Source: Agilicoccus flavus
GTDB lineage: Bacteria > Actinomycetota > Actinomycetes > Actinomycetales > Dermatophilaceae
NCBI RefSeq assembly: GCF_014857905.1
Contig: NZ_JACYXE010000001.1
Location: forward strand, 558,001 to 622,000
Reading direction: 5' to 3'
DNA length: 64,000 bases
Shown one piece after another: positions 1 to 64,000 of this stretch (position 1 is its first letter; every line of letters begins with the position of its first letter). Made by a program: the position numbers and the translations under genes. The notes beneath the pieces are model-generated. The model searched no databases and had not been told where the DNA came from. It was given only the letters and a program-made list of their open reading frames with translations.

Positions 1-248
1 ACCTCCTGCGCGAGCCGCTCGACCTGCTCGAGGTCGGCGAGGTCGACGACGTGCTCGCTGACCCTTAGGTCGGGGTGGTCGCTCCGGATCCGGGCCGCGG
101 TGGCGGCCAGCGCGCCGGAGTCGCGGTCGGCGAGCGCGAAATAGCTGCCGCGGCCGGCGAGCTCGCGGGCGAGGCAGGAGCCGATGCCGCCGGCGGCACC
201 GGTGACCAGGGCGGTTCCGGCCGCGACGTCGTAGCGGGGCAGGGTCAT
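1..248 (-). CDS. SDR-family oxidoreductase, cut by window edge
   Basis: Short-chain dehydrogenase/reductase, NAD(P)-dependent. Only the N-terminal 82 or so residues are inside the window. They carry the Rossmann glycine motif TGAAGGIG near residues 17-24 and an acidic residue (ALADRD) at the end of the second beta strand, which in SDRs often selects NAD over NADP. The ATG overlaps the stop of the flavin monooxygenase gene by 4 nt (ATGA), so the two are co-translated in one operon. In comparable operons such SDRs oxidise or reduce an alcohol/ketone that the monooxygenase then handles; that pairing is inference and the substrate is unknown. Confidence 0.85.
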   Translation of the reverse strand, partial: MTLPRYDVAAGTALVTGAAGGIGSCLARELAGRGSYFALADRDSGALAATAARIRSDHPDLRVSEHVVDLADLEQVERLAQE

Positions 249-1840
249 CGGATCGCCTCCGCGTGGTCGGGGTGGTTCGGTCGAGTGGGTCGGGTCGGGC
301 TGGTGGCGTGGGCCGGGCTGGTCCGGGCTCGCGCCGGCTCGAAGGACATGCCGGCGCGCACGCCGCGCAGGGCGAGGCCGGCCGACTCGGCGAGATAGCT
401 CTGCCGGTAGTTCCACGGGGCGCGCCCGGTGAGCTTGGGGAACCGGTCGATGGCCCGCAGGACGTAGCCCGAGCTGAACGAGATGAGCGGCCGCGGGTCG
501 CTCCGCTGCGCGTCGGGCACCGGCCGCGGGGTGGCCGAGCCGAGCCCGCGTCGGTCGAGGTCGGCGAGCAGCCGGCAGACGTGGCGGCTGACGAGGTCGG
601 AGCGCAGCGTCCACGACGCGTTCGTGTAACCGACGGTGAAGGCGAAGTTCGGGACGCCCTCGAGCATGAGCCCGCGGTAGGCGAACCGGCTGCCCACGTC
701 GACGGGCTGCCCGTCGACCTCCAGCGTCATGCCGCCGAACGCGAGCATCGTCAGGCCGGTGGCGCTGACGACGACGTCGGCCTCCAGCACCCGCCCGGAG
801 GTCAGGCGGATCCCTTCCGGCACGAACGTCTCGATCGTGTCGGTGACGACGTCGGCCGCGCCGGACGCGATCGCCTTCGTCAGGTCGCCGGAGGGGATGC
901 GGCACACGCGCTGGTCCCACGGCTTGTAGGGCGGCACGAAGTGGGCGTCGAGGGTGGCGTCGTCGAGGTCCCGCGCGAGGCCGGCGCGCAGCATCGCCGC
1001 GAACTTCTCGGGGAAGAGGCGGGCGAACCGGAAGAACGTCTCGGTGAGGACGATGTTCTTCGCGCGGACCGCGCGGTGCGCGAGCCGCGGCGGCAGGAGG
1101 GCGCGGATGCGGTCGGCCGCGGGGTCGCTGTTGGGCAGCGTCGACATGTACGTGGGCGTGCGCTGCAGCATCGTCACGTGCCCGGCCGTGCGCGCCATCG
1201 CGGGCACGACGGTCGCGGCGGTCGCGCCGCTGCCGATGACGACGACGCGCGTGCCGGTGGCGTCGAGGTCGTCGGGCCAGTGCTGCGGGTGGACGAACGT
1301 GCCGCGGTAGTCCGACAGGCCCGGGAAGTCGGGGCGGTGGCCGTTCTCGTAGTCGTAGTAGCCGGCGCACGAGAAGAGGAAGCGGCACCGGTAGGTGCGG
1401 GGCTCGCCGCCCGGGCCGGTGGCCTGCACGGTCCAGCGCTGGTCGGCGGAGCTCCAGGAGGCGGCCCCGACGCGGACGCCGAAGCGGATGTGCGGCTCGA
1501 TGCCGGCGTCGCGGGCGGTGCGTTCGACGTACGCCTTGATGCTCGCGCCGTCGGCGAGCACGTCCGTGCCGGTCCACGGCGCGAACGGGTAGGAGAACGT
1601 GAAGATGTCGGAGTCGCTGCGGATGCCCGGGTAGCGGAACAGGTCCCACGTGCCGCCCATCGCCTCGCGCGCCTCGAGCACGAGGTAGCTCGTGCCCGGC
1701 CGGCGCTCGCCGAGCCGGTAGGCCGCGTCGATGCCGGACATGCCGGCGCCGATGACGAGGACGTCGACCTCCTCGACCTCCTCGCCGCCGGGGGTCGCCT
1801 GCGGGTCGTGCGTCGTCGTGTCCGTCACCGTGTCCGTCAT
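245..1840 (-). CDS. Baeyer-Villiger-type flavin-containing monooxygenase (EthA-like)
   Basis: FAD- and NADPH-dependent monooxygenase of 531 aa, a normal length for the EthA-like class of Baeyer-Villiger enzymes that convert ketones to esters. FAD-binding GAGMSG lies at residues 31-36, followed by the GTWDLFRYPG segment typical of the class. The fingerprint F-x-G-x3-H-x3-W is present at 178-188 as YRGTFVHPQHW, with Tyr in place of the first Phe. The NADPH-binding GSGATA is at 203-208. It is the first gene of an operon with the overlapping SDR and is divergent from an AraC regulator 110 nt away, its probable activator. Substrate cannot be read from sequence; steroid, alkyl ketone and cyclic ketone are all possible. 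Confidence 0.88.
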   Translation of the reverse strand: MTDTVTDTTTHDPQATPGGEEVEEVDVLVIGAGMSGIDAAYRLGERRPGTSYLVLEAREAMGGTWDLFRYPGIRSDSDIFTFSYPFAPWTGTDVLADGASIKAYVERTARDAGIEPHIRFGVRVGAASWSSADQRWTVQATGPGGEPRTYRCRFLFSCAGYYDYENGHRPDFPGLSDYRGTFVHPQHWPDDLDATGTRVVVIGSGATAATVVPAMARTAGHVTMLQRTPTYMSTLPNSDPAADRIRALLPPRLAHRAVRAKNIVLTETFFRFARLFPEKFAAMLRAGLARDLDDATLDAHFVPPYKPWDQRVCRIPSGDLTKAIASGAADVVTDTIETFVPEGIRLTSGRVLEADVVVSATGLTMLAFGGMTLEVDGQPVDVGSRFAYRGLMLEGVPNFAFTVGYTNASWTLRSDLVSRHVCRLLADLDRRGLGSATPRPVPDAQRSDPRPLISFSSGYVLRAIDRFPKLTGRAPWNYRQSYLAESAGLALRGVRAGMSFEPARARTSPAHATSPTRPTRPNHPDHAEAIR

Positions 1841-1950
1841 CGCGTCTCCGTGTCGTCTCGTCGTGTGCCGTCGTGCCTCTGGAACCAGTTCACCGGACCG
1901 ACCGCCCCGAATTATTGACTCGACGCGACACGAACTTGTCTCATGGCGAC

Positions 1951-2952
1951 ATGAGCGTCCTCATCCGCGCCGCCGCGCTCAGTGGGTTCGACACCCTCGT
2001 CGCCGAGCTGGGCGGCGACCCGTCGGACATGCTGAGCCGGTCCGGGCTCGATCCCCGGGCCCTGTACGAGCGCGACGCGCTCGTCCCCGTCGACGCCGTG
2101 GGGGCGTGTCTCGAGCTGGCGGCCCGCGAGCTCGGCCGCCCCGACCTCGGGCTCCTCCTGGCCGGGCGCCAGGACGTGGGAATCCTCGGGCCCCTCTCGA
2201 TCGGTCTCGAGAGCGCCCCCACCGTGGGCGCGGCCCTCGCCTGCGCGGAGCGCTTCCTCTTCATCCACTCCCCGACGGTGTCGCTGCGGACGGCGCCGGA
2301 CCCGCGGAACGAGGCGGGGACGGTCGCCGTCCGGTACGCCCCCGCGGGGCCGCCGGTCGGGGTGGACCTGGGACTCGGCCTCGCCCACCGGGTCCTCGTC
2401 GCCGTGACCGGCCGAGACGACTACGGGCTGAGGTCGGTGCACCTGCCGGACGCACCTGCGGCCGACGAGGCGGCCTACCTCGCCTTCTTCGGCGCCCCGG
2501 TCCGCTTCCGCACCCGCGAGGCGCTGCTGCGGGTGCCGGCGGGTTTGCTGGATTCGCCGAACGGCGGCAGCGACGCGCTCGTGCACCGTATGGCGCTGGA
2601 GTACCTGGAGAGCCACCGCCGCGAGAGCGCCGCGACGCTCGCGGGCCGGGTGAGCCGGGTCGTCGCCGACTCCCTCGGGGCGACGGCGCCGCTCATCGGC
2701 CTCGTCGCGCGGGCCTTCCGCATGCACCCCCGCACGCTGCAGCGATGGCTCGCCGCCGAGGGGACGACCTACGAGCGGATCGTCGACGAGGCACGCCGCG
2801 ACGCCGCGCGCCGGCTCATCACGACCACCGACCTGCCGTTCACCCAGATCACCTCGATGGTCGGCCTCTCCGAACAGGCGGCTCTGACCCGCGCCTGCCG
2901 GCGCTGGTTCGACGCCTCACCCCGGGAGTTGCGGGCGGCCGGCCGGCCGTGA
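1951..2952 (+). CDS. AraC-family transcriptional regulator
   Basis: DNA-binding regulator of about 333 aa: an N-terminal ligand-binding region of the arabinose-binding-like type seen in OruR/ArgR-like AraC proteins, then a C-terminal double helix-turn-helix (RMHPRTLQRWL ... FTQITSMVGLSEQAALTRACRRWF). I chose the ATG at 1951; upstream in-frame codons from 1873 are possible but carry no family-like sequence. It is divergent from the monooxygenase-SDR operon, the arrangement usual for AraC activators of ketone or alkane monooxygenases, so it probably controls that operon. A TTGACT hexamer at 1915-1920 may be part of its own promoter (weak). Confidence 0.85.
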   Translation: MSVLIRAAALSGFDTLVAELGGDPSDMLSRSGLDPRALYERDALVPVDAVGACLELAARELGRPDLGLLLAGRQDVGILGPLSIGLESAPTVGAALACAERFLFIHSPTVSLRTAPDPRNEAGTVAVRYAPAGPPVGVDLGLGLAHRVLVAVTGRDDYGLRSVHLPDAPAADEAAYLAFFGAPVRFRTREALLRVPAGLLDSPNGGSDALVHRMALEYLESHRRESAATLAGRVSRVVADSLGATAPLIGLVARAFRMHPRTLQRWLAAEGTTYERIVDEARRDAARRLITTTDLPFTQITSMVGLSEQAALTRACRRWFDASPRELRAAGRP

Positions 2953-3038
2953 GCCGTCGGTCCGATCGGGTGGACCGCCGCTCGCCCCGAGCGTCGCCCG
3001 TGCGGGACTGCGGCCCGAACTGTTCCTGACCAGTGCAG

Positions 3039-3089
3039 CGGGTCGAGTTCGACCCGGATCACCATCCCCCGCCTGAGCTCAATCGTCAC
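3039..3089 (-). pseudogene. N-terminal remnant of a MazF/PemK-like toxin gene
   Basis: Directly after the RHH antitoxin, overlapping its 3' end by 11 nt, a GTG-initiated frame reads VTIELRRGMVIRVELDP. The RRG-x3-RVELDP pattern is the first strand of MazF/PemK endoribonuclease toxins. After this point the frame continues as non-family, arginine/alanine-rich sequence, so about 90 residues of toxin core are missing. The antitoxin-then-toxin order with overlapping ends matches mazEF-type modules. Only about 17 residues support the call, so it remains tentative. Confidence 0.4.
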
Positions 3090-3312
3090 GGTCGGCGGCG
3101 ATGTCCCACTGATGGAACTCGTCCCGATAGGCCTGATCAGCACCGCGAACGGCGCGGCCGAAGCTGTCCATCCGTCGGCGTCGCTCATCGCCGTCCAGCA
3201 GGGCTTCGATGAGGGCGGCGGCAGTGACGCCGCGCTCTCTGGCGCTGTGATCGACGCGGTCCCGCAACGCGACCGGCACCGTGATCGTCGAGGTCCGTCG
3301 GACGCAGGTCAT
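3079..3312 (-). CDS. Ribbon-helix-helix antitoxin-like protein
   Basis: Small protein of 77 aa. The N-terminus (RRTSTITVPVALRDRVDHSARERGVTAAALIEALL) has the pattern of a MetJ/Arc ribbon-helix-helix DNA-binding domain: a short strand of alternating residues (TSTITVP) then two helices. The C-terminal 35 residues are charged, as expected for the toxin-neutralising tail of a MazE- or VapB-like antitoxin. I chose the ATG at 3312 because the domain starts directly there. The partner toxin following it is reduced to a stub, so this gene appears orphaned. Confidence 0.6.
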   Translation of the reverse strand: MTCVRRTSTITVPVALRDRVDHSARERGVTAAALIEALLDGDERRRRMDSFGRAVRGADQAYRDEFHQWDIAADRDD

Positions 3313-3422
3313 ACGCCAAGGTAGGCGAGTCGGTCGCGAACAGCCCGTGGAGGCAGACACGCCGTCGCGCGAGGACGCCGCGAAGGTCGCGGCGCCGGGT
3401 CGGGTGACGGAGGATCGCTCTC

Positions 3423-3753
3423 ATGAGTCTGTCCGCACGACGGCTGCAGCGGACCGCCCGGGACACGGCCCGAGGCCTCGACAACGTGACGAACGGGCGG
3501 CCCTTCACCGAGCACCTCGACGTGTTCAAGGTCGGGGCGAAGGTGTTTCTCATCGTCACCGACGACCCCGCCGAGCCCATCATCACAGTCAAGGCCGACC
3601 CCGACCGGGGCGACGACCTCCGCTGCCGACACCCCACGATCGTCCCGGGCCGCTACCTCGACAAGACCCTGGATCAGCATCGGCCCAGGACCAGGCATCA
3701 CGGAACGCCTCGTCCGAGAGCTCGTGCAGGATTCCTACGACCTCGCGCGCTGA
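3423..3753 (+). pseudogene. MmcQ/YjbR-family protein gene with a frameshift
   Basis: The first about 82 codons encode a YjbR-family fold (NGRPFTEHLDVFKVG, ITVKADPDRGDDLRCRHP, VPGRYLDKT), a small double-wing DNA-binding-like domain of unknown role. At about 3669 the frame slips: the expected C-terminus continues in the next frame as WISIGPGPGITE ... ELVQDSYDLAR and stops at 3751-3753. Removing one base restores an approximately 109-aa product of normal family length. This is an insertion-type lesion, unlike the single-base losses seen elsewhere in the window. It could be genuine decay or sequence error. Confidence 0.7.
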
Positions 3754-3881
3754 GCGCGGCGAGGACGCCCGACCCATGACGAAACCCGGAGAGGGTGAGA
3801 CGTGCGAAACGGGTGCGCGTCGACCCGCACTCGACCGCGGCCGGGCACGGACAGCGCCGGCGCGCGCCGAGGCCCCGCCGC

Positions 3882-5245
3882 TCAGAACGACGTGACGCGC
3901 GGGGTGTTGCCGATCGGGGAGCCGTCGGATCGGGTCCATCGAACTCCGTCGGGGGTGACTTTGCCTCTGTGTCGTTGTCGGTGGACTTCGGTGTGGTGGT
4001 GACGACAGAGCAAGGCCAGATTCGTCATAGCCGTTCGCCCGCCGATCCCTCTGTCGCGCTCACTGCGGCTCGCAAGCTCGCCTCCGTTCGCCGCTCCCAG
4101 GGCCCAATAGATCAAGTGGTGCCCGTCGCATCAGGCCGGCGGGATCGTGCATCCCGGGAAGGTGCAGCGGCCGTCGCGCTGCTGCAGCGCGAGGCGCTGA
4201 GCGGGGGTGATGAGGCGCTTCGCGTGGCCGAGGTCGAGGAGTTCGCTCTTGGTGCCGAGGACGGCGGGGATGATCTGGGCGTCGCAGCCGAGGATCCGCG
4301 CCTCGCTCGGCGACAGCGCCTGCGAAAACCCGGTGGTCGCCCAGCCCTGATCGGCCGCGGCCTCCTCGAGGCCGGACATGAGGGTCTCGAGCGGGATCGT
4401 CACGACGACCTTCGCCTTCGTCCCCGACCCGGGGACGCTGCGGTCGGCTTCGGTGGCCGCGGCGACCATGTCGAGCAGCGCATCCGCGCGGCGGGCGCCG
4501 GCCGAGCGGGGGTCGAGGTTGCCGTGTTCGTCGGTGATCGGCGCGGACAGGGCGTTGATCGCCGCCGTGAAGACGGCTTCCGAGGCCGGGTCGAGTCGCA
4601 ACGTCGCGACCAGCATCCCGTTCCGGTCCCGATGAAAGCCGGTGAGTTCGCGCCGGTCCCGGAGGCGCTCGTGCTGGTCCGCCAGCCGGCCGGGGATCCC
4701 GTACTGACCGATCAGGAGGTCCACGATCGCCGCGAAATCCTTGACGGGCGCACCCTCGGCCGCATGGTCGATGAGGATCGCCAGCAGCGCGTCCCAGTTC
4801 GGGTACTCGATGCCCCGCTTCAACCGCCGGAACGACTTCGCCACCACCCCCGGCCAGGTCGATCCCGACCCGCCCCTCGGTTACGGCCGTGCGCAGGGCG
4901 GCCACGTCGTAACCGACGCACGTCTGAGCGACCTCGTGCAGGTTCCGCGCCTGGGCCTTCGCCACCGGCACCCCCGCGTCCCGGCAGGACTGCTCCACCT
5001 ACGCCCGCGTCCTGGGGTGATCGGACTCCGCGATCACCCCTCGCGCCGACGCCTCCAACACGATCGCCGCCTGCGCGGCGGACGCCGCCGCGACCAACTC
5101 CGCCGTCAACGCGGCCAAGCCCGCCGACTCCGCATTCGCCACCGCGGACAAACCCCGCGGGAAAAGCCAGAATGGCGTCGATCTGTGCCCGCAACCCATC
5201 GCCGGCCGGCACGGCCGGCGACTCGGGAAGGGTGGTCGACGTCAT
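3882..5245 (-). pseudogene. DUF222-HNH endonuclease-like gene (13E12-type), copy 1, decayed
   Basis: Actinobacterial DUF222 protein with a C-terminal HNH nuclease motif, of uncertain function and often in multiple genomic copies. Starting at ATG 5245 I see four lesions relative to an intact frame: an extra A near 5165 (AAAA where copy 2 has AAA); a TAG near 5000 where copy 2 has Trp (DHPRTRA*); an extra G in a G5 tract near 4855; and TGA at the Trp of the HNH segment (CTIPPA*CDGHH) near 4133. The HNH core is otherwise readable (CTFPGC ... CDGHH ... LCRHHH). The last two lesions are shared with copy 2 at 48.8-50.2 kb, so the common ancestor was probably already broken. Confidence 0.85.
4003..4151 (-). 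repeat. 149-bp block identical to 48929-49077
   Basis: By direct reading, these 149 bases match 48929-49077 with no difference, whereas flanking parts of the two DUF222-HNH copies differ every few tens of bases. The block covers the HNH core, the in-frame TGA and an apparent insert in the core. It suggests recent gene conversion or a conserved mobile segment. Confidence 0.8.
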
Positions 5246-5380
5246 GCCCCATTCTATCGAACACGCATCCGATAACCGGGTTGTCCACAGGCGAGCGACC
5301 TACTGCCGCAACGGTATCCGAGGCCTCTTGGTCGGCCCGAAAAGCGTTGCGACGCAGGCCCTCTCGCTACCCCCTTTACC

Positions 5381-5396
5381 TGTGATCTAGGTCACA
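5381..5396. promoter_or_regulatory. CRP/GlxR-type site upstream of DUF222-HNH copy 1
   Basis: TGTGATCTAGGTCACA is a perfect TGTGA-N6-TCACA dyad, the consensus for CRP/GlxR-family regulators. It lies 136 nt before the ATG at 5245. An equivalent site sits at exactly the same distance before copy 2. It is also 140 nt upstream of the divergent GNAT-NUDIX gene, which it could serve instead. Confidence 0.65.
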
Positions 5397-5536
5397 TTTG
5401 AATGCGTGTCGCGCGCGAGATCACCGGCTGACTCGGTCCTGCGGCCGCACCCGTGCATCTCCTGCCCACGCACGATCCGCCGACCTGACCTCGCCGTGAG
5501 CCCGCAGCGCTCAACCCCGAGAACGCTCGTAGGCTC

Positions 5537-6694
5537 GTGAAGGTGACCGTAAGAGTCAGCTCCGTGCGGATCGCGCAGGAGGAGGACGTGCCCCTGCTCG
5601 AGGAGATCGAGGCGGCGGGGGACCGGCAGTTCGCCCCGCTGTTCGACACCTCGGCGTTCGCGACGACGAGCGGCGCCCACCGGGTCGCGCACGGCACGGT
5701 CCTCGTCATCGGCTCCCCCGCGCAGGGGTTCGCGCACGTCGTCGAGCTCGAGGACGGCAGCCCGCACCTGGAGCAGATCGTCGTGCACCCGCGGGCCCAG
5801 CGCCGCGGGCTCGGGCGCGCGCTCCTGCGGGCGGCGTACGGGATCGTCCGCGACCACGGCACCGACCGGCTCACGTCGACGACGTACGCGGACGTGCCGT
5901 GGAACGCCCCCTGGTACGCCGGCAGCGGCTTCACCGTCGTGCCGCGCCCGCGCGGGGCGCTCGCGCGGGTCGTCGCCGACGAACGCGCGGCCGGGCTCGA
6001 CCGCGTCGCGTCACGCGTGGCGATGAGCCGAACCGTGCGCGACGAGCCGGTCCCGATCCCCGCGGTCAGCGTCCTGCCGCTACGCGACGGCCCGTGTGGG
6101 CTGGAGGTCTTCGTGCAGCACCGGGTCGCGACGATGGACTTCGTCCCGGGAGCGGTCGTCTTCCCGGGCGGACGCATCGACGCCGGCGACGCCGCCGCCG
6201 GGGCCGCGATCGACCTGCCGACCACCCTCGTCGCCGAGCACGCGCGCGCCTGGCGGCACACCGCCTCCTCCGTCCTCGGCGACGAGGAGACCGCGGCGCG
6301 GACGGTGCTCGCCTGCGCCGTGCGTGAGGTCGCCGAGGAGACGAGCGCCGCGATCGACCCGGCGCGCCTCCTCCCGTGGGACGACTGGGAGACGCCGATC
6401 GGGGTGCCGAAGCGGTTCGACGTCCGTTTCCTCGTGCTGCCGGTGACCTCCACCGCGGAGGCGGCCGCCTTCCAGCACGTGACGACCGAGGCCCACCGGT
6501 CGGAATGGCTACTCGCCGCCGACGTCGACCGCGCCGCGCAGGACGGGTCGCTGCTGCTCGTGACGCCGACCCGCATCCTCGTCGAGGAGCTCGTGCAGCT
6601 CGGCTCGCTCGCGGCCGTGGTGGCCCTGCGGCCGCCGATCCGGCGCGTCCGCGACGACCTGTGCGCGACCCCGACCCGGCGAGGCCGCCTGTGA
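5537..6694 (+). CDS. GNAT acetyltransferase - NUDIX hydrolase fusion protein
   Basis: A 385-aa two-domain protein. Residues about 5-140 form a GNAT N-acetyltransferase with the acetyl-CoA motif A (QIVVHPRAQRRGLGRALL) and a typical C-terminal SGF strand. Residues about 165-375 form a NUDIX hydrolase whose Nudix box is split: GAVVFPGGRIDAGD and TVLACAVREVAEET are separated by about 40 residues, as in NUDT19/NUDT8-like CoA-diphosphatase relatives. A GTG start at 5537 is used. The substrate pair is unknown; a link between acyl-CoA use and CoA or nucleotide clean-up is a guess. No obvious operon partner. Confidence 0.82.
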   Translation: MKVTVRVSSVRIAQEEDVPLLEEIEAAGDRQFAPLFDTSAFATTSGAHRVAHGTVLVIGSPAQGFAHVVELEDGSPHLEQIVVHPRAQRRGLGRALLRAAYGIVRDHGTDRLTSTTYADVPWNAPWYAGSGFTVVPRPRGALARVVADERAAGLDRVASRVAMSRTVRDEPVPIPAVSVLPLRDGPCGLEVFVQHRVATMDFVPGAVVFPGGRIDAGDAAAGAAIDLPTTLVAEHARAWRHTASSVLGDEETAARTVLACAVREVAEETSAAIDPARLLPWDDWETPIGVPKRFDVRFLVLPVTSTAEAAAFQHVTTEAHRSEWLLAADVDRAAQDGSLLLVTPTRILVEELVQLGSLAAVVALRPPIRRVRDDLCATPTRRGRL

Positions 6695-6746
6695 CGTGTC
6701 GTCATCTCGCCATCGACCGCGGCGAGGCGGATCGCACGCAGCGTGC

Positions 6747-8005
6747 CTACCAGCGCAGCGTGTTCGGCTCGAAGTCGGGCTCGATCGTGCGCATGTAGGC
6801 GGTGTCGGCGCGATCGCGCACGCCGCACGCCAGGTACTGCTCGTGGAGCAGCCCGACGGCGTCCTCGTCGAGCTCGACGCCCAGCCCGGGCCCGGTCGGC
6901 ACGGTGACGGCGCCGCCGCTGAAGTCGAGCACCCCGGGCCGCACGATGTCCTGGGTCTTCCACGGGTAATGGGTGTCGCACGCGTAGGTGAGCTGCTCGG
7001 TCGCGGCGGCGAGGTGCACCATCGCGGCGAGGCTGACGCCGAGGTGGGAGTTGGAGTGCATCGACAGGCCGAGGCCGAACGTCGAGGCGATCCCGCCGAG
7101 GAGCTGGCTGCGCCGCAGCCCCCCCACAGGTGGTGGTCGGAGAGCACGACCTGCACGGCGTCGGCGAGCACCGCGGGCCGCACGTGCTCGAAGGCGATGA
7201 CGCACATGTTCGTCGCGAGCGGGATATCGGTGCCCGCGGCGACCTGGGCCATCGCCTCGATGCCGACGGTCGGGTCCTCGAGGTACTCGATGACGCCGTC
7301 GAGGGCGCCCGCCACCCGCAGCGACGTCTCGACGCCCCAGGCCCCGTTGGGGTCGATCCGCAGCTTGTGGCCGGGGAACGCCTCGGCGAGCGCGCGGATC
7401 GCCTCGATCTCGGCGTCGGGCTCGAAGACCCCGGCCTTGAGCTTGATCGCCTCGAAGCCGTACTCCTGCACCATGCGCCGCGCCTGGGCCACGATCTGCT
7501 CGGGGGTGAGGGCCTCGCCCCAGTCATCCTCGGGCAGCCCGGGATGACCGGCCCACTTGTAGAACAGGTAGGCGCTGAAGGGCACGACGTCACGGACGGC
7601 CCCGCCGAGCAGGGAGCTGACCGGCACGCCCGCCTGAGCGGCCTGGATGTCGAGGGAGGCGACCTTGAAGGGCGAGAAGACGAGGTCCGTGGCCGCCGAC
7701 AGGTCGAGCATGTCGCCGAAGCTCGCGCCCGCGCCCCCCGCCCCGGTGAGCGTCGCGTCGACGACCCGCCGCATCCCGTGCAGGTCGCGGACGTCGTGGC
7801 CGGCCAGGGCCGACGCGCACGCGGCGAGCCGCTCGAGGTGCGCCGTGTCGCCGTACGTCTCGCCGAGCCCCACGCTGCCGTCGTCGGTGCGCACGCGCAC
7901 GAGCGCCCGAAGCGCCCACGGCTGGTGCACCCCGACAACGTTGAGCAGCGGCGGGTCGGCGAGGGCGAGCGGCGTGACCTCGACCGCCGCGATGCGCGAG
8001 GCCAT
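6747..8005 (-). pseudogene. gudD: Glucarate dehydratase-like enolase-superfamily gene, frameshifted (gudD1)
   Basis: Enolase-superfamily acid-sugar dehydratase. Visible active-site elements: KLK (base lysines) in AIKLKAG, metal-binding DPNGAW and LEDPT, and the His-Asn pair in LSMHSNSHLG, all as in glucarate dehydratase. It would convert D-glucarate (or galactarate/idarate) to 5-keto-4-deoxyglucarate. The frame breaks in a run of seven C at about 7119-7125 (HHLWGG, then LRRSQLL in the next frame). One extra base restores a 419-aa protein of normal length. It is last in the tctCBA-usp operon and its ATG overlaps the usp stop. Either sequence error or a fresh pseudogene. Confidence 0.82.
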
Positions 8006-8397
8006 CAGCGCGGGGCCTTGACCGCCAGGACGGGCACCTCGGCGGAGAGCAGGATCTTCTGGGCGTCGGAGCCCATGAGCAGCTTGCCGACGGGTGAGCG
8101 GTGCCGCAGGCCGATGACGACGAGGTCGGCACCGGTCTCCTGCACGAGGGAGTGCAGGGTGTCGGCGAGGTCCTCGTGGAGGGCGTGGTCGACGCGGGCG
8201 GTCACGCCGCGGGCGCTCGCCCGCTCGACGAGGGCGGTGCTCGCGTCGTCGCCGACGAGGTCGGCGTCGACGGTGGCCCCGCGCCGCGGGGAGTTGACGA
8301 CGACGAGGTCGGTGTCGCGCAGCGCGGCCTCGGCGATCGCGGCGTCGAGGGCGGCCTCGCCCTGGGGGGTGGGCAGGTATCCGACGAGGATGGTCAC
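8005..8397 (-). CDS. Universal stress protein, UspA family
   Basis: A 130-aa single-domain Usp. It begins MTILVGY, the first Rossmann-like strand, and ends with the nucleotide-binding GLRHRSPVGKLLMGS and the final strand VPVLAVKAP, matching the ATP-binding Usp motif G-x2-G-x9-GS. It sits between the transporter gene tctA (33 nt away) and gudD1 (overlapping stop/start), so it is probably co-expressed with acid-sugar uptake. A Usp gene next to a TTT-type transporter is common in actinobacteria. Its specific role here is not known. Confidence 0.9.
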   Translation of the reverse strand: MTILVGYLPTPQGEAALDAAIAEAALRDTDLVVVNSPRRGATVDADLVGDDASTALVERASARGVTARVDHALHEDLADTLHSLVQETGADLVVIGLRHRSPVGKLLMGSDAQKILLSAEVPVLAVKAPR

Positions 8398-8429
8398 GGG
8401 GGCCTTCTTCTACGAGATGGTGGGTCGGA

Positions 8430-9949
8430 TCAGCGGTGGTCGTGGAGCTGGGCGTCGCGCCCGTCCGGCGCGGGGGCCGGGCGGCGCCGCCGGGCGAGCA
8501 CCGCCTGGACGATCGGCACGAGGGCGGCCACGAGGACGAGCGCGAGGATCGTCCCGGAGATCGGCCGGGTGAGGAAGCCGGCCGGGTCGCCGCCGAAGAT
8601 GAGCAGCGACTGCCGGCCCGAGCTCTCGATCATCGTGCCGAGGACGAACGCGAGGACGAGCGGGCCGGGCTCGAAGCCGAACTTCTTCATGAGGTAGCCG
8701 ATGACCCCGAAGATGATGACGAGGAAGACGTCGAAGACGCGGTTGGCGACGGTGTAGGCGCCGAGCAGCGTGATGAGCGCGGTCACCGGGGCGAGGATCG
8801 CGGGGCGCACCCGCAGGATCCGCACGAAGAGTCCGACCATCGGCAGGCTCATGACGAGCAGCAGGATGTTGCCGATGTACATCGAGTTGATGACGCCCCA
8901 GAAGAGGTCGGGGTGCTCGGTGACGAGCTGCGGGCCGGGCTGGATGCCCTGGATGAGCAGCGCGCCGAACATGAGCGCCATCGTCGCGTTCGCCGGGATG
9001 CCCAGGGTGAGCAGCGGGATGAACGACGAGGTCGCGGCGGCGTTGTTCGCGGTCTCGGGGCGGCGACGCCCTCGACGGCCCCGCGGCCGAAGCGCTCGGG
9101 GTGCTTGGCGCGCCTCTTCTCGACGGCGTAGGCGACGAGCGAGGAGAGGACAGCGCCGCCGCCGGGCAGGACGCCGAGGACGAAACCGATGAGCGAGCCG
9201 CGGCCCATCGCGCCCGAGGACTGCCGCAGGTCGGCCCGCGAGGGCCAGACCCGGCCGACGGCCGCCGGCGTGTGGACCTTGCCGTGCCGCTCCTCGAGGT
9301 TGTCGAGGATCTCGGCGACGCCGAAGAGGCCCATGGCGATCGACACGAAGTCGAGGCCGTCGGCCAGGTCGAGACTGCCGAACGTGAACCGCTCGGCGCC
9401 GGTGAACGTGTCGCGTCCGACCGTGGCCAGGAGCAGGCCGATCCCGGCGGCGATGATCGCCTTGAGCTTCGTGCCGTTGCCCACCGTGGCGACGAGCAGC
9501 ACACCGAGGACACCGAGGGCCGCGTACTCCGGCGGCCCGAAGTCGAGGGCGAACGAGGCGACGAGCGGCGCGAGCAGCGACAGGCCGATGATCGAGACCG
9601 TCGCGCCGACGAACGAGCCGATCGCCGCGACGCCGAGGGCCGTGCCGGCCTTGCCCTGCTTGGCGAGGGCGAAGCCGTCGAAGACCGTGACGACCGAGCT
9701 CGCCTCGCCGGGCAGCCGCAGCAGGACCGAGGTGATCGTGCCGCCGTACTGCGCGCCGTAGAAGATCCCGGCGAGCATGATGATCGCCGTCACCGGCTCG
9801 ATGCCGTAGGTCAGCGGCAGCAGGATCGCGATGGTCGCGCCCGGACCGAGGCCGGGCAGGACGCCGATGAGCACGCCGATGAAGCAGTAGAGCAGGTTGC
9901 TGGGCTCGGCGACGACGGCGAACCCGGCGAGGAAGTCGTTGACGTCCAT
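8430..9949 (-). pseudogene. tctA: TctA-family large transmembrane subunit, frameshifted
   Basis: Large membrane subunit (about 12 helices) of a tripartite tricarboxylate-type (TTT) transporter. The N-terminal part is family-typical (LPGLGPGATIAILLPLTYG; GGTITSVLLRLPGEASSVVT). Near 9060 the frame slips at VEGVAAP. The next frame continues, in the family's usual order, with ANATMALMFGALLIQGIQPGP and runs to 8430. Adding one C gives 506 aa, the usual TctA length. The sequence on both sides is otherwise well conserved. It follows tctB by 7 nt. With TctB and TctC it would import a dicarboxylate or acid sugar, here plausibly glucarate or galactarate. Confidence 0.85.
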
Positions 9950-9956
9950 GTCGGCC

Positions 9957-10523
9957 TCAGATCAGGTGGGGCAGGGGAACCTGCAGCAGGACGATGAACA
10001 GGACGTAGAAGACCGCGACCGTGACGACCGAGACGACGGCCGTACTGCGCCACGACTCGCGCCCGAGGAAGCGCAGCCACACGATGCACAGCAGCAGCGC
10101 CGGGATCTCGAAGCCGATGAGCGGCATGAGCGCCGCGAGGGCGACGAACGTGACGATCCCGACGGCCGGCAGCACGCTCGCCTTCGAGAACTGCTCGGTG
10201 TCGGTGCCGCGGCGGCCGACGACGACGAGGACGGCGGCCAGGACCGTGACGACGACGCTGATCGCGAAGGGCCACAGCCCCGGCCCCGGCGCGGTGAGCC
10301 GGCCGAGGCCGAAGCCGTAGGAGAGGACGAGACCGGCGACGCCGACGGCGAGCGCGACGAGCGCCGCGCCGATCTGCGAGGCCGGGCCCGCGTGCGGCGG
10401 GCGCTCCTCCTCGAGCTCCGCGTACACCTCGGCCTTGATCTCGTCGAGGATGTCGGTCTCGCCGGCGGTTCCAGGCGTCGTGCCCGCTGTGTGGTCGCGG
10501 GGGTCGGGGCCCAGGCTGCTCAC
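9957..10523 (-). CDS. tctB: TctB-family small transmembrane subunit
   Basis: A 188-aa protein with a hydrophilic N-terminal tail of about 45 residues and four hydrophobic segments (LVALAVGVAGLVLSYGFGLG; PFAISVVVTVLAAVLVVVG; AVGIVTFVALAALM; VSVVTVAVFYVLFIVLLQ), the layout of TctB subunits of TTT transporters. The GLGRLTAPGPGLWP segment after the first helix is characteristic. It starts 2 nt after the tctC stop and ends 7 nt before tctA, within the operon tctC-tctB-tctA-usp-gudD1. It is one of the few intact genes of this operon. Confidence 0.85.
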   Translation of the reverse strand: MSSLGPDPRDHTAGTTPGTAGETDILDEIKAEVYAELEEERPPHAGPASQIGAALVALAVGVAGLVLSYGFGLGRLTAPGPGLWPFAISVVVTVLAAVLVVVGRRGTDTEQFSKASVLPAVGIVTFVALAALMPLIGFEIPALLLCIVWLRFLGRESWRSTAVVSVVTVAVFYVLFIVLLQVPLPHLI

Positions 10524-10524
10524 G

Positions 10525-11534
10525 TCACTTGCTCTTCATGTCGATGCCGAACTTGTCGACGAGGCCCTGGTAGCGCTGCGCGTCGGCCGTGAGCCTCGTG
10601 ACGACCTCCTGGCCCGAGATCTCCATCGGCGTGAGGTTGTTCTCCTCGTTGAACTTCTTGTAGGCGTCGGTCGCGTACGTCTTCTTCGCCGCCTCGATGA
10701 GGGTGTCCTTGACGTTCTGCGGGACACCCTTGGGGGTCGTGATGAAGCGGTACTGCTGGACCTCGACGTCGAAGCCCTGCTCCTTGCGGTCTTGACCTCG
10801 GGCAGGTACGTCACGCGCTTGCCGGAGAAGACCGCGAGGGGCACGAGCTTGCCGCTCTTGATGTTCTCGACGGCCTCACCCACCTGCAGGGTCGAGGCGT
10901 CGACCTGGTTACCGAGGACGGCGGTGAGGTTCGGCGCGCCGCCGTCGAAGGGCACGGGGGTGGCGTTGACGCCGGCGGTCTTGAAGGTGAGCGCCGAGGC
11001 GAGCTGGGCGCCGGTGCCGACGCCGGTCGTGCCGTACTTGATGTTCTTGCCCGCGGCCTTGACGTCGGCGAGGGTCTTGTAGCCGCTCTTGGGGTTGGTG
11101 ACCATGACGTAGTCGTCGATCGAGACCCCGTAGATCACGTCGAAGTCCTCGATCTTCGTCACCTCGGCCTCGCTGACGGCCAGGGGCGTGATGGCGAAGA
11201 GGGAGGCGTTCTGCACCGCGATCTTGCTGCCGTCGGGCTTGGCGCCCTTGAGCTCCTTGGCCACGAGCGCGCCGTTGGCCCCGGGCTTGTTGATGACGGG
11301 CATCGAGACACCGAGTTCCTTGCCCATTCCGGTCGACAGGGCGCGGCTGATGAGGTCGCTGCTGCCGCCGGCGGAGGCGCCGACGCTCATCTCGATGTTG
11401 CCGCTCGGGTATGTGGCGCTCGCGTCGCCGCCGCCCCCGCCGGTGCTCGTCTTGACGCCGCCGCAGGCGGACAGGGCGAGGGAGGTGACGGCGAGGGCGC
11501 CGACGGTGCGAAGTCCGAGTCGCAGGCTGGTCAT
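10525..11534 (-). pseudogene. tctC: TctC-family periplasmic/lipoprotein solute receptor, frameshifted
   Basis: Extracytoplasmic substrate-binding protein of the TTT system. It has a lipoprotein signal peptide with lipobox LSAC (Cys24), a Gly-rich linker, then the Bug/TctC domain (NIEMSVGASAGGSSDLISRAL; PVINKPGANGALVAKEL; YGTTGVGTG). At about 10790 a base is missing: YLPEVK should continue KDRKEQGFDVEV in the next frame, ending DKFGIDMKSK at 10525. One added base gives 336 aa, a normal length. It is the first gene of the operon and divergent from the LysR gene, with a LysR-type dyad between them. Confidence 0.85.
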
Positions 11535-11630
11535 GATCGGTTCTCCTTGGCTGGTGCCCGCCGACGGGGGCGGAAGGCGTCGTTGGCTGTCGGCAAAACT
11601 AGGCCGACCCTCGATGCCTGCCCAAGGCTC

Positions 11631-11647
11631 ATTCGGCATGGACGAAT
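11631..11647. promoter_or_regulatory. LysR-type dyad between tctC and the LysR gene
   Basis: ATTCGGCATGGACGAAT is a perfect 5-bp inverted repeat (ATTCG/CGAAT) with a 7-nt centre, and also satisfies the T-N11-A rule for LysR-family binding. It lies 12 nt upstream of the LysR start and 97 nt upstream of tctC, so it could serve both autoregulation and activation of tctCBA. Confidence 0.55.
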
Positions 11648-11658
11648 ACCCTGAGGGC

Positions 11659-12602
11659 ATGAACTTCAGCCTCGACCAGGTCAGGGCGTTCGTCGCCGTC
11701 GCCGAGGAGCTGCACTTCGGGCGGGCGGCGGAGCGGCTCGCGATGACGCAGCCCCCGCTGAGCCGCAGCATCCAGAAGCTCGAGCGGTCCGTCGGCGCGA
11801 CCCTCCTGGACCGGGACAGCCGAGGGGTGCGGATGACCGGGGCCGGCGAGGCCTTCCTCGTCGAGTGCTACCGGATGCTCGCGCTCGTCGACTCGGCCCG
11901 CAACGTCGCGCAGCGGGTCGACCAGGGCGTCGCGGGCGTCATCCGGCTCGGTTTCACGGCGGTCTCGGCGATCGGCCTACTGGGGCCGCTGCTGCGCGCA
12001 CTCGGGGAGCAGTTGCCCGACGTCCACGTCGTGCTCCGCGAGGCGGTGACGTCGGCGCAGGTCGAGGGCATCCGCCGCGGGGAACTCGACCTCGGCCTCG
12101 CCCGGCCGCCCTTCGACACGACGCTGCTCGCCTCGCGGCTGCTGGTCCGGGAGCGCTGTGCGCCGTCGTGCCGACCGGGCACCCGCTCGCCGAACGCCCC
12201 GGCCCGCTCCTGCCCGGCGACTTCGACGCCGAGACGGTCATCGCCTACAACCCCGTGCAGTCGCGCTACTTCCACGAGCTGACGGTCCGCTTCCTGCTCA
12301 ACTCCCACCCCCGCTTCGACCAGGAGGTGCACCAGGTGCTCACCGCCCTGCTGCTCGTCGCCGCCGGTCGCGGGCTCGCCTTCGCCCCCGCCTCCGCGGT
12401 GCACCTCGGCGTCGCCGGCGTGGAGTTCAAGGAGCTGCAGCTCGGCGACTCCGTCGGCGAGCGTCCCGTGGAGCTGCACGCGATCTGGCCGCGCGCCACC
12501 CCCGACCCGCTCATGCGCCGCGTGCTGCGCGTCCTGGCGTCGATCTCGGGCGATCCCGCCGATCCGCACCCCATCTCGGGCCCGGCGGCCGTGGCGACGT
12601 GA
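11659..12602 (+). pseudogene. LysR-family regulator, frameshifted
   Basis: LysR-type regulator. The N-terminal winged HTH is intact (FVAVAEELHFGRAAERLAMTQPPLSRSIQKLE, read in parts) and is followed by a periplasmic-binding-like effector domain. The frame breaks at about 12152: LLVRE then continues ALCAVVPTGHPLAE in the neighbouring frame to a stop at 12602. Adding one G (GAGGCG for GAGCG) restores 314 aa, a typical LysR length. Divergent from tctCBA and close to the sugar-acid genes, so it is the probable regulator of glucarate uptake and degradation. The ATG at 11659 fits the family start exactly. Confidence 0.85.
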
Positions 12603-12669
12603 ACCTCATCGCCGGGGCACCCGCCGCCGGGTGTGCGGCCGGGCCGACGGCGCGTCCCGCGGTCGGCCT

Positions 12670-13098
12670 CTACGGCCGGGGAGAGCCCGCACCCGGGTCG
12701 TCGACGCGCGCCAGGGCCGGTCGGACATCCGTCGCGTGGAAGTCGTCGCCCTTGAAGAGCAGCGTCTCCTGCGTCAGGGAGGCCAGGGCGTAGGCGAAGC
12801 AGTCGCCGAAGTTCAGTCGCGCACCCGTCGGGGCGCCCGGCCCGAACCGCCTGTAGGCGGCGGCAGCGGCCCAGTGCTGACCGGGGACGTCGTCGGCGAC
12901 GCGGATCCCGAACTCCGAGAGGGCGGCGCGGACGTCGCTCTCGGACGCGCCGAAGCGGCGCCACATCACGACGGACAGTTCGACGAGCGTCCCGGGGGCG
13001 ATCCGCGTCGACGTCGACACCGACAACGCCCGCACGTAGTCGTCGGCGTCGGACTCGCCCCGGAGGACGGCGACGATCGCCGAGGTGTCCACGATCAC
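12670..13098 (-). CDS. vapC: VapC-type PIN-domain ribonuclease toxin
   Basis: PIN-domain RNase of 142 aa. The acidic metal-binding residues are present: Asp4 in VIVDTSA, Glu40 in GTLVEL, and Asp99 in NFGDCFAYALA, followed by LLFKGDDF, the usual C-terminal strand with another acidic pair. It starts at GTG 13098, overlapping the antitoxin stop by 4 nt, as usual for vapBC. In the family the toxin cleaves tRNA or rRNA when not bound by VapB. It appears intact and is the only complete toxin-antitoxin pair I see in the window. Confidence 0.9.
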   Translation of the reverse strand: MIVDTSAIVAVLRGESDADDYVRALSVSTSTRIAPGTLVELSVVMWRRFGASESDVRAALSEFGIRVADDVPGQHWAAAAAYRRFGPGAPTGARLNFGDCFAYALASLTQETLLFKGDDFHATDVRPALARVDDPGAGSPRP

Positions 13099-13361
13099 CG
13101 CGGCAGGCCCTCGTCGTCGTAGAGGTCCCGGTCGGTCGGCCAGGGGGCGGGTCCACGGCCGGCGCGCTCCTGCATCGTCCGCGCGAAGGTGCGCATCCGC
13201 GCGAGACGATCGCCGGCGTCCTCGTTCTCCTCCTGGGCGGTCAGGCGAGCCAACTCGGCGCGCACGGCGCGGTCGGTGGCCTCGGTGAGCGTGAGGCCCG
13301 TGCGCCCCGCCAGCTCTCGGATCGCACCAGCGGTGGCCTGGTTGCGGATGCTGATCGTCAT
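13095..13361 (-). CDS. vapB: VapB-type antitoxin
   Basis: An 88-aa antitoxin with an N-terminal DNA-binding segment ([22 protein letters not shown]) of the Rv0623/PSK-type VapB family, typically predicted to bind its own promoter, and a charged C-terminal tail ([15 protein letters not shown]) expected to occupy the VapC active site. The ATG at 13361 lies 180 nt from the divergent kdgD gene. The stop overlaps the vapC GTG. The pair sits between the two arms of the sugar-acid block and was perhaps acquired independently. Confidence 0.85.
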
Positions 13362-13541
13362 CCCCCCAGCATACGTACGCCCCGTGTGACCGACTCGGCT
13401 CGCGTCGCGGTACCTCGCGGGCCGCGGCGCGCGATGCGTCGAGAGTATCGCTGGATGCCGATTCAGTCTTGGACAGGCATGAAGCCGGGCTCCTAGCGTG
13501 GCCGCCATCACCCGACGGCCCACCGACATCGAGGACCCACC

Positions 13542-14500
13542 GTGCCCGCACTTGCCCCCGCAGAACTCGCGCAGCGCCTGAGCAGCGGCCTGCTGTCCTT
13601 CCCCGTCACGCACTTCGACGCCGACCTGGCCTTCGACGAGGGCGCCTACCGCGAGCACCTGCAGTGGCTGAGCGGCTTCCCCGTCGCCGGGCTCTTCGCC
13701 GCCGGCGGCACCGGCGAGGGCTTCTCGCTCACCGGTGCCGAGATGGACACGGTCGTGCGCGCGGCGGTCGACGAGGTGGCCGGCAAGGTCCCGGTGCTCG
13801 CGCCGGCGACCGGCGGCATGGCGAGCGCGATCGAGCAGGCCACGGCCGCCCGGGCCGCGGGTGCCGACGGCATCCTGCTCATGCCGCCCTACCTCACCGA
13901 GTCGGGTCAGCCCGGCCTTGCCGAGCACGTGAGCCGCGTCTGCGCGTCGGTGCCCGAGCTCGGGGTCGTCGTCTACTCCCGCGCCCACGCCGTGCTGCGC
14001 GACGACACCGTCGAGCTCGTCGCCGAGCGCAACCCCAACCTCGTCGGCTTCAAGGACGGCGTCGGCAACATCGAGCAGATGACCCGCACGTACGCCCGCG
14101 TCGGCGACCGCCTCATGTACATCGGCGGTCTGCCGACGGCCGAGACGTTCGCGCTGCCGCTGCTCCAGCTCGGCGTGACGACCTACAGCTCGGCGATCTT
14201 CAACTTCGTGCCGCAGTTCGCCGTCGAGTTCTACGACGCCGTCCGCGCGCAGGACCACGCGGAGGTCTACCGCCGCCTGCGCGAGTTCGTCATCCCTACC
14301 TCGACATCCGCGACCGCGTGCCCGGGTACGCCGTCTCGATCGTCAAGGGTGGCCTGTCCGCGGTCGGGCGCCCGGCCGGCCCGGTCCGCCCGCCGCTGAC
14401 GAACCTCACGCAGGACGAGCTCGCCGACCTCAAGGCGCTCATCGAGCAGGCCTCTGCCCCGGTCGCCCCCGTCGCCCACGCCACCTCCGGCCCCCGGTGA
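13542..14500 (+). pseudogene. kdgD: 5-dehydro-4-deoxyglucarate dehydratase, frameshifted (kdgD)
   Basis: DapA-superfamily TIM barrel that dehydrates and decarboxylates 5-keto-4-deoxyglucarate to alpha-ketoglutarate semialdehyde. Visible: [14 protein letters not shown] at the start, [13 protein letters not shown], the Tyr of VVVYSRAHA and the Schiff-base Lys of [10 protein letters not shown]. Near 14297 the frame slips (EFVIP, then [19 protein letters not shown] in the next frame). One extra C (CCC to CCCC) restores 319 aa. GTG start at 13542. A weak TTGGAC (13469-13474) and TAGCGT (13494-13499) pair upstream may be its promoter. It is followed by the semialdehyde dehydrogenase, 52 nt away. 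Confidence 0.85.
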
Positions 14501-14552
14501 CCGGCCGGCCTGCCACCATCGACGGATCCCTCATCGATCAAGGACGCACACC

Positions 14553-16160
14553 ATGACCCCCAGCGGATACTCCTTCATCGCCGGCTCGCAGGTCAGCGGC
14601 ACCGCCGGCACGCTCACCCCCCGCGCCGGCGCCTCCGGTGAGACCCTCGAGCCCGAGCACGGTCTCGTGTCGGTCGAGCAGGTCGAGCAGGCGGCCCGGG
14701 CGGCCGCGGAGGCGTTCGGCGCCTACCGCGCCACGTCCCCGGAGCAGCGCGCCGCCCTGCTCGAGGCGATGGCCGCCACCCTCGAGGCCGACGGCGACGA
14801 CATCGTCGCGAGTGCGGTCGCCGAGAGCGGCCTCCCGCAGGCGCGGGTCACCGGCGAGCTCGGCCGCACGACCGGCCAGCTGCGGCTCTTCGCCCGCGTC
14901 GTGCGCCAGGGCGATCACCGCGGCGTGCGCCTCGACCCCGCGCTGCCGGACCGGACGCCCCTGCCGCGCCCCGACCTGCGCCTGCAGATGGTGCCGCTCG
15001 GGCCGGTCGCCGTCTTCGGCGCGAGCAACTTCCCCCTCGCCTTCTCGGTCGCCGGGGGCGACACGGCCTCCGCTCTGGCCGCCGGGTGCCCCGTCGTCGT
15101 CAAGGGCCACGAGGCGCACCCCGGCACCGGCGAGCTCGTCGCCCGCGCGCTCACCTCGGCCGTCGCGGACTCCGGCCTGCCCGGGGGCGTGTTCTCCTAC
15201 ATCCTCGGCGGCATCGAGGCGGGTCAGGCCCTCGTCGCCTCGCCGCACATCACGGCCGTCGGCTTCACCGGCAGCCGCCGCGGCGGGCTCGCGCTCGTCG
15301 CCACCGCCGCCTCCCGGCCGGTGCCGATTCCCGTCTACGCCGAGATGTCGGCGGTCAATCCCGTCGTCGTCCTGCCGGGCGCGCTCGGCGACCCGGCCGC
15401 GCTCGCCACGGCGTACGTCGGCTCGCTGACGCAGGGGTCGGGGCAGTTCTGCACCAACCCGGGGCTGCTCTTCCTGCCGACCGGCGAGGCCGGGGACGCC
15501 TTCGTCGAGGCGGCCGCCGCCGCGGTGGCGCAGGCCTCGGGTCAGACGATGCTCACCGAGGGCATCGCCTCGGCCTACGAGAAGGGCGCCGCCGGGCTGC
15601 GCGACACCGCCGGTGTCGAGGTGCTCGCCCAGGGCAGCGCCGGCGGTGCGGGCGCGCCCGCGCCGCAGCTGCTCCAGGTGGGCACCGACGCCGTCGACGA
15701 CGCCTGGGACGCGGTGACCGAGGAGGTCTTCGGCTCCAGCGGCGTCATCGTCCGGTACGCCGACACCGCCGCCCTCGCGCGGCGCCTCGCGCGGATCGAC
15801 GGGCAGCTCACGGCGACCCTGCACCTGGACGCCGACGACGACACCGACGTCGAGGCCGCCCGCGAGCTGCTGCCGGTCCTCGAGGACCGCGTCGGCCGGA
15901 TCCTCGTCGGCGGCTGGCCGACCGGGGTGGAGGTCTGCGACGCGATGGTCCACGGCGGTCCGTACCCCGCGACGAGCGACTCCCGCACGACGTCCGTCGG
16001 GTCGCTGGCGATCGAGCGCTTCCAGCGCCCGGTCTGCTACCAGAACCTGCCCGCCGCACTCATGCCGCAGGCGCTGGCCGACGACAACCCGTGGGGCCTG
16101 ACCCGGCGCATCGACGGCACGCTCCACCTCGCCCCCTCTCAGGGAGTGACCCACCGATGA
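14553..16160 (+). CDS. Alpha-ketoglutarate semialdehyde (2,5-dioxovalerate) dehydrogenase
   Basis: A 535-aa aldehyde dehydrogenase of the KGSADH class, which is longer than ordinary ALDHs. It oxidises alpha-ketoglutarate semialdehyde to alpha-ketoglutarate, the last step of glucarate breakdown. Cofactor-binding [18 protein letters not shown], catalytic Glu in [10 protein letters not shown] and catalytic Cys in GQFCTNPG are all visible. It lies between kdgD and gudD2, and its stop overlaps the gudD2 ATG (ATGA), so the three are one operon. The reading frame is intact. Confidence 0.92.
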
Positions 16161-17478
16161 CCCCCACCGTCGCGACCGTCGAGGTCGTGCCCGTCGCCGG
16201 ACACGACTCGATGCTGCTCAACCTGTCCGGGGCCCACGGCCCCTACTTCACCCGCAACATCGCCCTGGTCACCGACTCCGACGGCCGCGTCGGCCTCGGC
16301 GAGGTGCCCGGCGGCGAGGCGATCCGCTCGACGATCGAGGAGGCCGGGAGCCGGCTCGTCGGGCAGCCCGTCGCCCGCTTCAAGAGCCTCCTGCGCGACA
16401 TCGCGACCGCCTTCGCCGACCGTGACGCCGGCGGGCGGGGGCTGCAGACCTTCACCCTGCGCACGACCGTGCACCCGGTGACCGCGCTGGAGTCGGCGCT
16501 GCTCGACCTGCACGGTCAGCACCTCGGGGTGCCGGTCGCCGAGCTGCTCGGCGACGGGCAGCAGCGCGACCGCGTCCCGATGCTCGGCTACCTCTTCTAC
16601 GTCGGGGACGCGGACCGGACCGAGCTCCCCTACGTCACCGACGACGCCGGGGCGGACCGCTGGTCGCAGCTGCGGCGGCGCGAGGCGCTGGACCCCGACG
16701 CGGTCGTCGCGCTCGCCGAGGCGGCGGCACGCTACGGCTTCCGCGACTTCAAGCTCAAGGGAGGGGTGCTCGCGGGCGAGGAGGAGATCGCGGCGGTCAC
16801 CGCGCTGGCCCGGCGGTTCCCCGACGGCAACGTCACCCTCGACCCCAACGGCGGCTGGCTGCTCGCCGACGCGGTCCGGCTGTGCCGCGGGCTCGACGAC
16901 GTGCTCGCCTACGCCGAGGACCCGTGCGGCGCCGAAGGCCGCTTCTCCGGTCGTGAGGTGATGGCCGACTTCAAGCGGGCGACGGGCCTGCGGACGGCGA
17001 CGAACATGATCGCCACCGACTGGCGCGAGATGAGCCACGCGGTGCGGGTCGACGCCGTCGACATCCCGCTCGCCGACCCGCACTTCTGGACGATGGCCGG
17101 CTCGGTGCGGGTCGCCCAGCTGTGCAACGACTTCGGGCTGACGTGGGGTTCGCACTCCAACAACCACTTCGACGTGTCGCTGGCGATGTTCACGCACGTC
17201 GGGGCCGCGGCCCCGGGCGAGATCACCGCCCTGGACACGCACTGGATCTGGCAGGACGGCCAGGGCCTGACGACCGACCCGCTGCGCATCGAGGACGGCG
17301 CGATCGCGGTGCCGCAGCGCCCGGGCCTGGGGATCGAGATCGACCGCGACCGCCTCGACGCCGCGCACGAGCTCTCTACCTGCGTGAGGGCCTCGGCGCC
17401 CGCGACGACGCGACGGCGATGCAGTTCCTCGTGCCGAACTGGGCCTTCGACCCCAAGCGCCCCTGCCTCGTGCGCTGA
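16157..17478 (+). pseudogene. gudD: Glucarate dehydratase, frameshifted near C-terminus (gudD2)
   Basis: Enolase-superfamily dehydratase very close to classical GudD: base lysines in DFKLKGGVL, metal ligands in TLDPNGGW, and catalytic His in [10 protein letters not shown]. The opening [15 protein letters not shown] and closing [18 protein letters not shown] are typical. At about 17372 the frame slips (DAAHEL, then [12 protein letters not shown] one frame over). One extra base restores about 440 aa. Only the last 35 residues are affected. It is more GudD-like than gudD1, so gudD1 may act on another acid sugar. Confidence 0.85.
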
Positions 17479-17486
17479 CGGCCCCG

Positions 17487-18449
17487 TCAGCTCCCCCGGC
17501 CCTGCGTGCGGACCGAGCCGGGGGTGCTGCCGGTGGCTCGGGTGAACGCCCGGTGGAACGCGGCCTCGGACCGGTAGCCGAGCTCGCCGGCGAGCTGGGC
17601 GGCGGTGGTATCCCCCTCCGACAGGCGGGCTCGGGCGACGTTCATCCGCCATCGGGTGAGGTAGGCGATGGGCGACTCTCCGACGAGGCCGGTGAAGCGG
17701 GCGCTGAACGCCGACCGGGACATCGTGGCGACCCGTGCCAGTCCGTCGAGGGTCCACTCGGCCCCTGGATCGTCGTGCATCGCCTCGATCGCCCGGCCGA
17801 TCCGCTCGTCCTGGAGGGCGCTCAGCCAGCCCGCCGTGCCGTCGCCGGCGGCGTCGTGCGCGAGCCAGGAGCGGATCGCCTGCACGACGAGGACGTCCGC
17901 GAGCCGGGACGCCACGGCCTCCCCGCCGAACTGCGGCCGGGACAGCTCGCCCGCCATGAGGCGCAGCGTGTCCCGGATGGCCGCGGTGGCCGTCACGCTG
18001 CCGTCGCCGACGACGAGGCTCGCCGGGAGGGCGCCCATGAGCTCGCGGGCGGCGGGATCGTCGAACGCGACGATTCCGCAGATCAGGTCCGTCACCCGAC
18101 CGTCGTCGCCGTGCCGCAGGGTCGAATACTGCGGGCTCAGGTAGTGCTGCGGCAGAAGGTCCACACGCGCCGACGGGCCGGCCTCCGGACTGCTGAGCAG
18201 GTCGTGGCCGCGTCCGTGCGGCACCAACGCGAGGTCCCCGGGCCGCAGCTCGATCGGATCGGCGTCGGGGAGCGCCAGCCAACAGACGCCCGAGGTCGGC
18301 ACGTGAAAGCTGATCGAGTCGGCGATCGCCGGCATCTCCAGCGCCCACGGCTCACGCACCTCGGCGTGGCAGTAGAACGTGCTGCGCATCCTCAGCGAGT
18401 GCAGCACCCTGGCGAGCCGATCGCCCGTTCGGTGCGGCGCCGCGGTCAT
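17487..18449 (-). CDS. AraC-family regulator with cupin ligand domain
   Basis: A 320-aa AraC protein with an N-terminal cupin-type domain ([33 protein letters not shown]) and a C-terminal HTH pair ([32 protein letters not shown]). Several members of this subgroup respond to reactive aldehydes or quinones. I chose the ATG at 18449; upstream in-frame residues are not family-like. It is divergent from an NAD(P)-binding oxidoreductase 138 nt away, with an 8-bp inverted repeat between them, so the oxidoreductase gene is the likely target. Convergent with gudD2. Confidence 0.88.
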
Positions 18450-18506
18450 GCCGCCATCGTGCCAGCGCACTGTCGCCCGCGGCACCGGACGAACGAGCAA
18501 GAACTT

Positions 18507-18531
18507 CGGTCGATGGCGCATGGATCGACCG
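18507..18531. promoter_or_regulatory. Inverted repeat between AraC and oxidoreductase genes
   Basis: CGGTCGAT at 18507-18514 and its exact complement ATCGACCG at 18524-18531 flank a 9-nt spacer. It lies between the divergent AraC and NmrA-like genes, with a TAGCGT that could serve as a -10 just downstream at 18544. A likely operator for the AraC regulator. Confidence 0.5.
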
Positions 18532-18587
18532 GTGGATGGTGCCTAGCGTCGGTCATGCAAGGTCACCGTTCACGAAGGGAGATCATC

Positions 18588-19451
18588 ATGTACGTCGTCG
18601 CAGGAGCCACGGGCCGCGTGGGATCGGTCGTCGCCACACGCCTGCTCGAGGCCGGCGCGGACGTCGGAGTCCTGGTCCGCAGACCGCAGGACGCCGCGTC
18701 GTGGGAGGCCCGCGGGGCCCGGGCACACCGGGTGGACCTCGAGGACCGGGCGGCGCTGAGCGGGGTGCTCGCGGGCTGCGCCGGGTTCTTCGTGCTGCTG
18801 CCGTTCGACCTGACCGTCGACGACCTCGACGCGCACGCCGACACCCTCATCGCCTCGATCGCCGGGGCCGTCGGTGACCAGCGCGTGCCGCACGTCGTCA
18901 TGCTCTCCTCCGGCGGCGCCGACCTGACCGACGGCACCGGGCCGATCACCTGGCTGCACCGCCTCGAGCGCGCCCTCCTGCGCACCGGGACGACACTCAC
19001 GGCCCTGCGCCCGGGCCACTTCCAGGAGAAGGTCGGCGATGTCGTGGACGCCGCGCGCGGTGCGGGCGTCTATCCCGTCTTCGCCGCGTCGGCCGACGTG
19101 CCGCTCCCGCTCGTCGCCACCCGCGACATCGGGGTGGCGGCCGCCGCCGCGCTCCTCTCGCCGCCCGCGGCCAGCGAGGCGGTGGACGTCCTCGGCCCCG
19201 CCTACACCGAGCGCGCCGTGGCCGCGCTGCTGGCCGACGCCCTGGGCCGCGAACTCCTCGTCGAGCCTCTCCCCGAGGAGGCCTGGGTGGGCGCTCTGCA
19301 GGAGGCCGGCTTCGCGGGCCACGTCGCGCGGAGCCTGGCGGAGCTCTATCGCGCCGACGAACACGGGCTGCTGGCCCCGCGCGGCGATCGGCGCGTCGAT
19401 GCCTCGACGCCCATGGAGACCACGCTCGAACGCCTCGTCGCCGCGGGTTGA
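18588..19451 (+). CDS. NmrA-like NAD(P)-binding oxidoreductase
   Basis: A 287-aa atypical short-chain dehydrogenase of the NmrA/QOR2 type: Rossmann motif VAGATGRVGSVVATRLL at the very N-terminus, Arg-rich NADP-binding stretch VLVRRPQD, then VVMLSSGGA and LTALRPGHFQEK in the usual positions. Relatives are NADPH-sensing quinone reductases or azoreductases. ATG 18588 is preceded by AGGGAG. It is transcribed away from the AraC regulator, and that gene pair is common for quinone or aldehyde stress responses, but the substrate is not deducible. Confidence 0.85.
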   Translation: MYVVAGATGRVGSVVATRLLEAGADVGVLVRRPQDAASWEARGARAHRVDLEDRAALSGVLAGCAGFFVLLPFDLTVDDLDAHADTLIASIAGAVGDQRVPHVVMLSSGGADLTDGTGPITWLHRLERALLRTGTTLTALRPGHFQEKVGDVVDAARGAGVYPVFAASADVPLPLVATRDIGVAAAAALLSPPAASEAVDVLGPAYTERAVAALLADALGRELLVEPLPEEAWVGALQEAGFAGHVARSLAELYRADEHGLLAPRGDRRVDASTPMETTLERLVAAG

Positions 19452-19576
19452 CCGGCCGGGGCCCGCGGACGTTCGAGGTGCCGCGGGCCTCACCTCGGTC
19501 CCCGTCGAGGACGGGATGTGGTGGAGTGGTCCCGTCCCCCGGCTCACCTCACCGCCGCGAGAGAACGGGAGTCGCG

Positions 19577-20521
19577 ATGAGCGCACCCACCTGGATCGAC
19601 GCCGCCGAACTCCGTCGCCGCGTCTCTCCGTCCCGGGCCCGCGACGTGCTCGGCGAGACACTGCGATCCGGCTTCGACCCCGCCGGCGACCCGGCGCGCG
19701 TCTCGACGCCGCTCGGCTCCGGCGAGTTCCTGCTCATGCCGTCGCAGGTGGGGGACGTCGCCGGCGTGAAGGTGCTCGGGCTGGCCCCCGGCAACACCGC
19801 CCGCGGGTTGCCGACCATCCAGGGCTGGTACCTGCTCATGGACGGCGCCACGCTCACGCCCACCACGCTGCTCGACGGCACGGCGCTGACGACGCTGCGC
19901 ACGCCCGCGGTGTCCGCCGTCGGCCTGGAGGCCCTCGCCCCCGAGGTCGTCGAGGTCGCCGTCGTGCTCGGGAGCGGGCCGCAGGCCGTCGGGCACGCCG
20001 AGGCGCTGCTCGCGCTGCGCGACGTCGGTCGGTTCGTCGTCGTCGGCCGCGACCCGGGCCGCACCGACGCCTGCGCGCGACGGATCGAGGCGCTCGGCGG
20101 CGCGACGGAGGTGGCGGCCACGACCGACCGCACCCGCCTCGAGGAGGCGGTGCGGCACGCGCAGGTCGTCCTGTGTACGACGTCGGCGGCCGAGCCGGTC
20201 GTCGACGGGGCCTGGGTCGCCGACGGCGCGTGCGTCGTCGCCGTCGGGTCCCACTCGCCCGAGCGACGCGAGCTCGACGCCGGGCTCATGGGCCGGTCCC
20301 TCGGCGTCGTCGAGGACCGCGAGACCGCGCTGCGGGAGGCCGGTGACGTCGTCCTCGCCGTCGCCGACGGCGCGCTCGACGCCGACGATCTCCACACGCT
20401 GGCCGACGTCGCGGCGGGGCGGGTCGCACGCCCGGTGGATCGGCCCAGCGTCGTCAAGACGGTCGGGATGTCCTGGGAGGACCTCGTCGTCGCCGCCGCG
20501 GCGCAAGGGGCGGCCCCCTGA
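19577..20521 (+). CDS. Ornithine cyclodeaminase / mu-crystallin family protein
   Basis: A 314-aa NAD(P)-binding enzyme of the OCD/mu-crystallin family: LDGTALTTLRTPAVSAVG (substrate arginine region), Rossmann GSGPQAVGHAEAL and VVCTTSAAEPV-like segment (VVLCTTSAAEPVVDG), VAVGSHSPERRELD. Members deaminate ornithine to proline, reduce ketimines, or make amino-acid precursors. It is near an ornithine aminotransferase and amide hydrolases, which would suit amino-acid turnover, but OCD homologs have varied reactions. ATG 19577 is preceded by GGGAG. Convergent with the antiporter gene, 15 nt away. Confidence 0.8.
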   Translation: MSAPTWIDAAELRRRVSPSRARDVLGETLRSGFDPAGDPARVSTPLGSGEFLLMPSQVGDVAGVKVLGLAPGNTARGLPTIQGWYLLMDGATLTPTTLLDGTALTTLRTPAVSAVGLEALAPEVVEVAVVLGSGPQAVGHAEALLALRDVGRFVVVGRDPGRTDACARRIEALGGATEVAATTDRTRLEEAVRHAQVVLCTTSAAEPVVDGAWVADGACVVAVGSHSPERRELDAGLMGRSLGVVEDRETALREAGDVVLAVADGALDADDLHTLADVAAGRVARPVDRPSVVKTVGMSWEDLVVAAAAQGAAP

Positions 20522-20536
20522 CGGGAGCCGACTCGG

Positions 20537-22426
20537 CTACCCGAGTACCTCGTCCACGTAGCACCAGCGCCACACCTCGTCGTGCTCGAACGAACGGACG
20601 ACGGGGTGGCCGGTCTCGGCCGCGTGCGCGGAGGCGTGCCGGCCCTGGGAGGAGTCGCAGCAGCCGACGAACCCGCAGGTCAGGCACAGGCGGAGGTGGA
20701 CGGGGTTGAGGCCCTCCGCCTCGCAGATGGGGCAGGTCTGCGACCGGGGCTCGGGGTCGGGGCGGCCCTCGTCGGCGCGCAGGTGCTCGCACTCCCCGGC
20801 CACGCTCGCCGGGGCGGCGACGTGGTCGACGGCCACTCCCGCGGTGCTCGACGTCCGGTCGAGACGCTCCGCGAGGTCGGCGATCATCGACTCCTCGATG
20901 TCGAGCGCGTTCATCACCCCGGCGAGCACCTCGTGGTCGACGTCCCCGCGGGCGCGGACCTCGAGCACGGCGTCCCGCTCGGCGTCGATCATCGCCGCCC
21001 GCAGCCGGCGGTACGAGGCGCCGGGCGGGCTCCAGCCGGCGCGCCCCGACCCGGCGAGCCCCTCCCAGTGGGCGTCGGCCCGGCGCTGCGCGCGGGCCCG
21101 CAGGTCGGCCACGGTGGCCTCGTCGACGTCGACCGCCGGGTCGGCGCTCAGCCGGTCGAGCTCGGCCAGGCCGGCGCGGGAGGCGGTCCGCATGACCTGG
21201 GCCGCGGCGAGCAGGTCGGCGCGCGGGTCGGGCCCCCGCACCCCGAACCGCCGCGCGGCCCAGGGCAGCGTCGCGCCCTGCAGGAGCAGCGTCCCCGCGA
21301 CGACGACCATGGCCGCGAGCACGAGCACCTCCCGGTGCGGCGTCTGCGGCGGGAGGGTGAAGACCGCGGCGAGCGTGACGACGCCCCGCATCCCGGCCCA
21401 CGACAACACCCCGAGCTCGCCGACCGTCAGCGACCCCTCGCGGCTCGGCAGGATCGCGGAGGCCATGATCCACAGCGGCCGGAACAGGACGGTGGTCGCG
21501 AACACGGCGGCGCAGAACCCGGTGATGAGCCACGGGTCGAGCTCGGAGGCCGCCACGCCCTGGAGGATCCCCGCGAGCTGGAGGCCCACCATGAGGAACA
21601 CGGCGTTCTCGAGGAGGAACTGGATCGTCGCCCAGTTGATGCGCTGGGAGATGCGGGTCGTCGCGTCGAGCTGGATCGGGGACCGGTCCGCGAGCAGCAG
21701 GCCCGCCACGACGACGGCGAGCACGCCCGACCCGCCGATCTCCTCCGCGGGCAGGTAGACGACCCACGGCGTGATGAGGGACTGCGCCGTGCGGCTCACC
21801 GGGTCGGGCAGGTGCGACCGCAGCCGACCGAGCAGCCACGCCGCGGCGACCCCGACCGCCCCACCGCCGAGCACCGAGAGCGCGAACCCGCCGGCGAGAT
21901 CCCCGACCGTGATCGTGCCGACGATCGCGGCCGTCGTCGTGTGCAGGAGCACGATCGCGGTCGCGTCGTTGAGCAGCGACTCGCCCTCGAGGAGGGTGAC
22001 GACGCGCCGGGGCAGGCCGATGCGGCGGCCGATCGCGGTGGCGGCCACCGCGTCCGGCGGCGCGACGACCGACCCGAGCGCCAGCGCCGCCGCCAGCGGG
22101 ACGGGCAGGAGCCACCACCCGACGAACCCCACCACCACGGCGGTCGCGACGACGAGCCCCACCGCGAGGAGCACGACGCCGCGCCGGTCGCGCTTGAGGT
22201 CGACGAGCGAGACCTGGATGGCGGCGGCGTACAGCAGCGGCGGGAGGAGGACGACGAGGATGAGGTCGGGCTCCAGCGGCTCGTGGGGGATGAACGGCAG
22301 GAACGACCCGATGATGCCGACCGCCGTGAGGACGAGCGGGGACGGCAGCCCCCACCGCGTGCACAGCGCGGCGACGAGGACGACGACGACCGCGAACAGC
22401 ATCGTCCACAAGGCGATCTCGTGCAT
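20537..22426 (-). CDS. Na+/H+ antiporter (CPA1) with C-terminal UBP-type zinc finger
   Basis: A 629-aa protein. Residues about 1-410 are a CPA1 monovalent cation:proton antiporter with about 12 helices; the ion-binding region is recognisable (SVVAPPDAVAATAIG; LLEGESLLNDATAIVLL; GMRGVVTLAAVFTLP). A helical cytoplasmic stretch follows. The last about 85 residues are a ubiquitin-protease-type zinc finger: CEHL, CPICEAEG, LRLCLTCGFVGCCDSSQGRHASAHAAETGHP and WCYVDE. Such bacterial ZnF-UBP tails occur in actinobacteria, although ubiquitin is absent, so their ligand is unclear. It starts 11 nt after the amidohydrolase stop, and the two are probably co-transcribed. Confidence 0.9.
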   Translation of the reverse strand: MHEIALWTMLFAVVVVLVAALCTRWGLPSPLVLTAVGIIGSFLPFIPHEPLEPDLILVVLLPPLLYAAAIQVSLVDLKRDRRGVVLLAVGLVVATAVVVGFVGWWLLPVPLAAALALGSVVAPPDAVAATAIGRRIGLPRRVVTLLEGESLLNDATAIVLLHTTTAAIVGTITVGDLAGGFALSVLGGGAVGVAAAWLLGRLRSHLPDPVSRTAQSLITPWVVYLPAEEIGGSGVLAVVVAGLLLADRSPIQLDATTRISQRINWATIQFLLENAVFLMVGLQLAGILQGVAASELDPWLITGFCAAVFATTVLFRPLWIMASAILPSREGSLTVGELGVLSWAGMRGVVTLAAVFTLPPQTPHREVLVLAAMVVVAGTLLLQGATLPWAARRFGVRGPDPRADLLAAAQVMRTASRAGLAELDRLSADPAVDVDEATVADLRARAQRRADAHWEGLAGSGRAGWSPPGASYRRLRAAMIDAERDAVLEVRARGDVDHEVLAGVMNALDIEESMIADLAERLDRTSSTAGVAVDHVAAPASVAGECEHLRADEGRPDPEPRSQTCPICEAEGLNPVHLRLCLTCGFVGCCDSSQGRHASAHAAETGHPVVRSFEHDEVWRWCYVDEVLG

Positions 22427-22437
22427 GGACGCCCCCT

Positions 22438-23955
22438 TCAGGCGGAGAAGACGAGACGCCCGTCGACGACGGTGGCGCGCACGCCGCCGTCCCCGAGGGA
22501 CCGCAGATGGCGGGCGGCGTCCGGGCCACCGGCGTACCGCAGCGGGTCGTCGGCGAGCACGACGACGTCGCCGACCGCCCCGACGGCGAGCGTGCCGCGG
22601 CCGTCGGTGCTCGCCGCGAGCGCCTCCGCCGTCGTCAGGGACTGCTCGGGATGCCACGGCCCGCGGTCGTCGCCGCTGCGGTGCACGGCCGCGGCCATGG
22701 CGAGCCACGGGTCCAGCGCCGCCACGGGCGCGTCCGAGCCGAGCCGGAGCTCGACCCCCGCGTCGTGAAGGGCGCGCAGCGGGAACGACCGCTCGGTGCG
22801 GTCGGCCCAGCACACGTCGCTCACGTCGCGGTCGTCGAGCAGGTGGGCCGGCTGGACGCTCGCGGCCACGCTCGTCCGCGCCATGCGCTCGACGTCGGGC
22901 CAGGTCACGAGTTGGGCGTGCTCGATCGTCCCGCGTGCTCCCGTGGCCTCGTAGGCGTCGAGCGCCTGGCCGACCGCCGCGTCGCCGATCGCGTGGAGCG
23001 CCACGGTGAGCCCCGCCGCGTGCGCCCTCCCCATGAGGTCGCTCACCTGCGCCGTCGTGAACCCCTCCTTGCCGCGCGGGAAGTCGAGCCCGGCCGCGTC
23101 GCAGTAGGGCTCGCAGCAGAAGGCCGTGCGGGTGTTGAGGGAGCCGTCCGAGATGATTTTCAGCGGGCCCATCGTCACGAGGCCGCCGAGCGGGTCGCCG
23201 CTGCGCAGCCCGGCGGCGATGACCTCGTCCAGGCGGTCGGGGTAGACGGCGGCCCGTACCCGCATCGTGTCCAGGCCGGCGGCGACGCGCTCCGGCCAGC
23301 GGGTGAAGGCGCCGTCGAACTCCAGGTCGACGACGCCGACGACCCCCATCGCGTGGGCGTCGGCGAGGAGCCCGGCCACCCCGGCCTCGGCGGCGTCCGT
23401 CACGCCGGGCAGCTCGCCGAGCCGGGCGAAGACCGGGAACCACTCGTCCTCGTCCATGGGGCCCGTCCGCGGCGGGAGGCCCAACAGGCGCAGGGCCCGC
23501 GAGTTGAGCCAGCCGTTGTGGCCGTCGCCGCTGACCGCGACGACCGGGTGCGCCCCGCTCACCGCGTCGAGGGCGGCGACGGTGGGCGGCTGCGACCACA
23601 GGGCGCTGCGGTGCCCCCAGGCCACGACCGCCACCTCCGGGTCGTCGAGGGTCGCGAGATGGGCGGCGACGAGGTCGACCGCCTCCTGCGGGCCCCGCGC
23701 CGGGCCGAGGTCGGGTCGCACCCGCTGCGCGGCGGCCTGCGCCGAGTGGACGTGGTGGTCCCACAGCCCGGGCAGGGCGAACCCGCCGGCGCCGTCGAGC
23801 TCCGGCAGACCGTCGGCCGCCAGGTCCGGCCCGATCTCGACGACGACGCCGTCGACGATCCGGACGTCGACGAGGCCTGGGGGCGCCGGATCGGAGAGCG
23901 CGACCACGCGCACGTCGCGGACGAGCAGACCACGGGCGAACGACGCTGCGGTCAT
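22438..23955 (-). CDS. YtcJ-like metal-dependent amidohydrolase
   Basis: A 505-aa amidohydrolase of the YtcJ/NfdA type: metal site HHVHS (residue about 67) in [45 protein letters not shown] and the terminal [11 protein letters not shown]. These hydrolyse N-substituted amides or formamides. ATG 23955 is used. It is first in a pair with the antiporter. A nearby M20 amidohydrolase and amino-acid enzymes point to amide or amino-acid derivative catabolism; the precise substrate is unknown. Confidence 0.85.
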
Positions 23956-24374
23956 GACGACTCCTCTGGGGGTGAGTGCGAACCCGCGGAGGCCCGCGCC
24001 TCGCGGGCACCGTGGTGTCGTCGACCACCAGGGTTGACGACGTCCGGCCCGGTCGACACAGCGAACACCCCGGATGTCGTGGATGAGATCCGGGTCGCCG
24101 ACGGCGGGGGTCCGTGGTGCCCCCACCGTAGTGCGCGGCCGGGCGTGCGGGGTCGCCGGCTACGCGTCGAACGGGCCGTGCACACGGCCGGTCGATCGGC
24201 TGCGACGGAGTAGGCGAGTCGAGTCCCGTCGGTCGTCGATGACCGGTCACCCGCCCACGGGGTCTGCCCCGCGAGGACCGCCAGGGGCCGCGGAGCCGCG
24301 GACGCCACCCCGAGAGCGGCGGGGAGGGCGTGGGGTGCCCTGGTGATACACCCCACGCCGATGCCTTCCGCGCG
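23956..24374. other. Non-coding stretch between amidohydrolase and Lrp genes
   Basis: About 420 bp with no family-like coding sequence on either strand, though long open frames exist because of high GC. An imperfect dyad TGGTG ... CACCA at 24013-24030 lies 58 nt upstream of the amidohydrolase ATG and could be a regulator site. The 3' limit of the Lrp gene is uncertain, so part of this stretch may be coding. Confidence 0.5.
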
Positions 24375-25300
24375 TCACACGTCGCGACGTCCAGCTCCCG
24401 GGCGACGAACTGTTCTTCGCCAACGTCCCCCACCGAGTCGTGGAACGCGTTGACCCCGCCCAGCGACCGGGCCAGCACGGAGAACACGACGTTCGTCTCG
24501 CCCGTGACGACGAGCGCGAGCCGCACCTGGTCGAGCGAGGCCAGCAGGGCCAGGGTCCGGGGCAGGTCGGCGGGCGCGACGGACACGAACCACGTCGAGG
24601 TGAGCGGCCACTGCGCGGCCTCGTGCGCCACGTCGCAGCGGAAGGTCACGACGTCCGAGGCGATGAGCTGGTCGAGGCGGCGCCGCGTCGTGGCCGCCGT
24701 CCAGCCCGTGCGGCGGGCCACCTCGGCGACGGGGACGCGGGCGTCGCGCCGCAGCTCGGCGACGAGCCGGTCGGCCCCCGGCGGCGGCGCCGGACGCCGG
24801 GCCGGCCGCGCCGGGACGAGCGCGGCGACGGCCTCCCGCTGCTCGCGGTCCAGCCCGCCGGACCTCCAGTCGCTGCCGCCGCGCACGACCTGCCGGACGA
24901 CGTGGGAGCGGACGCGGGTCACCCCGTCGTGGGCGGGGAGGTCGTCGAGCAGGGCCCTCCGCAGCGCCGCGAGGTCGCCCTCCATGACGGTGACGAAGAA
25001 CTCGCCCTCGGACGACTCGTCCACGCCGACGACCCGGGGGTCGGCGACGAGCCGTTCCCTCAGCCGCAAACGCGCGGCGGGGACGGCCTCGAGTCGCGCC
25101 ACCCCCGTGACGTCGCCGGTCACGGCCTGGTTCGCGTGCACGGTCGACCAGGCCAGGCCGGAGTCGACGAGCCGCCGCCAGCGCGCCGCCAGCGCGGACT
25201 CGGACACGCCCAGCGCGGGCGCGAGGCGGGCCCAGGAGGCCCGCGGGGCGATCTGGAGCACGTGGACGAGCTGGAGGTCGATCTCGTCGAGTGTCGCCAT
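24375..25300 (-). CDS. Lrp/AsnC-family regulator with duplicated domains
   Basis: About 308 aa with two Lrp-type halves: an HTH at the N-terminus (IDLQLVHVLQIAPRASWARLA; VSESALAARWRRL) plus RAM domain (VVGVDESSEGEFFVTV), then a second HTH (VAEVARRTGWTAATTRRRL) plus RAM (VVTGETNVVFSVLA). This tandem form is common in actinobacteria. The matching frame has no stop codon near the expected C-terminus (after FVARELDV); a stop exists one frame over at 24375, so a single-base error near the 3' end is likely and the end coordinate is approximate. Divergent from the M20-MHS-rocD genes and probably their regulator. Confidence 0.75.
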
Positions 25301-25330
25301 GTGCACGAATCCGCTCCGGCCGGGGCCCGG

Positions 25331-25345
25331 CCTGAACGATTCAGG
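25331..25345. promoter_or_regulatory. Perfect palindrome upstream of the Lrp gene
   Basis: CCTGAACGATTCAGG: 6-bp arms (CCTGAA/TTCAGG) around CGA. It is 30 nt upstream of the Lrp start and 112 nt upstream of the divergent M20 gene. Size and placement suit an Lrp/AsnC operator. A second GC-only dyad (GGCCGGGGCCCGGCC) directly abuts it at 25318-25332. Confidence 0.5.
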
Positions 25346-25457
25346 TCGTCGGGACGGATATTCGCACACATCACCGGCTCGGCGGCAGCCTCGAGCCGGC
25401 CTCGGAACACTGGCGGGAACCACGACGCACCCCGCGCCGACGACGAAGGAGTCCTCA

Positions 25458-26704
25458 ATGCCGGTGTCCCACGATGCCCTGGCCATCGCAGGCGACCTCG
25501 TCGAGCTCCGCCACGACCTGCACGCCCACCCCGAGATCGGGTTGTCGCTGCCCCGGACGCAGGAACGCGTCCTCGCCGGTCTCGGGGGCCTCGGGATCGA
25601 GACGTCGACCGGGGTCGGGCTCAGCTCGGTCACCGGCGTCCTGACCGGCACGCGTCCCGACCGCCCCGCGGACGCCCCCGTGGTCCTCCTCCGCGCGGAC
25701 ATGGACGCGCTGCCCGTCCACGAGGACAGCGGCGTGCCCTACGCCTCCCGGGTCCCCGGCGCGATGCACGCCTGCGGCCACGACCTGCACACGGCGATGC
25801 TCGTGGGGGCGGCCCGCATCCTCGCCGCGCGGCGGGACGAGCTGCCCGGCGACGTCGTCCTCATGTTCCAGCCCGGCGAGGAGATGCACGACGGCGCGGC
25901 CCTGATGATCGCCGAGGGCGTGCTCGACGCCGCCGGCCGCCGCGCCGACGCCGCCTACGGGATGCACCTGTTCTCCTCGGGCTTCCCGACCGGGCGGTTC
26001 GTCGCCCGGCGGGGCCCGATGCTCGCCGCCGCGGACGGTCTCGAGGTGACCGTGATCGGGCGCGGCGGGCACGGCTCCGCGCCCCACCAGGCGCTCGACC
26101 CGGTCCCCGTCGCCTGCGAGATCGTCCTCGCGCTGCAGACGATGGTCACGCGCCGGTTCGGCCCGTTCGAACCCGTCGTCGTCGGGGTCGGCAGCCTGCA
26201 CGCCGGCGAGGCCCCCACGTCATCCCCGAGACCGCGCACCTGACGGCCAGCGTGCGGACCTGGTCGCCGGAGGTCCGCACGCGCTTCCGCGAGCACGCCG
26301 CGACCCTCGCGAGCTCCATCGCCGCCGCCCACGGCCTGCACGCGGAGGTCCGTCACATCGACGGCTACCCCGTCACCGTCACCGACCCCGACGAGACCGA
26401 CTTCGCGGCCGGCGTCGTCCAGGGCCTCCTCGGCGACGACGCCTTCGCCCACCTGCTCGACCCCCTGACCGGGTCGGAGGACTTCTCCCGCGTGCTCGAA
26501 CGGGTGCCGGGATCCTTCGTCGGCCTGGGCGCCACCGGGGCGGGCCGCGACCCGGCCACCGCCCCCTTCAACCACTCGGCCCACGCCACCTTCAGCGACG
26601 ACGTCCTGCCGCTCGGCGCGGCCGTCTACGCCCGACTCGCCCTCAGCCGGCTCGACGTCCTCGCACGTCGCAGCCCCGTCTCCACCGACCGGAGCCCGTC
26701 ATGA
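25458..26704 (+). pseudogene. M20-family amidohydrolase (hippurate hydrolase-like), frameshifted
   Basis: Zinc peptidase/aminoacylase of the M20D (AmaA/HipO) type: LRHDLHAHPEIGLSLPRTQ, metal-binding ADMDALPV and HACGHDLHTAML, QPGEEMHDGAALMI, and the lid-domain GRGGHGSAPHQALDPV. At about 26217 one base is missing: GSLHAGEA, then VIPETAHLTASVRTW in the next frame, where the family has AGEAxNVIP. Adding one A restores 415 aa, the normal length. ATG 25458 follows AAGGAG. Its stop overlaps the MHS transporter start. Probably hydrolyses an N-acyl amino acid imported by that transporter. Confidence 0.85.
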
Positions 26705-28043
26705 CCCGCAGCCCGCACGCCGACCCGCCCTCACCGGCCGCCACCTCCACCTCGGCCCCTCCGGCCGCGCCCGCCGCGTCCCGCGGCCGCCACACGCTGG
26801 TCGGGACGGGGATCGGCAACGCCATCGAATGGTTCGACTGGAGCATCTATTCGAGCTTCGCCCCGTTCTTCGCCGCGAGTTCTTCGTCGCGACCGATCCG
26901 CTGTCGGCGTTCCTGTCAACGCTGGCGGTCTTCGCCGTCGGCTTCGTCGGCGGGCTCCTCTTCGGCCGCATCTCGGACCGCCGGGGACGCAAGACCTCGC
27001 TCGCGCTCACCGTCGGGCTCGGAGCGGCCGCCAGCCTGCTCATCGCCGTCGCCCCCACGTACCTCATGGTGGGAGCGCTCGCGTCGGTCGTCCTCGTCAC
27101 GGGCCGCATCCTGCAGGGGCTGGCCCACGGCGGCGAGCAGCCGGCGGCGCAGGCCTACCTCGCTGAGGCGGCCCCGCCGGCGCGACGCGGCCTGTGGTCC
27201 ACCCTCATCTACTTCTCGGGGACCATCGGCGCCAACGTCGGGCTCGTCCTCGCGACGGTGCTCTCGGCGCTGCTCGGCCGCGAGCAGATGACCTCCTGGG
27301 GCTGGCGCATCGCCTTCGTCGTCGGCGCCCTCGGCGGCCTCGTCGCGCTGTGGATGCGCGCCCGGATGAGCGAGACCGAGGCGTTCACCCGGATCGAGAA
27401 GGCGCCGGCGCGGGTCTCGCTCGCCCGCGAGATGTGGGCCCACCGCGGGGCGTCCCTGCAGATCATCGGCATGACCGTCGGGCTCACCGTGTCGTACTAC
27501 CTGTGGGTCGTCGCGGCCGCCTCGTACTCGATCGTCGTCCTGCGGGCCGACCCGACGACGACGCTGCTCGCGAGCGTCGCCGCCAACACGGTGTTCCTCC
27601 TGTGGCTGCCGTTCTGGGGGATCCTCTCCGACCGCATCGGCCGCAAGCCGGTCCTGCTCATCGGCATCGTCGGGCTCTTCGTCACGTGCCTGCCCCTGTC
27701 GGGGATGATCGACGGGAACCCCCTGCGCCTGTTCGTCGTGCTGAGCATCGCGCAGTTCTTCGTCGCCGCGCCCTGCGCGATCACCCCGGCCGTCATGTGC
27801 GAGATCCTCCCGACGCGGATCCGCACGATCGGCGTGGCGCTGCCGCTGTCGGTGGCCGTCGCCGTCTTCGGCGGCACGAGCCTGTACCTGCAGACGTGGC
27901 TGACGCGCTCGTTCGGACCCGACGCCTTCGCCTACTACGTCATGGCCCTGCTCCTCGTCAGCGCGGTCACCATCCTCACCCTCCCCGAGACCCGGGGCCG
28001 GATCCTCGGCGAGGACCGCGACGACGTCCGCCCCAACCCCTGA
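26701..28043 (+). pseudogene. MFS transporter of the metabolite:H+ symporter family, frameshifted
   Basis: Twelve-helix MHS-family permease. The N-terminal signature IGNAIEWFDWSIYSSFAP is in the frame starting at ATG 26701. The frame is lost near 26878 (FFAA, then FFVATDPLSAFLSTLA one frame over), after which the protein is complete to 28043, including GRISDRRGRKTSLAL, GGEQPAAQAYLAE and SDRIGRKPVLLIG. One added base gives 447 aa. The ATG overlaps the M20 stop (ATGA). Substrate is probably an acyl amino acid or related carboxylate, by context only. Confidence 0.85.
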
Positions 28044-28138
28044 CGGAAACCGGCCGCCCTCGGTCATGCTGAGGGTGGTCGGGTCCGCCCGCGAACCACG
28101 CCCGGCACCCAACCGAGCAGATGTGAAGGAGTACGTGC

Positions 28139-29380
<1,242 letters not shown>

Positions 29381-29401
29381 GCCGACCCGCGCCGCTCACA
29401 C

Positions 29402-29439
29402 CGCCGCGGGGCGCGGGACTCCTCCCGCGCCCCGCGGCG
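29402..29439. terminator. Bidirectional hairpin between rocD and tetR
   Basis: A perfect 17-bp stem (29402-29418 with 29423-29439) closed by a CTCC loop, lying exactly between two convergent genes. No T tract on either side, as is common for GC-rich actinobacterial terminators. Confidence 0.8.
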
Positions 29440-29440
29440 C

Positions 29441-30112
29441 TCACGTGGCGGCGGTGGCGTCGACGAGCACGCAGCGGACCGCGGCGGCCAGCGCCTCGGC
29501 GGGCCACTGCTCGGGGTAGGTCGCGGCCTGCAGGCTCAGGCCGTCGACGGCGACGTGGACGCGGTCGACGGCCGCCTCGAGGGCCGGGTCGAGACGCGCG
29601 TCGAGGTCGGTCGGCAGGGGCGCGCCGCGCACGTCGGCCACGGCGGTCCGGCAGACGAGCCGCTCCCCCACCCAGCCCGAATGCCGCAGCTCGTCGAGGC
29701 CCCGGTCGACGCGGGCGCGGGTCATGAACGCGAGCCAGACGAGCACCTCCACGGTGCGCTCCTCGTCCATCGGCAGGAGCTGCTCGAGCGCGCGGCAGGC
29801 GCGGTCGAGGCGCTGCTCCGGGTCGCCCCGGCCCACGTGCGCGCCGTTCCCTCCGCCGTTCCCGCCGGGCTGCAGGGCAGCGGCGTACAGCGCCACCACC
29901 CGGTCCCCCACGCGCTGGGCCATGACCTGCGCCGCGAACAGCAACAGCTCGGAGTGGGTACCGAAGTAGTGCCGCACGGCCCCCATCGACCACCCGGACT
30001 CGGCGGCCACCGCCCGCACCGTCGCCGCCTCGATCCCCTCGCGGCCGACGAGGCGCCACACGGCCCCGGCGAGCTCCTCGCGGCGGGCGGCGTGATCGAC
30101 GATCTTCGGCAT
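29441..30112 (-). CDS. TetR-family transcriptional regulator
   Basis: A 223-aa regulator with N-terminal HTH (LVGREGIEAATVRAVAAESGW, then GAVRHYFGTHSELL) and an all-helical ligand domain. I chose the ATG at 30112, from which the family sequence begins (MPKIVDHAARREEL). It is divergent from the GAP-family membrane protein gene. The 76-nt gap between them holds two 14-bp near-palindromes in AT-rich sequence, so it probably represses both itself and the membrane protein. Ligand unknown. Confidence 0.88.
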   Translation of the reverse strand: MPKIVDHAARREELAGAVWRLVGREGIEAATVRAVAAESGWSMGAVRHYFGTHSELLLFAAQVMAQRVGDRVVALYAAALQPGGNGGGNGAHVGRGDPEQRLDRACRALEQLLPMDEERTVEVLVWLAFMTRARVDRGLDELRHSGWVGERLVCRTAVADVRGAPLPTDLDARLDPALEAAVDRVHVAVDGLSLQAATYPEQWPAEALAAAVRCVLVDATAAT

Positions 30113-30123
30113 GGGGCCTTTAT

Positions 30124-30162
30124 AGCACAGTTGCGCTTTCTTTATTTTAGTGCGATCGTGCT
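30124..30162. promoter_or_regulatory. Paired TetR-type operator
   Basis: AGCACAGTTGCGCT (30124-30137) and AGTGCGATCGTGCT (30149-30162) each fit AGYRC-N4-GYRCT and are inverted copies of one another at 10 of 14 positions, 25 nt centre to centre. The spacer TTCTTTATTTT is unusually AT-rich for this genome and probably overlaps a -10. It lies in the tetR/GAP-family divergent promoter. Confidence 0.65.
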
Positions 30163-30188
30163 GAATAACCCCCACGAGGAGAACCCCG

Positions 30189-30935
30189 ATGATGTCGCTC
30201 GCCACCCCGCTCACGCTCGCCCCGCTCGCCGGGCTCGCGCTCGTCGACAGCACGAGCTTCGGCACCCTCGGCGTGCCCGTCGTCCTCCTCGCCCGCGGCC
30301 GCGTCCACGTGCGGGCGCTGCTCGGCTACCTCGCGACCATCGCCGCGTTCTACTGGCTCGTGGGCGTGGGTCTCGTCCTCGGCGCCGGCGCCCTGCAGAG
30401 CCTTCTCGCCGGCGCCGGCGACAACCGGGCCCTCGCGTGGGCCCAGCTCGTCGTCGGCGTCGCCCTCTTCGCCGCGAGCTGGCTGTTCGACGGCACGCGC
30501 GCCGCGGCCCGCCGCGAGCGTCGCGCCGCGGCGGGGGGCGGCCCGAACCGGCGCGAGCGCTGGACCGACGCCCTCGTCGGGGACGCGCCCCGGCCGGCCG
30601 TCGTCGTCGGGGTCGCGCTCGCCGCCGGACTCGTCGAGGTCGCGTCGATGCTGCCCTACCTCGGCGCCGTCGGGATCATCACGCAGTCGGCTCTCACTCC
30701 GGCGGGCGTGGCCGCCGCGCTCGCCGCGTACGTGGGCATCATGATTGCCCCCGCGCTCGTCCTGCTCGGGCTGCGCCTCGTGGTGGCCCGCGCCGTCGAG
30801 CCGCTCCTGCTCCGCCTCGGCGCGTGGTTGTCACGCAACTCCGACGAGATCCTCGGCTGGGTGCTCGGCATCGTCGGCTTCCTCCTGGCCGCCGACGCGG
30901 CCGGCCGCCTCGGCCTCGTCCACCTCCTGGGGTGA
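30189..30935 (+). CDS. GAP/Sap-family integral membrane protein
   Basis: A 248-aa membrane protein with six predicted helices in two halves separated by a basic loop (residues about 103-125). The start LAGLALVDSTSFGTLGVPV and PAVVVGVALAAGLVEVASMLPYLGAVGI are typical of the GAP (peptidoglycolipid-addressing, Sap) family, a LysE-like exporter relative found mainly in actinobacteria. It is transcribed divergently from TetR and probably derepressed by an inducer. The exported compound is unknown. ATG 30189 or 30192; GAGGAG at 30174-30179. Confidence 0.8.
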   Translation: MMSLATPLTLAPLAGLALVDSTSFGTLGVPVVLLARGRVHVRALLGYLATIAAFYWLVGVGLVLGAGALQSLLAGAGDNRALAWAQLVVGVALFAASWLFDGTRAAARRERRAAAGGGPNRRERWTDALVGDAPRPAVVVGVALAAGLVEVASMLPYLGAVGIITQSALTPAGVAAALAAYVGIMIAPALVLLGLRLVVARAVEPLLLRLGAWLSRNSDEILGWVLGIVGFLLAADAAGRLGLVHLLG

Positions 30936-30984
30936 CCTCCTGGGATGACCGGCCCGGGGCGGGGCCGCGACCTACACTCGGGCC

Positions 30985-31389
30985 ATGTCCGACTCCGCCG
31001 CCTCGGCCGCCGCCCGCCTCGTCGCGGCGGCGGCGTCGGGGGAGCTCGAACGACTGTGCCACCGCGAGGGCGTCGACCTGGTGGTGCAGTTCGGGTCATC
31101 GGTGGACTCCAGGGCCCCGGGCGACGTCGACGTGGCGGTGGGCCTTACACCCCGAGCCGACCTTATCGCCGTGGTCAACGCCCTGGCCGACCTCGTGCCC
31201 GGCGACCACCTCGACGTCATGGACCTCGACCGCGCCGGGCCGGTGGCCCGGCATCGTGCTCTCGTCGGCGGCCGGGTGCTCTTCGCCGCGACCCCCGCGG
31301 CCTTCTTCGAGCGTGAGCTCTGGGCCATGCGGGAGTACATGGACACCGCCCCCCTGCGGCGGGCCCTGCTGGAGCATCTCGCGCGATGA
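30985..31389 (+). CDS. MNT-type nucleotidyltransferase, MntA-like antitoxin
   Basis: A 134-aa minimal nucleotidyltransferase with the GS-x9-DxD active site (FGSSVDSRAPGDVDVAV) and a downstream acidic strand (HLDVMDLDRAG). In HEPN/MNT modules this protein AMPylates and silences a HEPN ribonuclease encoded just downstream. Here the stop overlaps a short frame that matches only the end of such a HEPN protein, so the antitoxin appears to have outlived its toxin. Confidence 0.75.
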   Translation: MSDSAASAAARLVAAAASGELERLCHREGVDLVVQFGSSVDSRAPGDVDVAVGLTPRADLIAVVNALADLVPGDHLDVMDLDRAGPVARHRALVGGRVLFAATPAAFFERELWAMREYMDTAPLRRALLEHLAR

Positions 31390-31505
31390 CCGACGTCACT
31401 CACGAGTATCTGCGCGTGGACCGGGGCGTCGTGGCCGACTCGGTGCCGCAGGCGTGCGAGGGGTACCGCGAGTACGTCCGGCAGGTCGCCCGGGCCGTGC
31501 GCTGA
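31386..31505 (+). pseudogene. C-terminal remnant of a HEPN (DUF86) toxin
   Basis: A 39-codon frame starting at an ATGA overlap with the MNT gene. THEYLRVDRGVVADSV ... YREYVRQVARAV resembles the last third of DUF86/HepT proteins, where R-x4-6-H is followed by xYLxVDxxxV. The His is kept but the preceding catalytic Arg and the first two helices (about 80-90 residues) are absent, so an in-frame internal deletion is likely. Retention of the start/stop overlap fits a degraded hepT. Short match, hence moderate confidence. Confidence 0.5.
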
Positions 31506-31532
31506 CCGTCTCCTACACGGTCTTCGGCCGGA

Positions 31533-32384
31533 TCAGACCTGCTCCTGCGGGCAGAACCACGTCGTGCGGCTGCCGACGGTGGCGCGGTCGAGGGCGGCGC
31601 CGCAGCGGGGGCACGTGCCCGCCTTCTTGCGGGCGGCGATGAACTCGCCGGTGTGCACGCCGCCCTGGGCGATCGCCGAACGGGTCGCGGCACCGAGGGC
31701 GTCGTGGAGCCGGTCGAGCTCGTCGGCGGTGAGCTCACCGGCCGCCCGACGCGGATCGAGACGGGCCTGCCACAGCGTCTCGTCGGCGAGGAGGTTGCCC
31801 ACCCCGGCGAGCACGGCCTGGTCGAGCAACCGGGCCTTGACGGGGGCGCTGCCCCGGCCGACGCGCTCGGCGAACTCCTGCGCCCCGATGCGCTCGGCGT
31901 CGGGCCCGATGCCGTCGAGGTCGGGGTCGAGGCGCACCCGCCCGAGCCGCCGCTTGTCGAAAAGCCGCAGGGCGCCGCCGTCCTCGAACGTGAGGGTGAA
32001 CCGGTCCCACTCCGCCTTGCGGCCGGGGGCGTCGGCGTCGAGGCCGTACCGCCCGCTGGGCGGGTCGCCGCCGGAGATCTGCTCCCCGTCGGGGCCGGTG
32101 ATCATGACGCGGCCGCTCATGCCGAGGTGGATGCCGAGCACCGGGCCCTCACCCGCGTCGCCGCCGGCGTCGTCCCCGGGCAGCCCGGACGTCTCGCACC
32201 ACATCGCCTTGCCGCGGCGGAAGGCGCCGGTGAGAGTTCGGCCCAGGAGCGCGTCACGGATCTGGCCCGGCGCGTGCGGGCGGCACTCGTAGGTGTCGGT
32301 GTCGTCGACGTCGGCGATGACGCGCCCCAACGCGGCCTGCTCGATGGCGGCGCGGGCACTCTCGACCTCGGGCAGCTCAGGCAC
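31533..32384 (-). CDS. Fpg/Nei-family DNA glycosylase
   Basis: A 283-aa base-excision repair enzyme removing oxidised bases. Initiator is GTG, giving PELPEVE with the catalytic N-terminal Pro2 and Glu3. GIHLGMSGRVMI, FDKRRLGRVRLD and the helix-two-turn-helix VLAGVGNLLADETLWQARLDP are present. The zinc finger is CPRC-x16-CPQE: the fourth cysteine is replaced, which is unusual for the family. Its start overlaps the oleD stop by 8 nt, so it is translated from the ole operon. Whether it is Fpg or a Nei paralog is undecided. Confidence 0.88.
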   Translation of the reverse strand: MPELPEVESARAAIEQAALGRVIADVDDTDTYECRPHAPGQIRDALLGRTLTGAFRRGKAMWCETSGLPGDDAGGDAGEGPVLGIHLGMSGRVMITGPDGEQISGGDPPSGRYGLDADAPGRKAEWDRFTLTFEDGGALRLFDKRRLGRVRLDPDLDGIGPDAERIGAQEFAERVGRGSAPVKARLLDQAVLAGVGNLLADETLWQARLDPRRAAGELTADELDRLHDALGAATRSAIAQGGVHTGEFIAARKKAGTCPRCGAALDRATVGSRTTWFCPQEQV

Positions 32385-33408
32385 GGTGGCCCCTCTCTCG
32401 CGCGTCCGGCGTGTCTGCGGCGTAGCTCGCGGCGAGGCGCCGCAGGCCCTCGTCGCGGCCGACCCGAGGAGCCCAGTCGAGGGCGGCGCGGGTGCGGCGC
32501 TGGTCGAACCAGTGGGCGGTGCTGAGCTGCTCGGCGAGGAACCGCGTGATCGGCGGGTCGGTCTCGACGTCGTGTCCGAGGCGGAGCGCCACCCCGATCC
32601 CGGCGTCGACGAGGGATCCCGCCGCGCGGGCGAGGCCGGAGGGGACGCGCCGACTCGGGCCGGTGGCTCCCCCGGCGCGGGCCCACGCGTCGAGGACCTC
32701 GCCGACGGGGCGGGGTGTCCCGTCGGTGACGACGTACGCCTCCCCCCGGGCCAGCGGGGCGCGGTCGAGCGCCTCGACGAGGGCGTCGGCGGCGTTGTCG
32801 ACGTAGGTCGTGTCGATGAGCGGGGCGCCGCTGCCGATGATGGGCAGCCGGCCCGCGCGGGCGCGGCCGACGATGCGGCCGACGAGCTGGGTGTCCCCCG
32901 GCCCCCACACGAGGTGGGGTCGCACGGCGACGACGGCGAGGTCGACACCGTCCCGCGTCGGGCCGTCCGCCGCGAGGGCGATCCGCTCGCCGATCGCCTT
33001 GCTGCGGGAGTAGGGGCCGCGCGCCCGCTCGGGGTCGGCGGGGCCCGCCCCCTCCCCCGAGATCGACGACCCCGCGTGCGCGACCGACGGGCTGGAGACG
33101 TACACGAGCCGGCCCACGCCCTGCGCCGTCGCCGCCTCGACGACGTGGCGAGTGCCGCCGACGTTGACGCGCTCGTAGTCCGCCCACGGCCCGACGACGT
33201 TGACCTTCGCGGCGAGGTGGACGATCCCGTCCTGCCCCGCGACGGCCCGGTGGACGGCGTCGGGGTCGGCGACGTCGCCGAGGACCTCGCGCACGGGCAG
33301 CGACGACGACCGCCGCTGCAGGACGGTGACCTCGTCGCCGCGGTCGGCGAGCAGGCGGGCGACGGCGCCGCCGAGCATCCCGCTGGCCCCCGTGACGAGG
33401 ACCCTCAT
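32377..33408 (-). CDS. oleD: OleD-like NAD(P)-dependent 2-alkyl-3-ketoalkanoic acid reductase
   Basis: A 343-aa extended SDR of the 3-beta-HSD/OleD class: Rossmann VTGASGMLGGAVARLL at the N-terminus, HLAAKVNVVGPW, VYVSSPSVAH, and active-site Y-x3-K in YSRSKAIGE. In olefin synthesis it reduces the beta-keto acid made by OleA to a beta-hydroxy acid. It is placed after oleBC in the order found in Micrococcus-type clusters, 58 nt downstream of it, and overlaps the glycosylase gene. The call rests on both sequence and the oleA-oleBC neighbours. Confidence 0.9.
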   Translation of the reverse strand: MRVLVTGASGMLGGAVARLLADRGDEVTVLQRRSSSLPVREVLGDVADPDAVHRAVAGQDGIVHLAAKVNVVGPWADYERVNVGGTRHVVEAATAQGVGRLVYVSSPSVAHAGSSISGEGAGPADPERARGPYSRSKAIGERIALAADGPTRDGVDLAVVAVRPHLVWGPGDTQLVGRIVGRARAGRLPIIGSGAPLIDTTYVDNAADALVEALDRAPLARGEAYVVTDGTPRPVGEVLDAWARAGGATGPSRRVPSGLARAAGSLVDAGIGVALRLGHDVETDPPITRFLAEQLSTAHWFDQRRTRAALDWAPRVGRDEGLRRLAASYAADTPDARERGHRA

Positions 33409-33466
33409 CGCGCTCGTCCCGTCCGTGTCGCCGGGTGGGACGCGGCGACGGGACCACGAACGGGAC

Positions 33467-36301
33467 TCACGGGGCCCCCACCCGCTGCCCGGCGAGCACG
33501 CGGGTGGCCCACGCGGCGACAGCGGTGCGGTCGACCTTCGACTCGTGCCGGATGTCGACGGGCACCCTCGGCGCGAGGAGCACGGCGGCCACGTCGAGAC
33601 CGGCGGGTGCGGCCTCCCGGACGCGGGCGGCGAGGCTCGGCGGGGCGAGCCGCGGCGCGTGGCGGGCGAGGCCGGGCAGCCGCCTCGCGACGCGGGCGTG
33701 GTCCGGCTCGAGGACGAGGACGACGACGACCTGCTGGGCGCCCCGGGGGCCGACGCCGACGACCGTCGCGGACGCGACGCCCGGCAGCGTGCCGGCGGCC
33801 TGCTCGAGCCCGACCGGCGTCACCGGCCCGGCGGCCGTGTGCAGGACGTGGACGCGGCGACCCTCGACCCACAGGCGGCCGCGGCCGTCGAGGTGGCCGA
33901 CGTCTCCGGTGCGGTGCACGCTCGGCGCGGGGCTGGTCTCGTGCTGGGTGGCCCACAACTGGTCGTAGCGGTCCTTGACGTGCGCGGCTCGCACGACGAT
34001 CTCGCCGGTGACGCCCGGCTCGTCGGTGAGCGCGCCGTCGGGGTCGTCGGGGTCGGCCGGCAGGGGCGCGATCCGCACGTCGACGCCGGGCAGCGGCACC
34101 CCCACGCACACCCCGCCGGCGGGGCCGCCGTCGTCGCGCGAAGCCTCGATCTCCTCGAGGGTGATGTCGCTGACCGGGAGGGTCTCGGTCATCCCGTACG
34201 GCGTGTGCGGGACGGCCGCGGGCATGACCTCGCGCACGGCGCGCAGCAGCGACACGGGCACGGGAGCGCCCGCGCTCATCACGGCCCGCACCCGCCCCAG
34301 GGCGGTCCGCTGCTCGTCGGTCAGATCCGAGGCGGTACGCACGACGTTGCGCAGGGCGGCCGGGGAGGCGAAGACGACGGTGGCCTCCGCGGCGAGGACC
34401 GCGTCGGCAAGGGCCGCGGCGGACAGGGAGCCGGGCCGGGTCACGTCCATGTCGGGCACGACCGCGCCGATGCCGAGCGCGGGTCCGTACAGCGCGAACG
34501 GGGCGAAGGCGGCGACGAGCCGGTCGCCGGGCTCCAGCTCGTAGATGCCCCCGACGTGCCCGATCATCGTGCGCAGCCCGTCGGTGCGGTAGAGCACACC
34601 CTTGCTCGGGCCGGTGGCACCGGACGTGAAGAGCACGGCGCACTCGGCGTCGGGCTCGCGCTCCCGGAGCGGGCCCGGGCCGTCGTCGTGGGCGACGCGC
34701 TCCTCGTCGTCGCGGTCGATCCGACGCGCGGGGGTCTCGCTCCGACGCAGCTCGTCGAGTGTCGCGGTCACGCCGAGCGTGCGGCGCAGGGCTGGCGCGA
34801 CGGGTCCGGCGACGATGCGGGCGCCGGGCACGCGCATCGCCGCGCACGCCGCGATGCCCTGGGCGATCCCGACGACGAACGCGGGTCCCGCGCCGCGCAG
34901 CGCCCGGCCCGTCGACGCGAGGCCGAGGCCGGCGTCGGCGACGACGATGACGGCGCCGACCCGCCAGGCCGCGTAGACGGCGACGGTGAGGTCGATGCCG
35001 GGCGGCACGAGAAGGGCGACCCGGTCGCCGTCGCGCATGCCGAGGCGGGCGAACCCGGCGGCGACCGCCGCGACGTCGGTCTCCAGCTCGGCGAACGACA
35101 TCCGGCGGCCGGTGCGCATCTCGGTGACGCACAGCTCGTCGGGGGTGGCGGCGACCGCGTCGAGCAGGCCCTGCCACGGCACCTCGGCCGTGCCCACCGC
35201 GACCTCGGGCACCGGAGGCCGGCCGGCGAGGAACCCGTCGGTCGGCGCCGCGACGGCGGGCGGGCCCGACGCGGCGGCCGCCTCGCGCGGGGCCAGGGTG
35301 GGGGTGACGCGCTGCGCCACCCACGCCCAGATGTCGGCCGCCGAGCGGGGCGCGTCCTCGAGGACGAGGTGCGAGGCCGTCTCGTAGCGGTGGACGTCGG
35401 CGCGCGGGAGCCGGCGGCGCAGGTCCCGCAGGTGCGCCTCGGAGAAGACGGGGTCCTTCGGTCCGCGCAGGAGGAGCGCGGGGAACTCGGCCAACGCGCT
35501 CATGCCCGCGGCGACCCCGGCGAGCGTGGCGCGCGTGGGGTGCCCCTCCTCGAGGGGGATGTCGGCGACGAACGCGCCGACGGAGCCGCGGTCGGCGGCG
35601 GAGCCGTACGGCGCCGCGTAGGCGCGCGCCACCGCCGCGTCGGGCCGTGGCGACGAGACGGCCGTCGCGCCGCGGACGAAGGCGGGGGTGTCGACGCACG
35701 CCGCCCGCCAGGCCAGCGGGTGCCGGGCGAGGCGCAGCGCCGGGGGCAACCCGGCCGCGAAGTCGTGGTGCACGGCAGTGTTGGCGAGCACGATCCCGGC
35801 GACGCGGATCGGGTCGGCGGTCTCGCCCTCCCCCGCTCCGGAGGCGTCGTCGGCAGGAGGGTCGGCGGGAGCGTCGGCAACGGCGTCGGCGGCGAGGGGA
35901 CGAGCGTGCCGCTGCGCCCACCCCGAGACGACCATGCCGCCCCAGTCGTGGCCGACGGCGACGACGGGACCGCGCACGTCGAGGGCGGCGGCGAGCCGGT
36001 CGAGGTCCTCGATGCGTTGGGCGAGGGTGCGGGTGGGGTCCGGTCCGAGGCGCTCGGAGTAGCCCATGCCGAGCTGGTCGACGGCGATCACGCGCCAGTC
36101 GTCCGGGGCGGCGGCGAGCACGCGGCGCCACAGGTAGCTCCACGTCGGGTTGCCGTGGACGCAGAGCATCGTCCCCACCGGTTCGCCCTGCGGGCGCCGC
36201 TCCAGGACGTGCCAGCGGCGGGGGACCCCGTCGGCGTCGGGCGCCTCCAGCTCGAGCGACCAGGAGGGGTCCAGCCCGGGCAGACCGGCCGGCGGCCTCA
36301 C
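33467..36301 (-). CDS. oleBC: OleBC fusion: beta-lactone decarboxylase plus beta-lactone synthetase
   Basis: A 944-aa two-enzyme fusion. Residues about 1-370 are an alpha/beta-hydrolase of the haloalkane-dehalogenase-like OleB type (LCVHGNPTWSYLWR; nucleophile Asp in VGHDWGGMV; YETASHLVLEDAP), which decarboxylates a beta-lactone to a cis-olefin. Residues about 400-944 are an AMP-forming ligase-like OleC (P-loop FTSGATGPSKGVLYRT; PYGMTETLPVS; HRTGDVGHLDGRGRLW), which makes the beta-lactone from the beta-hydroxy acid. GTG start at 36301 overlaps the oleA stop. OleBC fusions are characteristic of actinobacteria such as Micrococcus. A D/A/P-rich insert at about 130-160 lies in the hydrolase cap. 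Confidence 0.92.
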   Translation of the reverse strand: MRPPAGLPGLDPSWSLELEAPDADGVPRRWHVLERRPQGEPVGTMLCVHGNPTWSYLWRRVLAAAPDDWRVIAVDQLGMGYSERLGPDPTRTLAQRIEDLDRLAAALDVRGPVVAVGHDWGGMVVSGWAQRHARPLAADAVADAPADPPADDASGAGEGETADPIRVAGIVLANTAVHHDFAAGLPPALRLARHPLAWRAACVDTPAFVRGATAVSSPRPDAAVARAYAAPYGSAADRGSVGAFVADIPLEEGHPTRATLAGVAAGMSALAEFPALLLRGPKDPVFSEAHLRDLRRRLPRADVHRYETASHLVLEDAPRSAADIWAWVAQRVTPTLAPREAAAASGPPAVAAPTDGFLAGRPPVPEVAVGTAEVPWQGLLDAVAATPDELCVTEMRTGRRMSFAELETDVAAVAAGFARLGMRDGDRVALLVPPGIDLTVAVYAAWRVGAVIVVADAGLGLASTGRALRGAGPAFVVGIAQGIAACAAMRVPGARIVAGPVAPALRRTLGVTATLDELRRSETPARRIDRDDEERVAHDDGPGPLREREPDAECAVLFTSGATGPSKGVLYRTDGLRTMIGHVGGIYELEPGDRLVAAFAPFALYGPALGIGAVVPDMDVTRPGSLSAAALADAVLAAEATVVFASPAALRNVVRTASDLTDEQRTALGRVRAVMSAGAPVPVSLLRAVREVMPAAVPHTPYGMTETLPVSDITLEEIEASRDDGGPAGGVCVGVPLPGVDVRIAPLPADPDDPDGALTDEPGVTGEIVVRAAHVKDRYDQLWATQHETSPAPSVHRTGDVGHLDGRGRLWVEGRRVHVLHTAAGPVTPVGLEQAAGTLPGVASATVVGVGPRGAQQVVVVLVLEPDHARVARRLPGLARHAPRLAPPSLAARVREAAPAGLDVAAVLLAPRVPVDIRHESKVDRTAVAAWATRVLAGQRVGAP

Positions 36302-37314
36302 CATTCGATCTCGAGGAAGGCCGTGTTGAGGCCGGAGCCGATGCCCATGAGCAGGACGCGGTCGCCCGCGGAGTAGTCGGGCGCCACCCGGGCGAGGGTG
36401 AAGGGCAGGGCGGCCGGACCGATGTTGCCGAACGTCGGGATCGTCAGGGGGAACTTCTCCCGGGGCAGCCCCAGCGCCTGGCACAGGCTGTCGATGTGCG
36501 CGGTCGACGTCTGGTGCGCGACGTAGGCGTCCATGTCGGACCAGTCGAACGTCTGCTGGGCGTCGCGCCACGTCTCGATGGCGAGCCCGATGCCCTCGAC
36601 GAACAGGCGCCGCCCGTCGGTGACCATCCCGTCCATGGAGCCGATGCACAGCTCGTGGTGCTCGCTGCCGGCGCGGGTGACGCCGCCGACGACGCGGTGG
36701 CCGCCCTCCGACGCCCGCCCGACGAGCACGCCGACGGCGCCCGACCCGAGCGTGAAGGTCGCGAAGGCGTCCTTGACGTCCTGCCGCGACGGGCTCCCGG
36801 CCACGAGGCGCGCGATCGTCGCCTCCTGCGGCCCGCGCATCCCCTCGGAGGCGACGACGAGCGCGTACTCGATCTGGCCGGCGTCGATCATCGTGCCGGC
36901 GACCTGGATCGCGTTGACGACGGCGAGGCAGGCGTTCGTGATGTCGAAGGCGATGCAGTTGCTGCGCAGCCCGAGCTCGTGGTGGACGCGCGCGGCGATG
37001 GCCGGCTCCAGGTGCGGGCGGGTGACCGAGGCGTTGACGACGAGGCCGATGCGGGAGGGGTCCACCCCCGTGCGCTCGAGGACGAGGCGCCCGGCGTCGA
37101 CGGCGCCCTCGACGAAGTCCTTCTCCTTGGGCCACCAGCGGCGCTCGCGCACCCCGGCGAGCTCCTCGATCGCACCCGGCGACATCTTGACGCTCCGGTA
37201 CACCGGGGCGAGCATCTCGTCGATCTCGTCGGAGGTGACCACCTCCGGAGCCTCGATCATCTCGACCCCGTGGATCGCGGTGTCGCGGGGGTGGAACGTC
37301 GCGTTGCCCGTCAT
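36298..37314 (-). CDS. oleA: OleA: long-chain acyl-CoA condensing enzyme
   Basis: A 338-aa thiolase-fold enzyme related to FabH that joins two fatty acyl-CoAs head to head to give a 2-alkyl-3-ketoalkanoic acid. The catalytic Cys is in FDITNACLAVVNA; His in VAHQTSTAH and Asn in FGNIGPAALP complete the triad. It begins MTGNATFHPRDTAIHGV at ATG 37314. First gene of the tight oleA-oleBC pair (GTGA overlap), then oleD and the glycosylase. The products would be long-chain internal monoalkenes, as described for Micrococcus relatives. Confidence 0.93.
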   Translation of the reverse strand: MTGNATFHPRDTAIHGVEMIEAPEVVTSDEIDEMLAPVYRSVKMSPGAIEELAGVRERRWWPKEKDFVEGAVDAGRLVLERTGVDPSRIGLVVNASVTRPHLEPAIAARVHHELGLRSNCIAFDITNACLAVVNAIQVAGTMIDAGQIEYALVVASEGMRGPQEATIARLVAGSPSRQDVKDAFATFTLGSGAVGVLVGRASEGGHRVVGGVTRAGSEHHELCIGSMDGMVTDGRRLFVEGIGLAIETWRDAQQTFDWSDMDAYVAHQTSTAHIDSLCQALGLPREKFPLTIPTFGNIGPAALPFTLARVAPDYSAGDRVLLMGIGSGLNTAFLEIEW

Positions 37315-37543
37315 GTCACGCCTTCCGTGTCGCCGCGGAAGCCGACTTGCCGCGTGCCCGATGTGCTCGTGTGTCCTGGTGCCGTTCCGTCGTGCGTCCG
37401 TGCGCGTTCGTGGCGCGTCGTCGCGCGTCGTGCCGGGAGCAGGCTACCCACTGTGCTACGGCGGCAACCCGGCGGCGTGGGCGCCCCCCGGCGAGGCCCC
37501 CCGGTCGACCCGACCCGGGACGGGCCGCGGGTGTGCTCACCGG

Positions 37544-38200
37544 TCATCCGTGGGCCGCGCCCGTCTCGGCGCCCAGGATCGTCGTCGTCACCGCCACGAC
37601 GGCGGGCCGCTCCGGCGTGGAGCCGAACCCGAAGTCGGGGGCGGGCGAGACCGGCGCGAGCGCCCCGAGGTCGACGCCGTCCCACGTGGCCGTGAGGGCG
37701 GTGACGGCGTGCATGCCGCGCGCCCCGTAGAACTCCCGCCGTCCGTGACCGGCGCTGCCGCGGGTGCGGACACCGCGGAGGGCGACGCGGGCGACGGGGT
37801 CGGTCAGGCGGGTGAAACCGGCCGACGTCGCGAGCCGGGCGGGCACGAGCGACAGCAGTCGGCCCAGCGGGGTCGGCCCACCGATCCGCACCCGCATCGC
37901 GAGGGGGCCCGCGCGGACGACCCACACGTCGCCGACGAGGTCGCCGTCACCGGCGGGCCCGAAGCCGCGCTCTCGGACGACCTGCACGTCGACGACCTCG
38001 ACCTCGTCGAACTGGTAGGTGCTCGAGACGTACTCCGCGATGCGCGCATCGGGGGCGAGCAGGATGCGCCGCCCGTCGGGCCGCGCGACCATGACGTCGG
38101 CGAACGCCCCGAACGGGGTCCGCGCCCAGTTCCCGAGCACGATGCGTGTCCCGGACGTCGTCCCGACGCCGAGGATGTGCCCCGAGAATCTTTCCAGCAT
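37544..38200 (-). CDS. Conserved-type hypothetical protein, 218 aa
   Basis: I do not recognise a function. The 218-aa protein is soluble and rich in beta strands by eye. Landmarks are LGNWARTPFGAFADVMV, RRILLAPDARIAEYVSSTYQF and HGRREFYGARGMHAVT. No signal peptide or membrane helix. It lies 91 nt after fahA and 229 nt before oleA on the same strand, so it could be the last gene of the homogentisate operon or independent. Reading frame is intact with high third-position GC, which supports it being real. Confidence 0.7.
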   Translation of the reverse strand: MLERFSGHILGVGTTSGTRIVLGNWARTPFGAFADVMVARPDGRRILLAPDARIAEYVSSTYQFDEVEVVDVQVVRERGFGPAGDGDLVGDVWVVRAGPLAMRVRIGGPTPLGRLLSLVPARLATSAGFTRLTDPVARVALRGVRTRGSAGHGRREFYGARGMHAVTALTATWDGVDLGALAPVSPAPDFGFGSTPERPAVVAVTTTILGAETGAAHG

Positions 38201-38291
38201 GGAATCACCCTGCCACCTCCTCCCGGCGCACGCACACGCGGTGCCCGACGCCGACGGCGACGTCCGACCGGTCCCGATCCGGACCGACCGG

Positions 38292-39470
38292 TCAGCAGCG
38301 CGCAGGGAGAATGCTCGCCGTCACCTCGCCGAAGGAGACGCGCTCGCCGCCGGCGCCGAGGGCGGTCGCCGTGATCGTCACCGTGTCGCCGTCGAGCAGG
38401 AACGTGCGCTCCTGCCCGCCGACGTCGACGGGCTCCTTCCCGCCCCAGGTCAACTCGATGAAGGCGCCGCGCTGGTCCGCGCCCGGCCCCGAGATCGTGC
38501 CCGAGGCGAAGATGTCGCCGGTACGCGTCCGCGCACCGTTGACCGTCGTGTGGGCCAGCATCTGCGCGGGGCTCCAGTACATCTCGCGGTACGGGGGGCG
38601 GCTCACCTCGTGGCCGTTCCACCTGACCGAGAGGTCGATGTCGAGACCCCACGGCTCGTCCATCCGCAGGTAGGGCAACGGCGTGGGTTCCTGCGTCGGG
38701 GTCGGCACCCTCGCCGCCTCGAGCGCCGCCATGGGGACGACCCACGGGCTGATCGAGCTCGCGAAGCTCTTGCCGAGATTGGGGCCGAGCGGCACGTACT
38801 CCCACGCCTGGATGTCGCGGGCCGACCAGTCGTTGAAGATGACCGCGCCGAACAGGTGCTCGTCCGCGGCGCCCGTGCCGATCGACGAACCCATGTCGTT
38901 GCCGACCCCGACGAGGAAGCCCAGCTCGGCCTCGATGTCGAGACGCACGCTCGGGCCGAACACGGGTTCCGGGTCGTTCGGGCCCTTGCGCTGACCGCAC
39001 GGTCGGACGACGTCGACGCCCGAGACGACGATCGTGCTCGACCGGCCGTGATAGCCGACGGGCAGGTGCTTCCAGTTCGGCAGGAGGGGGTCGGGATTGT
39101 CGGGCCGGAACAACCGCCCGAGATTCGAGGCGTGGTGCTCGCTCGCGTAGAAGTCGACGTAGTCGGCGATCTCGCACGGCAGGTGCATGGTCACCTCGCC
39201 CACCGGGTGGAGCGCCGCGTCGGGGACGTCGGCCCTCACCGCCGCGCGGATGGCCTCACGGACCTGCGCCCACCGCCGCGGGCCCGCCGCCATGAACGTC
39301 TCGAGGGTCCCGGCGGCGAAGTCGTCGTCACCCAGCAGGACGGCGAGGTCGACGACGACGTCGCCCACCCGCGTGGCGCACCGCCGCGGCCCGCCGGCCA
39401 CGGAATACACGCCGTACGGCAGGTTGGCGAGGCCGAAGCCGGAGTCGGCGGGGATGTCGAGCAAGGTCAC
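38292..39470 (-). CDS. fahA: Fumarylacetoacetase
   Basis: A 392-aa fumarylacetoacetate hydrolase, the last step of tyrosine/homogentisate breakdown, giving fumarate and acetoacetate. Recognisable: DYVDFYASEHHASNLGRLFR, LPVGYHGRSST, metal-binding EAELGFLVG, and FNDWSARDIQAWEY ... LGKSFASSISPW. C-terminal DIFASGTISGP is typical. GTG start at 39470 overlaps the stop of the preceding unknown gene by 4 nt. Order is hmgA-unknown-fahA. Confidence 0.93.
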   Translation of the reverse strand: MTLLDIPADSGFGLANLPYGVYSVAGGPRRCATRVGDVVVDLAVLLGDDDFAAGTLETFMAAGPRRWAQVREAIRAAVRADVPDAALHPVGEVTMHLPCEIADYVDFYASEHHASNLGRLFRPDNPDPLLPNWKHLPVGYHGRSSTIVVSGVDVVRPCGQRKGPNDPEPVFGPSVRLDIEAELGFLVGVGNDMGSSIGTGAADEHLFGAVIFNDWSARDIQAWEYVPLGPNLGKSFASSISPWVVPMAALEAARVPTPTQEPTPLPYLRMDEPWGLDIDLSVRWNGHEVSRPPYREMYWSPAQMLAHTTVNGARTRTGDIFASGTISGPGADQRGAFIELTWGGKEPVDVGGQERTFLLDGDTVTITATALGAGGERVSFGEVTASILPARC

Positions 39471-40357
39471 GGGGTCTCCTTCGCGGGGCCGACGAGGCCC
39501 AGGTCGACGAGGTCGTCGAGGGGGTCGGTGATGCTGCACGTGCCGAACGAGACGAAGGTGCGCCGCAGGGCCGCCCCCCGCTCGTCGTCGAGGCCGGCGA
39601 ACCGCGCCGCGAGCTCGGCGCCGTCGCGCTCGGCGAGGATCGCGACGAGGTCGTCCTCGGACCCGCCGCGCAGGGCGGCGTCGGTCGCGAGCATGAGGTT
39701 GAGGAAGCCGTGCTGGTCGAGCCCGGTCTCCGGGTCCACGGCGCGCACCGCGTGATGGAGGCCGGCGGTGGCCTTGAACGCCAGACCCCGCGCGACGGCG
39801 TCGAGGACCGCGCGCGCGAGTTCCGCCTCGCCGGGGACGAGGTCGGCCTCGACCCCGCCGGTGCGGAACTTCGCCCGGTAGGGCGACCCGGCCAGCGCGG
39901 CGAGGAGGTCGGGGCGCCGGTCGTCGCGGGGCACCTCGACGTACACGTCGAGCGCGCCGCCGGCGACGTCCATCCCGGCGAGGGCCCCGTCGAGGGCGGG
40001 CACGACCGCGTCGGCCGCCATGGAGGGCGGCACGGCGACCTCGAGGGCCCGCAGCCGCAGCGGCGGCAGCAACGCGACGGTGGTGACGACGGCCTGGACC
40101 CCGTCGGGAGCCGGCACGGTGACCGCGATGTCGAGCGAGCCGGCCGGGCGGCCCCGGACGAGCGGCGGGAGGTCGAGCAGCCGGGCCGCGCCGAGCACGA
40201 ACGGGCCGACCAACGCCCCGTGCGGGCCGCGCCGGTGCCGCTCGTGGGCGGGAACCGCCTCCGGGAGCGGGACGAGGCCGGGCGGGAAGATCGCCGCGTC
40301 ATCGCAGAGCCGGCGCAGGACGGGCGGGATCGACAGCGCCGTCGACGTCTCGCTCAT
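39467..40357 (-). CDS. Uncharacterised protein of the homogentisate operon, 296 aa
   Basis: No function that I can name. The 296-aa soluble protein overlaps both neighbours by 4 nt (hmgA stop and fahA start), so it is translationally coupled between homogentisate dioxygenase and fumarylacetoacetase. Landmarks: LCDDAAIFPPGLVPLPEAV near the N-terminus, YRAKFRTGG (about residue 160), GLAFKATAGLHHAVR and DQHGFLNLMLA, and FVSFGTCSITDPLDDL at the end. The KFRTGG and FKATAGLHH pieces resemble beta-strand ends of a TIM-barrel active site (inference). The operon lacks a recognisable maleylacetoacetate isomerase, and this gene sits exactly where that step is needed. Confidence 0.85.
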   Translation of the reverse strand: MSETSTALSIPPVLRRLCDDAAIFPPGLVPLPEAVPAHERHRRGPHGALVGPFVLGAARLLDLPPLVRGRPAGSLDIAVTVPAPDGVQAVVTTVALLPPLRLRALEVAVPPSMAADAVVPALDGALAGMDVAGGALDVYVEVPRDDRRPDLLAALAGSPYRAKFRTGGVEADLVPGEAELARAVLDAVARGLAFKATAGLHHAVRAVDPETGLDQHGFLNLMLATDAALRGGSEDDLVAILAERDGAELAARFAGLDDERGAALRRTFVSFGTCSITDPLDDLVDLGLVGPAKETP

Positions 40358-41604
40358 CGCTGCTCCCCCGCCCGGCGGCCACCGGTCCACGACCACGCGT
40401 ACACGCCGTCGTCGCAGGCGAACGCGGCCTCCCCGAGGTCGAGCGGCCGGAACGTGTCGACCATGACGGCGGTCTCGTCGAAGCGCTCGGCGCCGAGGCT
40501 CGCCTCCATCGCGCCGGGCTGCGGCCCGTGGGCGTGCCCGCCCGGGTGCAGCGAGATCGAGCCTCGCCCGATCCCAGAGCCCTTCCGGGCCTCGTAGTCG
40601 CCGGCGACGTAGAACATCACCTCGTCGGAGTCGACGTTGGAGTGGTAGTAGGGCACCGGGATCGCCAGCGGGTGGTAGTCGACCTTGCGCGGCACGAAGT
40701 TGCAGACGACGAAGTTGTTCCCCTCCCACACCTGGTGGGCGGGCGGCGGCTGGTGGACGCGGCCGGTGATGGGCTCGAAGTCGTCGATGTGGAAGAGGAA
40801 CGGGTAGAGGCAGCCGTCCCACCCGACGACGTCGAGCGGGTGGTGCGGGAGCACGTGGATCGTGCCGCCGACGCCGCCCGAACCGTGGCCGCGGTGCTTG
40901 AGGTAGACCTCGGTGGGCTCCGACGGGTCGGCACCGACGTCCTCGGCGAGCAGCGGGGCCGTGGGCACGACGTAGTCGCGCTCGCAGAACGGGCTGTGCT
41001 CGAGGAGCTGACCGAACCGGCTCAGGTAGCGCCGCGGCGGGGTGATGTGGCTGTTCGCCTCGATCGCGTAGGCGCGGAACGGCTCGACGTAGCCGTCGTC
41101 GCCGGGCGCCAGGGGCAGCCAGCGGTGCGTCGTGGCCCGCGGGATGATCGCGTAGTGGCCCTCGCGGACGTCGAAGGCGCCGAACACGGTCTCCAGTCGG
41201 GCGTTCCCGCGCTCGACGTAGACGCATTCGTCGCCGATGGCGTTGCGGTACCAGGGGCTCGGCGCGTCGGCCGCCACGTAGGTGAGGCGGACGTCGGCGT
41301 TGCCGAGGACGAGCCGGCGCCCCCGGACCGCGTCGACCCCGGCCTCGCTGCCCGCCTCGAAGAGGTCGTGCAGCTTGAGGTGGAGCGGCTTGAGCGGGTG
41401 GTTCGGCGTGAGCGACAGGTCCCCGACCTCCCACTCGCGGACGTCGAGGATCGCCGAGGGGATGTTGCGGTGGTAGAGCAGCGAGCTGTCGGCCGAGAAG
41501 CCCTCCTCCCCCATGAGCTCCTCGTAGTAGAGGCGGCCGTCGGGGTCGCGGTGCTGGGTGTGCCGCTTGGGCGGGACGTGCCCGAGGTTGCGGTAGTAGG
41601 CCAT
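40354..41604 (-). CDS. hmgA: Homogentisate 1,2-dioxygenase
   Basis: A 416-aa Fe(II) ring-cleavage dioxygenase converting homogentisate to maleylacetoacetate. The iron site is visible as YYHSNVDSDE (His and Glu) and HPGGHAHGP (second His). MAYYRNLGHVPPKRHTQ at the start and EVYLKHRGHGSGGVGG mid-protein are typical of the actinobacterial form. First gene of the operon hmgA-unknown-fahA. Divergent from a MarR regulator, with a perfect 10-bp inverted repeat 25 nt upstream of its ATG. Confidence 0.93.
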   Translation of the reverse strand: MAYYRNLGHVPPKRHTQHRDPDGRLYYEELMGEEGFSADSSLLYHRNIPSAILDVREWEVGDLSLTPNHPLKPLHLKLHDLFEAGSEAGVDAVRGRRLVLGNADVRLTYVAADAPSPWYRNAIGDECVYVERGNARLETVFGAFDVREGHYAIIPRATTHRWLPLAPGDDGYVEPFRAYAIEANSHITPPRRYLSRFGQLLEHSPFCERDYVVPTAPLLAEDVGADPSEPTEVYLKHRGHGSGGVGGTIHVLPHHPLDVVGWDGCLYPFLFHIDDFEPITGRVHQPPPAHQVWEGNNFVVCNFVPRKVDYHPLAIPVPYYHSNVDSDEVMFYVAGDYEARKGSGIGRGSISLHPGGHAHGPQPGAMEASLGAERFDETAVMVDTFRPLDLGEAAFACDDGVYAWSWTGGRRAGEQR

Positions 41605-41629
41605 GCGCGGTCTCCTCCACCTGTCTCGT

Positions 41630-41663
41630 CGTCGAGATAGTTCAGGAATGTATTATCTCGACG
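41630..41663. promoter_or_regulatory. MarR operator between hmgA and marR
   Basis: CGTCGAGATA (41630-41639) and its exact complement TATCTCGACG (41654-41663) with a 14-nt AT-rich spacer. It covers the only low-GC patch of the 99-nt intergenic region and probably overlaps both divergent promoters, so the MarR protein would repress hmgA and itself until a pathway intermediate binds. Confidence 0.75.
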
Positions 41664-41703
41664 GTAGCGGACTCCGCCGGGGCCCGCCAGGGAAAGGACG
41701 AAC

Positions 41704-42225
41704 ATGGACGGGGAGCTGACGTTCTGGTCGTTCGTGCCCCGCGCCCGCGCCCGGCTGGCCGAGGAGTTCGGCTACGACGACGTCTCCGCGACCGAGCTGT
41801 TGCTCACCCTCAACCGCGCCTCGGGCGTCGTCACCTACGACCTCGAGGCGGCCGTGCACCGGCCGGCCGGCCGGTCCTGGTCGAGCTTTCGCATCCTCTA
41901 CGTCCTCTGGCTCGCCGGACCGCTGGAGGCGAAGAAGACGGCCGAGCTCACGGGCCTGAGCCGCGCCGCGCTGTCGAACCTGCTCGGCCCCCTGGCCGCC
42001 GACGGGATCGTCGACCGCGAGCGCGACCCCGACGACGGGCGCTCGGTCCGCCTGTCGCTGAGCGACGCGGGGCGGCGCGAGATCGCCGAGACGTTCCGCG
42101 CCCATCACGAGCGCGAGATCGCCTGGGCCGCCGCCCTGTCCCCCGACGAGCAGGCCACCCTCGTGCGACTGCTCGACAAGCTCGTCGCCCACCGCGACGA
42201 CCTCGACGTGCGCCACCGCAGCTGA
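41704..42225 (+). CDS. MarR-family transcriptional regulator
   Basis: A 173-aa winged-HTH protein: SSFRILYVLWLAGPLEAKKTAELTGLSRAALSNLL (read in parts) is the recognition region, and RERDPDDGRSVRLSLSDAG is the wing, both typical of MarR. Divergent from the hmgA operon, which it probably represses; homogentisate or an earlier aromatic acid is the expected ligand (inference). ATG at 41704 is preceded by AAAGGA. Confidence 0.9.
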   Translation: MDGELTFWSFVPRARARLAEEFGYDDVSATELLLTLNRASGVVTYDLEAAVHRPAGRSWSSFRILYVLWLAGPLEAKKTAELTGLSRAALSNLLGPLAADGIVDRERDPDDGRSVRLSLSDAGRREIAETFRAHHEREIAWAAALSPDEQATLVRLLDKLVAHRDDLDVRHRS

Positions 42226-42365
42226 CCCCCGGCCCGAGAAGCCGGGCACGCATCACGGACGAGGGTCGGGCGGCCGCGCGGTGGCGCCCACCGGTCGCGG
42301 GAGGCGTCGCCTGTCAGGCTGTGCCACGAGCGACCGAGCAGACCCGCCGACCACCGAAGGACACC

Positions 42366-44858
42366 ATGAGCGACGCGACAGGCCCCGCGCACCGGTCGGG
42401 CAGCGGCGGGTGGGCACCCGGGACGCGCCACGATTCCGGCTGCATCGGGGTGCGCGGGGCGCGGCTGCACAACCTGCGGGACGTCGACGTCGACGTGCCC
42501 CGGGGGCGGCTCGTCGCGTTCACCGGCGTCTCGGGCTCGGGCAAGTCCTCCCTCGCGTTCGGCACCATCCACGGGGAGGCGCAGCGCCGCTACTTCGAGT
42601 CGGTGGCGCCGTTCGCGCGGCGGCTCATCCACACGGCCGTCGACCCGCAGGTCCGCGACATCACCGGGTTGCCGCCGGCGGTCGCGCTCGAGCAGCGCGC
42701 CGCGGCGACGAGCCGCCGCTCGAGCGTCGGCACCGTGACGACGACCTCGAACACCCTGCGGATGCTGTGGTCCCGGTGCGGCGACTACCCCGCCGGGCTC
42801 GAGCGGATCGACTCCGACCACTTCTCGGCGAACACCGCCGCGGGGGCGTGCCCGGGGTGCGGCGGCCTCGGGCAGGTGCACGAGCCGACCGAGGCCTCGA
42901 TGGTGCCCGACCCGTCGCTGAGCATCGCGCAGAAGGCCATCGCGTCCTGGCCGGGCGCCTGGCAGGGCAAGAACTACCGCGACATCGTCGCGACCCTCGG
43001 CTACGACATCGACCGGCCGTGGCGGGAGCTGCCCCAGGCGGACCGCGACTTCCTCCTCTTCTCCGAGCAGGAGCCGGTCGTCACCGTGCACTCGGTCCGC
43101 GAGGCGCACCGCATCCAACGGCCCTACCAGGGCACGTTCGCGAGCGCCCGCCGTCACCTGCTGCGGACGCTCGCCTCGGCGAGCCCGACCCAGCGCCGCC
43201 GGGCCCTGCGCTTCGTCGAGACGACGCCGTGCCCGCGCTGCCGCGGCCGCCGCCTGCACCCCGACGCCCTGCGCGTCACGTGGCAGGGGCTGGCGATCGA
43301 CGAGGCGAGCCACCTGCCGATCGACGAGCTCACCCCGCTGCTGCGGGCGCGGCTGGAGGAACTCGTGGCCGCGGTCCCGGACGGGATCGGCGACGCGGAG
43401 TCGATGCTGCTGCGCGACGTGCTGTCCCGCCTCGACGTGCTCGTCGAGCTGGGCCTGGGCCACCTCGACCTCGCGCGGCCCACCCCGGCGGTCTCGGCGG
43501 GCGAGCTGCAGCGGCTTCGCCTCGCGACGCTGCTGCGCTCGGGACTGTTCGGGGTCGTCTACGTGCTCGACGAGCCGTCGGCCGGGCTGCATCCCCGCGA
43601 TGCCGAGCCCCTGCTGCGGCTGCTGCGCGACCTCGTCGACGCGGGCAACAGCGTGCTCGTCGTCGAGCACGACATGGCCCTCGTCGCCCGCTGCGACGAC
43701 GTCGTCGACGTCGGCCCCGGCGCCGGAGGATTCGGCGGCCGGGTGCTCTACGTCGGGGCGCCTGAGGGCCTGCCCGCGGTCGGCGAGTCGGCGACGGGCC
43801 GCTACCTGCCCGCGCCCGTGCACGCCGACGAGATCCGGACCGGCGCACCGCGGGCCGCGTCCGGCGCGCTGACCGTGCGCGGGGTGGCCCTGCACAACCT
43901 CGACGGCCTCGACGTCGAGGTGCCGCTGGGGTCGTTCACCGTCGTCACGGGCGTCTCGGGGTCGGGTAAGTCGTCGCTGCTCACCGCCCTCGACGCGGCG
44001 GTGGGCGCCGCCCTGGAGCGCGGTGGCGACGCAGCGGGCGAGGACGAGGAGGCGGAGGACGCCGACGTCGATCTGCCGCCGCTCGACGCCGACGCCACGT
44101 GGACGGCGGTCGAGACCCGCGGCTCGGGCGCCCCGAGGCGGCTCGTGCGGATCACCCAGCGGCCGATCGGGCGGACCGTGCGCTCGAACCTCGCGACGTA
44201 CACCGGGCTGTTCGACCACGTCCGGCGCCGGTTCGCGGCCGAACCTGCCGCGCGGCAGCGCCGGTACTCCCCCGGCCGGTTCAGCTTCAACGTCGCGACG
44301 GGGCGCTGCCCCACGTGCCAGGGCGAGGGCGTCGTCGCGGTCGAGCTGCTCTTCCTGCCGGGGACCTCCTCGCCGTGCCCCGACTGCCGCGGGTCGCGCT
44401 ACGCGCCCGAGACCCTCGAGATCCGTCACCGCGGGCTCACGATCGCCGACATCCTCGACCTCACGGTCGCGCAGGCGGTGGAGGTGTTCGCCGACGACCC
44501 GCCCGTCCACCGGGCGCTCGCCGCGCTCGACTCCCTGGGCCTCGGCTACCTCGGCCTCGGCCGCCCCGCCACGGACCTCTCCGGCGGCGAGGCGCAGCGG
44601 ATCAAGCTCGCCACCGAGCTGCAGAAGGACCGCCGGGCGAGCACCCTCTACCTCTTCGACGAGCCGACGACCGGGCTGCACCCCTCCGACGCCCACCGGC
44701 TGCTCGCCCGCCTGCACAACCTCGTCGACCAGGGCCACACCGTCGTCCTCGTCGACCACCACCCCGCCGCGCTCGCCACCGCCGACCACGTCGTCGAACT
44801 CGGCCCCGGCGCCGGCTCGCGGGGCGGGCGGATCATCTCCGCCGGGCCGCGGCCCTGA
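42366..44858 (+). CDS. UvrA-like ABC-class ATPase (UvrA2 type)
   Basis: An 830-aa tandem ABC ATPase, shorter than repair UvrA (about 950). Walker A GVSGSGKSSLAFG (about residue 53) and GVSGSGKSSLLTAL (about 530); Walker B VLDEPSAGLHP and LFDEPTTGLHP; zinc-finger cysteines CPGCGGLG, CPRCRGRR and CPTCQGEG ... CPDCRG. The first signature is SAGELQR instead of SGGEXQR, the second is normal (LSGGEAQRIKL). Class-II UvrA proteins are linked to drug or DNA-adduct tolerance rather than normal UvrABC repair. ATG 42366 chosen. Convergent with the broken acyltransferase. Confidence 0.88.
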   Translation: MSDATGPAHRSGSGGWAPGTRHDSGCIGVRGARLHNLRDVDVDVPRGRLVAFTGVSGSGKSSLAFGTIHGEAQRRYFESVAPFARRLIHTAVDPQVRDITGLPPAVALEQRAAATSRRSSVGTVTTTSNTLRMLWSRCGDYPAGLERIDSDHFSANTAAGACPGCGGLGQVHEPTEASMVPDPSLSIAQKAIASWPGAWQGKNYRDIVATLGYDIDRPWRELPQADRDFLLFSEQEPVVTVHSVREAHRIQRPYQGTFASARRHLLRTLASASPTQRRRALRFVETTPCPRCRGRRLHPDALRVTWQGLAIDEASHLPIDELTPLLRARLEELVAAVPDGIGDAESMLLRDVLSRLDVLVELGLGHLDLARPTPAVSAGELQRLRLATLLRSGLFGVVYVLDEPSAGLHPRDAEPLLRLLRDLVDAGNSVLVVEHDMALVARCDDVVDVGPGAGGFGGRVLYVGAPEGLPAVGESATGRYLPAPVHADEIRTGAPRAASGALTVRGVALHNLDGLDVEVPLGSFTVVTGVSGSGKSSLLTALDAAVGAALERGGDAAGEDEEAEDADVDLPPLDADATWTAVETRGSGAPRRLVRITQRPIGRTVRSNLATYTGLFDHVRRRFAAEPAARQRRYSPGRFSFNVATGRCPTCQGEGVVAVELLFLPGTSSPCPDCRGSRYAPETLEIRHRGLTIADILDLTVAQAVEVFADDPPVHRALAALDSLGLGYLGLGRPATDLSGGEAQRIKLATELQKDRRASTLYLFDEPTTGLHPSDAHRLLARLHNLVDQGHTVVLVDHHPAALATADHVVELGPGAGSRGGRIISAGPRP

Positions 44859-46006
44859 GCCGGCGCGCTCGTCGGGACGGGGACGGGACGAGGGTGGGGG
44901 GCCACCGGAAGGGATGCCTGCGGCCGTTGAGCCACCGGCCGAGCGGGGTGGAGCGCACGAGGAGGTGGTAGCTCGTCACCATGACCGCGTCGACGACGAG
45001 CCACGTCACCGCGAGCTTCGCCGGGATCGGCCAGTCGAGCCGCACCAGCGGGATCTCGAAGGCGACGAGCAGCGGCAGGTGGACGAGGTACATCCGGTAC
45101 GACGCGTCGGCCAGGTAGCGGATTCACGCGTGCTCGACGGTGAGGAAGCGCACGCACAACCCGGTCAGCGCGTACACCCAGCACCAGGCGCTCACGGCCA
45201 TGACCGCCGCCGCGACCGGGAGCGGGGTGCCGCCGTCGGGAGCGCTCTGCGTCAGCCCCACGGCCGTGAGGACGAGTGCGGCGATCAGGTGCGCCGGCCA
45301 CGAGCGCGCGAGCCGGGCGAGGGCGTCGCGCCGGGCGTGCAGGGCCCACCCGGCGACGAAGGCGCCCAGGTAGGCGGTGAGCGCCGACGCCGACGGCGCG
45401 AGCGTCTGGGGCGCGAGCACCCCGCCGACGACGGTCCCCTGCATGAGCAGGCAGGCCAGATACGGAGCGGCCGCGACGAGGACTCCGCCGGGGCGGCCAG
45501 CAGGCGCCCGAGCCGCTCGACCGCTCCCGTCGCGGCGGGCAGCACCCGGCGGGCCACGACACGCGCGAGGAGGGTGAGGAGCACGCACTCCACGAGCACG
45601 AGCAGGAACCACAGCTGCCCGGGCGTGACGGCGGACAGGGGATCGCCGTCGGTCGGCGGCGGGGTGAACGGGAGGTCGTGCACCCGGGCGTTGAGCACGA
45701 CGAGCAGGCCGAGCGAGAGCACGGACACCGGCCAGAACGCCACGAGCGGTAGCAGGATCCACAGGAGCCGGTCCCGCAGGTAGGACGACGGGCCGCGGCG
45801 CTGCACGACCATCCGGCCGACGTAGCCGGCCAGGCACATGAACAGCACCATCCGGAAGAGGTGGATGACGTACACGGGGACCACGACCACCCCGTACTGC
45901 GCGTGTCGCTCACGAGCCAGGGCATCCCGGGGGCGAAGGGCAGCAGCGAGTGCAGCACGATGCCGAGCAGCAGGGCGCCGGCCCGCAGCGCGTCGAGCCC
46001 GTGCAC
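44833..46006 (-). pseudogene. Acyltransferase-3 family membrane protein, broken
   Basis: Remains of an OafA-like membrane O-acyltransferase with about 10 helices. It starts MHGLDALRAGALLLGIVLHSLLPF at 46006 (His motif R-x10-H typical of the family). The frame slips near 45895 (to AQYGVVVVPVYVIHLFRM), again near 45495 (to GGVLVAAAPYLACLL), and is interrupted by TGA at 45124-45126 where the family would allow Trp (VEHA*IRYLADASYRMYLVHLP). Two added bases and one codon change restore about 391 aa. Three lesions make true decay likelier here. Its 3' end overlaps the convergent UvrA-like gene by 26 nt. Confidence 0.8.
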
Positions 46007-46288
46007 GCGGGTGCTCGCAGGTGCGTCGGTCCTCGTCGCGGTCAGTGGAGGGGTGCTGCGGGCCGGCCGACGGGAGGCGGGCCAGCCGCGCGCGAGTTAC
46101 GTTGACCGCCAGGAGAGCTGAGCCGTCGGTCAGGTAGGCCGTCCGTGCGGCTTGGGGACCTTCGGCCCCCTCCCCCGCCCCACCGTTTCCACCACCATCG
46201 GCCACACGAGGTGTCCGTGCCGCCGCCACGTCGGAGCCGGTTCGGTGCCTCGACACCCGCACCGCACCGCACCGAGAGGACGAAGACC

Positions 46289-47314
46289 ATGACGACGACG
46301 ATGCACGCCGCAGTAGTGCGCGAGTTCGGCACACCCCTGGTCGTGGACGAGCTGCCGATACCCGAACCCGGCCCCGGCCAGGTGCTGGTGAAGCTGCTGG
46401 CCACAGGCGTCTGCCACACCGACCTGCACGCCGCCGAGGGCGACTGGCCGGTCAAGCCCAGCCCGCCCTTCGTGCCCGGCCACGAGGGCGTGGGCACCGT
46501 CGTCGCGCTCGGTGAGGGTGTGAGCACCCTGTCCGAGGGCGATGTCGTCGGCAACGCCTGGCTCTCGTCCTCCTGCGGCGTCTGCGAATTCTGCAGCACC
46601 GGTTGGGAGACCCTGTGCGAGAAGCAGGTCAACGGCGGGTACGCCATCGACGGCAGTTTCGGGGAGTACATGCTCGTCGACGAGCGGTTCGCCGCTCGGA
46701 TCCCCGCGGGCGCCGACCCCGTCGAGGTCGCGCCGATCCTGTGCGCGGGTGTCACCGTCTACAAGGGTCTCAAGGTGTCGGAGACCCGCCCCGGGCAGTG
46801 GATGGTCGTCTCCGGCATCGGCGGGCTCGGTCACCTCGCGGTGCAGTACGCCGTGGCCATGGGCATGCGGGTCGCCGCCGTCGACGTCGGCAAGGACAAG
46901 CTGGAGCTCGCGACCTCCTACGGCGCCGAACTCGTCGTCGACGCCACGGAGACGGACCCGGTCGAGGCGATCCGCGAGGGCACCGGCGGCGGCGCCCACG
47001 GGGTGCTCGTCACGGCCGTCCATCCCTCCGCCTTCGGCCAGGCCATCGGCATGGCCCGCCGCGGCGGCACGATCGTCTTCAACGGCCTGCCCCCGGGCGA
47101 CTTCCCCGCACCGATCTTCGACATCGTGCTCAAGGGCCTCACGGTCCGCGGTTCGATCGTCGGCACCCGCCAGGACATGATCGAGGCGCTCGACTTCTAC
47201 GCCCGTGGCAAGGTCAAGCCGAAGTGCACGGCACGCGAGCTGACCGAGATCAACGACGTCTTCGGCGAGATGCGCGAGGGCAAGATCGGCGGCCGGGTGG
47301 TCGTGCGCTACTGA
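46289..47314 (+). CDS. adhP: Zinc-dependent alcohol dehydrogenase, AdhP type
   Basis: A 341-aa medium-chain NAD-dependent alcohol dehydrogenase oxidising primary alcohols such as ethanol. Catalytic zinc residues: Cys in ATGVCHTDLHAAEGDW, GHEGVGTVV, and a later Cys in PILCAGVTVYKGLK. Structural zinc cysteines are in CGVCEFCSTGWETLCE. NAD-binding GIGGLGHLAVQYA. The frame is intact. It is preceded by a 282-nt region with no gene and followed 102 nt later by an MHS transporter on the same strand. ATG 46289. Confidence 0.92.
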   Translation: MTTTMHAAVVREFGTPLVVDELPIPEPGPGQVLVKLLATGVCHTDLHAAEGDWPVKPSPPFVPGHEGVGTVVALGEGVSTLSEGDVVGNAWLSSSCGVCEFCSTGWETLCEKQVNGGYAIDGSFGEYMLVDERFAARIPAGADPVEVAPILCAGVTVYKGLKVSETRPGQWMVVSGIGGLGHLAVQYAVAMGMRVAAVDVGKDKLELATSYGAELVVDATETDPVEAIREGTGGGAHGVLVTAVHPSAFGQAIGMARRGGTIVFNGLPPGDFPAPIFDIVLKGLTVRGSIVGTRQDMIEALDFYARGKVKPKCTARELTEINDVFGEMREGKIGGRVVVRY

Positions 47315-47416
47315 GCGCGACGTCAGCCAGGTCAGGGGCCATGGCGCCGAAACGCGGTTCCTCGGGGCGGCGCAGCCAGTACGGTGGCGCCGCCCCCACT
47401 GCCGCAAGGAGTCACT

Positions 47417-48751
47417 GTGGCCTCCTCCCCTTCCGCATCCCGGCACGGCGCCGGCTCGACGAGCTTCCGGCGCGTGCTCACCGGCTCGATGGCCGGGGCC
47501 GTGCTCGAGTGGTACGACTTCGCGATCTACGGCATCCTCGCCGCGACCGTGCTCGGCCCCCTCTTCTTCCCCAAGGGCGACACCATCGCCGGCCTGCTGC
47601 TCGCCCTGGCGACCCAGGGGATCGGGTTCGTCGCGCGGCCGCTGGGCGGTGTCGTCTTCGGGCATGTGGGCGACCGCATCGGCCGCAAGCCCATGCTCGT
47701 CGTCACCTTCCTGCTTCTCGGCGCCTCGACGGCCGCGATCGGCCTCCTGCCCACGTATTCACAGGTGGGCATCACGGCGACCGCGCTGCTCGTCGCCCTG
47801 CGACTGGTCCAGGGTTTCGCCCTCGGTGGCGAGTTCGGCGCGGCGGTCCTGCTCGTGAGCGAGTACGGCGAGCCGCGACGACGCGGCTTCTGGGCGGCCT
47901 GGCCGCAGGCCGGGGGTCCGCTCGGGACCCTGCTCGCCACGGTCGTCGCCGCGATCGCGGGGGCCGTGTGGCAGGGCCCGGCCTTCCTCGAGTGGGGCTG
48001 GCGGGCCTGCTTCTTCGTGGCCCTGCCGCTGCTGGCCGTGGGCTTCTGGATCCGCCACGGGATCGAGGAGTCACCGGTCTTCCGCGCCGCGCAGGACCGG
48101 GCCGCGTCCCGCGCCGCCGGGCCCGAGCGATCGAGCGTCGTCGAGGCGCTGCGCTCGCCTCGGCCGGTCCTGCAGGGCCTCGGTGTCCGGCTCGGTGAGA
48201 ACGTCGCCTTCTACGTCTACACGGTGTTCGTCGTCGCCTACGCGACCCGCTTCCAGGGGCTGCCGCGCGGTGACGTCCTGCAGGTGGTCACGCTGGGATC
48301 GGCGTGCCAGTTCGCCGGGATGATCCTCGGCGGCGCCTGGTCCGATCGGGTCGGGCGGCGGCGCGCGATGATCGTGCCCGCCATCGGCCTGTGCGTCTGG
48401 GCCCCGGTGTTCTTCTGGCTCGCCGGCCAGCACAGCATCGCCCTCCTCGCGGTCGGGGTGGCCGTCGGCGCCTTCGGTCACGGGATGCTCGCCGGCCCCG
48501 AAGCGGCGTGGATCGCGGAGCTCTTCCCGACGTCGCACCGGTACGCCGGGGCGTCCCTCGTCTTCCAGGGGAGTTCGATCATCGCGGGTGCGCCGGCCCC
48601 GTTCATCGGCGTGTGGCTCGCGGACCGGTGGGGCGCGGGCGCGGTCGTCGCCTACCTCGTGGTGACCATGGCCGTCGCCGTGCTCGCGCTCGTGATGACC
48701 CGCGAAACCGTAGGGCGCCATCTCGGCGACGCCGACCACCGTCCGGCCTGA
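47417..48751 (+). CDS. MFS transporter, metabolite:H+ symporter family
   Basis: A 444-aa twelve-helix permease of the MHS group (shikimate, alpha-ketoglutarate, proline/betaine carriers). Signature SMAGAVLEWYDFAIYG at the start, then GHVGDRIGRKPMLV, LGGEFGAAVLLVSEYG, and SDRVGRRRAMIVP in the second half. GTG start at 47417 is set by AAGGAG 6 nt upstream. Intact. The substrate is not deducible; adhP upstream may be unrelated. Confidence 0.88.
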   Translation: MASSPSASRHGAGSTSFRRVLTGSMAGAVLEWYDFAIYGILAATVLGPLFFPKGDTIAGLLLALATQGIGFVARPLGGVVFGHVGDRIGRKPMLVVTFLLLGASTAAIGLLPTYSQVGITATALLVALRLVQGFALGGEFGAAVLLVSEYGEPRRRGFWAAWPQAGGPLGTLLATVVAAIAGAVWQGPAFLEWGWRACFFVALPLLAVGFWIRHGIEESPVFRAAQDRAASRAAGPERSSVVEALRSPRPVLQGLGVRLGENVAFYVYTVFVVAYATRFQGLPRGDVLQVVTLGSACQFAGMILGGAWSDRVGRRRAMIVPAIGLCVWAPVFFWLAGQHSIALLAVGVAVGAFGHGMLAGPEAAWIAELFPTSHRYAGASLVFQGSSIIAGAPAPFIGVWLADRWGAGAVVAYLVVTMAVAVLALVMTRETVGRHLGDADHRPA

Positions 48752-48807
48752 AGGAGGTCCGGTGGCAGGCAGGTGCGGGCCGGCACGACGGCCGGGCACG
48801 CCTCGGC

Positions 48808-50167
48808 TCAGAAGGACGTAACGCGGGGGCCGTTGCCGATCGGGGAGCCGTCGGATCTGGTCCATCGAACTCCCTCGGGGGTGACTTTCCCGCGGTGTCG
48901 TTGTCGGTGGACTTCGGTGTGGTGGTGGCGACAGAGCAAGGCCAGATTCGTCATAGCCGTTCGCCCGCCGATCCCTCTGTCGCGCTCACTGCGGCTCGCA
49001 AGCTCGCCTCCGTTCGCCGCTCCCAGGGCCCAATAGATCAAGTGGTGCCCGTCGCATCAGGCCGGCGGGATCGTGCAGCCGGGAAAGGTGCAGCGGCCGT
49101 CGCGCTGCTGCAGCGCGAGGCGCTGAGCTGGGGTGATGAGCCGCTTCGCGTGCCCGAGGTCGAGGAGTTCGCTCTTCGACCCGAGCACGGCGGGGATGAT
49201 CTGGGCGTCACAGCCGAGGATCCGCGCCTCACTCGGCGACAGCGCCTGGGAGAAGCCCGTCGTCGCCCAGCCCTTCTCGGCGGCATCTTCGAGGCCGGAC
49301 ATGAGGGTCTCGAGCGGGATCGTCACGACGACCTTCGCCTTCGTCCCCGACCCCGGCACATCCCGGTCCGCTTCCGTTGCCGCGGCGACCATGTCGAGCA
49401 GCGCATCCGCGCGGCGGGCGCCGGCCGAGCGGGGGTCGAGGTTGCCGCGCTCGTCGACGATCGGCGCGGACAGGGCGTTGATCGCGGCGGTGAAGACGGC
49501 CTCGGAGGCCGGGTCGAGCCGCAACGTCGCGACCAGCATCCCGTTGCGGTCCCGATGGAACCCCGACAGTTCTCGCCGGTCCCGGAGGCGCTCGTGCTGG
49601 TCCTCGAGCCGCCCGGGAATCCCGTACTGACCGGACAACAGATCCTCGATCGCCGCGAAATCCTTCACGGGCGCACCCTCGGCCGCATGGTCGATGAGGA
49701 TCGCCAGCAGCGCGTCCCAGTTCGGGTACTCGATGTCCCGCTTCAACCGCCGGAACGACTTCGCCACCACCCCCGGCCAGGTCGATGCCGACCCGCCCCT
49801 GCGTCACCGCGGCCCGCAACGCCTCGACGTCATACCCGACGCACGTCTGCGCGACCTCGTGCAGACTCCGCGCCTGGCCCTTCGCCACCGGCACCCCCGC
49901 ATCCCGACAGGACTGCTCCACCCACGCCCGCGCCCGGGGGTGATCCGACTCCGCGATCACCCCGCGCGCCGACGCCTCGAGCACGACCGCCGCCTGCGCG
50001 GCGGACGCCGCCGCGACCAACTCCGCCGTCAACGCGGCCAGACCCGCCAACTCCGCATTCGCCACCGCGGACAAACCCCGCGGGAAAGCCAGAATGGCGT
50101 CGATCTGCGCCCGCAACCCATCGCCGGCCGGCACGGCCGGCGACTCGGGAAGGGTGGTCGACGTCAT
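48808..50167 (-). pseudogene. DUF222-HNH endonuclease-like gene (13E12-type), copy 2
   Basis: Paralog of the copy at 3.9-5.2 kb. From ATG 50167 (an in-frame ATG at 50197 also exists) the DUF222 region reads well to QGRVGIDLAG, where a G5 tract near 49773 holds one G too many; the frame resumes as VVAKSFRRLKRDIEYPNW and continues to CTFPGCTIPPA, where TGA replaces the expected Trp before CDGHH. The rest (LCRHHHTEVH ... PRVTSF) ends at 48808. It lacks the extra A and TAG found in copy 1, so it is the less decayed one. The corrected length is about 452 aa. Confidence 0.85.
48929..49077 (-). repeat. 149-bp block identical to 4003-4151
   Basis: The partner of the identical block in copy 1. It contains the HNH core, the shared TGA and the apparent 54-bp insert. 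The first mismatches outside are 48928/4002 and 49078/4152. Confidence 0.8.
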
Positions 50168-50302
50168 GCCCCATTCTATCGAACACGCATCCGACAAACC
50201 TCCTATCCACAGGCCAGCGGCTTACTGCCACAGGGGCATTCATGAGCCCTTGACCGGCATCAAAATCCTTGCGCGGCAACGCTTCTTGCGACCCTCTCTG
50301 CG

Positions 50303-50318
50303 TGTGATCTGGATCACA
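50303..50318. promoter_or_regulatory. CRP/GlxR-type site upstream of DUF222-HNH copy 2
   Basis: TGTGATCTGGATCACA, a perfect TGTGA-N6-TCACA dyad, 136 nt before the ATG at 50167, the same distance as in copy 1, although the sequence between site and start is largely different in the two copies. Confidence 0.65.
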
Positions 50319-50403
50319 TTTACCGCCGGCCGGGTGCGACCGGACATGCGCCCAGCCGAGCGGAGCTCCCCCACCACCGCCGCCCGAGCCGCCCGTAGGT
50401 CCC

Positions 50404-50970
50404 CTATCGTCGCCGACAGGCCGTCGCCCGGGCCGCCGCCGGACGCTCGCCCTTTTCGGCCCACCTCGCGCGCAATGGTCGACCACAGCCCACTCCGTCG
50501 GTCCCTGCTGCGTCGCACCCTCCACACCCTCGGCGAGGTCGCGCTCGGCACGCACCTCGAGCGGGCCCCAACTCGACGAACCCGGCCCGGTGGTAGAGCG
50601 CTCTGGCCGGCGCGAAGAAATCGGCGCTGCCCGTCTCGAGCGAGACCCGCTCGACCCCGCGCCCCCGCGCGTCGTCGAGCGCGTGCCCCAGGAGGAGTCC
50701 GCCGATCCCCGACCCCCGGCGGTGCGGGGCCGTGCGCATGCTCTTCAGCTCCTCGTGCCCGGGAATGACCTCAGCGAGGGCGACCGTGCCGACGACGTCG
50801 CCGCCGCCGTCGTGCGCGACCCACATGCAAACCCCAGGTCTGCGCAGCCCGTCGACGTCGAGGGCGTGCCGGCTCTCTGGCGGCGCGGTCGGGGCGAGCT
50901 CGTCGAGGTGCTCCTCGAGGAAGGTGAGCAGGCGGACGTCGTCGAGGTCGGCGCGGATGATGACAGGCAC
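50404..50970 (-). CDS. GNAT-family N-acetyltransferase
   Basis: A 188-aa acetyltransferase. Residues 1-140 are typical of the YafP/PaiA-like group: MPVIIRADLDDVRLLTFLEEHL, VGTVALAEV, and motif A MRTAPHRRGSGIGGLLLGHAL, ending in LYHRAGFVELGP. After this the expected final beta strand is missing and about 45 residues of Gly/Arg/Ala-rich sequence follow, so the C-terminus may be altered by an indel near 50570. Substrate unknown. It is divergent from the nitroreductase. Confidence 0.75.
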   Translation of the reverse strand: MPVIIRADLDDVRLLTFLEEHLDELAPTAPPESRHALDVDGLRRPGVCMWVAHDGGGDVVGTVALAEVIPGHEELKSMRTAPHRRGSGIGGLLLGHALDDARGRGVERVSLETGSADFFAPARALYHRAGFVELGPARGACRARPRRGCGGCDAAGTDGVGCGRPLRARWAEKGERPAAARATACRRR

Positions 50971-51140
50971 CGGACCATCAAACCCCTGCTAGATGCTGCT
51001 CGATCCACCTGAGGAAGGCCGAGATGAGCCACTCGACCCGAGCAGCCTGTGAGCGAAGAGCCGGTGTCGCAGCTGTCCTGAGACGACCGTGCCTGCGCCC
51101 GGCATGCCATGCCTCGTACCGCTGGGCGAGGATACGGAGC

Positions 51141-51713
51141 ATGACCCAGTGCGAGATCGCGCCGGCCCCGGCCCTGCACCCGGCGCTCGCAGCGAGATTC
51201 AGCCCGGTGCAGTTCGACGGCCGTGCCACCGTCACCTCCGACCACGTGGACACTCTGCTGGAGGCAGCGCGGCGCGCGCCGTCGGCGGGGAACTCTCAGC
51301 CGTGGATGTTCATCGTCGCGGTCCGTGGCGATGACACCCATGCCCGGCTCGTCCCTCACCTGGCGCGGAGCTCGGCGCGGTGGGTCCCGCCAGCCTCACT
51401 GGTCGTCGTCAACCTCGCGCACGTCTTCGTGGAAGACACCACCGATTGGGAGTACTCCGAGTTCTCCCGGTACGACCTCGGCCAGGCCGTCGCCCACATG
51501 ACCATCCAGGGGCTGTCGATGGGACTGGACTCACACCAGTTCCGAGCCTTTGACCGTGAGGGCGTCGCAGCCGAGTTCACCATCCCGCCGCACTGGGAAG
51601 TCACCTCGATGACGGCGTTCGGACGGGCAGCCCACGCCGCGGGAGAGCTGTCTGCACCGGGGACCAGCCGCGACCGCTTCGATCTTGATGCCATCACGTG
51701 GGCACGGGACTGA
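51141..51713 (+). CDS. Nitroreductase-family protein
   Basis: A 190-aa FMN-dependent nitroreductase-like protein: FSPVQFDGRATVTSDHVDTLLEAARRAPSAGNSQPW (read in parts) with the Ser-x-x-Asn-Gln-Pro-Trp FMN motif, DLGQAVAHMTIQGLSMGLDSHQF and HWEVTSMTAFGRAA, all in family order. ATG 51141. GC content appears a little lower and codon use slightly less biased than neighbours (for example gattgg, tttgac), hinting at transfer. Reaction unknown; FMN-bound reductase of nitro or flavin substrates is likely. Confidence 0.85.
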   Translation: MTQCEIAPAPALHPALAARFSPVQFDGRATVTSDHVDTLLEAARRAPSAGNSQPWMFIVAVRGDDTHARLVPHLARSSARWVPPASLVVVNLAHVFVEDTTDWEYSEFSRYDLGQAVAHMTIQGLSMGLDSHQFRAFDREGVAAEFTIPPHWEVTSMTAFGRAAHAAGELSAPGTSRDRFDLDAITWARD

Positions 51714-51851
51714 GGCGCGAGAGACCGAGGCGGTGCCACACCTCAGACGTCTGCCAACTACGGACCTCCGATGCGGCCCTGCCTGATCAGAGTCGGTACA
51801 TCCCGAACGGCGAGGTGACCGTCCGAGGTGACGACCTCGGGGCAGGAAGCG

Positions 51852-52203
51852 TCACCCTGCCGGGTCGGGCACCAGCCGCACCGCCCACACGACTGCGAAG
51901 CCCACGACATACCCGTTGATCGGCGAGATGGCCTCCGCGTCGTCGGGCCCCGCCCACACCATCACGTAGGTCGCAGCCGACGAGCAGAGGGCGAGGACGG
52001 GCAGGAGCACGACGACGACCAGCCAGGCGGGCGTCCTGAGCGCGACGAGGCTGCCGACGACGCCCAGCGCCATGACGAGCGCGGCTGCGAGAAGCAGCAG
52101 ACCTTCGGCTGACGGGGCGCAGGATCACCGCCCAAGGGGCCAGCCCCACCGCGACGCTGCACGGCCATACCCAGCGGCGGCGTCGTACAGCTGGTCGGGG
52201 CAC
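51852..52203 (-). pseudogene. Small membrane protein, probably frameshifted
   Basis: From GTG 52203 a frame reads RRRRWVWPCSVAVGLAPWAVILRP, a basic cap plus first helix. Near 52110 the next frame takes over with GLLLLAAALVMALGVVGSLVAL, VVVVLLPVLALCSSAATYVMV and NGYVVGFAVVWAVRLVPDPAG, ending at 51852. Together they make a plausible four-helix protein of about 117 aa. No family recognised. If the frameshift is wrong, the gene may simply start at ATG 52073. Confidence 0.45.
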
Positions 52204-52346
52204 GAGGTCTCGCTGTCCGCTGGAGGTCTGTTGTCCTCTCGACAGTAGCCCCGCAGCGCCGTCGGCCGGTACCGGCGAGGCGGCCGAGGCCGCTCGGCCG
52301 CCGAGCCGAGCTCCCCGCCGTGCCGCGGTCGGCCGGCGCGCCAGGC

Positions 52347-53396
52347 TCAGCCGTCGAGGCGGACGGGCCGCCCGGTGCGGGCGGATTCGTAGACGGCGAG
52401 AACGACGCGCAGCGAGCGCAGCGCCTCCCGACCGGTCACGAGCGGCGGGCGGCCGGTGCGGATCGCGTCGAGGACGTCGGCGACGAACGCGGTGTGGAAG
52501 GGGATGTGCCCGGCGTTGATCGCCCCCAGGTCGATGTCGGGGTCGACGTCGGCGCGGTGCGACGGCTCGAAGCGGGCCCGGCCGGCCACGCTCCACGTGT
52601 CGAGGACGCCCGGCGCGCCCTCGGGGAACTCGGTGACGCTCGCGGTGCCTCCGCTCGCCCCGGTGACGCTGACCCGCGCCCCGAGCGACGGGGTGACCGC
52701 CGTCGAACACCGCAGGGTCGCCATCCCCCCGTCGGCGAAGGTGACGTGGGCGACGGCGCTGTCCTCGACCTCGATGTGGTCGCCGTGCACGTACGTGGCG
52801 ACGCGTCCACTCACCTCGACCGGTTCCCCCATGAACCACAGGAGCATGTCGACGTAGTGGATGCCCTGGGTCATGAGCACGCCGCCGCCGTCGGTGTCCC
52901 ATCGCCCCCGCCAGGCGTCGCGCGCGTAGTAGTCGGCGTCGCGGTGCAGCAACACCGTGCAGTCGCCGAGGGTCGCCGGGCCGAGCGAACCGTCGACGAG
53001 AGCCGCCCGGATCCGCCGCGCCGCGGGCCAGAAGCGGCGCTGGAAGCACACGGCGAGGACGACCCCCGCCTCCTCGCACGCCGCGACCATCCGCTCGGCC
53101 GCCGGCACGTCGATGCTCAGCGGCTTCTCGCAGACGACGTGCACCCTGGCGGCCGCGGCGGCGAGCACGATCGCCGGGTGCGTCGGGTGAGGCGTGCACA
53201 CGCTGACGACGTCGACCCCGGCGGCGAGGGCGTCGGCGACGTCCGCGACCGCGAGCGGGACGTCGTGCCGCCGGGCGAAGTCCGTCGCCTTGGCGGCGTC
53301 GACGTCGGCGACGACCGCGACCTCCACGCCGGCCGCGCGCCACGCCTCCACGTGATTGCGGGCGATGACGCCGCACCCGATGATCGCCGCCCTCAT
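52347..53396 (-). CDS. Gfo/Idh/MocA-family oxidoreductase
   Basis: A 349-aa NAD(P)-dependent dehydrogenase of sugars or cyclitols. Rossmann IGCGVIARNHVEAW at the start, VSVCTPHPTHPAIV, catalytic CEKPLS with Lys, and GGVLMTQGIHYVDMLLW with the conserved His. The start is set at ATG 53396 because it overlaps the TetR stop as ATGA; an ATG 12 nt upstream is possible. It forms an operon with the TetR gene, downstream of an MHS transporter on the same strand. Substrate unknown (inositol, shikimate-like or sugar acid are options). Confidence 0.88.
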   Translation of the reverse strand: MRAAIIGCGVIARNHVEAWRAAGVEVAVVADVDAAKATDFARRHDVPLAVADVADALAAGVDVVSVCTPHPTHPAIVLAAAAARVHVVCEKPLSIDVPAAERMVAACEEAGVVLAVCFQRRFWPAARRIRAALVDGSLGPATLGDCTVLLHRDADYYARDAWRGRWDTDGGGVLMTQGIHYVDMLLWFMGEPVEVSGRVATYVHGDHIEVEDSAVAHVTFADGGMATLRCSTAVTPSLGARVSVTGASGGTASVTEFPEGAPGVLDTWSVAGRARFEPSHRADVDPDIDLGAINAGHIPFHTAFVADVLDAIRTGRPPLVTGREALRSLRVVLAVYESARTGRPVRLDG

Positions 53397-54046
53397 GCCG
53401 CCAGCCATCCGGCCATCGCGTCGGCGACGAGCGTGCGCCGCCGCGCCGAGACGCCGTCCTCGCCCATGTCGTAGGCGAACAGGACCGAGACCGTCGCCCG
53501 GTTGCCGACCGGGTAGAAGCAGAGGGCGCTCATCATCGTGTGGACCTCGACGGGGGTGACGTCGCCGCGCAGCACCCCCGCCTCGCGGCCCCGCTCGAGG
53601 ACGTCGGCGATGACGGCGAGGATGCCGTCGCGCCCGGTGTGCTGGACCGCCTCCACCTCCCGGCGCAGGTGCTCGGCGCCGTGGATGTTCTCGACCTGCA
53701 CGAGCCGCACGAACTCCGGGTGCTCGTGGTGGTAGTCGAACGTCATCTCGGTGAGCCGGCGCAGGGCCGACAGCGGGTCGAGGTCCTCGAGGTCGAGGCG
53801 CAGCTCGTGCTCCCGGATCCGCGCGTACGCCGAGGTCAGGGCGGCGACGTAGAGCCCTTCCTTGCCGCCGAAGTAGTAGTAGATCATCCGCTTCGTGGTG
53901 CGGGTCCGGCGCGCGATCTCGTCGACGCGCGCCCCAGCGTACCCGCTGCGGGCGAACTCGGCCACGGCCACCTCGAGGATCTCGGCCCGCGTGCGGTCGG
54001 GGTCACGGGTCCGGGTCGTGGTGCCGTTCGTGGCCGTCGGGCTCAT
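53393..54046 (-). CDS. TetR-family transcriptional regulator
   Basis: A 217-aa TetR protein with HTH (AEFARSGYAGARVDEIARRTRTTKRMIYYYFGGKEGLY, in parts) and a C-terminal domain with RLVQVENIHGAEHLRR typical of the TetR_C_33/RutR-like group. ATG 54046. It overlaps the oxidoreductase gene and follows a hairpin that ends the MHS operon. The palindrome at 55879-55892 upstream of the MHS gene is its probable target. Confidence 0.88.
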   Translation of the reverse strand: MSPTATNGTTTRTRDPDRTRAEILEVAVAEFARSGYAGARVDEIARRTRTTKRMIYYYFGGKEGLYVAALTSAYARIREHELRLDLEDLDPLSALRRLTEMTFDYHHEHPEFVRLVQVENIHGAEHLRREVEAVQHTGRDGILAVIADVLERGREAGVLRGDVTPVEVHTMMSALCFYPVGNRATVSVLFAYDMGEDGVSARRRTLVADAMAGWLAA

Positions 54047-54105
54047 GCGGCCTCCTGGGGCGCAAAGTGAGTGCGGAGGGGGGTCGACCGGGGACGGGAA
54101 CGCGT

Positions 54106-54139
54106 CGGCGGCACCGCCCGAGATGGGGCGGTGCCGCCG
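54106..54139 (-). terminator. Hairpin after the MHS/small-protein operon
   Basis: A perfect 14-bp stem (54106-54119 with 54126-54139) with loop GAGATG. It lies 6 nt past the stop of the 57-aa protein and 60 nt before the TetR start, without a T tract. Confidence 0.75.
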
Positions 54140-54144
54140 AGCGG

Positions 54145-54318
54145 TCAGCGCGAGCGCCGCTCGTGCAGGTACAGCGCGGTGTTCGCGACCGCGCCGACGA
54201 CGCCCACGCCGACGAACAGCCAGCCGAAGGTCACACCCGGCCCCGTCGACCCCGACACCATGTACCAACCGGCGCCGGCGAGGACGAGCGCGAGCACCGC
54301 CGCGACGAGCGTCTGCAT
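54145..54318 (-). CDS. 57-aa two-helix membrane protein
   Basis: Start ATG 54318, 9 nt after the MHS transporter stop, and ended by a strong terminator. Two hydrophobic stretches, TLVAAVLALVLAGAGWYMV and FGWLFVGVGVVGAVANTALYL, with a short Gly/Ser loop and a basic C-terminal tail HERRSR, predicting a helical hairpin with the C-terminus inside. Tight spacing and shared terminator imply it is made with the transporter and may be an accessory subunit. No family recognised. Confidence 0.7.
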   Translation of the reverse strand: MQTLVAAVLALVLAGAGWYMVSGSTGPGVTFGWLFVGVGVVGAVANTALYLHERRSR

Positions 54319-54326
54319 CGTCGACC

Positions 54327-55721
54327 TCAGACCGCGGCCGCGGAACGACGGGCGGCGATGGCCTCGGCCCGCTCGCGCTCGTACTGCTCCGCCGACATCG
54401 GCACGGCCTTGGGGTCACCGAGCTGGTCGGCGCGCAGGCGGAAGGTCTCCGGCGACATGATGGCGCCGAGCGCCGCGAGCAGCGTGATGCCGAACGTGAT
54501 CCCACCGACGATCAGGGGCACGTTCGTGGAGCCGGGCGGCGCGACGATCGGGAAGACGATGCTCATCGCCGACGAGGCGACGGTGCCGAGGTTCTGCGCG
54601 ATCGCCATGCCGGTGACGCGGGTGCGGGTCGGGAAGAGCTCCGGGTAGAACGACGGGAACACCGCATTGTAGCCCTGGTAGACCGCACCCCACATGAGCA
54701 GCGAGAAGAAGATCGCCAGCGGCACGTTGTGCTGGCTGATCGCCCACAGGTAGGGGTAGCTCAGGGCGCCGGCGACGACCGCGCCGCCGATGATGCACGG
54801 GCGGCGGCCGATCTTGTCCGAGAGGTTCCCGACGAGCGGGATGACGAGGCACGCGAGGATGTTGCCGAGCACCGGGATCCACAGGTAGATGTCGGCGCTG
54901 AAGCCGATCCCGTACGACTTGTTCGTCGCGTACGTCGCGCCGAAGATCGAGGTCGTCACGGCCACGATGTTGGTCAGCGCCATGAGGAACACGCACAGGA
55001 TCGTCTTGCCGTTGCGGGAGAAGGCGACGGCGATGGGGGCCTGGGCCACCTCACCCTCGGCCATCTCCTCCTCGAAGGCGGGCGTCTCGTCGACGCGACG
55101 GCGGATGATGTAGCCCGCGAGCACGACGAACGCGCTGAGCGCGAACGGGATACGCCAGCCCCAGCTCTGGAAGGCCTCGTCCGGGAGGAAGTGCGCGAGC
55201 GGGAGGAAGACCGCGGCCGCGAGGATCTGGCCGAACTGGGTGCCTTGCAGCGTGAAGCTGCCGAAGAAGCCGCGTCGGCCGAAGGGCGCGTGCTCGAGGA
55301 TCATCGACGACGCCCCGGAGATCTCACCGGCGACCGCGAAGCCCTGGACGATGCGCAGGGCCACGAGCAGGGCCGGGGCGAGCAGGCCCACCTGCTGGTA
55401 GGTCGGCAGTAGGGCGACGAGCATCGTCGAGACGCCCATGAGGAGCATGCAGAGCACGAGGACGTTCTTGCGCCCGTGCCTGTCACCCCACGACCCGAGG
55501 ACGAAGGCGCCGATGGGGCGGGCGACGTAGCCGACGACGTAGGTGCCGAGGGCGCCGATGATGCCCATCTGCGGGTTGCTCTTGTCGAAGAAGAGCGTCG
55601 GGAAGATGAGCGCCGCCGCCTGGGCGTAGATGAAGAAGTCGTAGTACTCGAGCGCGCTGCCGATCCAGCCGCTGGCGGCGGCCTTCTTCGACTGCGCGCC
55701 GGGCGCGTGCGTGACGGACAT
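54327..55721 (-). CDS. MFS transporter, metabolite:H+ symporter family
   Basis: A 464-aa MHS permease with twelve helices. SGWIGSALEYYDFFIYAQ opens the protein, then GSWGDRHGRKNVLVL, GFAVAGEISGASSMILEHAPFGRRG (in parts), and GNLSDKIGRRPCIIGG. ATG 55721 is preceded by GGAAGGAA. It is followed by the 57-aa membrane protein and a terminator. Intact. Near the benzoate genes and a TetR/dehydrogenase pair; an aromatic or hydroaromatic carboxylate is a reasonable guess for its substrate. Confidence 0.9.
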   Translation of the reverse strand: MSVTHAPGAQSKKAAASGWIGSALEYYDFFIYAQAAALIFPTLFFDKSNPQMGIIGALGTYVVGYVARPIGAFVLGSWGDRHGRKNVLVLCMLLMGVSTMLVALLPTYQQVGLLAPALLVALRIVQGFAVAGEISGASSMILEHAPFGRRGFFGSFTLQGTQFGQILAAAVFLPLAHFLPDEAFQSWGWRIPFALSAFVVLAGYIIRRRVDETPAFEEEMAEGEVAQAPIAVAFSRNGKTILCVFLMALTNIVAVTTSIFGATYATNKSYGIGFSADIYLWIPVLGNILACLVIPLVGNLSDKIGRRPCIIGGAVVAGALSYPYLWAISQHNVPLAIFFSLLMWGAVYQGYNAVFPSFYPELFPTRTRVTGMAIAQNLGTVASSAMSIVFPIVAPPGSTNVPLIVGGITFGITLLAALGAIMSPETFRLRADQLGDPKAVPMSAEQYERERAEAIAARRSAAAV

Positions 55722-55878
55722 GGGTCGACGTTCCTTCCGAGGGGCGCTGCCGCGCGGTCCTGTGGAGACCCGCGGCGCGGGCTCCGGCTCGGGGATGCGC
55801 GCGTCGTTCCGCTGCCCTCCCCGTCGAGGTGCGTCCCCCACGATGGCGGACCGCCACCGGCGCCGTCAACGGTTTTGT

Positions 55879-55892
55879 ACTAACCAGTGAGT
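55879..55892. promoter_or_regulatory. TetR-type palindrome upstream of MHS gene
   Basis: ACTAACCAGTGAGT is palindromic at 10 of 14 positions and resembles the ACT-N-AC-YR-GT-N-AGT sites of AcrR-like TetR proteins. It lies 158 nt upstream of the MHS ATG next to TTTTGTAC, in an AT-rich spot that could be the promoter. Confidence 0.5.
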
Positions 55893-56006
55893 TCACGAAG
55901 GTCACGATTTCGTCACGGCCTCGTCCGAGGCCCCCACGCGGAGCGGGTTCGCCCGTTTCGCGCGGTCCGTCGTTTTCCGGGCGTCGCTGCCGGGTACCCG
56001 TCCGGC

Positions 56007-56285
56007 ATGAGCGCTGACAACGGAACCGGACAGAACCCGAACGGACCCGGCACCGCCACGAGCGGGTCGGGCGAGGAGCAGGCCGCGAAGACCGAGGCGG
56101 CCGAGCACGTCGTCGAGCGCGCCGAGGGCTGGGACCCTGGCGCGGAGCCGTCGACCGTGGCGTCGAACCTGCAGGAGGGTTTCGAGGAGGCCGGCGTCGA
56201 CGTGGATCCGGACGAGGTGGAGCGCATCGCGCAGGACGTCCACGAACAGAAGGACACCGACGTCGACCCCGGCGCGGTGAGCTGA
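56007..56285 (+). CDS. Acidic hypothetical protein, 92 aa
   Basis: Strongly acidic, Gly/Asn-rich at the N-terminus (MSADNGTGQNPNGPGTA), helical in the middle (AAKTEAAEHVVERAEGW) and ending with DEVERIAQDVHEQKDTDVDPGAVS. No signal peptide, helix-spanning segment or known domain. Single gene between the MHS promoter and the convergent isomerase-like gene. The ATG at 56007 follows a weak ribosome site. Probably real from codon use, function unknown. Confidence 0.55.
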   Translation: MSADNGTGQNPNGPGTATSGSGEEQAAKTEAAEHVVERAEGWDPGAEPSTVASNLQEGFEEAGVDVDPDEVERIAQDVHEQKDTDVDPGAVS

Positions 56286-56379
56286 CCCGACGTCCCTGAG
56301 GGCGGTGAACGCCGACGATGCCGATGTCGAGCCCGACCCTGCGTCGCAGCTCGCGGCACGTCACGGCGCCTCGCGCGGA

Positions 56380-57087
56380 TCAGCCGTAGGAGGGCAGGTC
56401 GGGCAGGTCGCTGTCGCTGCGCACGGCGTCGGCCCGGCCGCGGGCGAGCCAGGTGAGGACGCCGGCGCGGGAGCCGTACACGACCGGGCCGCCGCCGCCG
56501 ACCTGCCACGCGTCCTTCTCCTGGGTGCGCAGCTCCAGGCCGGGCGCCGCGTCGTTCGCCTCGAGCCGGCGGATCGCCTCCTCGAGCGCGTCGAGCTGGG
56601 CGTCGGGGTCGGCCTCCTCGAGCTCCCAGACGGTGTCGAGGTCGTCGTGGTGGAGGATCACCTCGGTGATCCGCGTGGCCACGAGGCCGCGGGCGGGCAC
56701 GGCCCGGCCGCGGATGGCGACGTCCTCGACCGCGAGGGTCCCCGCGAGGTCGCGGGCCGCGACACCGAACCGCTCGCAGGCGGCGGTGAGGTCGCGCTTG
56801 ATCTCGTCGTGGGGCCGCTGGGCGCCCTCGGCGATGGCGCGGTCACGCTCCTGCGTCGACGCGTAGGCGGGGGTCTCCTCCCCCGCCCGCGCCCAGTGGA
56901 CCAGGTTGACGAGGGCGTCGGCGTTGCGCGCGAGGTGCGTGACGACGTGGGCGCGCGTCCATCCCTCGCAGCGGGACGGGCCGGCCATCTCCTCCGCGGA
57001 CAGGCTGTCGACCGTGGCGAGCAGCATGCCCGTCTCGCGGTCGAGGCGGTTGAGATCGCCGGGGATTCGGGACGGGGACACGGTCAT
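56380..57087 (-). CDS. Mycothiol-dependent maleylpyruvate isomerase-like (DinB-fold) protein
   Basis: A 235-aa member of the MDMPI/TIGR03083 group. The expected zinc triad is kept: His in HVVTHLARN and Glu-x3-His in ITEVILHHDDL. RCEGWTRAHV is the usual N-terminal motif. MDMPI isomerises maleylpyruvate in the gentisate pathway using mycothiol; many relatives are uncharacterised thiol-transferases. It lies 41 nt after catC on the same strand, so it is probably the last gene of the cat cluster, where no such isomerisation is needed. ATG 57087. Confidence 0.8.
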   Translation of the reverse strand: MTVSPSRIPGDLNRLDRETGMLLATVDSLSAEEMAGPSRCEGWTRAHVVTHLARNADALVNLVHWARAGEETPAYASTQERDRAIAEGAQRPHDEIKRDLTAACERFGVAARDLAGTLAVEDVAIRGRAVPARGLVATRITEVILHHDDLDTVWELEEADPDAQLDALEEAIRRLEANDAAPGLELRTQEKDAWQVGGGGPVVYGSRAGVLTWLARGRADAVRSDSDLPDLPSYG

Positions 57088-57128
57088 GGCGGTACCTCGC
57101 TCGGGGTGGGGGCGGCCCGTGAACGGGC

Positions 57129-57410
57129 TCAGGCGCGGATGTCGGAGGGGTGCGTGGCCAGCGGGGTGACCTCGATGCTCATGAAGCGGAACAGCGGCAG
57201 ACCCCAGAGGATCTCGTGGAGCCGCTCGTTGTCGCGGACGTCGAAGATCGAGAGGTTCGAGTACTTCCCGACGCACCGCCAGATGCTGACCCACTCACCG
57301 CCGCGCTGCAGCTCCTGGGAGTAGGCCTTCTCGCGGGCGAGCGTCTCGTCGCGCACGGTCGGGTCGAGGTCGGTGGGGAGGGCGACGTCCATCTTGACGG
57401 CGAACAGCAT
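57129..57410 (-). CDS. catC: Muconolactone delta-isomerase
   Basis: A 93-aa ferredoxin-fold isomerase turning muconolactone into beta-ketoadipate enol-lactone, forming large oligomers in the family. MLFAVKMDVALP, QELQRGGEWVSIWRCVGKYSNLSIFDV (in parts) and LFRFMSIEVTPLATHPS are typical. Third gene in the order catB-catA-catC. The 194 nt separating it from catA hold a hairpin and a tandem repeat, suggesting reduced or separately controlled expression. Confidence 0.93.
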   Translation of the reverse strand: MLFAVKMDVALPTDLDPTVRDETLAREKAYSQELQRGGEWVSIWRCVGKYSNLSIFDVRDNERLHEILWGLPLFRFMSIEVTPLATHPSDIRA

Positions 57411-57456
57411 GAGGGGCCTCGCGGGGGCTCGGGTCGGCCGAGGGGGGTCGACGCGG

Positions 57457-57524
57457 GGGGACAGGTTTGTGGCGGGGACAGGTCAGTGGCGGGGACAGGC
57501 CGGTGGCGGGGAGAGGGCGGGGGC
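57457..57524. repeat. 17-bp tandem repeat between catA and catC
   Basis: Units at 57457, 57474 and 57491 share GGGGACAGG-N5-TGGC-like sequence (for example GGGGACAGGTCAGTGGC); a fourth at 57508 is degenerate. Direct head-to-tail array without spacers. Lies in the catA-catC intercistronic region. Confidence 0.75.
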
Positions 57525-57547
57525 GGTCGGGTCGCCCGACCGCGGGC

Positions 57548-57583
57548 GCCGGGCCCGGTGAGACGCGCTCACCGGGGCCCGGC
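57548..57583 (-). terminator. Hairpin downstream of catA
   Basis: GCCGGGCCCGGTGAG (57548-57562) pairs with CTCACCGGGGCCCGGC (57568-57583), one bulged G, 5-nt loop. It starts 21 nt after the catA stop. It may terminate or attenuate transcription into catC. Confidence 0.6.
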
Positions 57584-57604
57584 GTCGTGCAGATGGCTCG
57601 CGCG

Positions 57605-58495
57605 TCAGCCGCGGGCCGGGTCGAGGACGAAGTCGTAGTCGACGGTCTGCGCGCCGTTCTCGCCGACCTGAGGGTCGAGCATGAGCTCCGGCTTGACGGC
57701 CGAGGCGATGTCGTCCTGGTTGTGCGGGTCACCGGGGAAGTAGAGCTGGGCGGTGAGCAGCTCGTGGCCGGGCGCCGACACCTTGAGGTGCAGGTGGGCC
57801 GGGCGCCAGGCGTGCCAGTCGGCGGCGGCGATGAGCTTGCCGCAGGCACCGTCGGTGGGGATCTGGTACGGCGCGGGACGGATCGTCGTGATCCCGAAGC
57901 GGCCCTCGTCGTCCGTCGTGAAGGTGCCGCGCAGGTTCCACTCCGGCAGCCCGGGCGCGTACTGGCTGTAGAAGCCGCCGGCGTCGGCCTGCCACAGCTC
58001 GACCTTCGCCCCGCCGAGGGCGGACCCGTCCGTGGAGCGGACCTGCCCCTGGAAGAGCAGCTCGTCGCCGGACTCGTCGTCGCGCATCGGGATCGAGGCG
58101 TGCGAGCCCTGCTCGGGGGCGTCGGGTACGTAGTACGGGCCCTCGATGCTGCCCTTGTTGCCCTCGCGGTGGCTCGTGTTGACGTCCTCCACGACGTGCT
58201 CGATCCACACGTCGAGGAACAGCGGCCATTCGCCGTCCTCGCCGACGCGGATCAGCCACGCCTTGAGCGCGTCGTACTCGGCGTAGGTCATCTGGTGCTT
58301 GCGGATGACGTCGTGCAGGGCCTGCACGGCGTCGGTGGCCATGGCGCTGACGCGCTCCGGCGGCACGTCGAGGCCCTGACCCTGCTTCTTGCGGAACGCG
58401 GCGGTGGCGTTGGCGCCGGAGTCGGCGGCGCGGGCGATGAGGTCGCCCTGCTCCTTCGCGGCCTGCGTGGCTTCGGTCTTCTCGTCGATGGTCAT
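57605..58495 (-). CDS. catA: Catechol 1,2-dioxygenase
   Basis: A 296-aa intradiol dioxygenase cleaving catechol to cis,cis-muconate. Helical dimerisation region at the N-terminus, then the Fe(III) ligands: Tyr in IEGPYYVPDAPE, Tyr in APYQIPTDG, and both His in WRPAHLHLKV. LRGTFTTDDEGRF is typical. ATG 58495 is preceded by GAAGGAG. It follows catB (128 nt) and precedes catC in one transcription direction. Confidence 0.95.
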   Translation of the reverse strand: MTIDEKTEATQAAKEQGDLIARAADSGANATAAFRKKQGQGLDVPPERVSAMATDAVQALHDVIRKHQMTYAEYDALKAWLIRVGEDGEWPLFLDVWIEHVVEDVNTSHREGNKGSIEGPYYVPDAPEQGSHASIPMRDDESGDELLFQGQVRSTDGSALGGAKVELWQADAGGFYSQYAPGLPEWNLRGTFTTDDEGRFGITTIRPAPYQIPTDGACGKLIAAADWHAWRPAHLHLKVSAPGHELLTAQLYFPGDPHNQDDIASAVKPELMLDPQVGENGAQTVDYDFVLDPARG

Positions 58496-58623
58496 CCTGG
58501 TCACTCCTTCGTGATGGTGTGCTGACGGGTGGTGCGTCCGGGGCACGGGCGGGCCGCCGGTTGTCCTGTGGATCGGGTGGATCGGGTGGATCGTGCGGGC
58601 GGGACCGTCGGGCCCCGCCCGGT

Positions 58624-59826
58624 TCAGCGATCCGTGCGGTAGCGGGCGAGCTTCGCCTCGTCGATGCGCAGGCCCAGCCCGGGACCCTCGCGCACGGCGA
58701 GCTCGCCGCCGGAGATCTCCAACGGCTCGGCGAGGAGGTCGTCGGACATGTCGAGGAAGTTGCTCAGCTCGCCGGCGCGGCGGCTCGTCGAGGCGTAGGC
58801 CGCGCCGAAGGCGACGGTGCAGGCGGTGCCGAGCTGGCCGTCGATCTGGTTGCCCATGACGACCTCGACCCCCATGCCCTCGCACTGGAAGAGCACGCGC
58901 TGGGAATCGGTGAAGCCGGTCCGGGCGGTCTTGATGCTGATGGCGTCGGCGGAGCCCCCGAGCAGCTCGCGGGTCACCTCGCCGGGCGTGGTCGCGCTCT
59001 CGTCGGCGACGACCGGGATGCGCGACTGGCGCACGAGCCAGCGGCGCCCGAGGACGTCGTCGGCGGGGCACAGCTCCTCGGCCAGCGTGAGGTCGAGGTC
59101 GTCCATGAGGCGCAGCGCCCGGGCCGACTCGGACGGGGTCCAGCCGCGGTTCCCGTCCACGTAGAGCTCGACGGCGTCACCGAACGCCTCGCGCAGGGCG
59201 CGGCACACGGCGACGTCGAGCTCGACCGGGTGCCGGCCGACCTTCACCTTGAACGTCGAGATGCCGTACGTCTCGCTCATGCGGGTCGCCTCGTCGACCA
59301 TGGCGGCCGGGTCGGCGAACCCAAGCATGTGGCTGACCCGCATCGACGTGCCGTGACCGCCGAGCAGCTCGGTGACCGTCGCCCCGAAGGCCTGCCCGAC
59401 GATGTCCCAGAGGGCCATGTCGAGCGCCGCCTTGGCGGTGGGGTTGCCGACGGTGCGACGCAACCGGGCGTGCACCTGCTCGCGGGCGAGCGACGAGAGG
59501 CCGAGCACCTGGGGCGCGAAGACCTGCTCGACGACGGCGATGATCGAGGCCTGGGTCTCGCCGTACGTGAACGGGCGCGGCGGGGCCTCGGCGACGCCGA
59601 CGAGGCCGTCGTGCGTGTGGACCCGGACGAGGACGTGCTCGGCGGTGCGGACCTCGCCGCTCGCGAACTTCAGGGGCTTGACGTACGGGATCGCGAACGG
59701 GACGGCCTCGATCCGGGTGATGCGCAGGTCCCGGGCGGCGGAGCGGGCGGCGCGGTCGTGATCGACCGCCCCCGCGTCGGTGGCGCCCGGGCCGGTCCCG
59801 GCCAGGTCGGTGTCGAGCGCGGTCAC
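58624..59826 (-). CDS. catB: Muconate cycloisomerase
   Basis: A 400-aa enolase-superfamily lactonising enzyme making muconolactone from cis,cis-muconate. Active site: K-x-K in FKVKVGRHP, metal residues Asp in YVDGNRGW, Glu in LAEELCPADD, Asp in VVADESATT, and Lys in ISIKTARTG. An N-terminal Ala/Asp-rich extension of about 30 residues precedes the family start; GTG 59826 is used but a later start is possible. First gene of catBAC, 133 nt downstream of the LysR gene with an AT-rich promoter region (around 59925-59965). Confidence 0.93.
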   Translation of the reverse strand: MTALDTDLAGTGPGATDAGAVDHDRAARSAARDLRITRIEAVPFAIPYVKPLKFASGEVRTAEHVLVRVHTHDGLVGVAEAPPRPFTYGETQASIIAVVEQVFAPQVLGLSSLAREQVHARLRRTVGNPTAKAALDMALWDIVGQAFGATVTELLGGHGTSMRVSHMLGFADPAAMVDEATRMSETYGISTFKVKVGRHPVELDVAVCRALREAFGDAVELYVDGNRGWTPSESARALRLMDDLDLTLAEELCPADDVLGRRWLVRQSRIPVVADESATTPGEVTRELLGGSADAISIKTARTGFTDSQRVLFQCEGMGVEVVMGNQIDGQLGTACTVAFGAAYASTSRRAGELSNFLDMSDDLLAEPLEISGGELAVREGPGLGLRIDEAKLARYRTDR

Positions 59827-59959
59827 GGGGTCCTCCCTTCGAAGACGGGTGATCGGCGGAGGCGAGGCGTCTGCCGCGCTGCCGATCTGCCCTCAACGTA
59901 GGGGTGGACATTCGGACACACAAGTACCCATTTATGAGCGATTGAGACGATAGATATAC

Positions 59960-60904
59960 CTAAGGGCCGCTCACCTGCGGCGGTTCGTCGCGGGCGGCCC
60001 GCGAGTCGGCCGAAACCGGGTCCGGCGCCGTGAGCAGATCGGTCGTGAGGTCGACGACGCGCTGGACCGCGGCCGACGACCCGGGCCGCCAGCCGACGGC
60101 CAGCTCGACGCTCGGGCCGTCCTGCAGGGGCACGAAGGTCACGCCCTCCAGCCGCAGCCGGCGTCCTGACTCCGGCAGGACGGCCACTCCGATGCCGGCG
60201 GCGACGAAGACGAGCAGGGTCGAGGTCTGCGCCACCTGCGCGGCCTGACGCGGCCGGAAGCCGACGCGCTGACACGCCCCCGCGACGACGTCGTGCAGCA
60301 CCGACCGGTACCCGGAGGGGTAGGTGACGAACGGCTCGTCGCGCAGGTCCTCCAGGCGCAGGCTCTCGCGCTCCGCGAGCGCGTGCCCGGTCGGGACGGC
60401 GACGACGAGCGGCTCGCGACGCAGCACCCGCACGAGCAGGTCGCCGACGGGCGTCGGGGTGCGCATGAGGACGACGTCGAGGCTCCCCTCGTGCAGGGCC
60501 ACCACCTGGTCGGGCGTGAGCATCTCGCTCGTGAACTCCACCTCGATGTCCGGGAGGTCCGCGCGCAGCCGTCGCGCGAGGCTCGGCAGCACGGCGTACG
60601 TGGCCGAGCCGACGACCCCGACGACGACCCGGCCGACCTCCCCCGCCGAGACGCGGGCCGCCTCCTGCCCGGCCGCCTCGACGTCGGCGAGGATGCGGCG
60701 GCACCGCTCGAGGTAGCGCTCGCCGGCGGGCGTGAGCGCGACGCGCCTCGTCGTGCGCTCGAGCAGGACGACCCCCAGCTCGTCCTCGAGCCGGCGGATC
60801 TGCTGGCTCAGGGGCGGTTGGGCCATGTGCAGCCGCTTGGCGGCCCGGCCGAAGTGGCACTCCTCGGCGACGGCGACGAAGTACCGGACCTGGCGCAGTT
60901 CCAT
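59960..60904 (-). CDS. LysR-family regulator of the cat/ben genes
   Basis: A 314-aa LysR protein of the CatR/BenM type: VRYFVAVAEECHFGRAAKRLHMAQPPLSQQI (in parts) is the HTH, followed by a ligand domain with FVTYPSGYRSVL. In relatives cis,cis-muconate and/or benzoate are inducers. It is encoded between benABC (divergent) and catBAC (same strand, 133 nt downstream), so it can control both. Symbol withheld because catR and benM cannot be separated from sequence alone. Confidence 0.9.
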   Translation of the reverse strand: MELRQVRYFVAVAEECHFGRAAKRLHMAQPPLSQQIRRLEDELGVVLLERTTRRVALTPAGERYLERCRRILADVEAAGQEAARVSAGEVGRVVVGVVGSATYAVLPSLARRLRADLPDIEVEFTSEMLTPDQVVALHEGSLDVVLMRTPTPVGDLLVRVLRREPLVVAVPTGHALAERESLRLEDLRDEPFVTYPSGYRSVLHDVVAGACQRVGFRPRQAAQVAQTSTLLVFVAAGIGVAVLPESGRRLRLEGVTFVPLQDGPSVELAVGWRPGSSAAVQRVVDLTTDLLTAPDPVSADSRAARDEPPQVSGP

Positions 60905-60931
60905 ACGCAGAGAATATCGGTGAGCGGCAAT

Positions 60932-60952
60932 TCGGTCCGAAAGGCCGACCGA
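60932..60952. promoter_or_regulatory. Inverted repeat upstream of the LysR gene, ben side
   Basis: TCGGTC (60932-60937) and GACCGA (60947-60952) with a 9-nt spacer, 27 nt upstream of the LysR start and in the 241-nt divergent region with benA. Suitable for LysR autoregulation. No other strong dyad was found in this region. Confidence 0.45.
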
Positions 60953-61145
60953 GGCGGCCCTTAGATCTCCTGAGCTGCATGATCGTCGCTTTTTCGGACG
61001 CCGAACCTGCCCCCACCCAGGTCGCCCCTAGGCATTCCCCCAGTATCGCGCCGCGGTGCGTCGGTGGGATGGTCGGGCCATTCGTCCCGCCCCGACCGCC
61101 CGTCGGCAGCGGCCCCCGAAAACCCCTGGAGACGAAGGAGTCACC

Positions 61146-62555
61146 ATGACCAGCACCCTCGACACCGCCCGCGCGGTCCTCACCGATGCCGTCGTCGACG
61201 ATCGCGAGTCCGGCGTCTACCGGGCCAACCGCCGGATCTTCACCGACGAGGAGATCTTCGAGCTCGAGATGAAGCACATCTTCGAGGGCAACTGGATCTA
61301 CCTCGCCCACGAGAGCCAGGTGGCGAACCCGGGCGACTACTTCACGACCTACATCGGCCGCCAGCCGATCGTCATCACCCGCGGCCGCGACGGCACCCTC
61401 AACTGCCTCATCAACGCCTGCGCCCACCGCGGCGCGATGATCTGCCGCCGCAAGACCGACAACCGCACGACGCTGACCTGCCCCTTCCACGGGTGGACGT
61501 TCCGCAACGACGGCACGCTGCTCAAGGTCAAGGACCCCGACGGCGCCGGCTACCCCGAGAACTTCGACACCGACGGCTCGCACAACCTCACGAAGGTCGC
61601 GCGGTTCGCCTCCTACCGCGGGTTCCTCTTCGGCAGCCTCAACCCCGACGTGCCCGAGCTCACCGAGCACCTGGGCGACACGACCAAGGTCATCGACATG
61701 CTCGTCGACCAGTCGCCCGAGGGCCTCGAGGTGCTGCGCGGCTCCTCGACGTACACCTACGACGGCAACTGGAAGGTGCAGGCCGAGAACGGCGCCGACG
61801 GCTACCACGTCACGGCGACGCACTGGAACTACGCGGCCACGACCTCGCGCCGCAACACCGGCGAGAGCAAGAACACGACGAAGACCGTCGACGCCGGCAC
61901 GTGGGGCAAGTCCGGTGGCGGCTACTGGAGCTACCCGAACGGCCACCTGTGCCTGTGGACCTGGGCGGGCAACCCGCAGGACCGCCCGCTATGGGACCAG
62001 ATGGACCGCCTCAAGGCCGAGTTCGGTGACGCCAAGGGCGAGTTCATGGTCAAGGGCAGCCGCAACCTGTGCCTGTACCCGAACGTCTACCTCATGGATC
62101 AGTTCTCGACGCAGATCCGGCACTTCCGCCCGATCGCCCCGGACAAGACCGAGGTGACGATCTACTGCATCGCCCCCAAGGGCGAGTCCGACGAGGCGCG
62201 CGCCTGGCGGATCCGCCAGTACGAGGACTTCTTCAACGCCTCCGGCATGGCGACCCCCGACGACCTGGAGGAGTTCCGCTCCTGCCAGCTGACGTTCCGG
62301 GCGACGGCCGCCCCGTGGAACGACATGAGCCGCGGCGCCGAGCACTGGCTCACGGGCCCCGACCCGGTGGCCTCCTCCCTCGGCATGGACGGCGTCATCT
62401 CCGCCGGCACGACGAACGAGGACGAGGGCCTCTACCCGGTCCAGCACGGCTACTGGCTCGAGACGATGCGCGGCGCCCTCGCCCAGGAAGAGGCGACCCG
62501 CGCGAACGGCTCGACGCCCGCGGCGACGAGCCCCACCCCCGGCACGAGTGCGTGA
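61146..62555 (+). CDS. benA: Benzoate 1,2-dioxygenase large (alpha) subunit
   Basis: A 469-aa Rieske non-heme iron oxygenase subunit that dihydroxylates benzoate together with BenB and BenC. Rieske cluster C-x-H...C-x2-[12 protein letters not shown] and [10 protein letters not shown]. Mononuclear iron motif in [18 protein letters not shown] 61146 follows GAAGGAG. First gene of benABC, divergent from the LysR regulator. Substrate could include toluate or other benzoates; sequence and the adjacent cat genes favour benzoate. Confidence 0.94.
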
Positions 62556-62566
62556 GGAGCACCGAC

Positions 62567-63145
62567 ATGACGACGACGACCGACCGACCGACGACGACCG
62601 CTCCCACCCAGGCCCCCGCCGCGACGCCCGCCGCGGGATCCGAGCCGGGCAACGCCCACATCGACCAGCACACGATCGACCAGTTCCTCTACCGCGAGGC
62701 CCGCTACCTCGACGACCGCGAGTTCGAGAAGTGGCTCGAGTGCTACGCCGACGACGTCGTGTACTGGATGCCGTGCTGGGACGACGCCGATCGCCTCACC
62801 GAGGACCCGCAGCGTGAGATGTCGCTCATCTACTACGCGAACAAGGGCGGCCTCGAGGACCGGGTGTTCCGCATCCGCACCGAGCGCTCCAGCGCGACGT
62901 CGCTGCCCGAGCCGCGCACGAGCCACAACATCACCAACGTCGAGGTCATCGAACGCAAGGGCGACCTCGTCAGCGTGAGGTTCAACTGGCACACGATGTA
63001 TTTCCGCTACAAGACCGTCGACCCGTACTACGGCACGTCGTTCTACACGATCGACTTCTCGGGCGAGACCCCGCTGATCCGCCGCAAGACCGTGGTGCTG
63101 AAGAACGACTACATCCACCACGTCGTCGACGTCTACCACGTCTGA
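62567..63145 (+). CDS. benB: Benzoate 1,2-dioxygenase small (beta) subunit
   Basis: A 192-aa structural subunit of the dioxygenase. IDQFLYREARYLDDREFEKWLECY (in parts), YWMPCWDDADRL, SLIYYANKGGLEDRVFRI and SHNITNVEVIE are typical of the family. It has an additional N-terminal tail of about 28 residues rich in Thr, Pro and Ala. ATG 62567 lies 11 nt after the benA stop with GAGGAG upstream. Followed by benC after 28 nt. Confidence 0.93.
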   Translation: MTTTTDRPTTTAPTQAPAATPAAGSEPGNAHIDQHTIDQFLYREARYLDDREFEKWLECYADDVVYWMPCWDDADRLTEDPQREMSLIYYANKGGLEDRVFRIRTERSSATSLPEPRTSHNITNVEVIERKGDLVSVRFNWHTMYFRYKTVDPYYGTSFYTIDFSGETPLIRRKTVVLKNDYIHHVVDVYHV

Positions 63146-63173
63146 TGGCCCCGCACACGAACAGGGAGAGGCT

Positions 63174-64000
63174 GTGACGTCCATGACCCATCAGGTCGCC
63201 TTGTCCTTCGAGGACGGGGTCACGAAGTTCATCACGTGCGCCGACGGCCAGACCGTCGCCGACGCCTCCTACCGCGCCCGCATCAACATCCCCCTCGACT
63301 GCCGCGACGGCGCGTGCGGCACGTGCAAGGCGTTCTGCGAGTCGGGTGAGTACGACGGCGGCACGTACATCGAGGACGCGCTCTCGGGCGACGAGGCCGA
63401 GGCCGGCTACTGCCTGCCGTGCAGCATGAAGCCGTCGTCCGACCTCGTGCTGCAGATCGCGTCGACCTCGGCCGTCGCGAAGACGCAGGCGCAGACGTTC
63501 CGCGGCGAGCTGACGCGCCTCGACCGGGTGTCGCCGACCACGTTCTCGCTCGAGGTGCGCACCCCCGACCGCGACAAGCTCGCGTTCCTGCCGGGCCAGT
63601 ACGTCAACATCGCCGTGCCGGGCACCGACGAGACGCGCTCGTACTCGTTCAGCAACGCCCCCGACGACGAGGCCCTGACGTTCCTCATCAAGGTCACTCC
63701 CGGCGGCGCCATGTCGACCTACCTGCAGGAGCGGGCGGCGGTCGGGGACGAGGTGACCTTCACCGGCCCCAACGGCAGCTTCTTCCTGCGCGAGTCGCCG
63801 CGGCCGCTCGTCCTGCTCGCCGGCGGCACCGGCCTCGCGCCGATCCTCGCGATCCTGCGGCGGCTCGTGGCCGAGGGCAGCGAGCGCTCGATCCGCCTCG
63901 TGTACGGGGCGACGACCGACGACGACGTCATCGAGCTCGACACCCTCGCCGGCCTCGCCGAGCAGTTGCCGAACATGACGTGGGACTACTGCGTCGCCGA
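63174..64000 (+). CDS. benC: Benzoate dioxygenase reductase, cut by window end
   Basis: NADH-acceptor reductase of the dioxygenase. N-terminal 2Fe-2S ferredoxin (CRDGACGTCKAFCESG, and the fourth Cys in YCLPCSM), an FAD-binding domain (GQYVNIAVPG; RSYSFSN) and the start of the NADH-binding domain (VLLAGGTGLAPIL). About 275 residues are visible; about 70 more are expected beyond the edge. GTG 63174 is chosen because AGGGAG lies 6 nt upstream; ATG 63183 is an alternative. Completes benABC. Confidence 0.93.
   Translation, partial: MTSMTHQVALSFEDGVTKFITCADGQTVADASYRARINIPLDCRDGACGTCKAFCESGEYDGGTYIEDALSGDEAEAGYCLPCSMKPSSDLVLQIASTSAVAKTQAQTFRGELTRLDRVSPTTFSLEVRTPDRDKLAFLPGQYVNIAVPGTDETRSYSFSNAPDDEALTFLIKVTPGGAMSTYLQERAAVGDEVTFTGPNGSFFLRESPRPLVLLAGGTGLAPILAILRRLVAEGSERSIRLVYGATTDDDVIELDTLAGLAEQLPNMTWDYCVA

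Follow-up and report, generated by a model that had tools for sequence, protein, structure and literature searches.

Cis-trans isomerisation is the known chemical gap between the HmgA and FahA steps, and the locus described here offers a candidate for it in Agilicoccus flavus. In the window, i.e. the whole stretch of 64,000 nucleotides that was analysed, the two corresponding genes occur on the minus strand with a reading frame of an unnamed family in between, next to a divergent regulator gene:

38292..39470, minus strand: fahA, fumarylacetoacetase, 392 aa, GTG start, TIGR01266 above cut-off; GTGA overlap with the candidate
39467..40357, minus strand: candidate maleylacetoacetate isomerase of an unnamed family, 296 aa, open reading frame read from its ATG start to its stop
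40354..41604, minus strand: hmgA-like gene for a homogentisate 1,2-dioxygenase, 416 aa, HgmA_N and HgmA_C above the Pfam cut-off; ATGA overlap with the candidate
41704..42225, plus strand: divergent MarR-family regulator, MarR above the Pfam cut-off

The central reading frame is real and its placement between the hmgA-like and fahA genes is confirmed. A 296-aa frame coupled by 4 nt on both sides had been proposed in the preliminary description and is found as such, with ATGA shared with the hmgA-like gene and GTGA with fahA, the strand being minus; a chance reading frame was ruled out by relatives in three phyla and by an alignment of 84 rows (see below). FahA scores 429.3 bits with TIGR01266, for which the curated NCBIfam cut-off is 375.3. 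The HmgA-like protein passes HgmA_N and HgmA_C of Pfam and remains far below the NCBIfam cut-off of TIGR01015 (57 bits versus 510.75), and is thus a divergent dioxygenase; in plasmid annotation its relatives appear as homogentisate 1,2-dioxygenase in three regions and as cupin domain-containing protein in two. Judging from its position, the MarR-family gene is a possible regulator of the operon.

No Pfam family was detected above cut-off in the candidate product, CbiZ alone being listed (E 0.065, 13.7 bits for a cut-off of 27), and no NCBIfam family was found at E up to 1. When 84 family members were compared to NCBIfam at E 0.01, a single unrelated match was obtained, in one member, and the family profile had no relative among PDB sequences at E 5. 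Kinship with CbiZ was taken as chance (E 0.065 for the candidate, and 10 of the 84 members with a best E of 0.003), as were the four PDB sequence matches of the single protein (E 0.09-0.26), all of which are to one kind of effector-binding domain. The candidate was also left unmatched at E 1 by the MDMPI_N profile of Pfam (PF11716), and a hidden MaiA or MDMPI was ruled out by the lack of profile match together with another predicted fold. Its relative is annotated as a hypothetical protein in all 8 plasmid regions first inspected. Among the titles and abstract openings matched in the literature, none deals with the family or with a non-GST maleylacetoacetate isomerase, a report in subscription journals or preprints being possible.

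The classical enzyme, MaiA (GST zeta; TIGR01262, EC 5.2.1.2), shares with the candidate the proposed reaction and the slot between HmgA and FahA in the pathway. MaiA uses glutathione, whereas MshC, encoded by the mycothiol gene mshC, is found above cut-off in the host, so that mycothiol is expected there. MaiA had been considered unlikely in such a mycothiol-using host, in agreement with the presence of mshC and with a MaiA profile search at E 0.001 that found nothing in the host or in any of 97 related genomes. Likewise, none of 198 genomes drawn from the phylum has MaiA above cut-off; hits below cut-off occur in 33 of these, including one genome that carries the candidate gene (G121, with hits of GST type). 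As a control, the MaiA profile was above cut-off in 1 of 14 control genomes. In the parts of the literature available, a glutathione-dependent zeta-class enzyme is the sole isomerase mentioned in PMC10950700, while PMC11889516 names the isomerase HmgC solely in connection with Cupriavidus and with the general pathway. The available part of the latter paper also reports HmgA and HmgB proteins in Rhodococcus globerulus on phenylalanine or 2-hydroxyphenylacetate (PMC11889516), a species in which hmgA, the candidate gene and fahA occur in a row (locus L024).

Co-occurrence of the gene with fahA where MaiA is unmatched had been suggested as a check, and is clearly seen in the 97 relatives: the gene is found in 49 and fahA above cut-off in 49, with both in 45, the gene only in 4 (G210, G239, G252 with a fragment and G283 with a diverged copy), fahA only in 4 (G209, G225, G230, G234) and neither in 44 (Fisher p 3.6e-18, relatedness being ignored). 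In this count every hit at E 0.001 is positive, including the short or diverged ones of G250, G252, G261, G267 and G283. Of the 51 gene hits in these relatives, 44 have fahA at a distance of no more than 200 bases and in the same orientation. In the phylum draw of 198 genomes, fahA is above cut-off in 20 and the gene present in 10, all of them fahA-positive (both 10, gene only 0, fahA only 10, neither 178), a count that leaves out a profile hit in G003 restricted to model positions 44-164 (E 2.7e-4).

Outside of these genomes, tblastn detected the family on plasmids, and overall it occurs in three phyla, namely Actinomycetota, that of Priestia and that of the cyanobacterium Kovacikia. The 24 plasmid records concerned are from Streptomyces, Priestia, Pseudonocardia, Rhodococcus, Tsukamurella, Nonomuraea and Kovacikia, and phage records gave no match to the candidate. 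A scan of GTDB contigs further revealed at least 548 stretches encoding relatives, of which the best 80 were combined with 9 loci from genomes and 8 from plasmids into a set of 97 loci (L002-L098) where hmgA and fahA were placed by BLAST. These loci were chosen for having the gene and hence illustrate its surroundings rather than the share of fahA loci that carry it. In this set, which includes the best 80 of the at least 548 GTDB stretches, 88 of 97 loci have fahA immediately downstream of the gene in the same orientation; 4 others contain it elsewhere (L071, L082, L086, L087), and in 5 it was not located (L019, L061, L068, L080 and L097, the last of which ends near the gene). For hmgA, 67 loci show it upstream in the same orientation, 13 show it divergent and 1 has it elsewhere, whilst it was not located in the other 16, some of which are short. 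A start with a 4-nt overlap is possible in 66 of the 91 loci having the gene and fahA on one strand. When 6 genomes were probed singly, including 4 with no fahA in the locus (L019, L061, L068, L080), fahA was above cut-off in all 6. Together, the downstream placement in 88 of 97 loci and the joint distribution across the 97 relatives indicate a linkage between the gene and fahA beyond chance.

The gene order is also informative on plasmids. In Priestia, fahA follows the gene, the two sharing 4 nt, and hmgA is located 3' of both; in Kovacikia, which presumably possesses glutathione, the gene (4989-5885) overlaps fahA (5882-7189) by 4 nt. Tsukamurella displays the order hppD-hmgA-gene-fahA, which points to homogentisate as the substrate there, and CoA-transferase genes, whose products are possible users of acetoacetate, occur nearby in three plasmid regions. 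The location of the gene next to fahA in three phyla, the genomes of relatives with no MaiA above cut-off and the enzyme-like nature of the protein favour an isomerase. The candidate is thus probably a maleylacetoacetate isomerase that is independent of a thiol cofactor and that stands in for the non-homologous MaiA in mycothiol-using actinobacteria, some bacilli and cyanobacteria.

Exceptions were found, as fahA also occurs in genomes devoid of a canonical gene. Of the 49 fahA-positive relatives, 43 carry a canonical copy, counting G267, whose copy is truncated at the end of a contig. In the remaining 6, the situations differ: G250 has hmgA-fahA and a sole, diverged copy of the gene located elsewhere and lacking K195; in G261, hmgA and fahA are divergent, and next to fahA the gene is reduced to a remnant of 27 residues; in G225 and G230, hmgA and fahA adjoin as a divergent pair without the gene; in G234, whose genome is 58% complete, they adjoin on the same strand without it; and in G209 fahA is present with no hmgA found in the stretch. 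In the phylum draw, 10 of 20 fahA-positive genomes lack the gene. Seven of these 10 belong to one genus (g6), apparently Streptomyces-like from its place on the FahA tree, and have no hmgA in the stretches fetched; two (G017, G031) have hmgA beside fahA and the last (G175) has no hmgA in the stretch. On a FahA tree built by a quick method from 110 rows (93 with the gene and 17 without, the latter including G250, G261 and G080, whose FahA is below cut-off), gene presence changes 9 times, at least 6 of which are forced by well supported branches, for a mean of 16 after shuffling. The 9 changes indicate that the gene was gained or lost several times. Genomes that have hmgA and fahA and lack the gene further imply that it is not universally required, and such organisms must resort to another isomerisation, to direct hydrolysis of the cis compound or to thiols. 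The reading of the preliminary description, in which this gene supplies the missing step, is therefore sustained in part: the lack of MaiA match, mshC, the co-occurrence with fahA and the conserved motifs (see below) speak for it, while a universal requirement does not hold.

These gene-less genomes are also what would be expected if the isomerisation took place by other means, and the nearest alternative is a mycothiol-dependent MDMPI-type enzyme encoded elsewhere. In this case such a protein, or mycothiol without an enzyme, would isomerise maleylacetoacetate and the candidate would be a helper of the pathway, e.g. a partner of FahA, an auxiliary of FahA having been the second suggestion of the preliminary description. 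Ten matches to MDMPI_N above cut-off occur in the host, two of them only with neighbours in frame, and one host match is situated within the window at about 56638-57042; in two plasmid regions of Streptomyces, genes annotated with an MDMPI N-terminal domain are also located at a distance of ca. 3-4 kb from the candidate gene. According to the accessible part of a review, MDMPI (PF11716) is the actinobacterial answer to the analogous isomerisation of the gentisate pathway, and mycothiol is the cofactor of the C. glutamicum maleylpyruvate isomerase, which catalyses a very similar reaction (PMC4360819). A figure legend in the accessible part of a study of Streptomyces albidoflavus includes a mycothiol-dependent maleylpyruvate isomerase family enzyme (PMC11012174). 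Against this, six plasmid regions with hmgA, the gene and fahA contain no annotated feature named MDMPI, hypothetical proteins aside, and conservation of the 14 polar residues described below would be surprising in a mere helper. This alternative is considered unlikely.

An AlphaFold2 model built from a 76-row alignment (pLDDT 96.4, pTM 0.93) is enzyme-like. The candidate is confidently predicted to be a TIM barrel, aligning with VIA-align as one barrel across residues 9-291, and the barrel is better supported than the aldolase type. MaiA has a GST fold instead, with a thioredoxin-like and a helical domain, and the predicted barrel differs from the MDMPI fold as well. No GST family is present among the best 50 VIA-align rows, which excludes nothing by itself. 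In Foldseek, 1 of 1493 PDB matches was at E 0.001 or better and TM-scores ranged from 0.27 to 0.52 in the best 50 of the 1493, the top matches being a de novo designed protein, carboxyltransferase domains, fructose-6-phosphate aldolase and DERA. The top VIA-align match is the DERA 1n7k (Z 14.0, rmsd 3.6, 208 aligned residues, 16% identity), and DERA, or designs based on it, make up most of the top 42 rows, the Kemp eliminase KE70 presumably being one such design. The lead of DERA over other barrels is modest, since homocitrate synthase (Z 12.9) and PdxJ (Z 11.9) are close behind.

Conservation was assessed in an alignment of 84 of 98 proteins, the other 14 being omitted to reduce redundancy among close copies. 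At fourteen positions a polar residue is conserved in 80 or more of the 84 rows: D19, D20, E106, E141, K163, R165, K195, T197, H201, R205, H216, N220, R265 and C274. The segments KFRTGG (residues 163-168) and FKATAGLHH (residues 194-202), which had been noted as conserved-looking, are indeed so, with R165, K195, T197 and G199 in 84 rows and K163 and H201, like C274, in 83. The codons of main concern are the following:

39869..39871, minus strand: codon of K163 (KFRTGG), 83 of 84 rows, predicted strand 161-165
39863..39865, minus strand: codon of R165, 84 of 84 rows
39773..39775, minus strand: codon of K195 (FKATAGLHH), the proposed catalytic lysine, 84 of 84 rows, predicted strand 194-197
39536..39538, minus strand: codon of C274, the proposed nucleophile, 83 of 84 rows, just after the predicted last strand 268-273

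Active sites of TIM barrels sit at the C-terminal ends of the strands. In the candidate, D19, E106, E141, K163/R165, K195/T197 and C274 each lie within a predicted strand, at its C-terminal end or immediately behind it (strands 18-20, 100-107, 137-141, 161-165, 194-197 and 268-273, respectively). One protein, L010, lacks K163, H201 and C274 despite an hmgA-gene-fahA operon, and the Kovacikia protein, outside the 84 rows, has P at 205 and Q at 216.

Eight copies of the gene have neither fahA nor hmgA in the locus examined. K195 is lost in four of these (L157, L158, L160 and L161, with I, gap, V and H), of which L157, L158 and L161 have also lost K163, R165 or C274 and L160 keeps all three; it is kept in the other four (L061, L068, L080, L156). 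The genomes of L061, L068 and L080 have fahA elsewhere, and L156 carries S at 274 and comes from a genome, G210, in which fahA is unmatched. Of the K195-less copies, two belong to genomes with fahA (G241, where a second copy lies next to fahA, and G250) and the other two to genomes without it (G239, G283). In the alignment, K195 is kept wherever the gene adjoins fahA, and its loss elsewhere is only partly linked to the absence of fahA.

DERA (DeoC, TIGR00126), a class I aldolase TIM barrel, is the best fold match but has no significant sequence relation to the candidate (hhalign against 25 DERA sequences, E 0.074, probability 0.8%). The Schiff-base lysine of DERA lies in strand 6, in the KTSTG motif. 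The same non-significant hhalign comparison (E 0.074) pairs K195 with the KTSTGF lysine and K163 with the LKVI lysine; single-sequence hhalign against one DERA gave nothing useful. In the DERA alignment an invariant K176 follows K146, whereas the candidate family retains just two lysines, K163 and K195, in 80 or more of its 84 rows, with no second conserved lysine past K195; the conserved cysteine just after the last strand is another difference. With class I aldolases as closest folds, the candidate could also act on another compound of the pathway, as an aldolase, hydrolase or tautomerase on a side product such as succinylacetoacetate or on a diketone enol in damage control, and its patchy absence beside intact hmgA-fahA suits a non-essential role. 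The usual slot between the HmgA and FahA genes and the retention beside fahA in three phyla argue against this, and such a role appears decidedly unlikely.

The TIM barrel is also common to the candidate and the DRE-TIM metallolyases and carboxyltransferases (homocitrate synthase, HMG-CoA lyase, pyruvate carboxylase), and HMG-CoA lyase has a cysteine near the last strand that recalls C274. Single-sequence hhalign against a protein taken from its sequence to be HMG-CoA lyase-like gave 8 columns at E 0.33 and nothing useful. The candidate could then be an isomerase with a metal or general acid-base mechanism such as that of these enzymes, without a lysine Schiff base: the carboxyltransferase domain of oxaloacetate decarboxylase and pyruvate carboxylase appear beside the aldolases in Foldseek, homocitrate synthase scores as given above, and K-x-x-A-G-L of the candidate resembles the KDMAGL stretch of pyruvate carboxylase. 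A conserved H-x-H metal pair like that of the DRE-TIM enzymes is absent: in the corresponding stretch H216 alone is invariant in the 84 rows, with Q in Kovacikia as mentioned, and position 215 is Q in 49 and H in 32 of these rows. Such a mechanism appears very improbable.

For the preferred reading, an isomerase independent of thiol cofactors, a course of reaction can be proposed. HmgA would yield maleylacetoacetate, which the arginines and histidines would bind; K195 would activate the C4 ketone, possibly through a Schiff base like that of class I aldolases, or by acid-base catalysis; the thiol of C274 or water would add to C2; the C2-C3 bond, single after addition, would rotate; and the nucleophile would be eliminated and fumarylacetoacetate handed to FahA. 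In the covalent form of this proposal, an aldolase-like barrel would activate the ketone as an iminium at K195 and C274 would replace glutathione, which is possible yet doubtful. The Schiff base and the role of C274 would be its least certain steps. The title of PDB 7p76, a re-engineered DERA catalysing Michael additions in a Schiff-base complex, indicates that a DERA-type barrel can carry such covalent chemistry.

Schemes of tyrosine and homogentisate breakdown in actinobacteria include a maleylacetoacetate isomerase, but MaiA is above cut-off in none of the 198 and 97 genomes. If the proposed function is true, an unnamed family would gain a function, and models of metabolism in Streptomyces, Rhodococcus, Nocardia and their relatives would have one gap fewer. 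An unrelated barrel enzyme would then also exist for a cis-trans isomerisation that has long been associated with glutathione.

The isomerisation could alternatively be carried out by a mycothiol-dependent protein of the MDMPI type encoded elsewhere in the genome, and a candidate for this role lies in the window, ca. 16 kb from the operon. In two Streptomyces plasmids (loci L013 and L018), the pair formed by the candidate isomerase gene and fahA occurs ca. 3-4 kb from genes of a related annotation, and hmgA was not found near the pair.

Window, about 56638-57042, minus strand: MDMPI_N-domain match (the host genome has ten such matches in all)
L013, about 4006-4662: maleylpyruvate isomerase N-terminal domain gene (annotation)
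L018, about 3308-3964: maleylpyruvate isomerase N-terminal domain gene (annotation)

Around the operon, three further features were delineated.

Window, 33467-37314, minus strand: gene cluster of the ole (olefin) type
Window, 37544-38200, minus strand: 218-aa ORF between the ketosynthase gene and fahA
Window, 42321-44858, plus strand: 845-aa ATPase of the UvrA type (TIGR00630)

The ole-type cluster encodes a 3-oxoacyl-ACP synthase III (NF006720, above cut-off), presumably OleA-like, and a single fused protein combining an alpha/beta hydrolase with an AMP ligase, whose NCBIfam matches, under cut-off, include olefin beta-lactone synthetases. Searches with the 218-aa ORF returned no family in Pfam at E 1 and none close to its cut-off in NCBIfam. 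The ATPase scores above the TIGR00630 cut-off, with 845 aa versus 924 model positions, and is possibly a second, UvrA-like copy.

Four relatives of the candidate lack the proposed catalytic lysine (K195) and are located away from fahA.

L157, 4341-5222: copy without K195, adjoined by a luciferase-like monooxygenase gene
L158, 3927-4748: copy without K195
L160, 4943-5827: copy without K195
L161, 3898-4803: copy without K195

RDD-DUF2510 genes are found close to the copies of L158 and L160, and also close to fahA in L152 and L159. The latter locus, from genome G261, carries a remnant of the candidate gene adjoining fahA, with hmgA divergent.

L159, about 3651-3731: 27-residue remnant

This natural loss of the gene could reveal how the step is bypassed.
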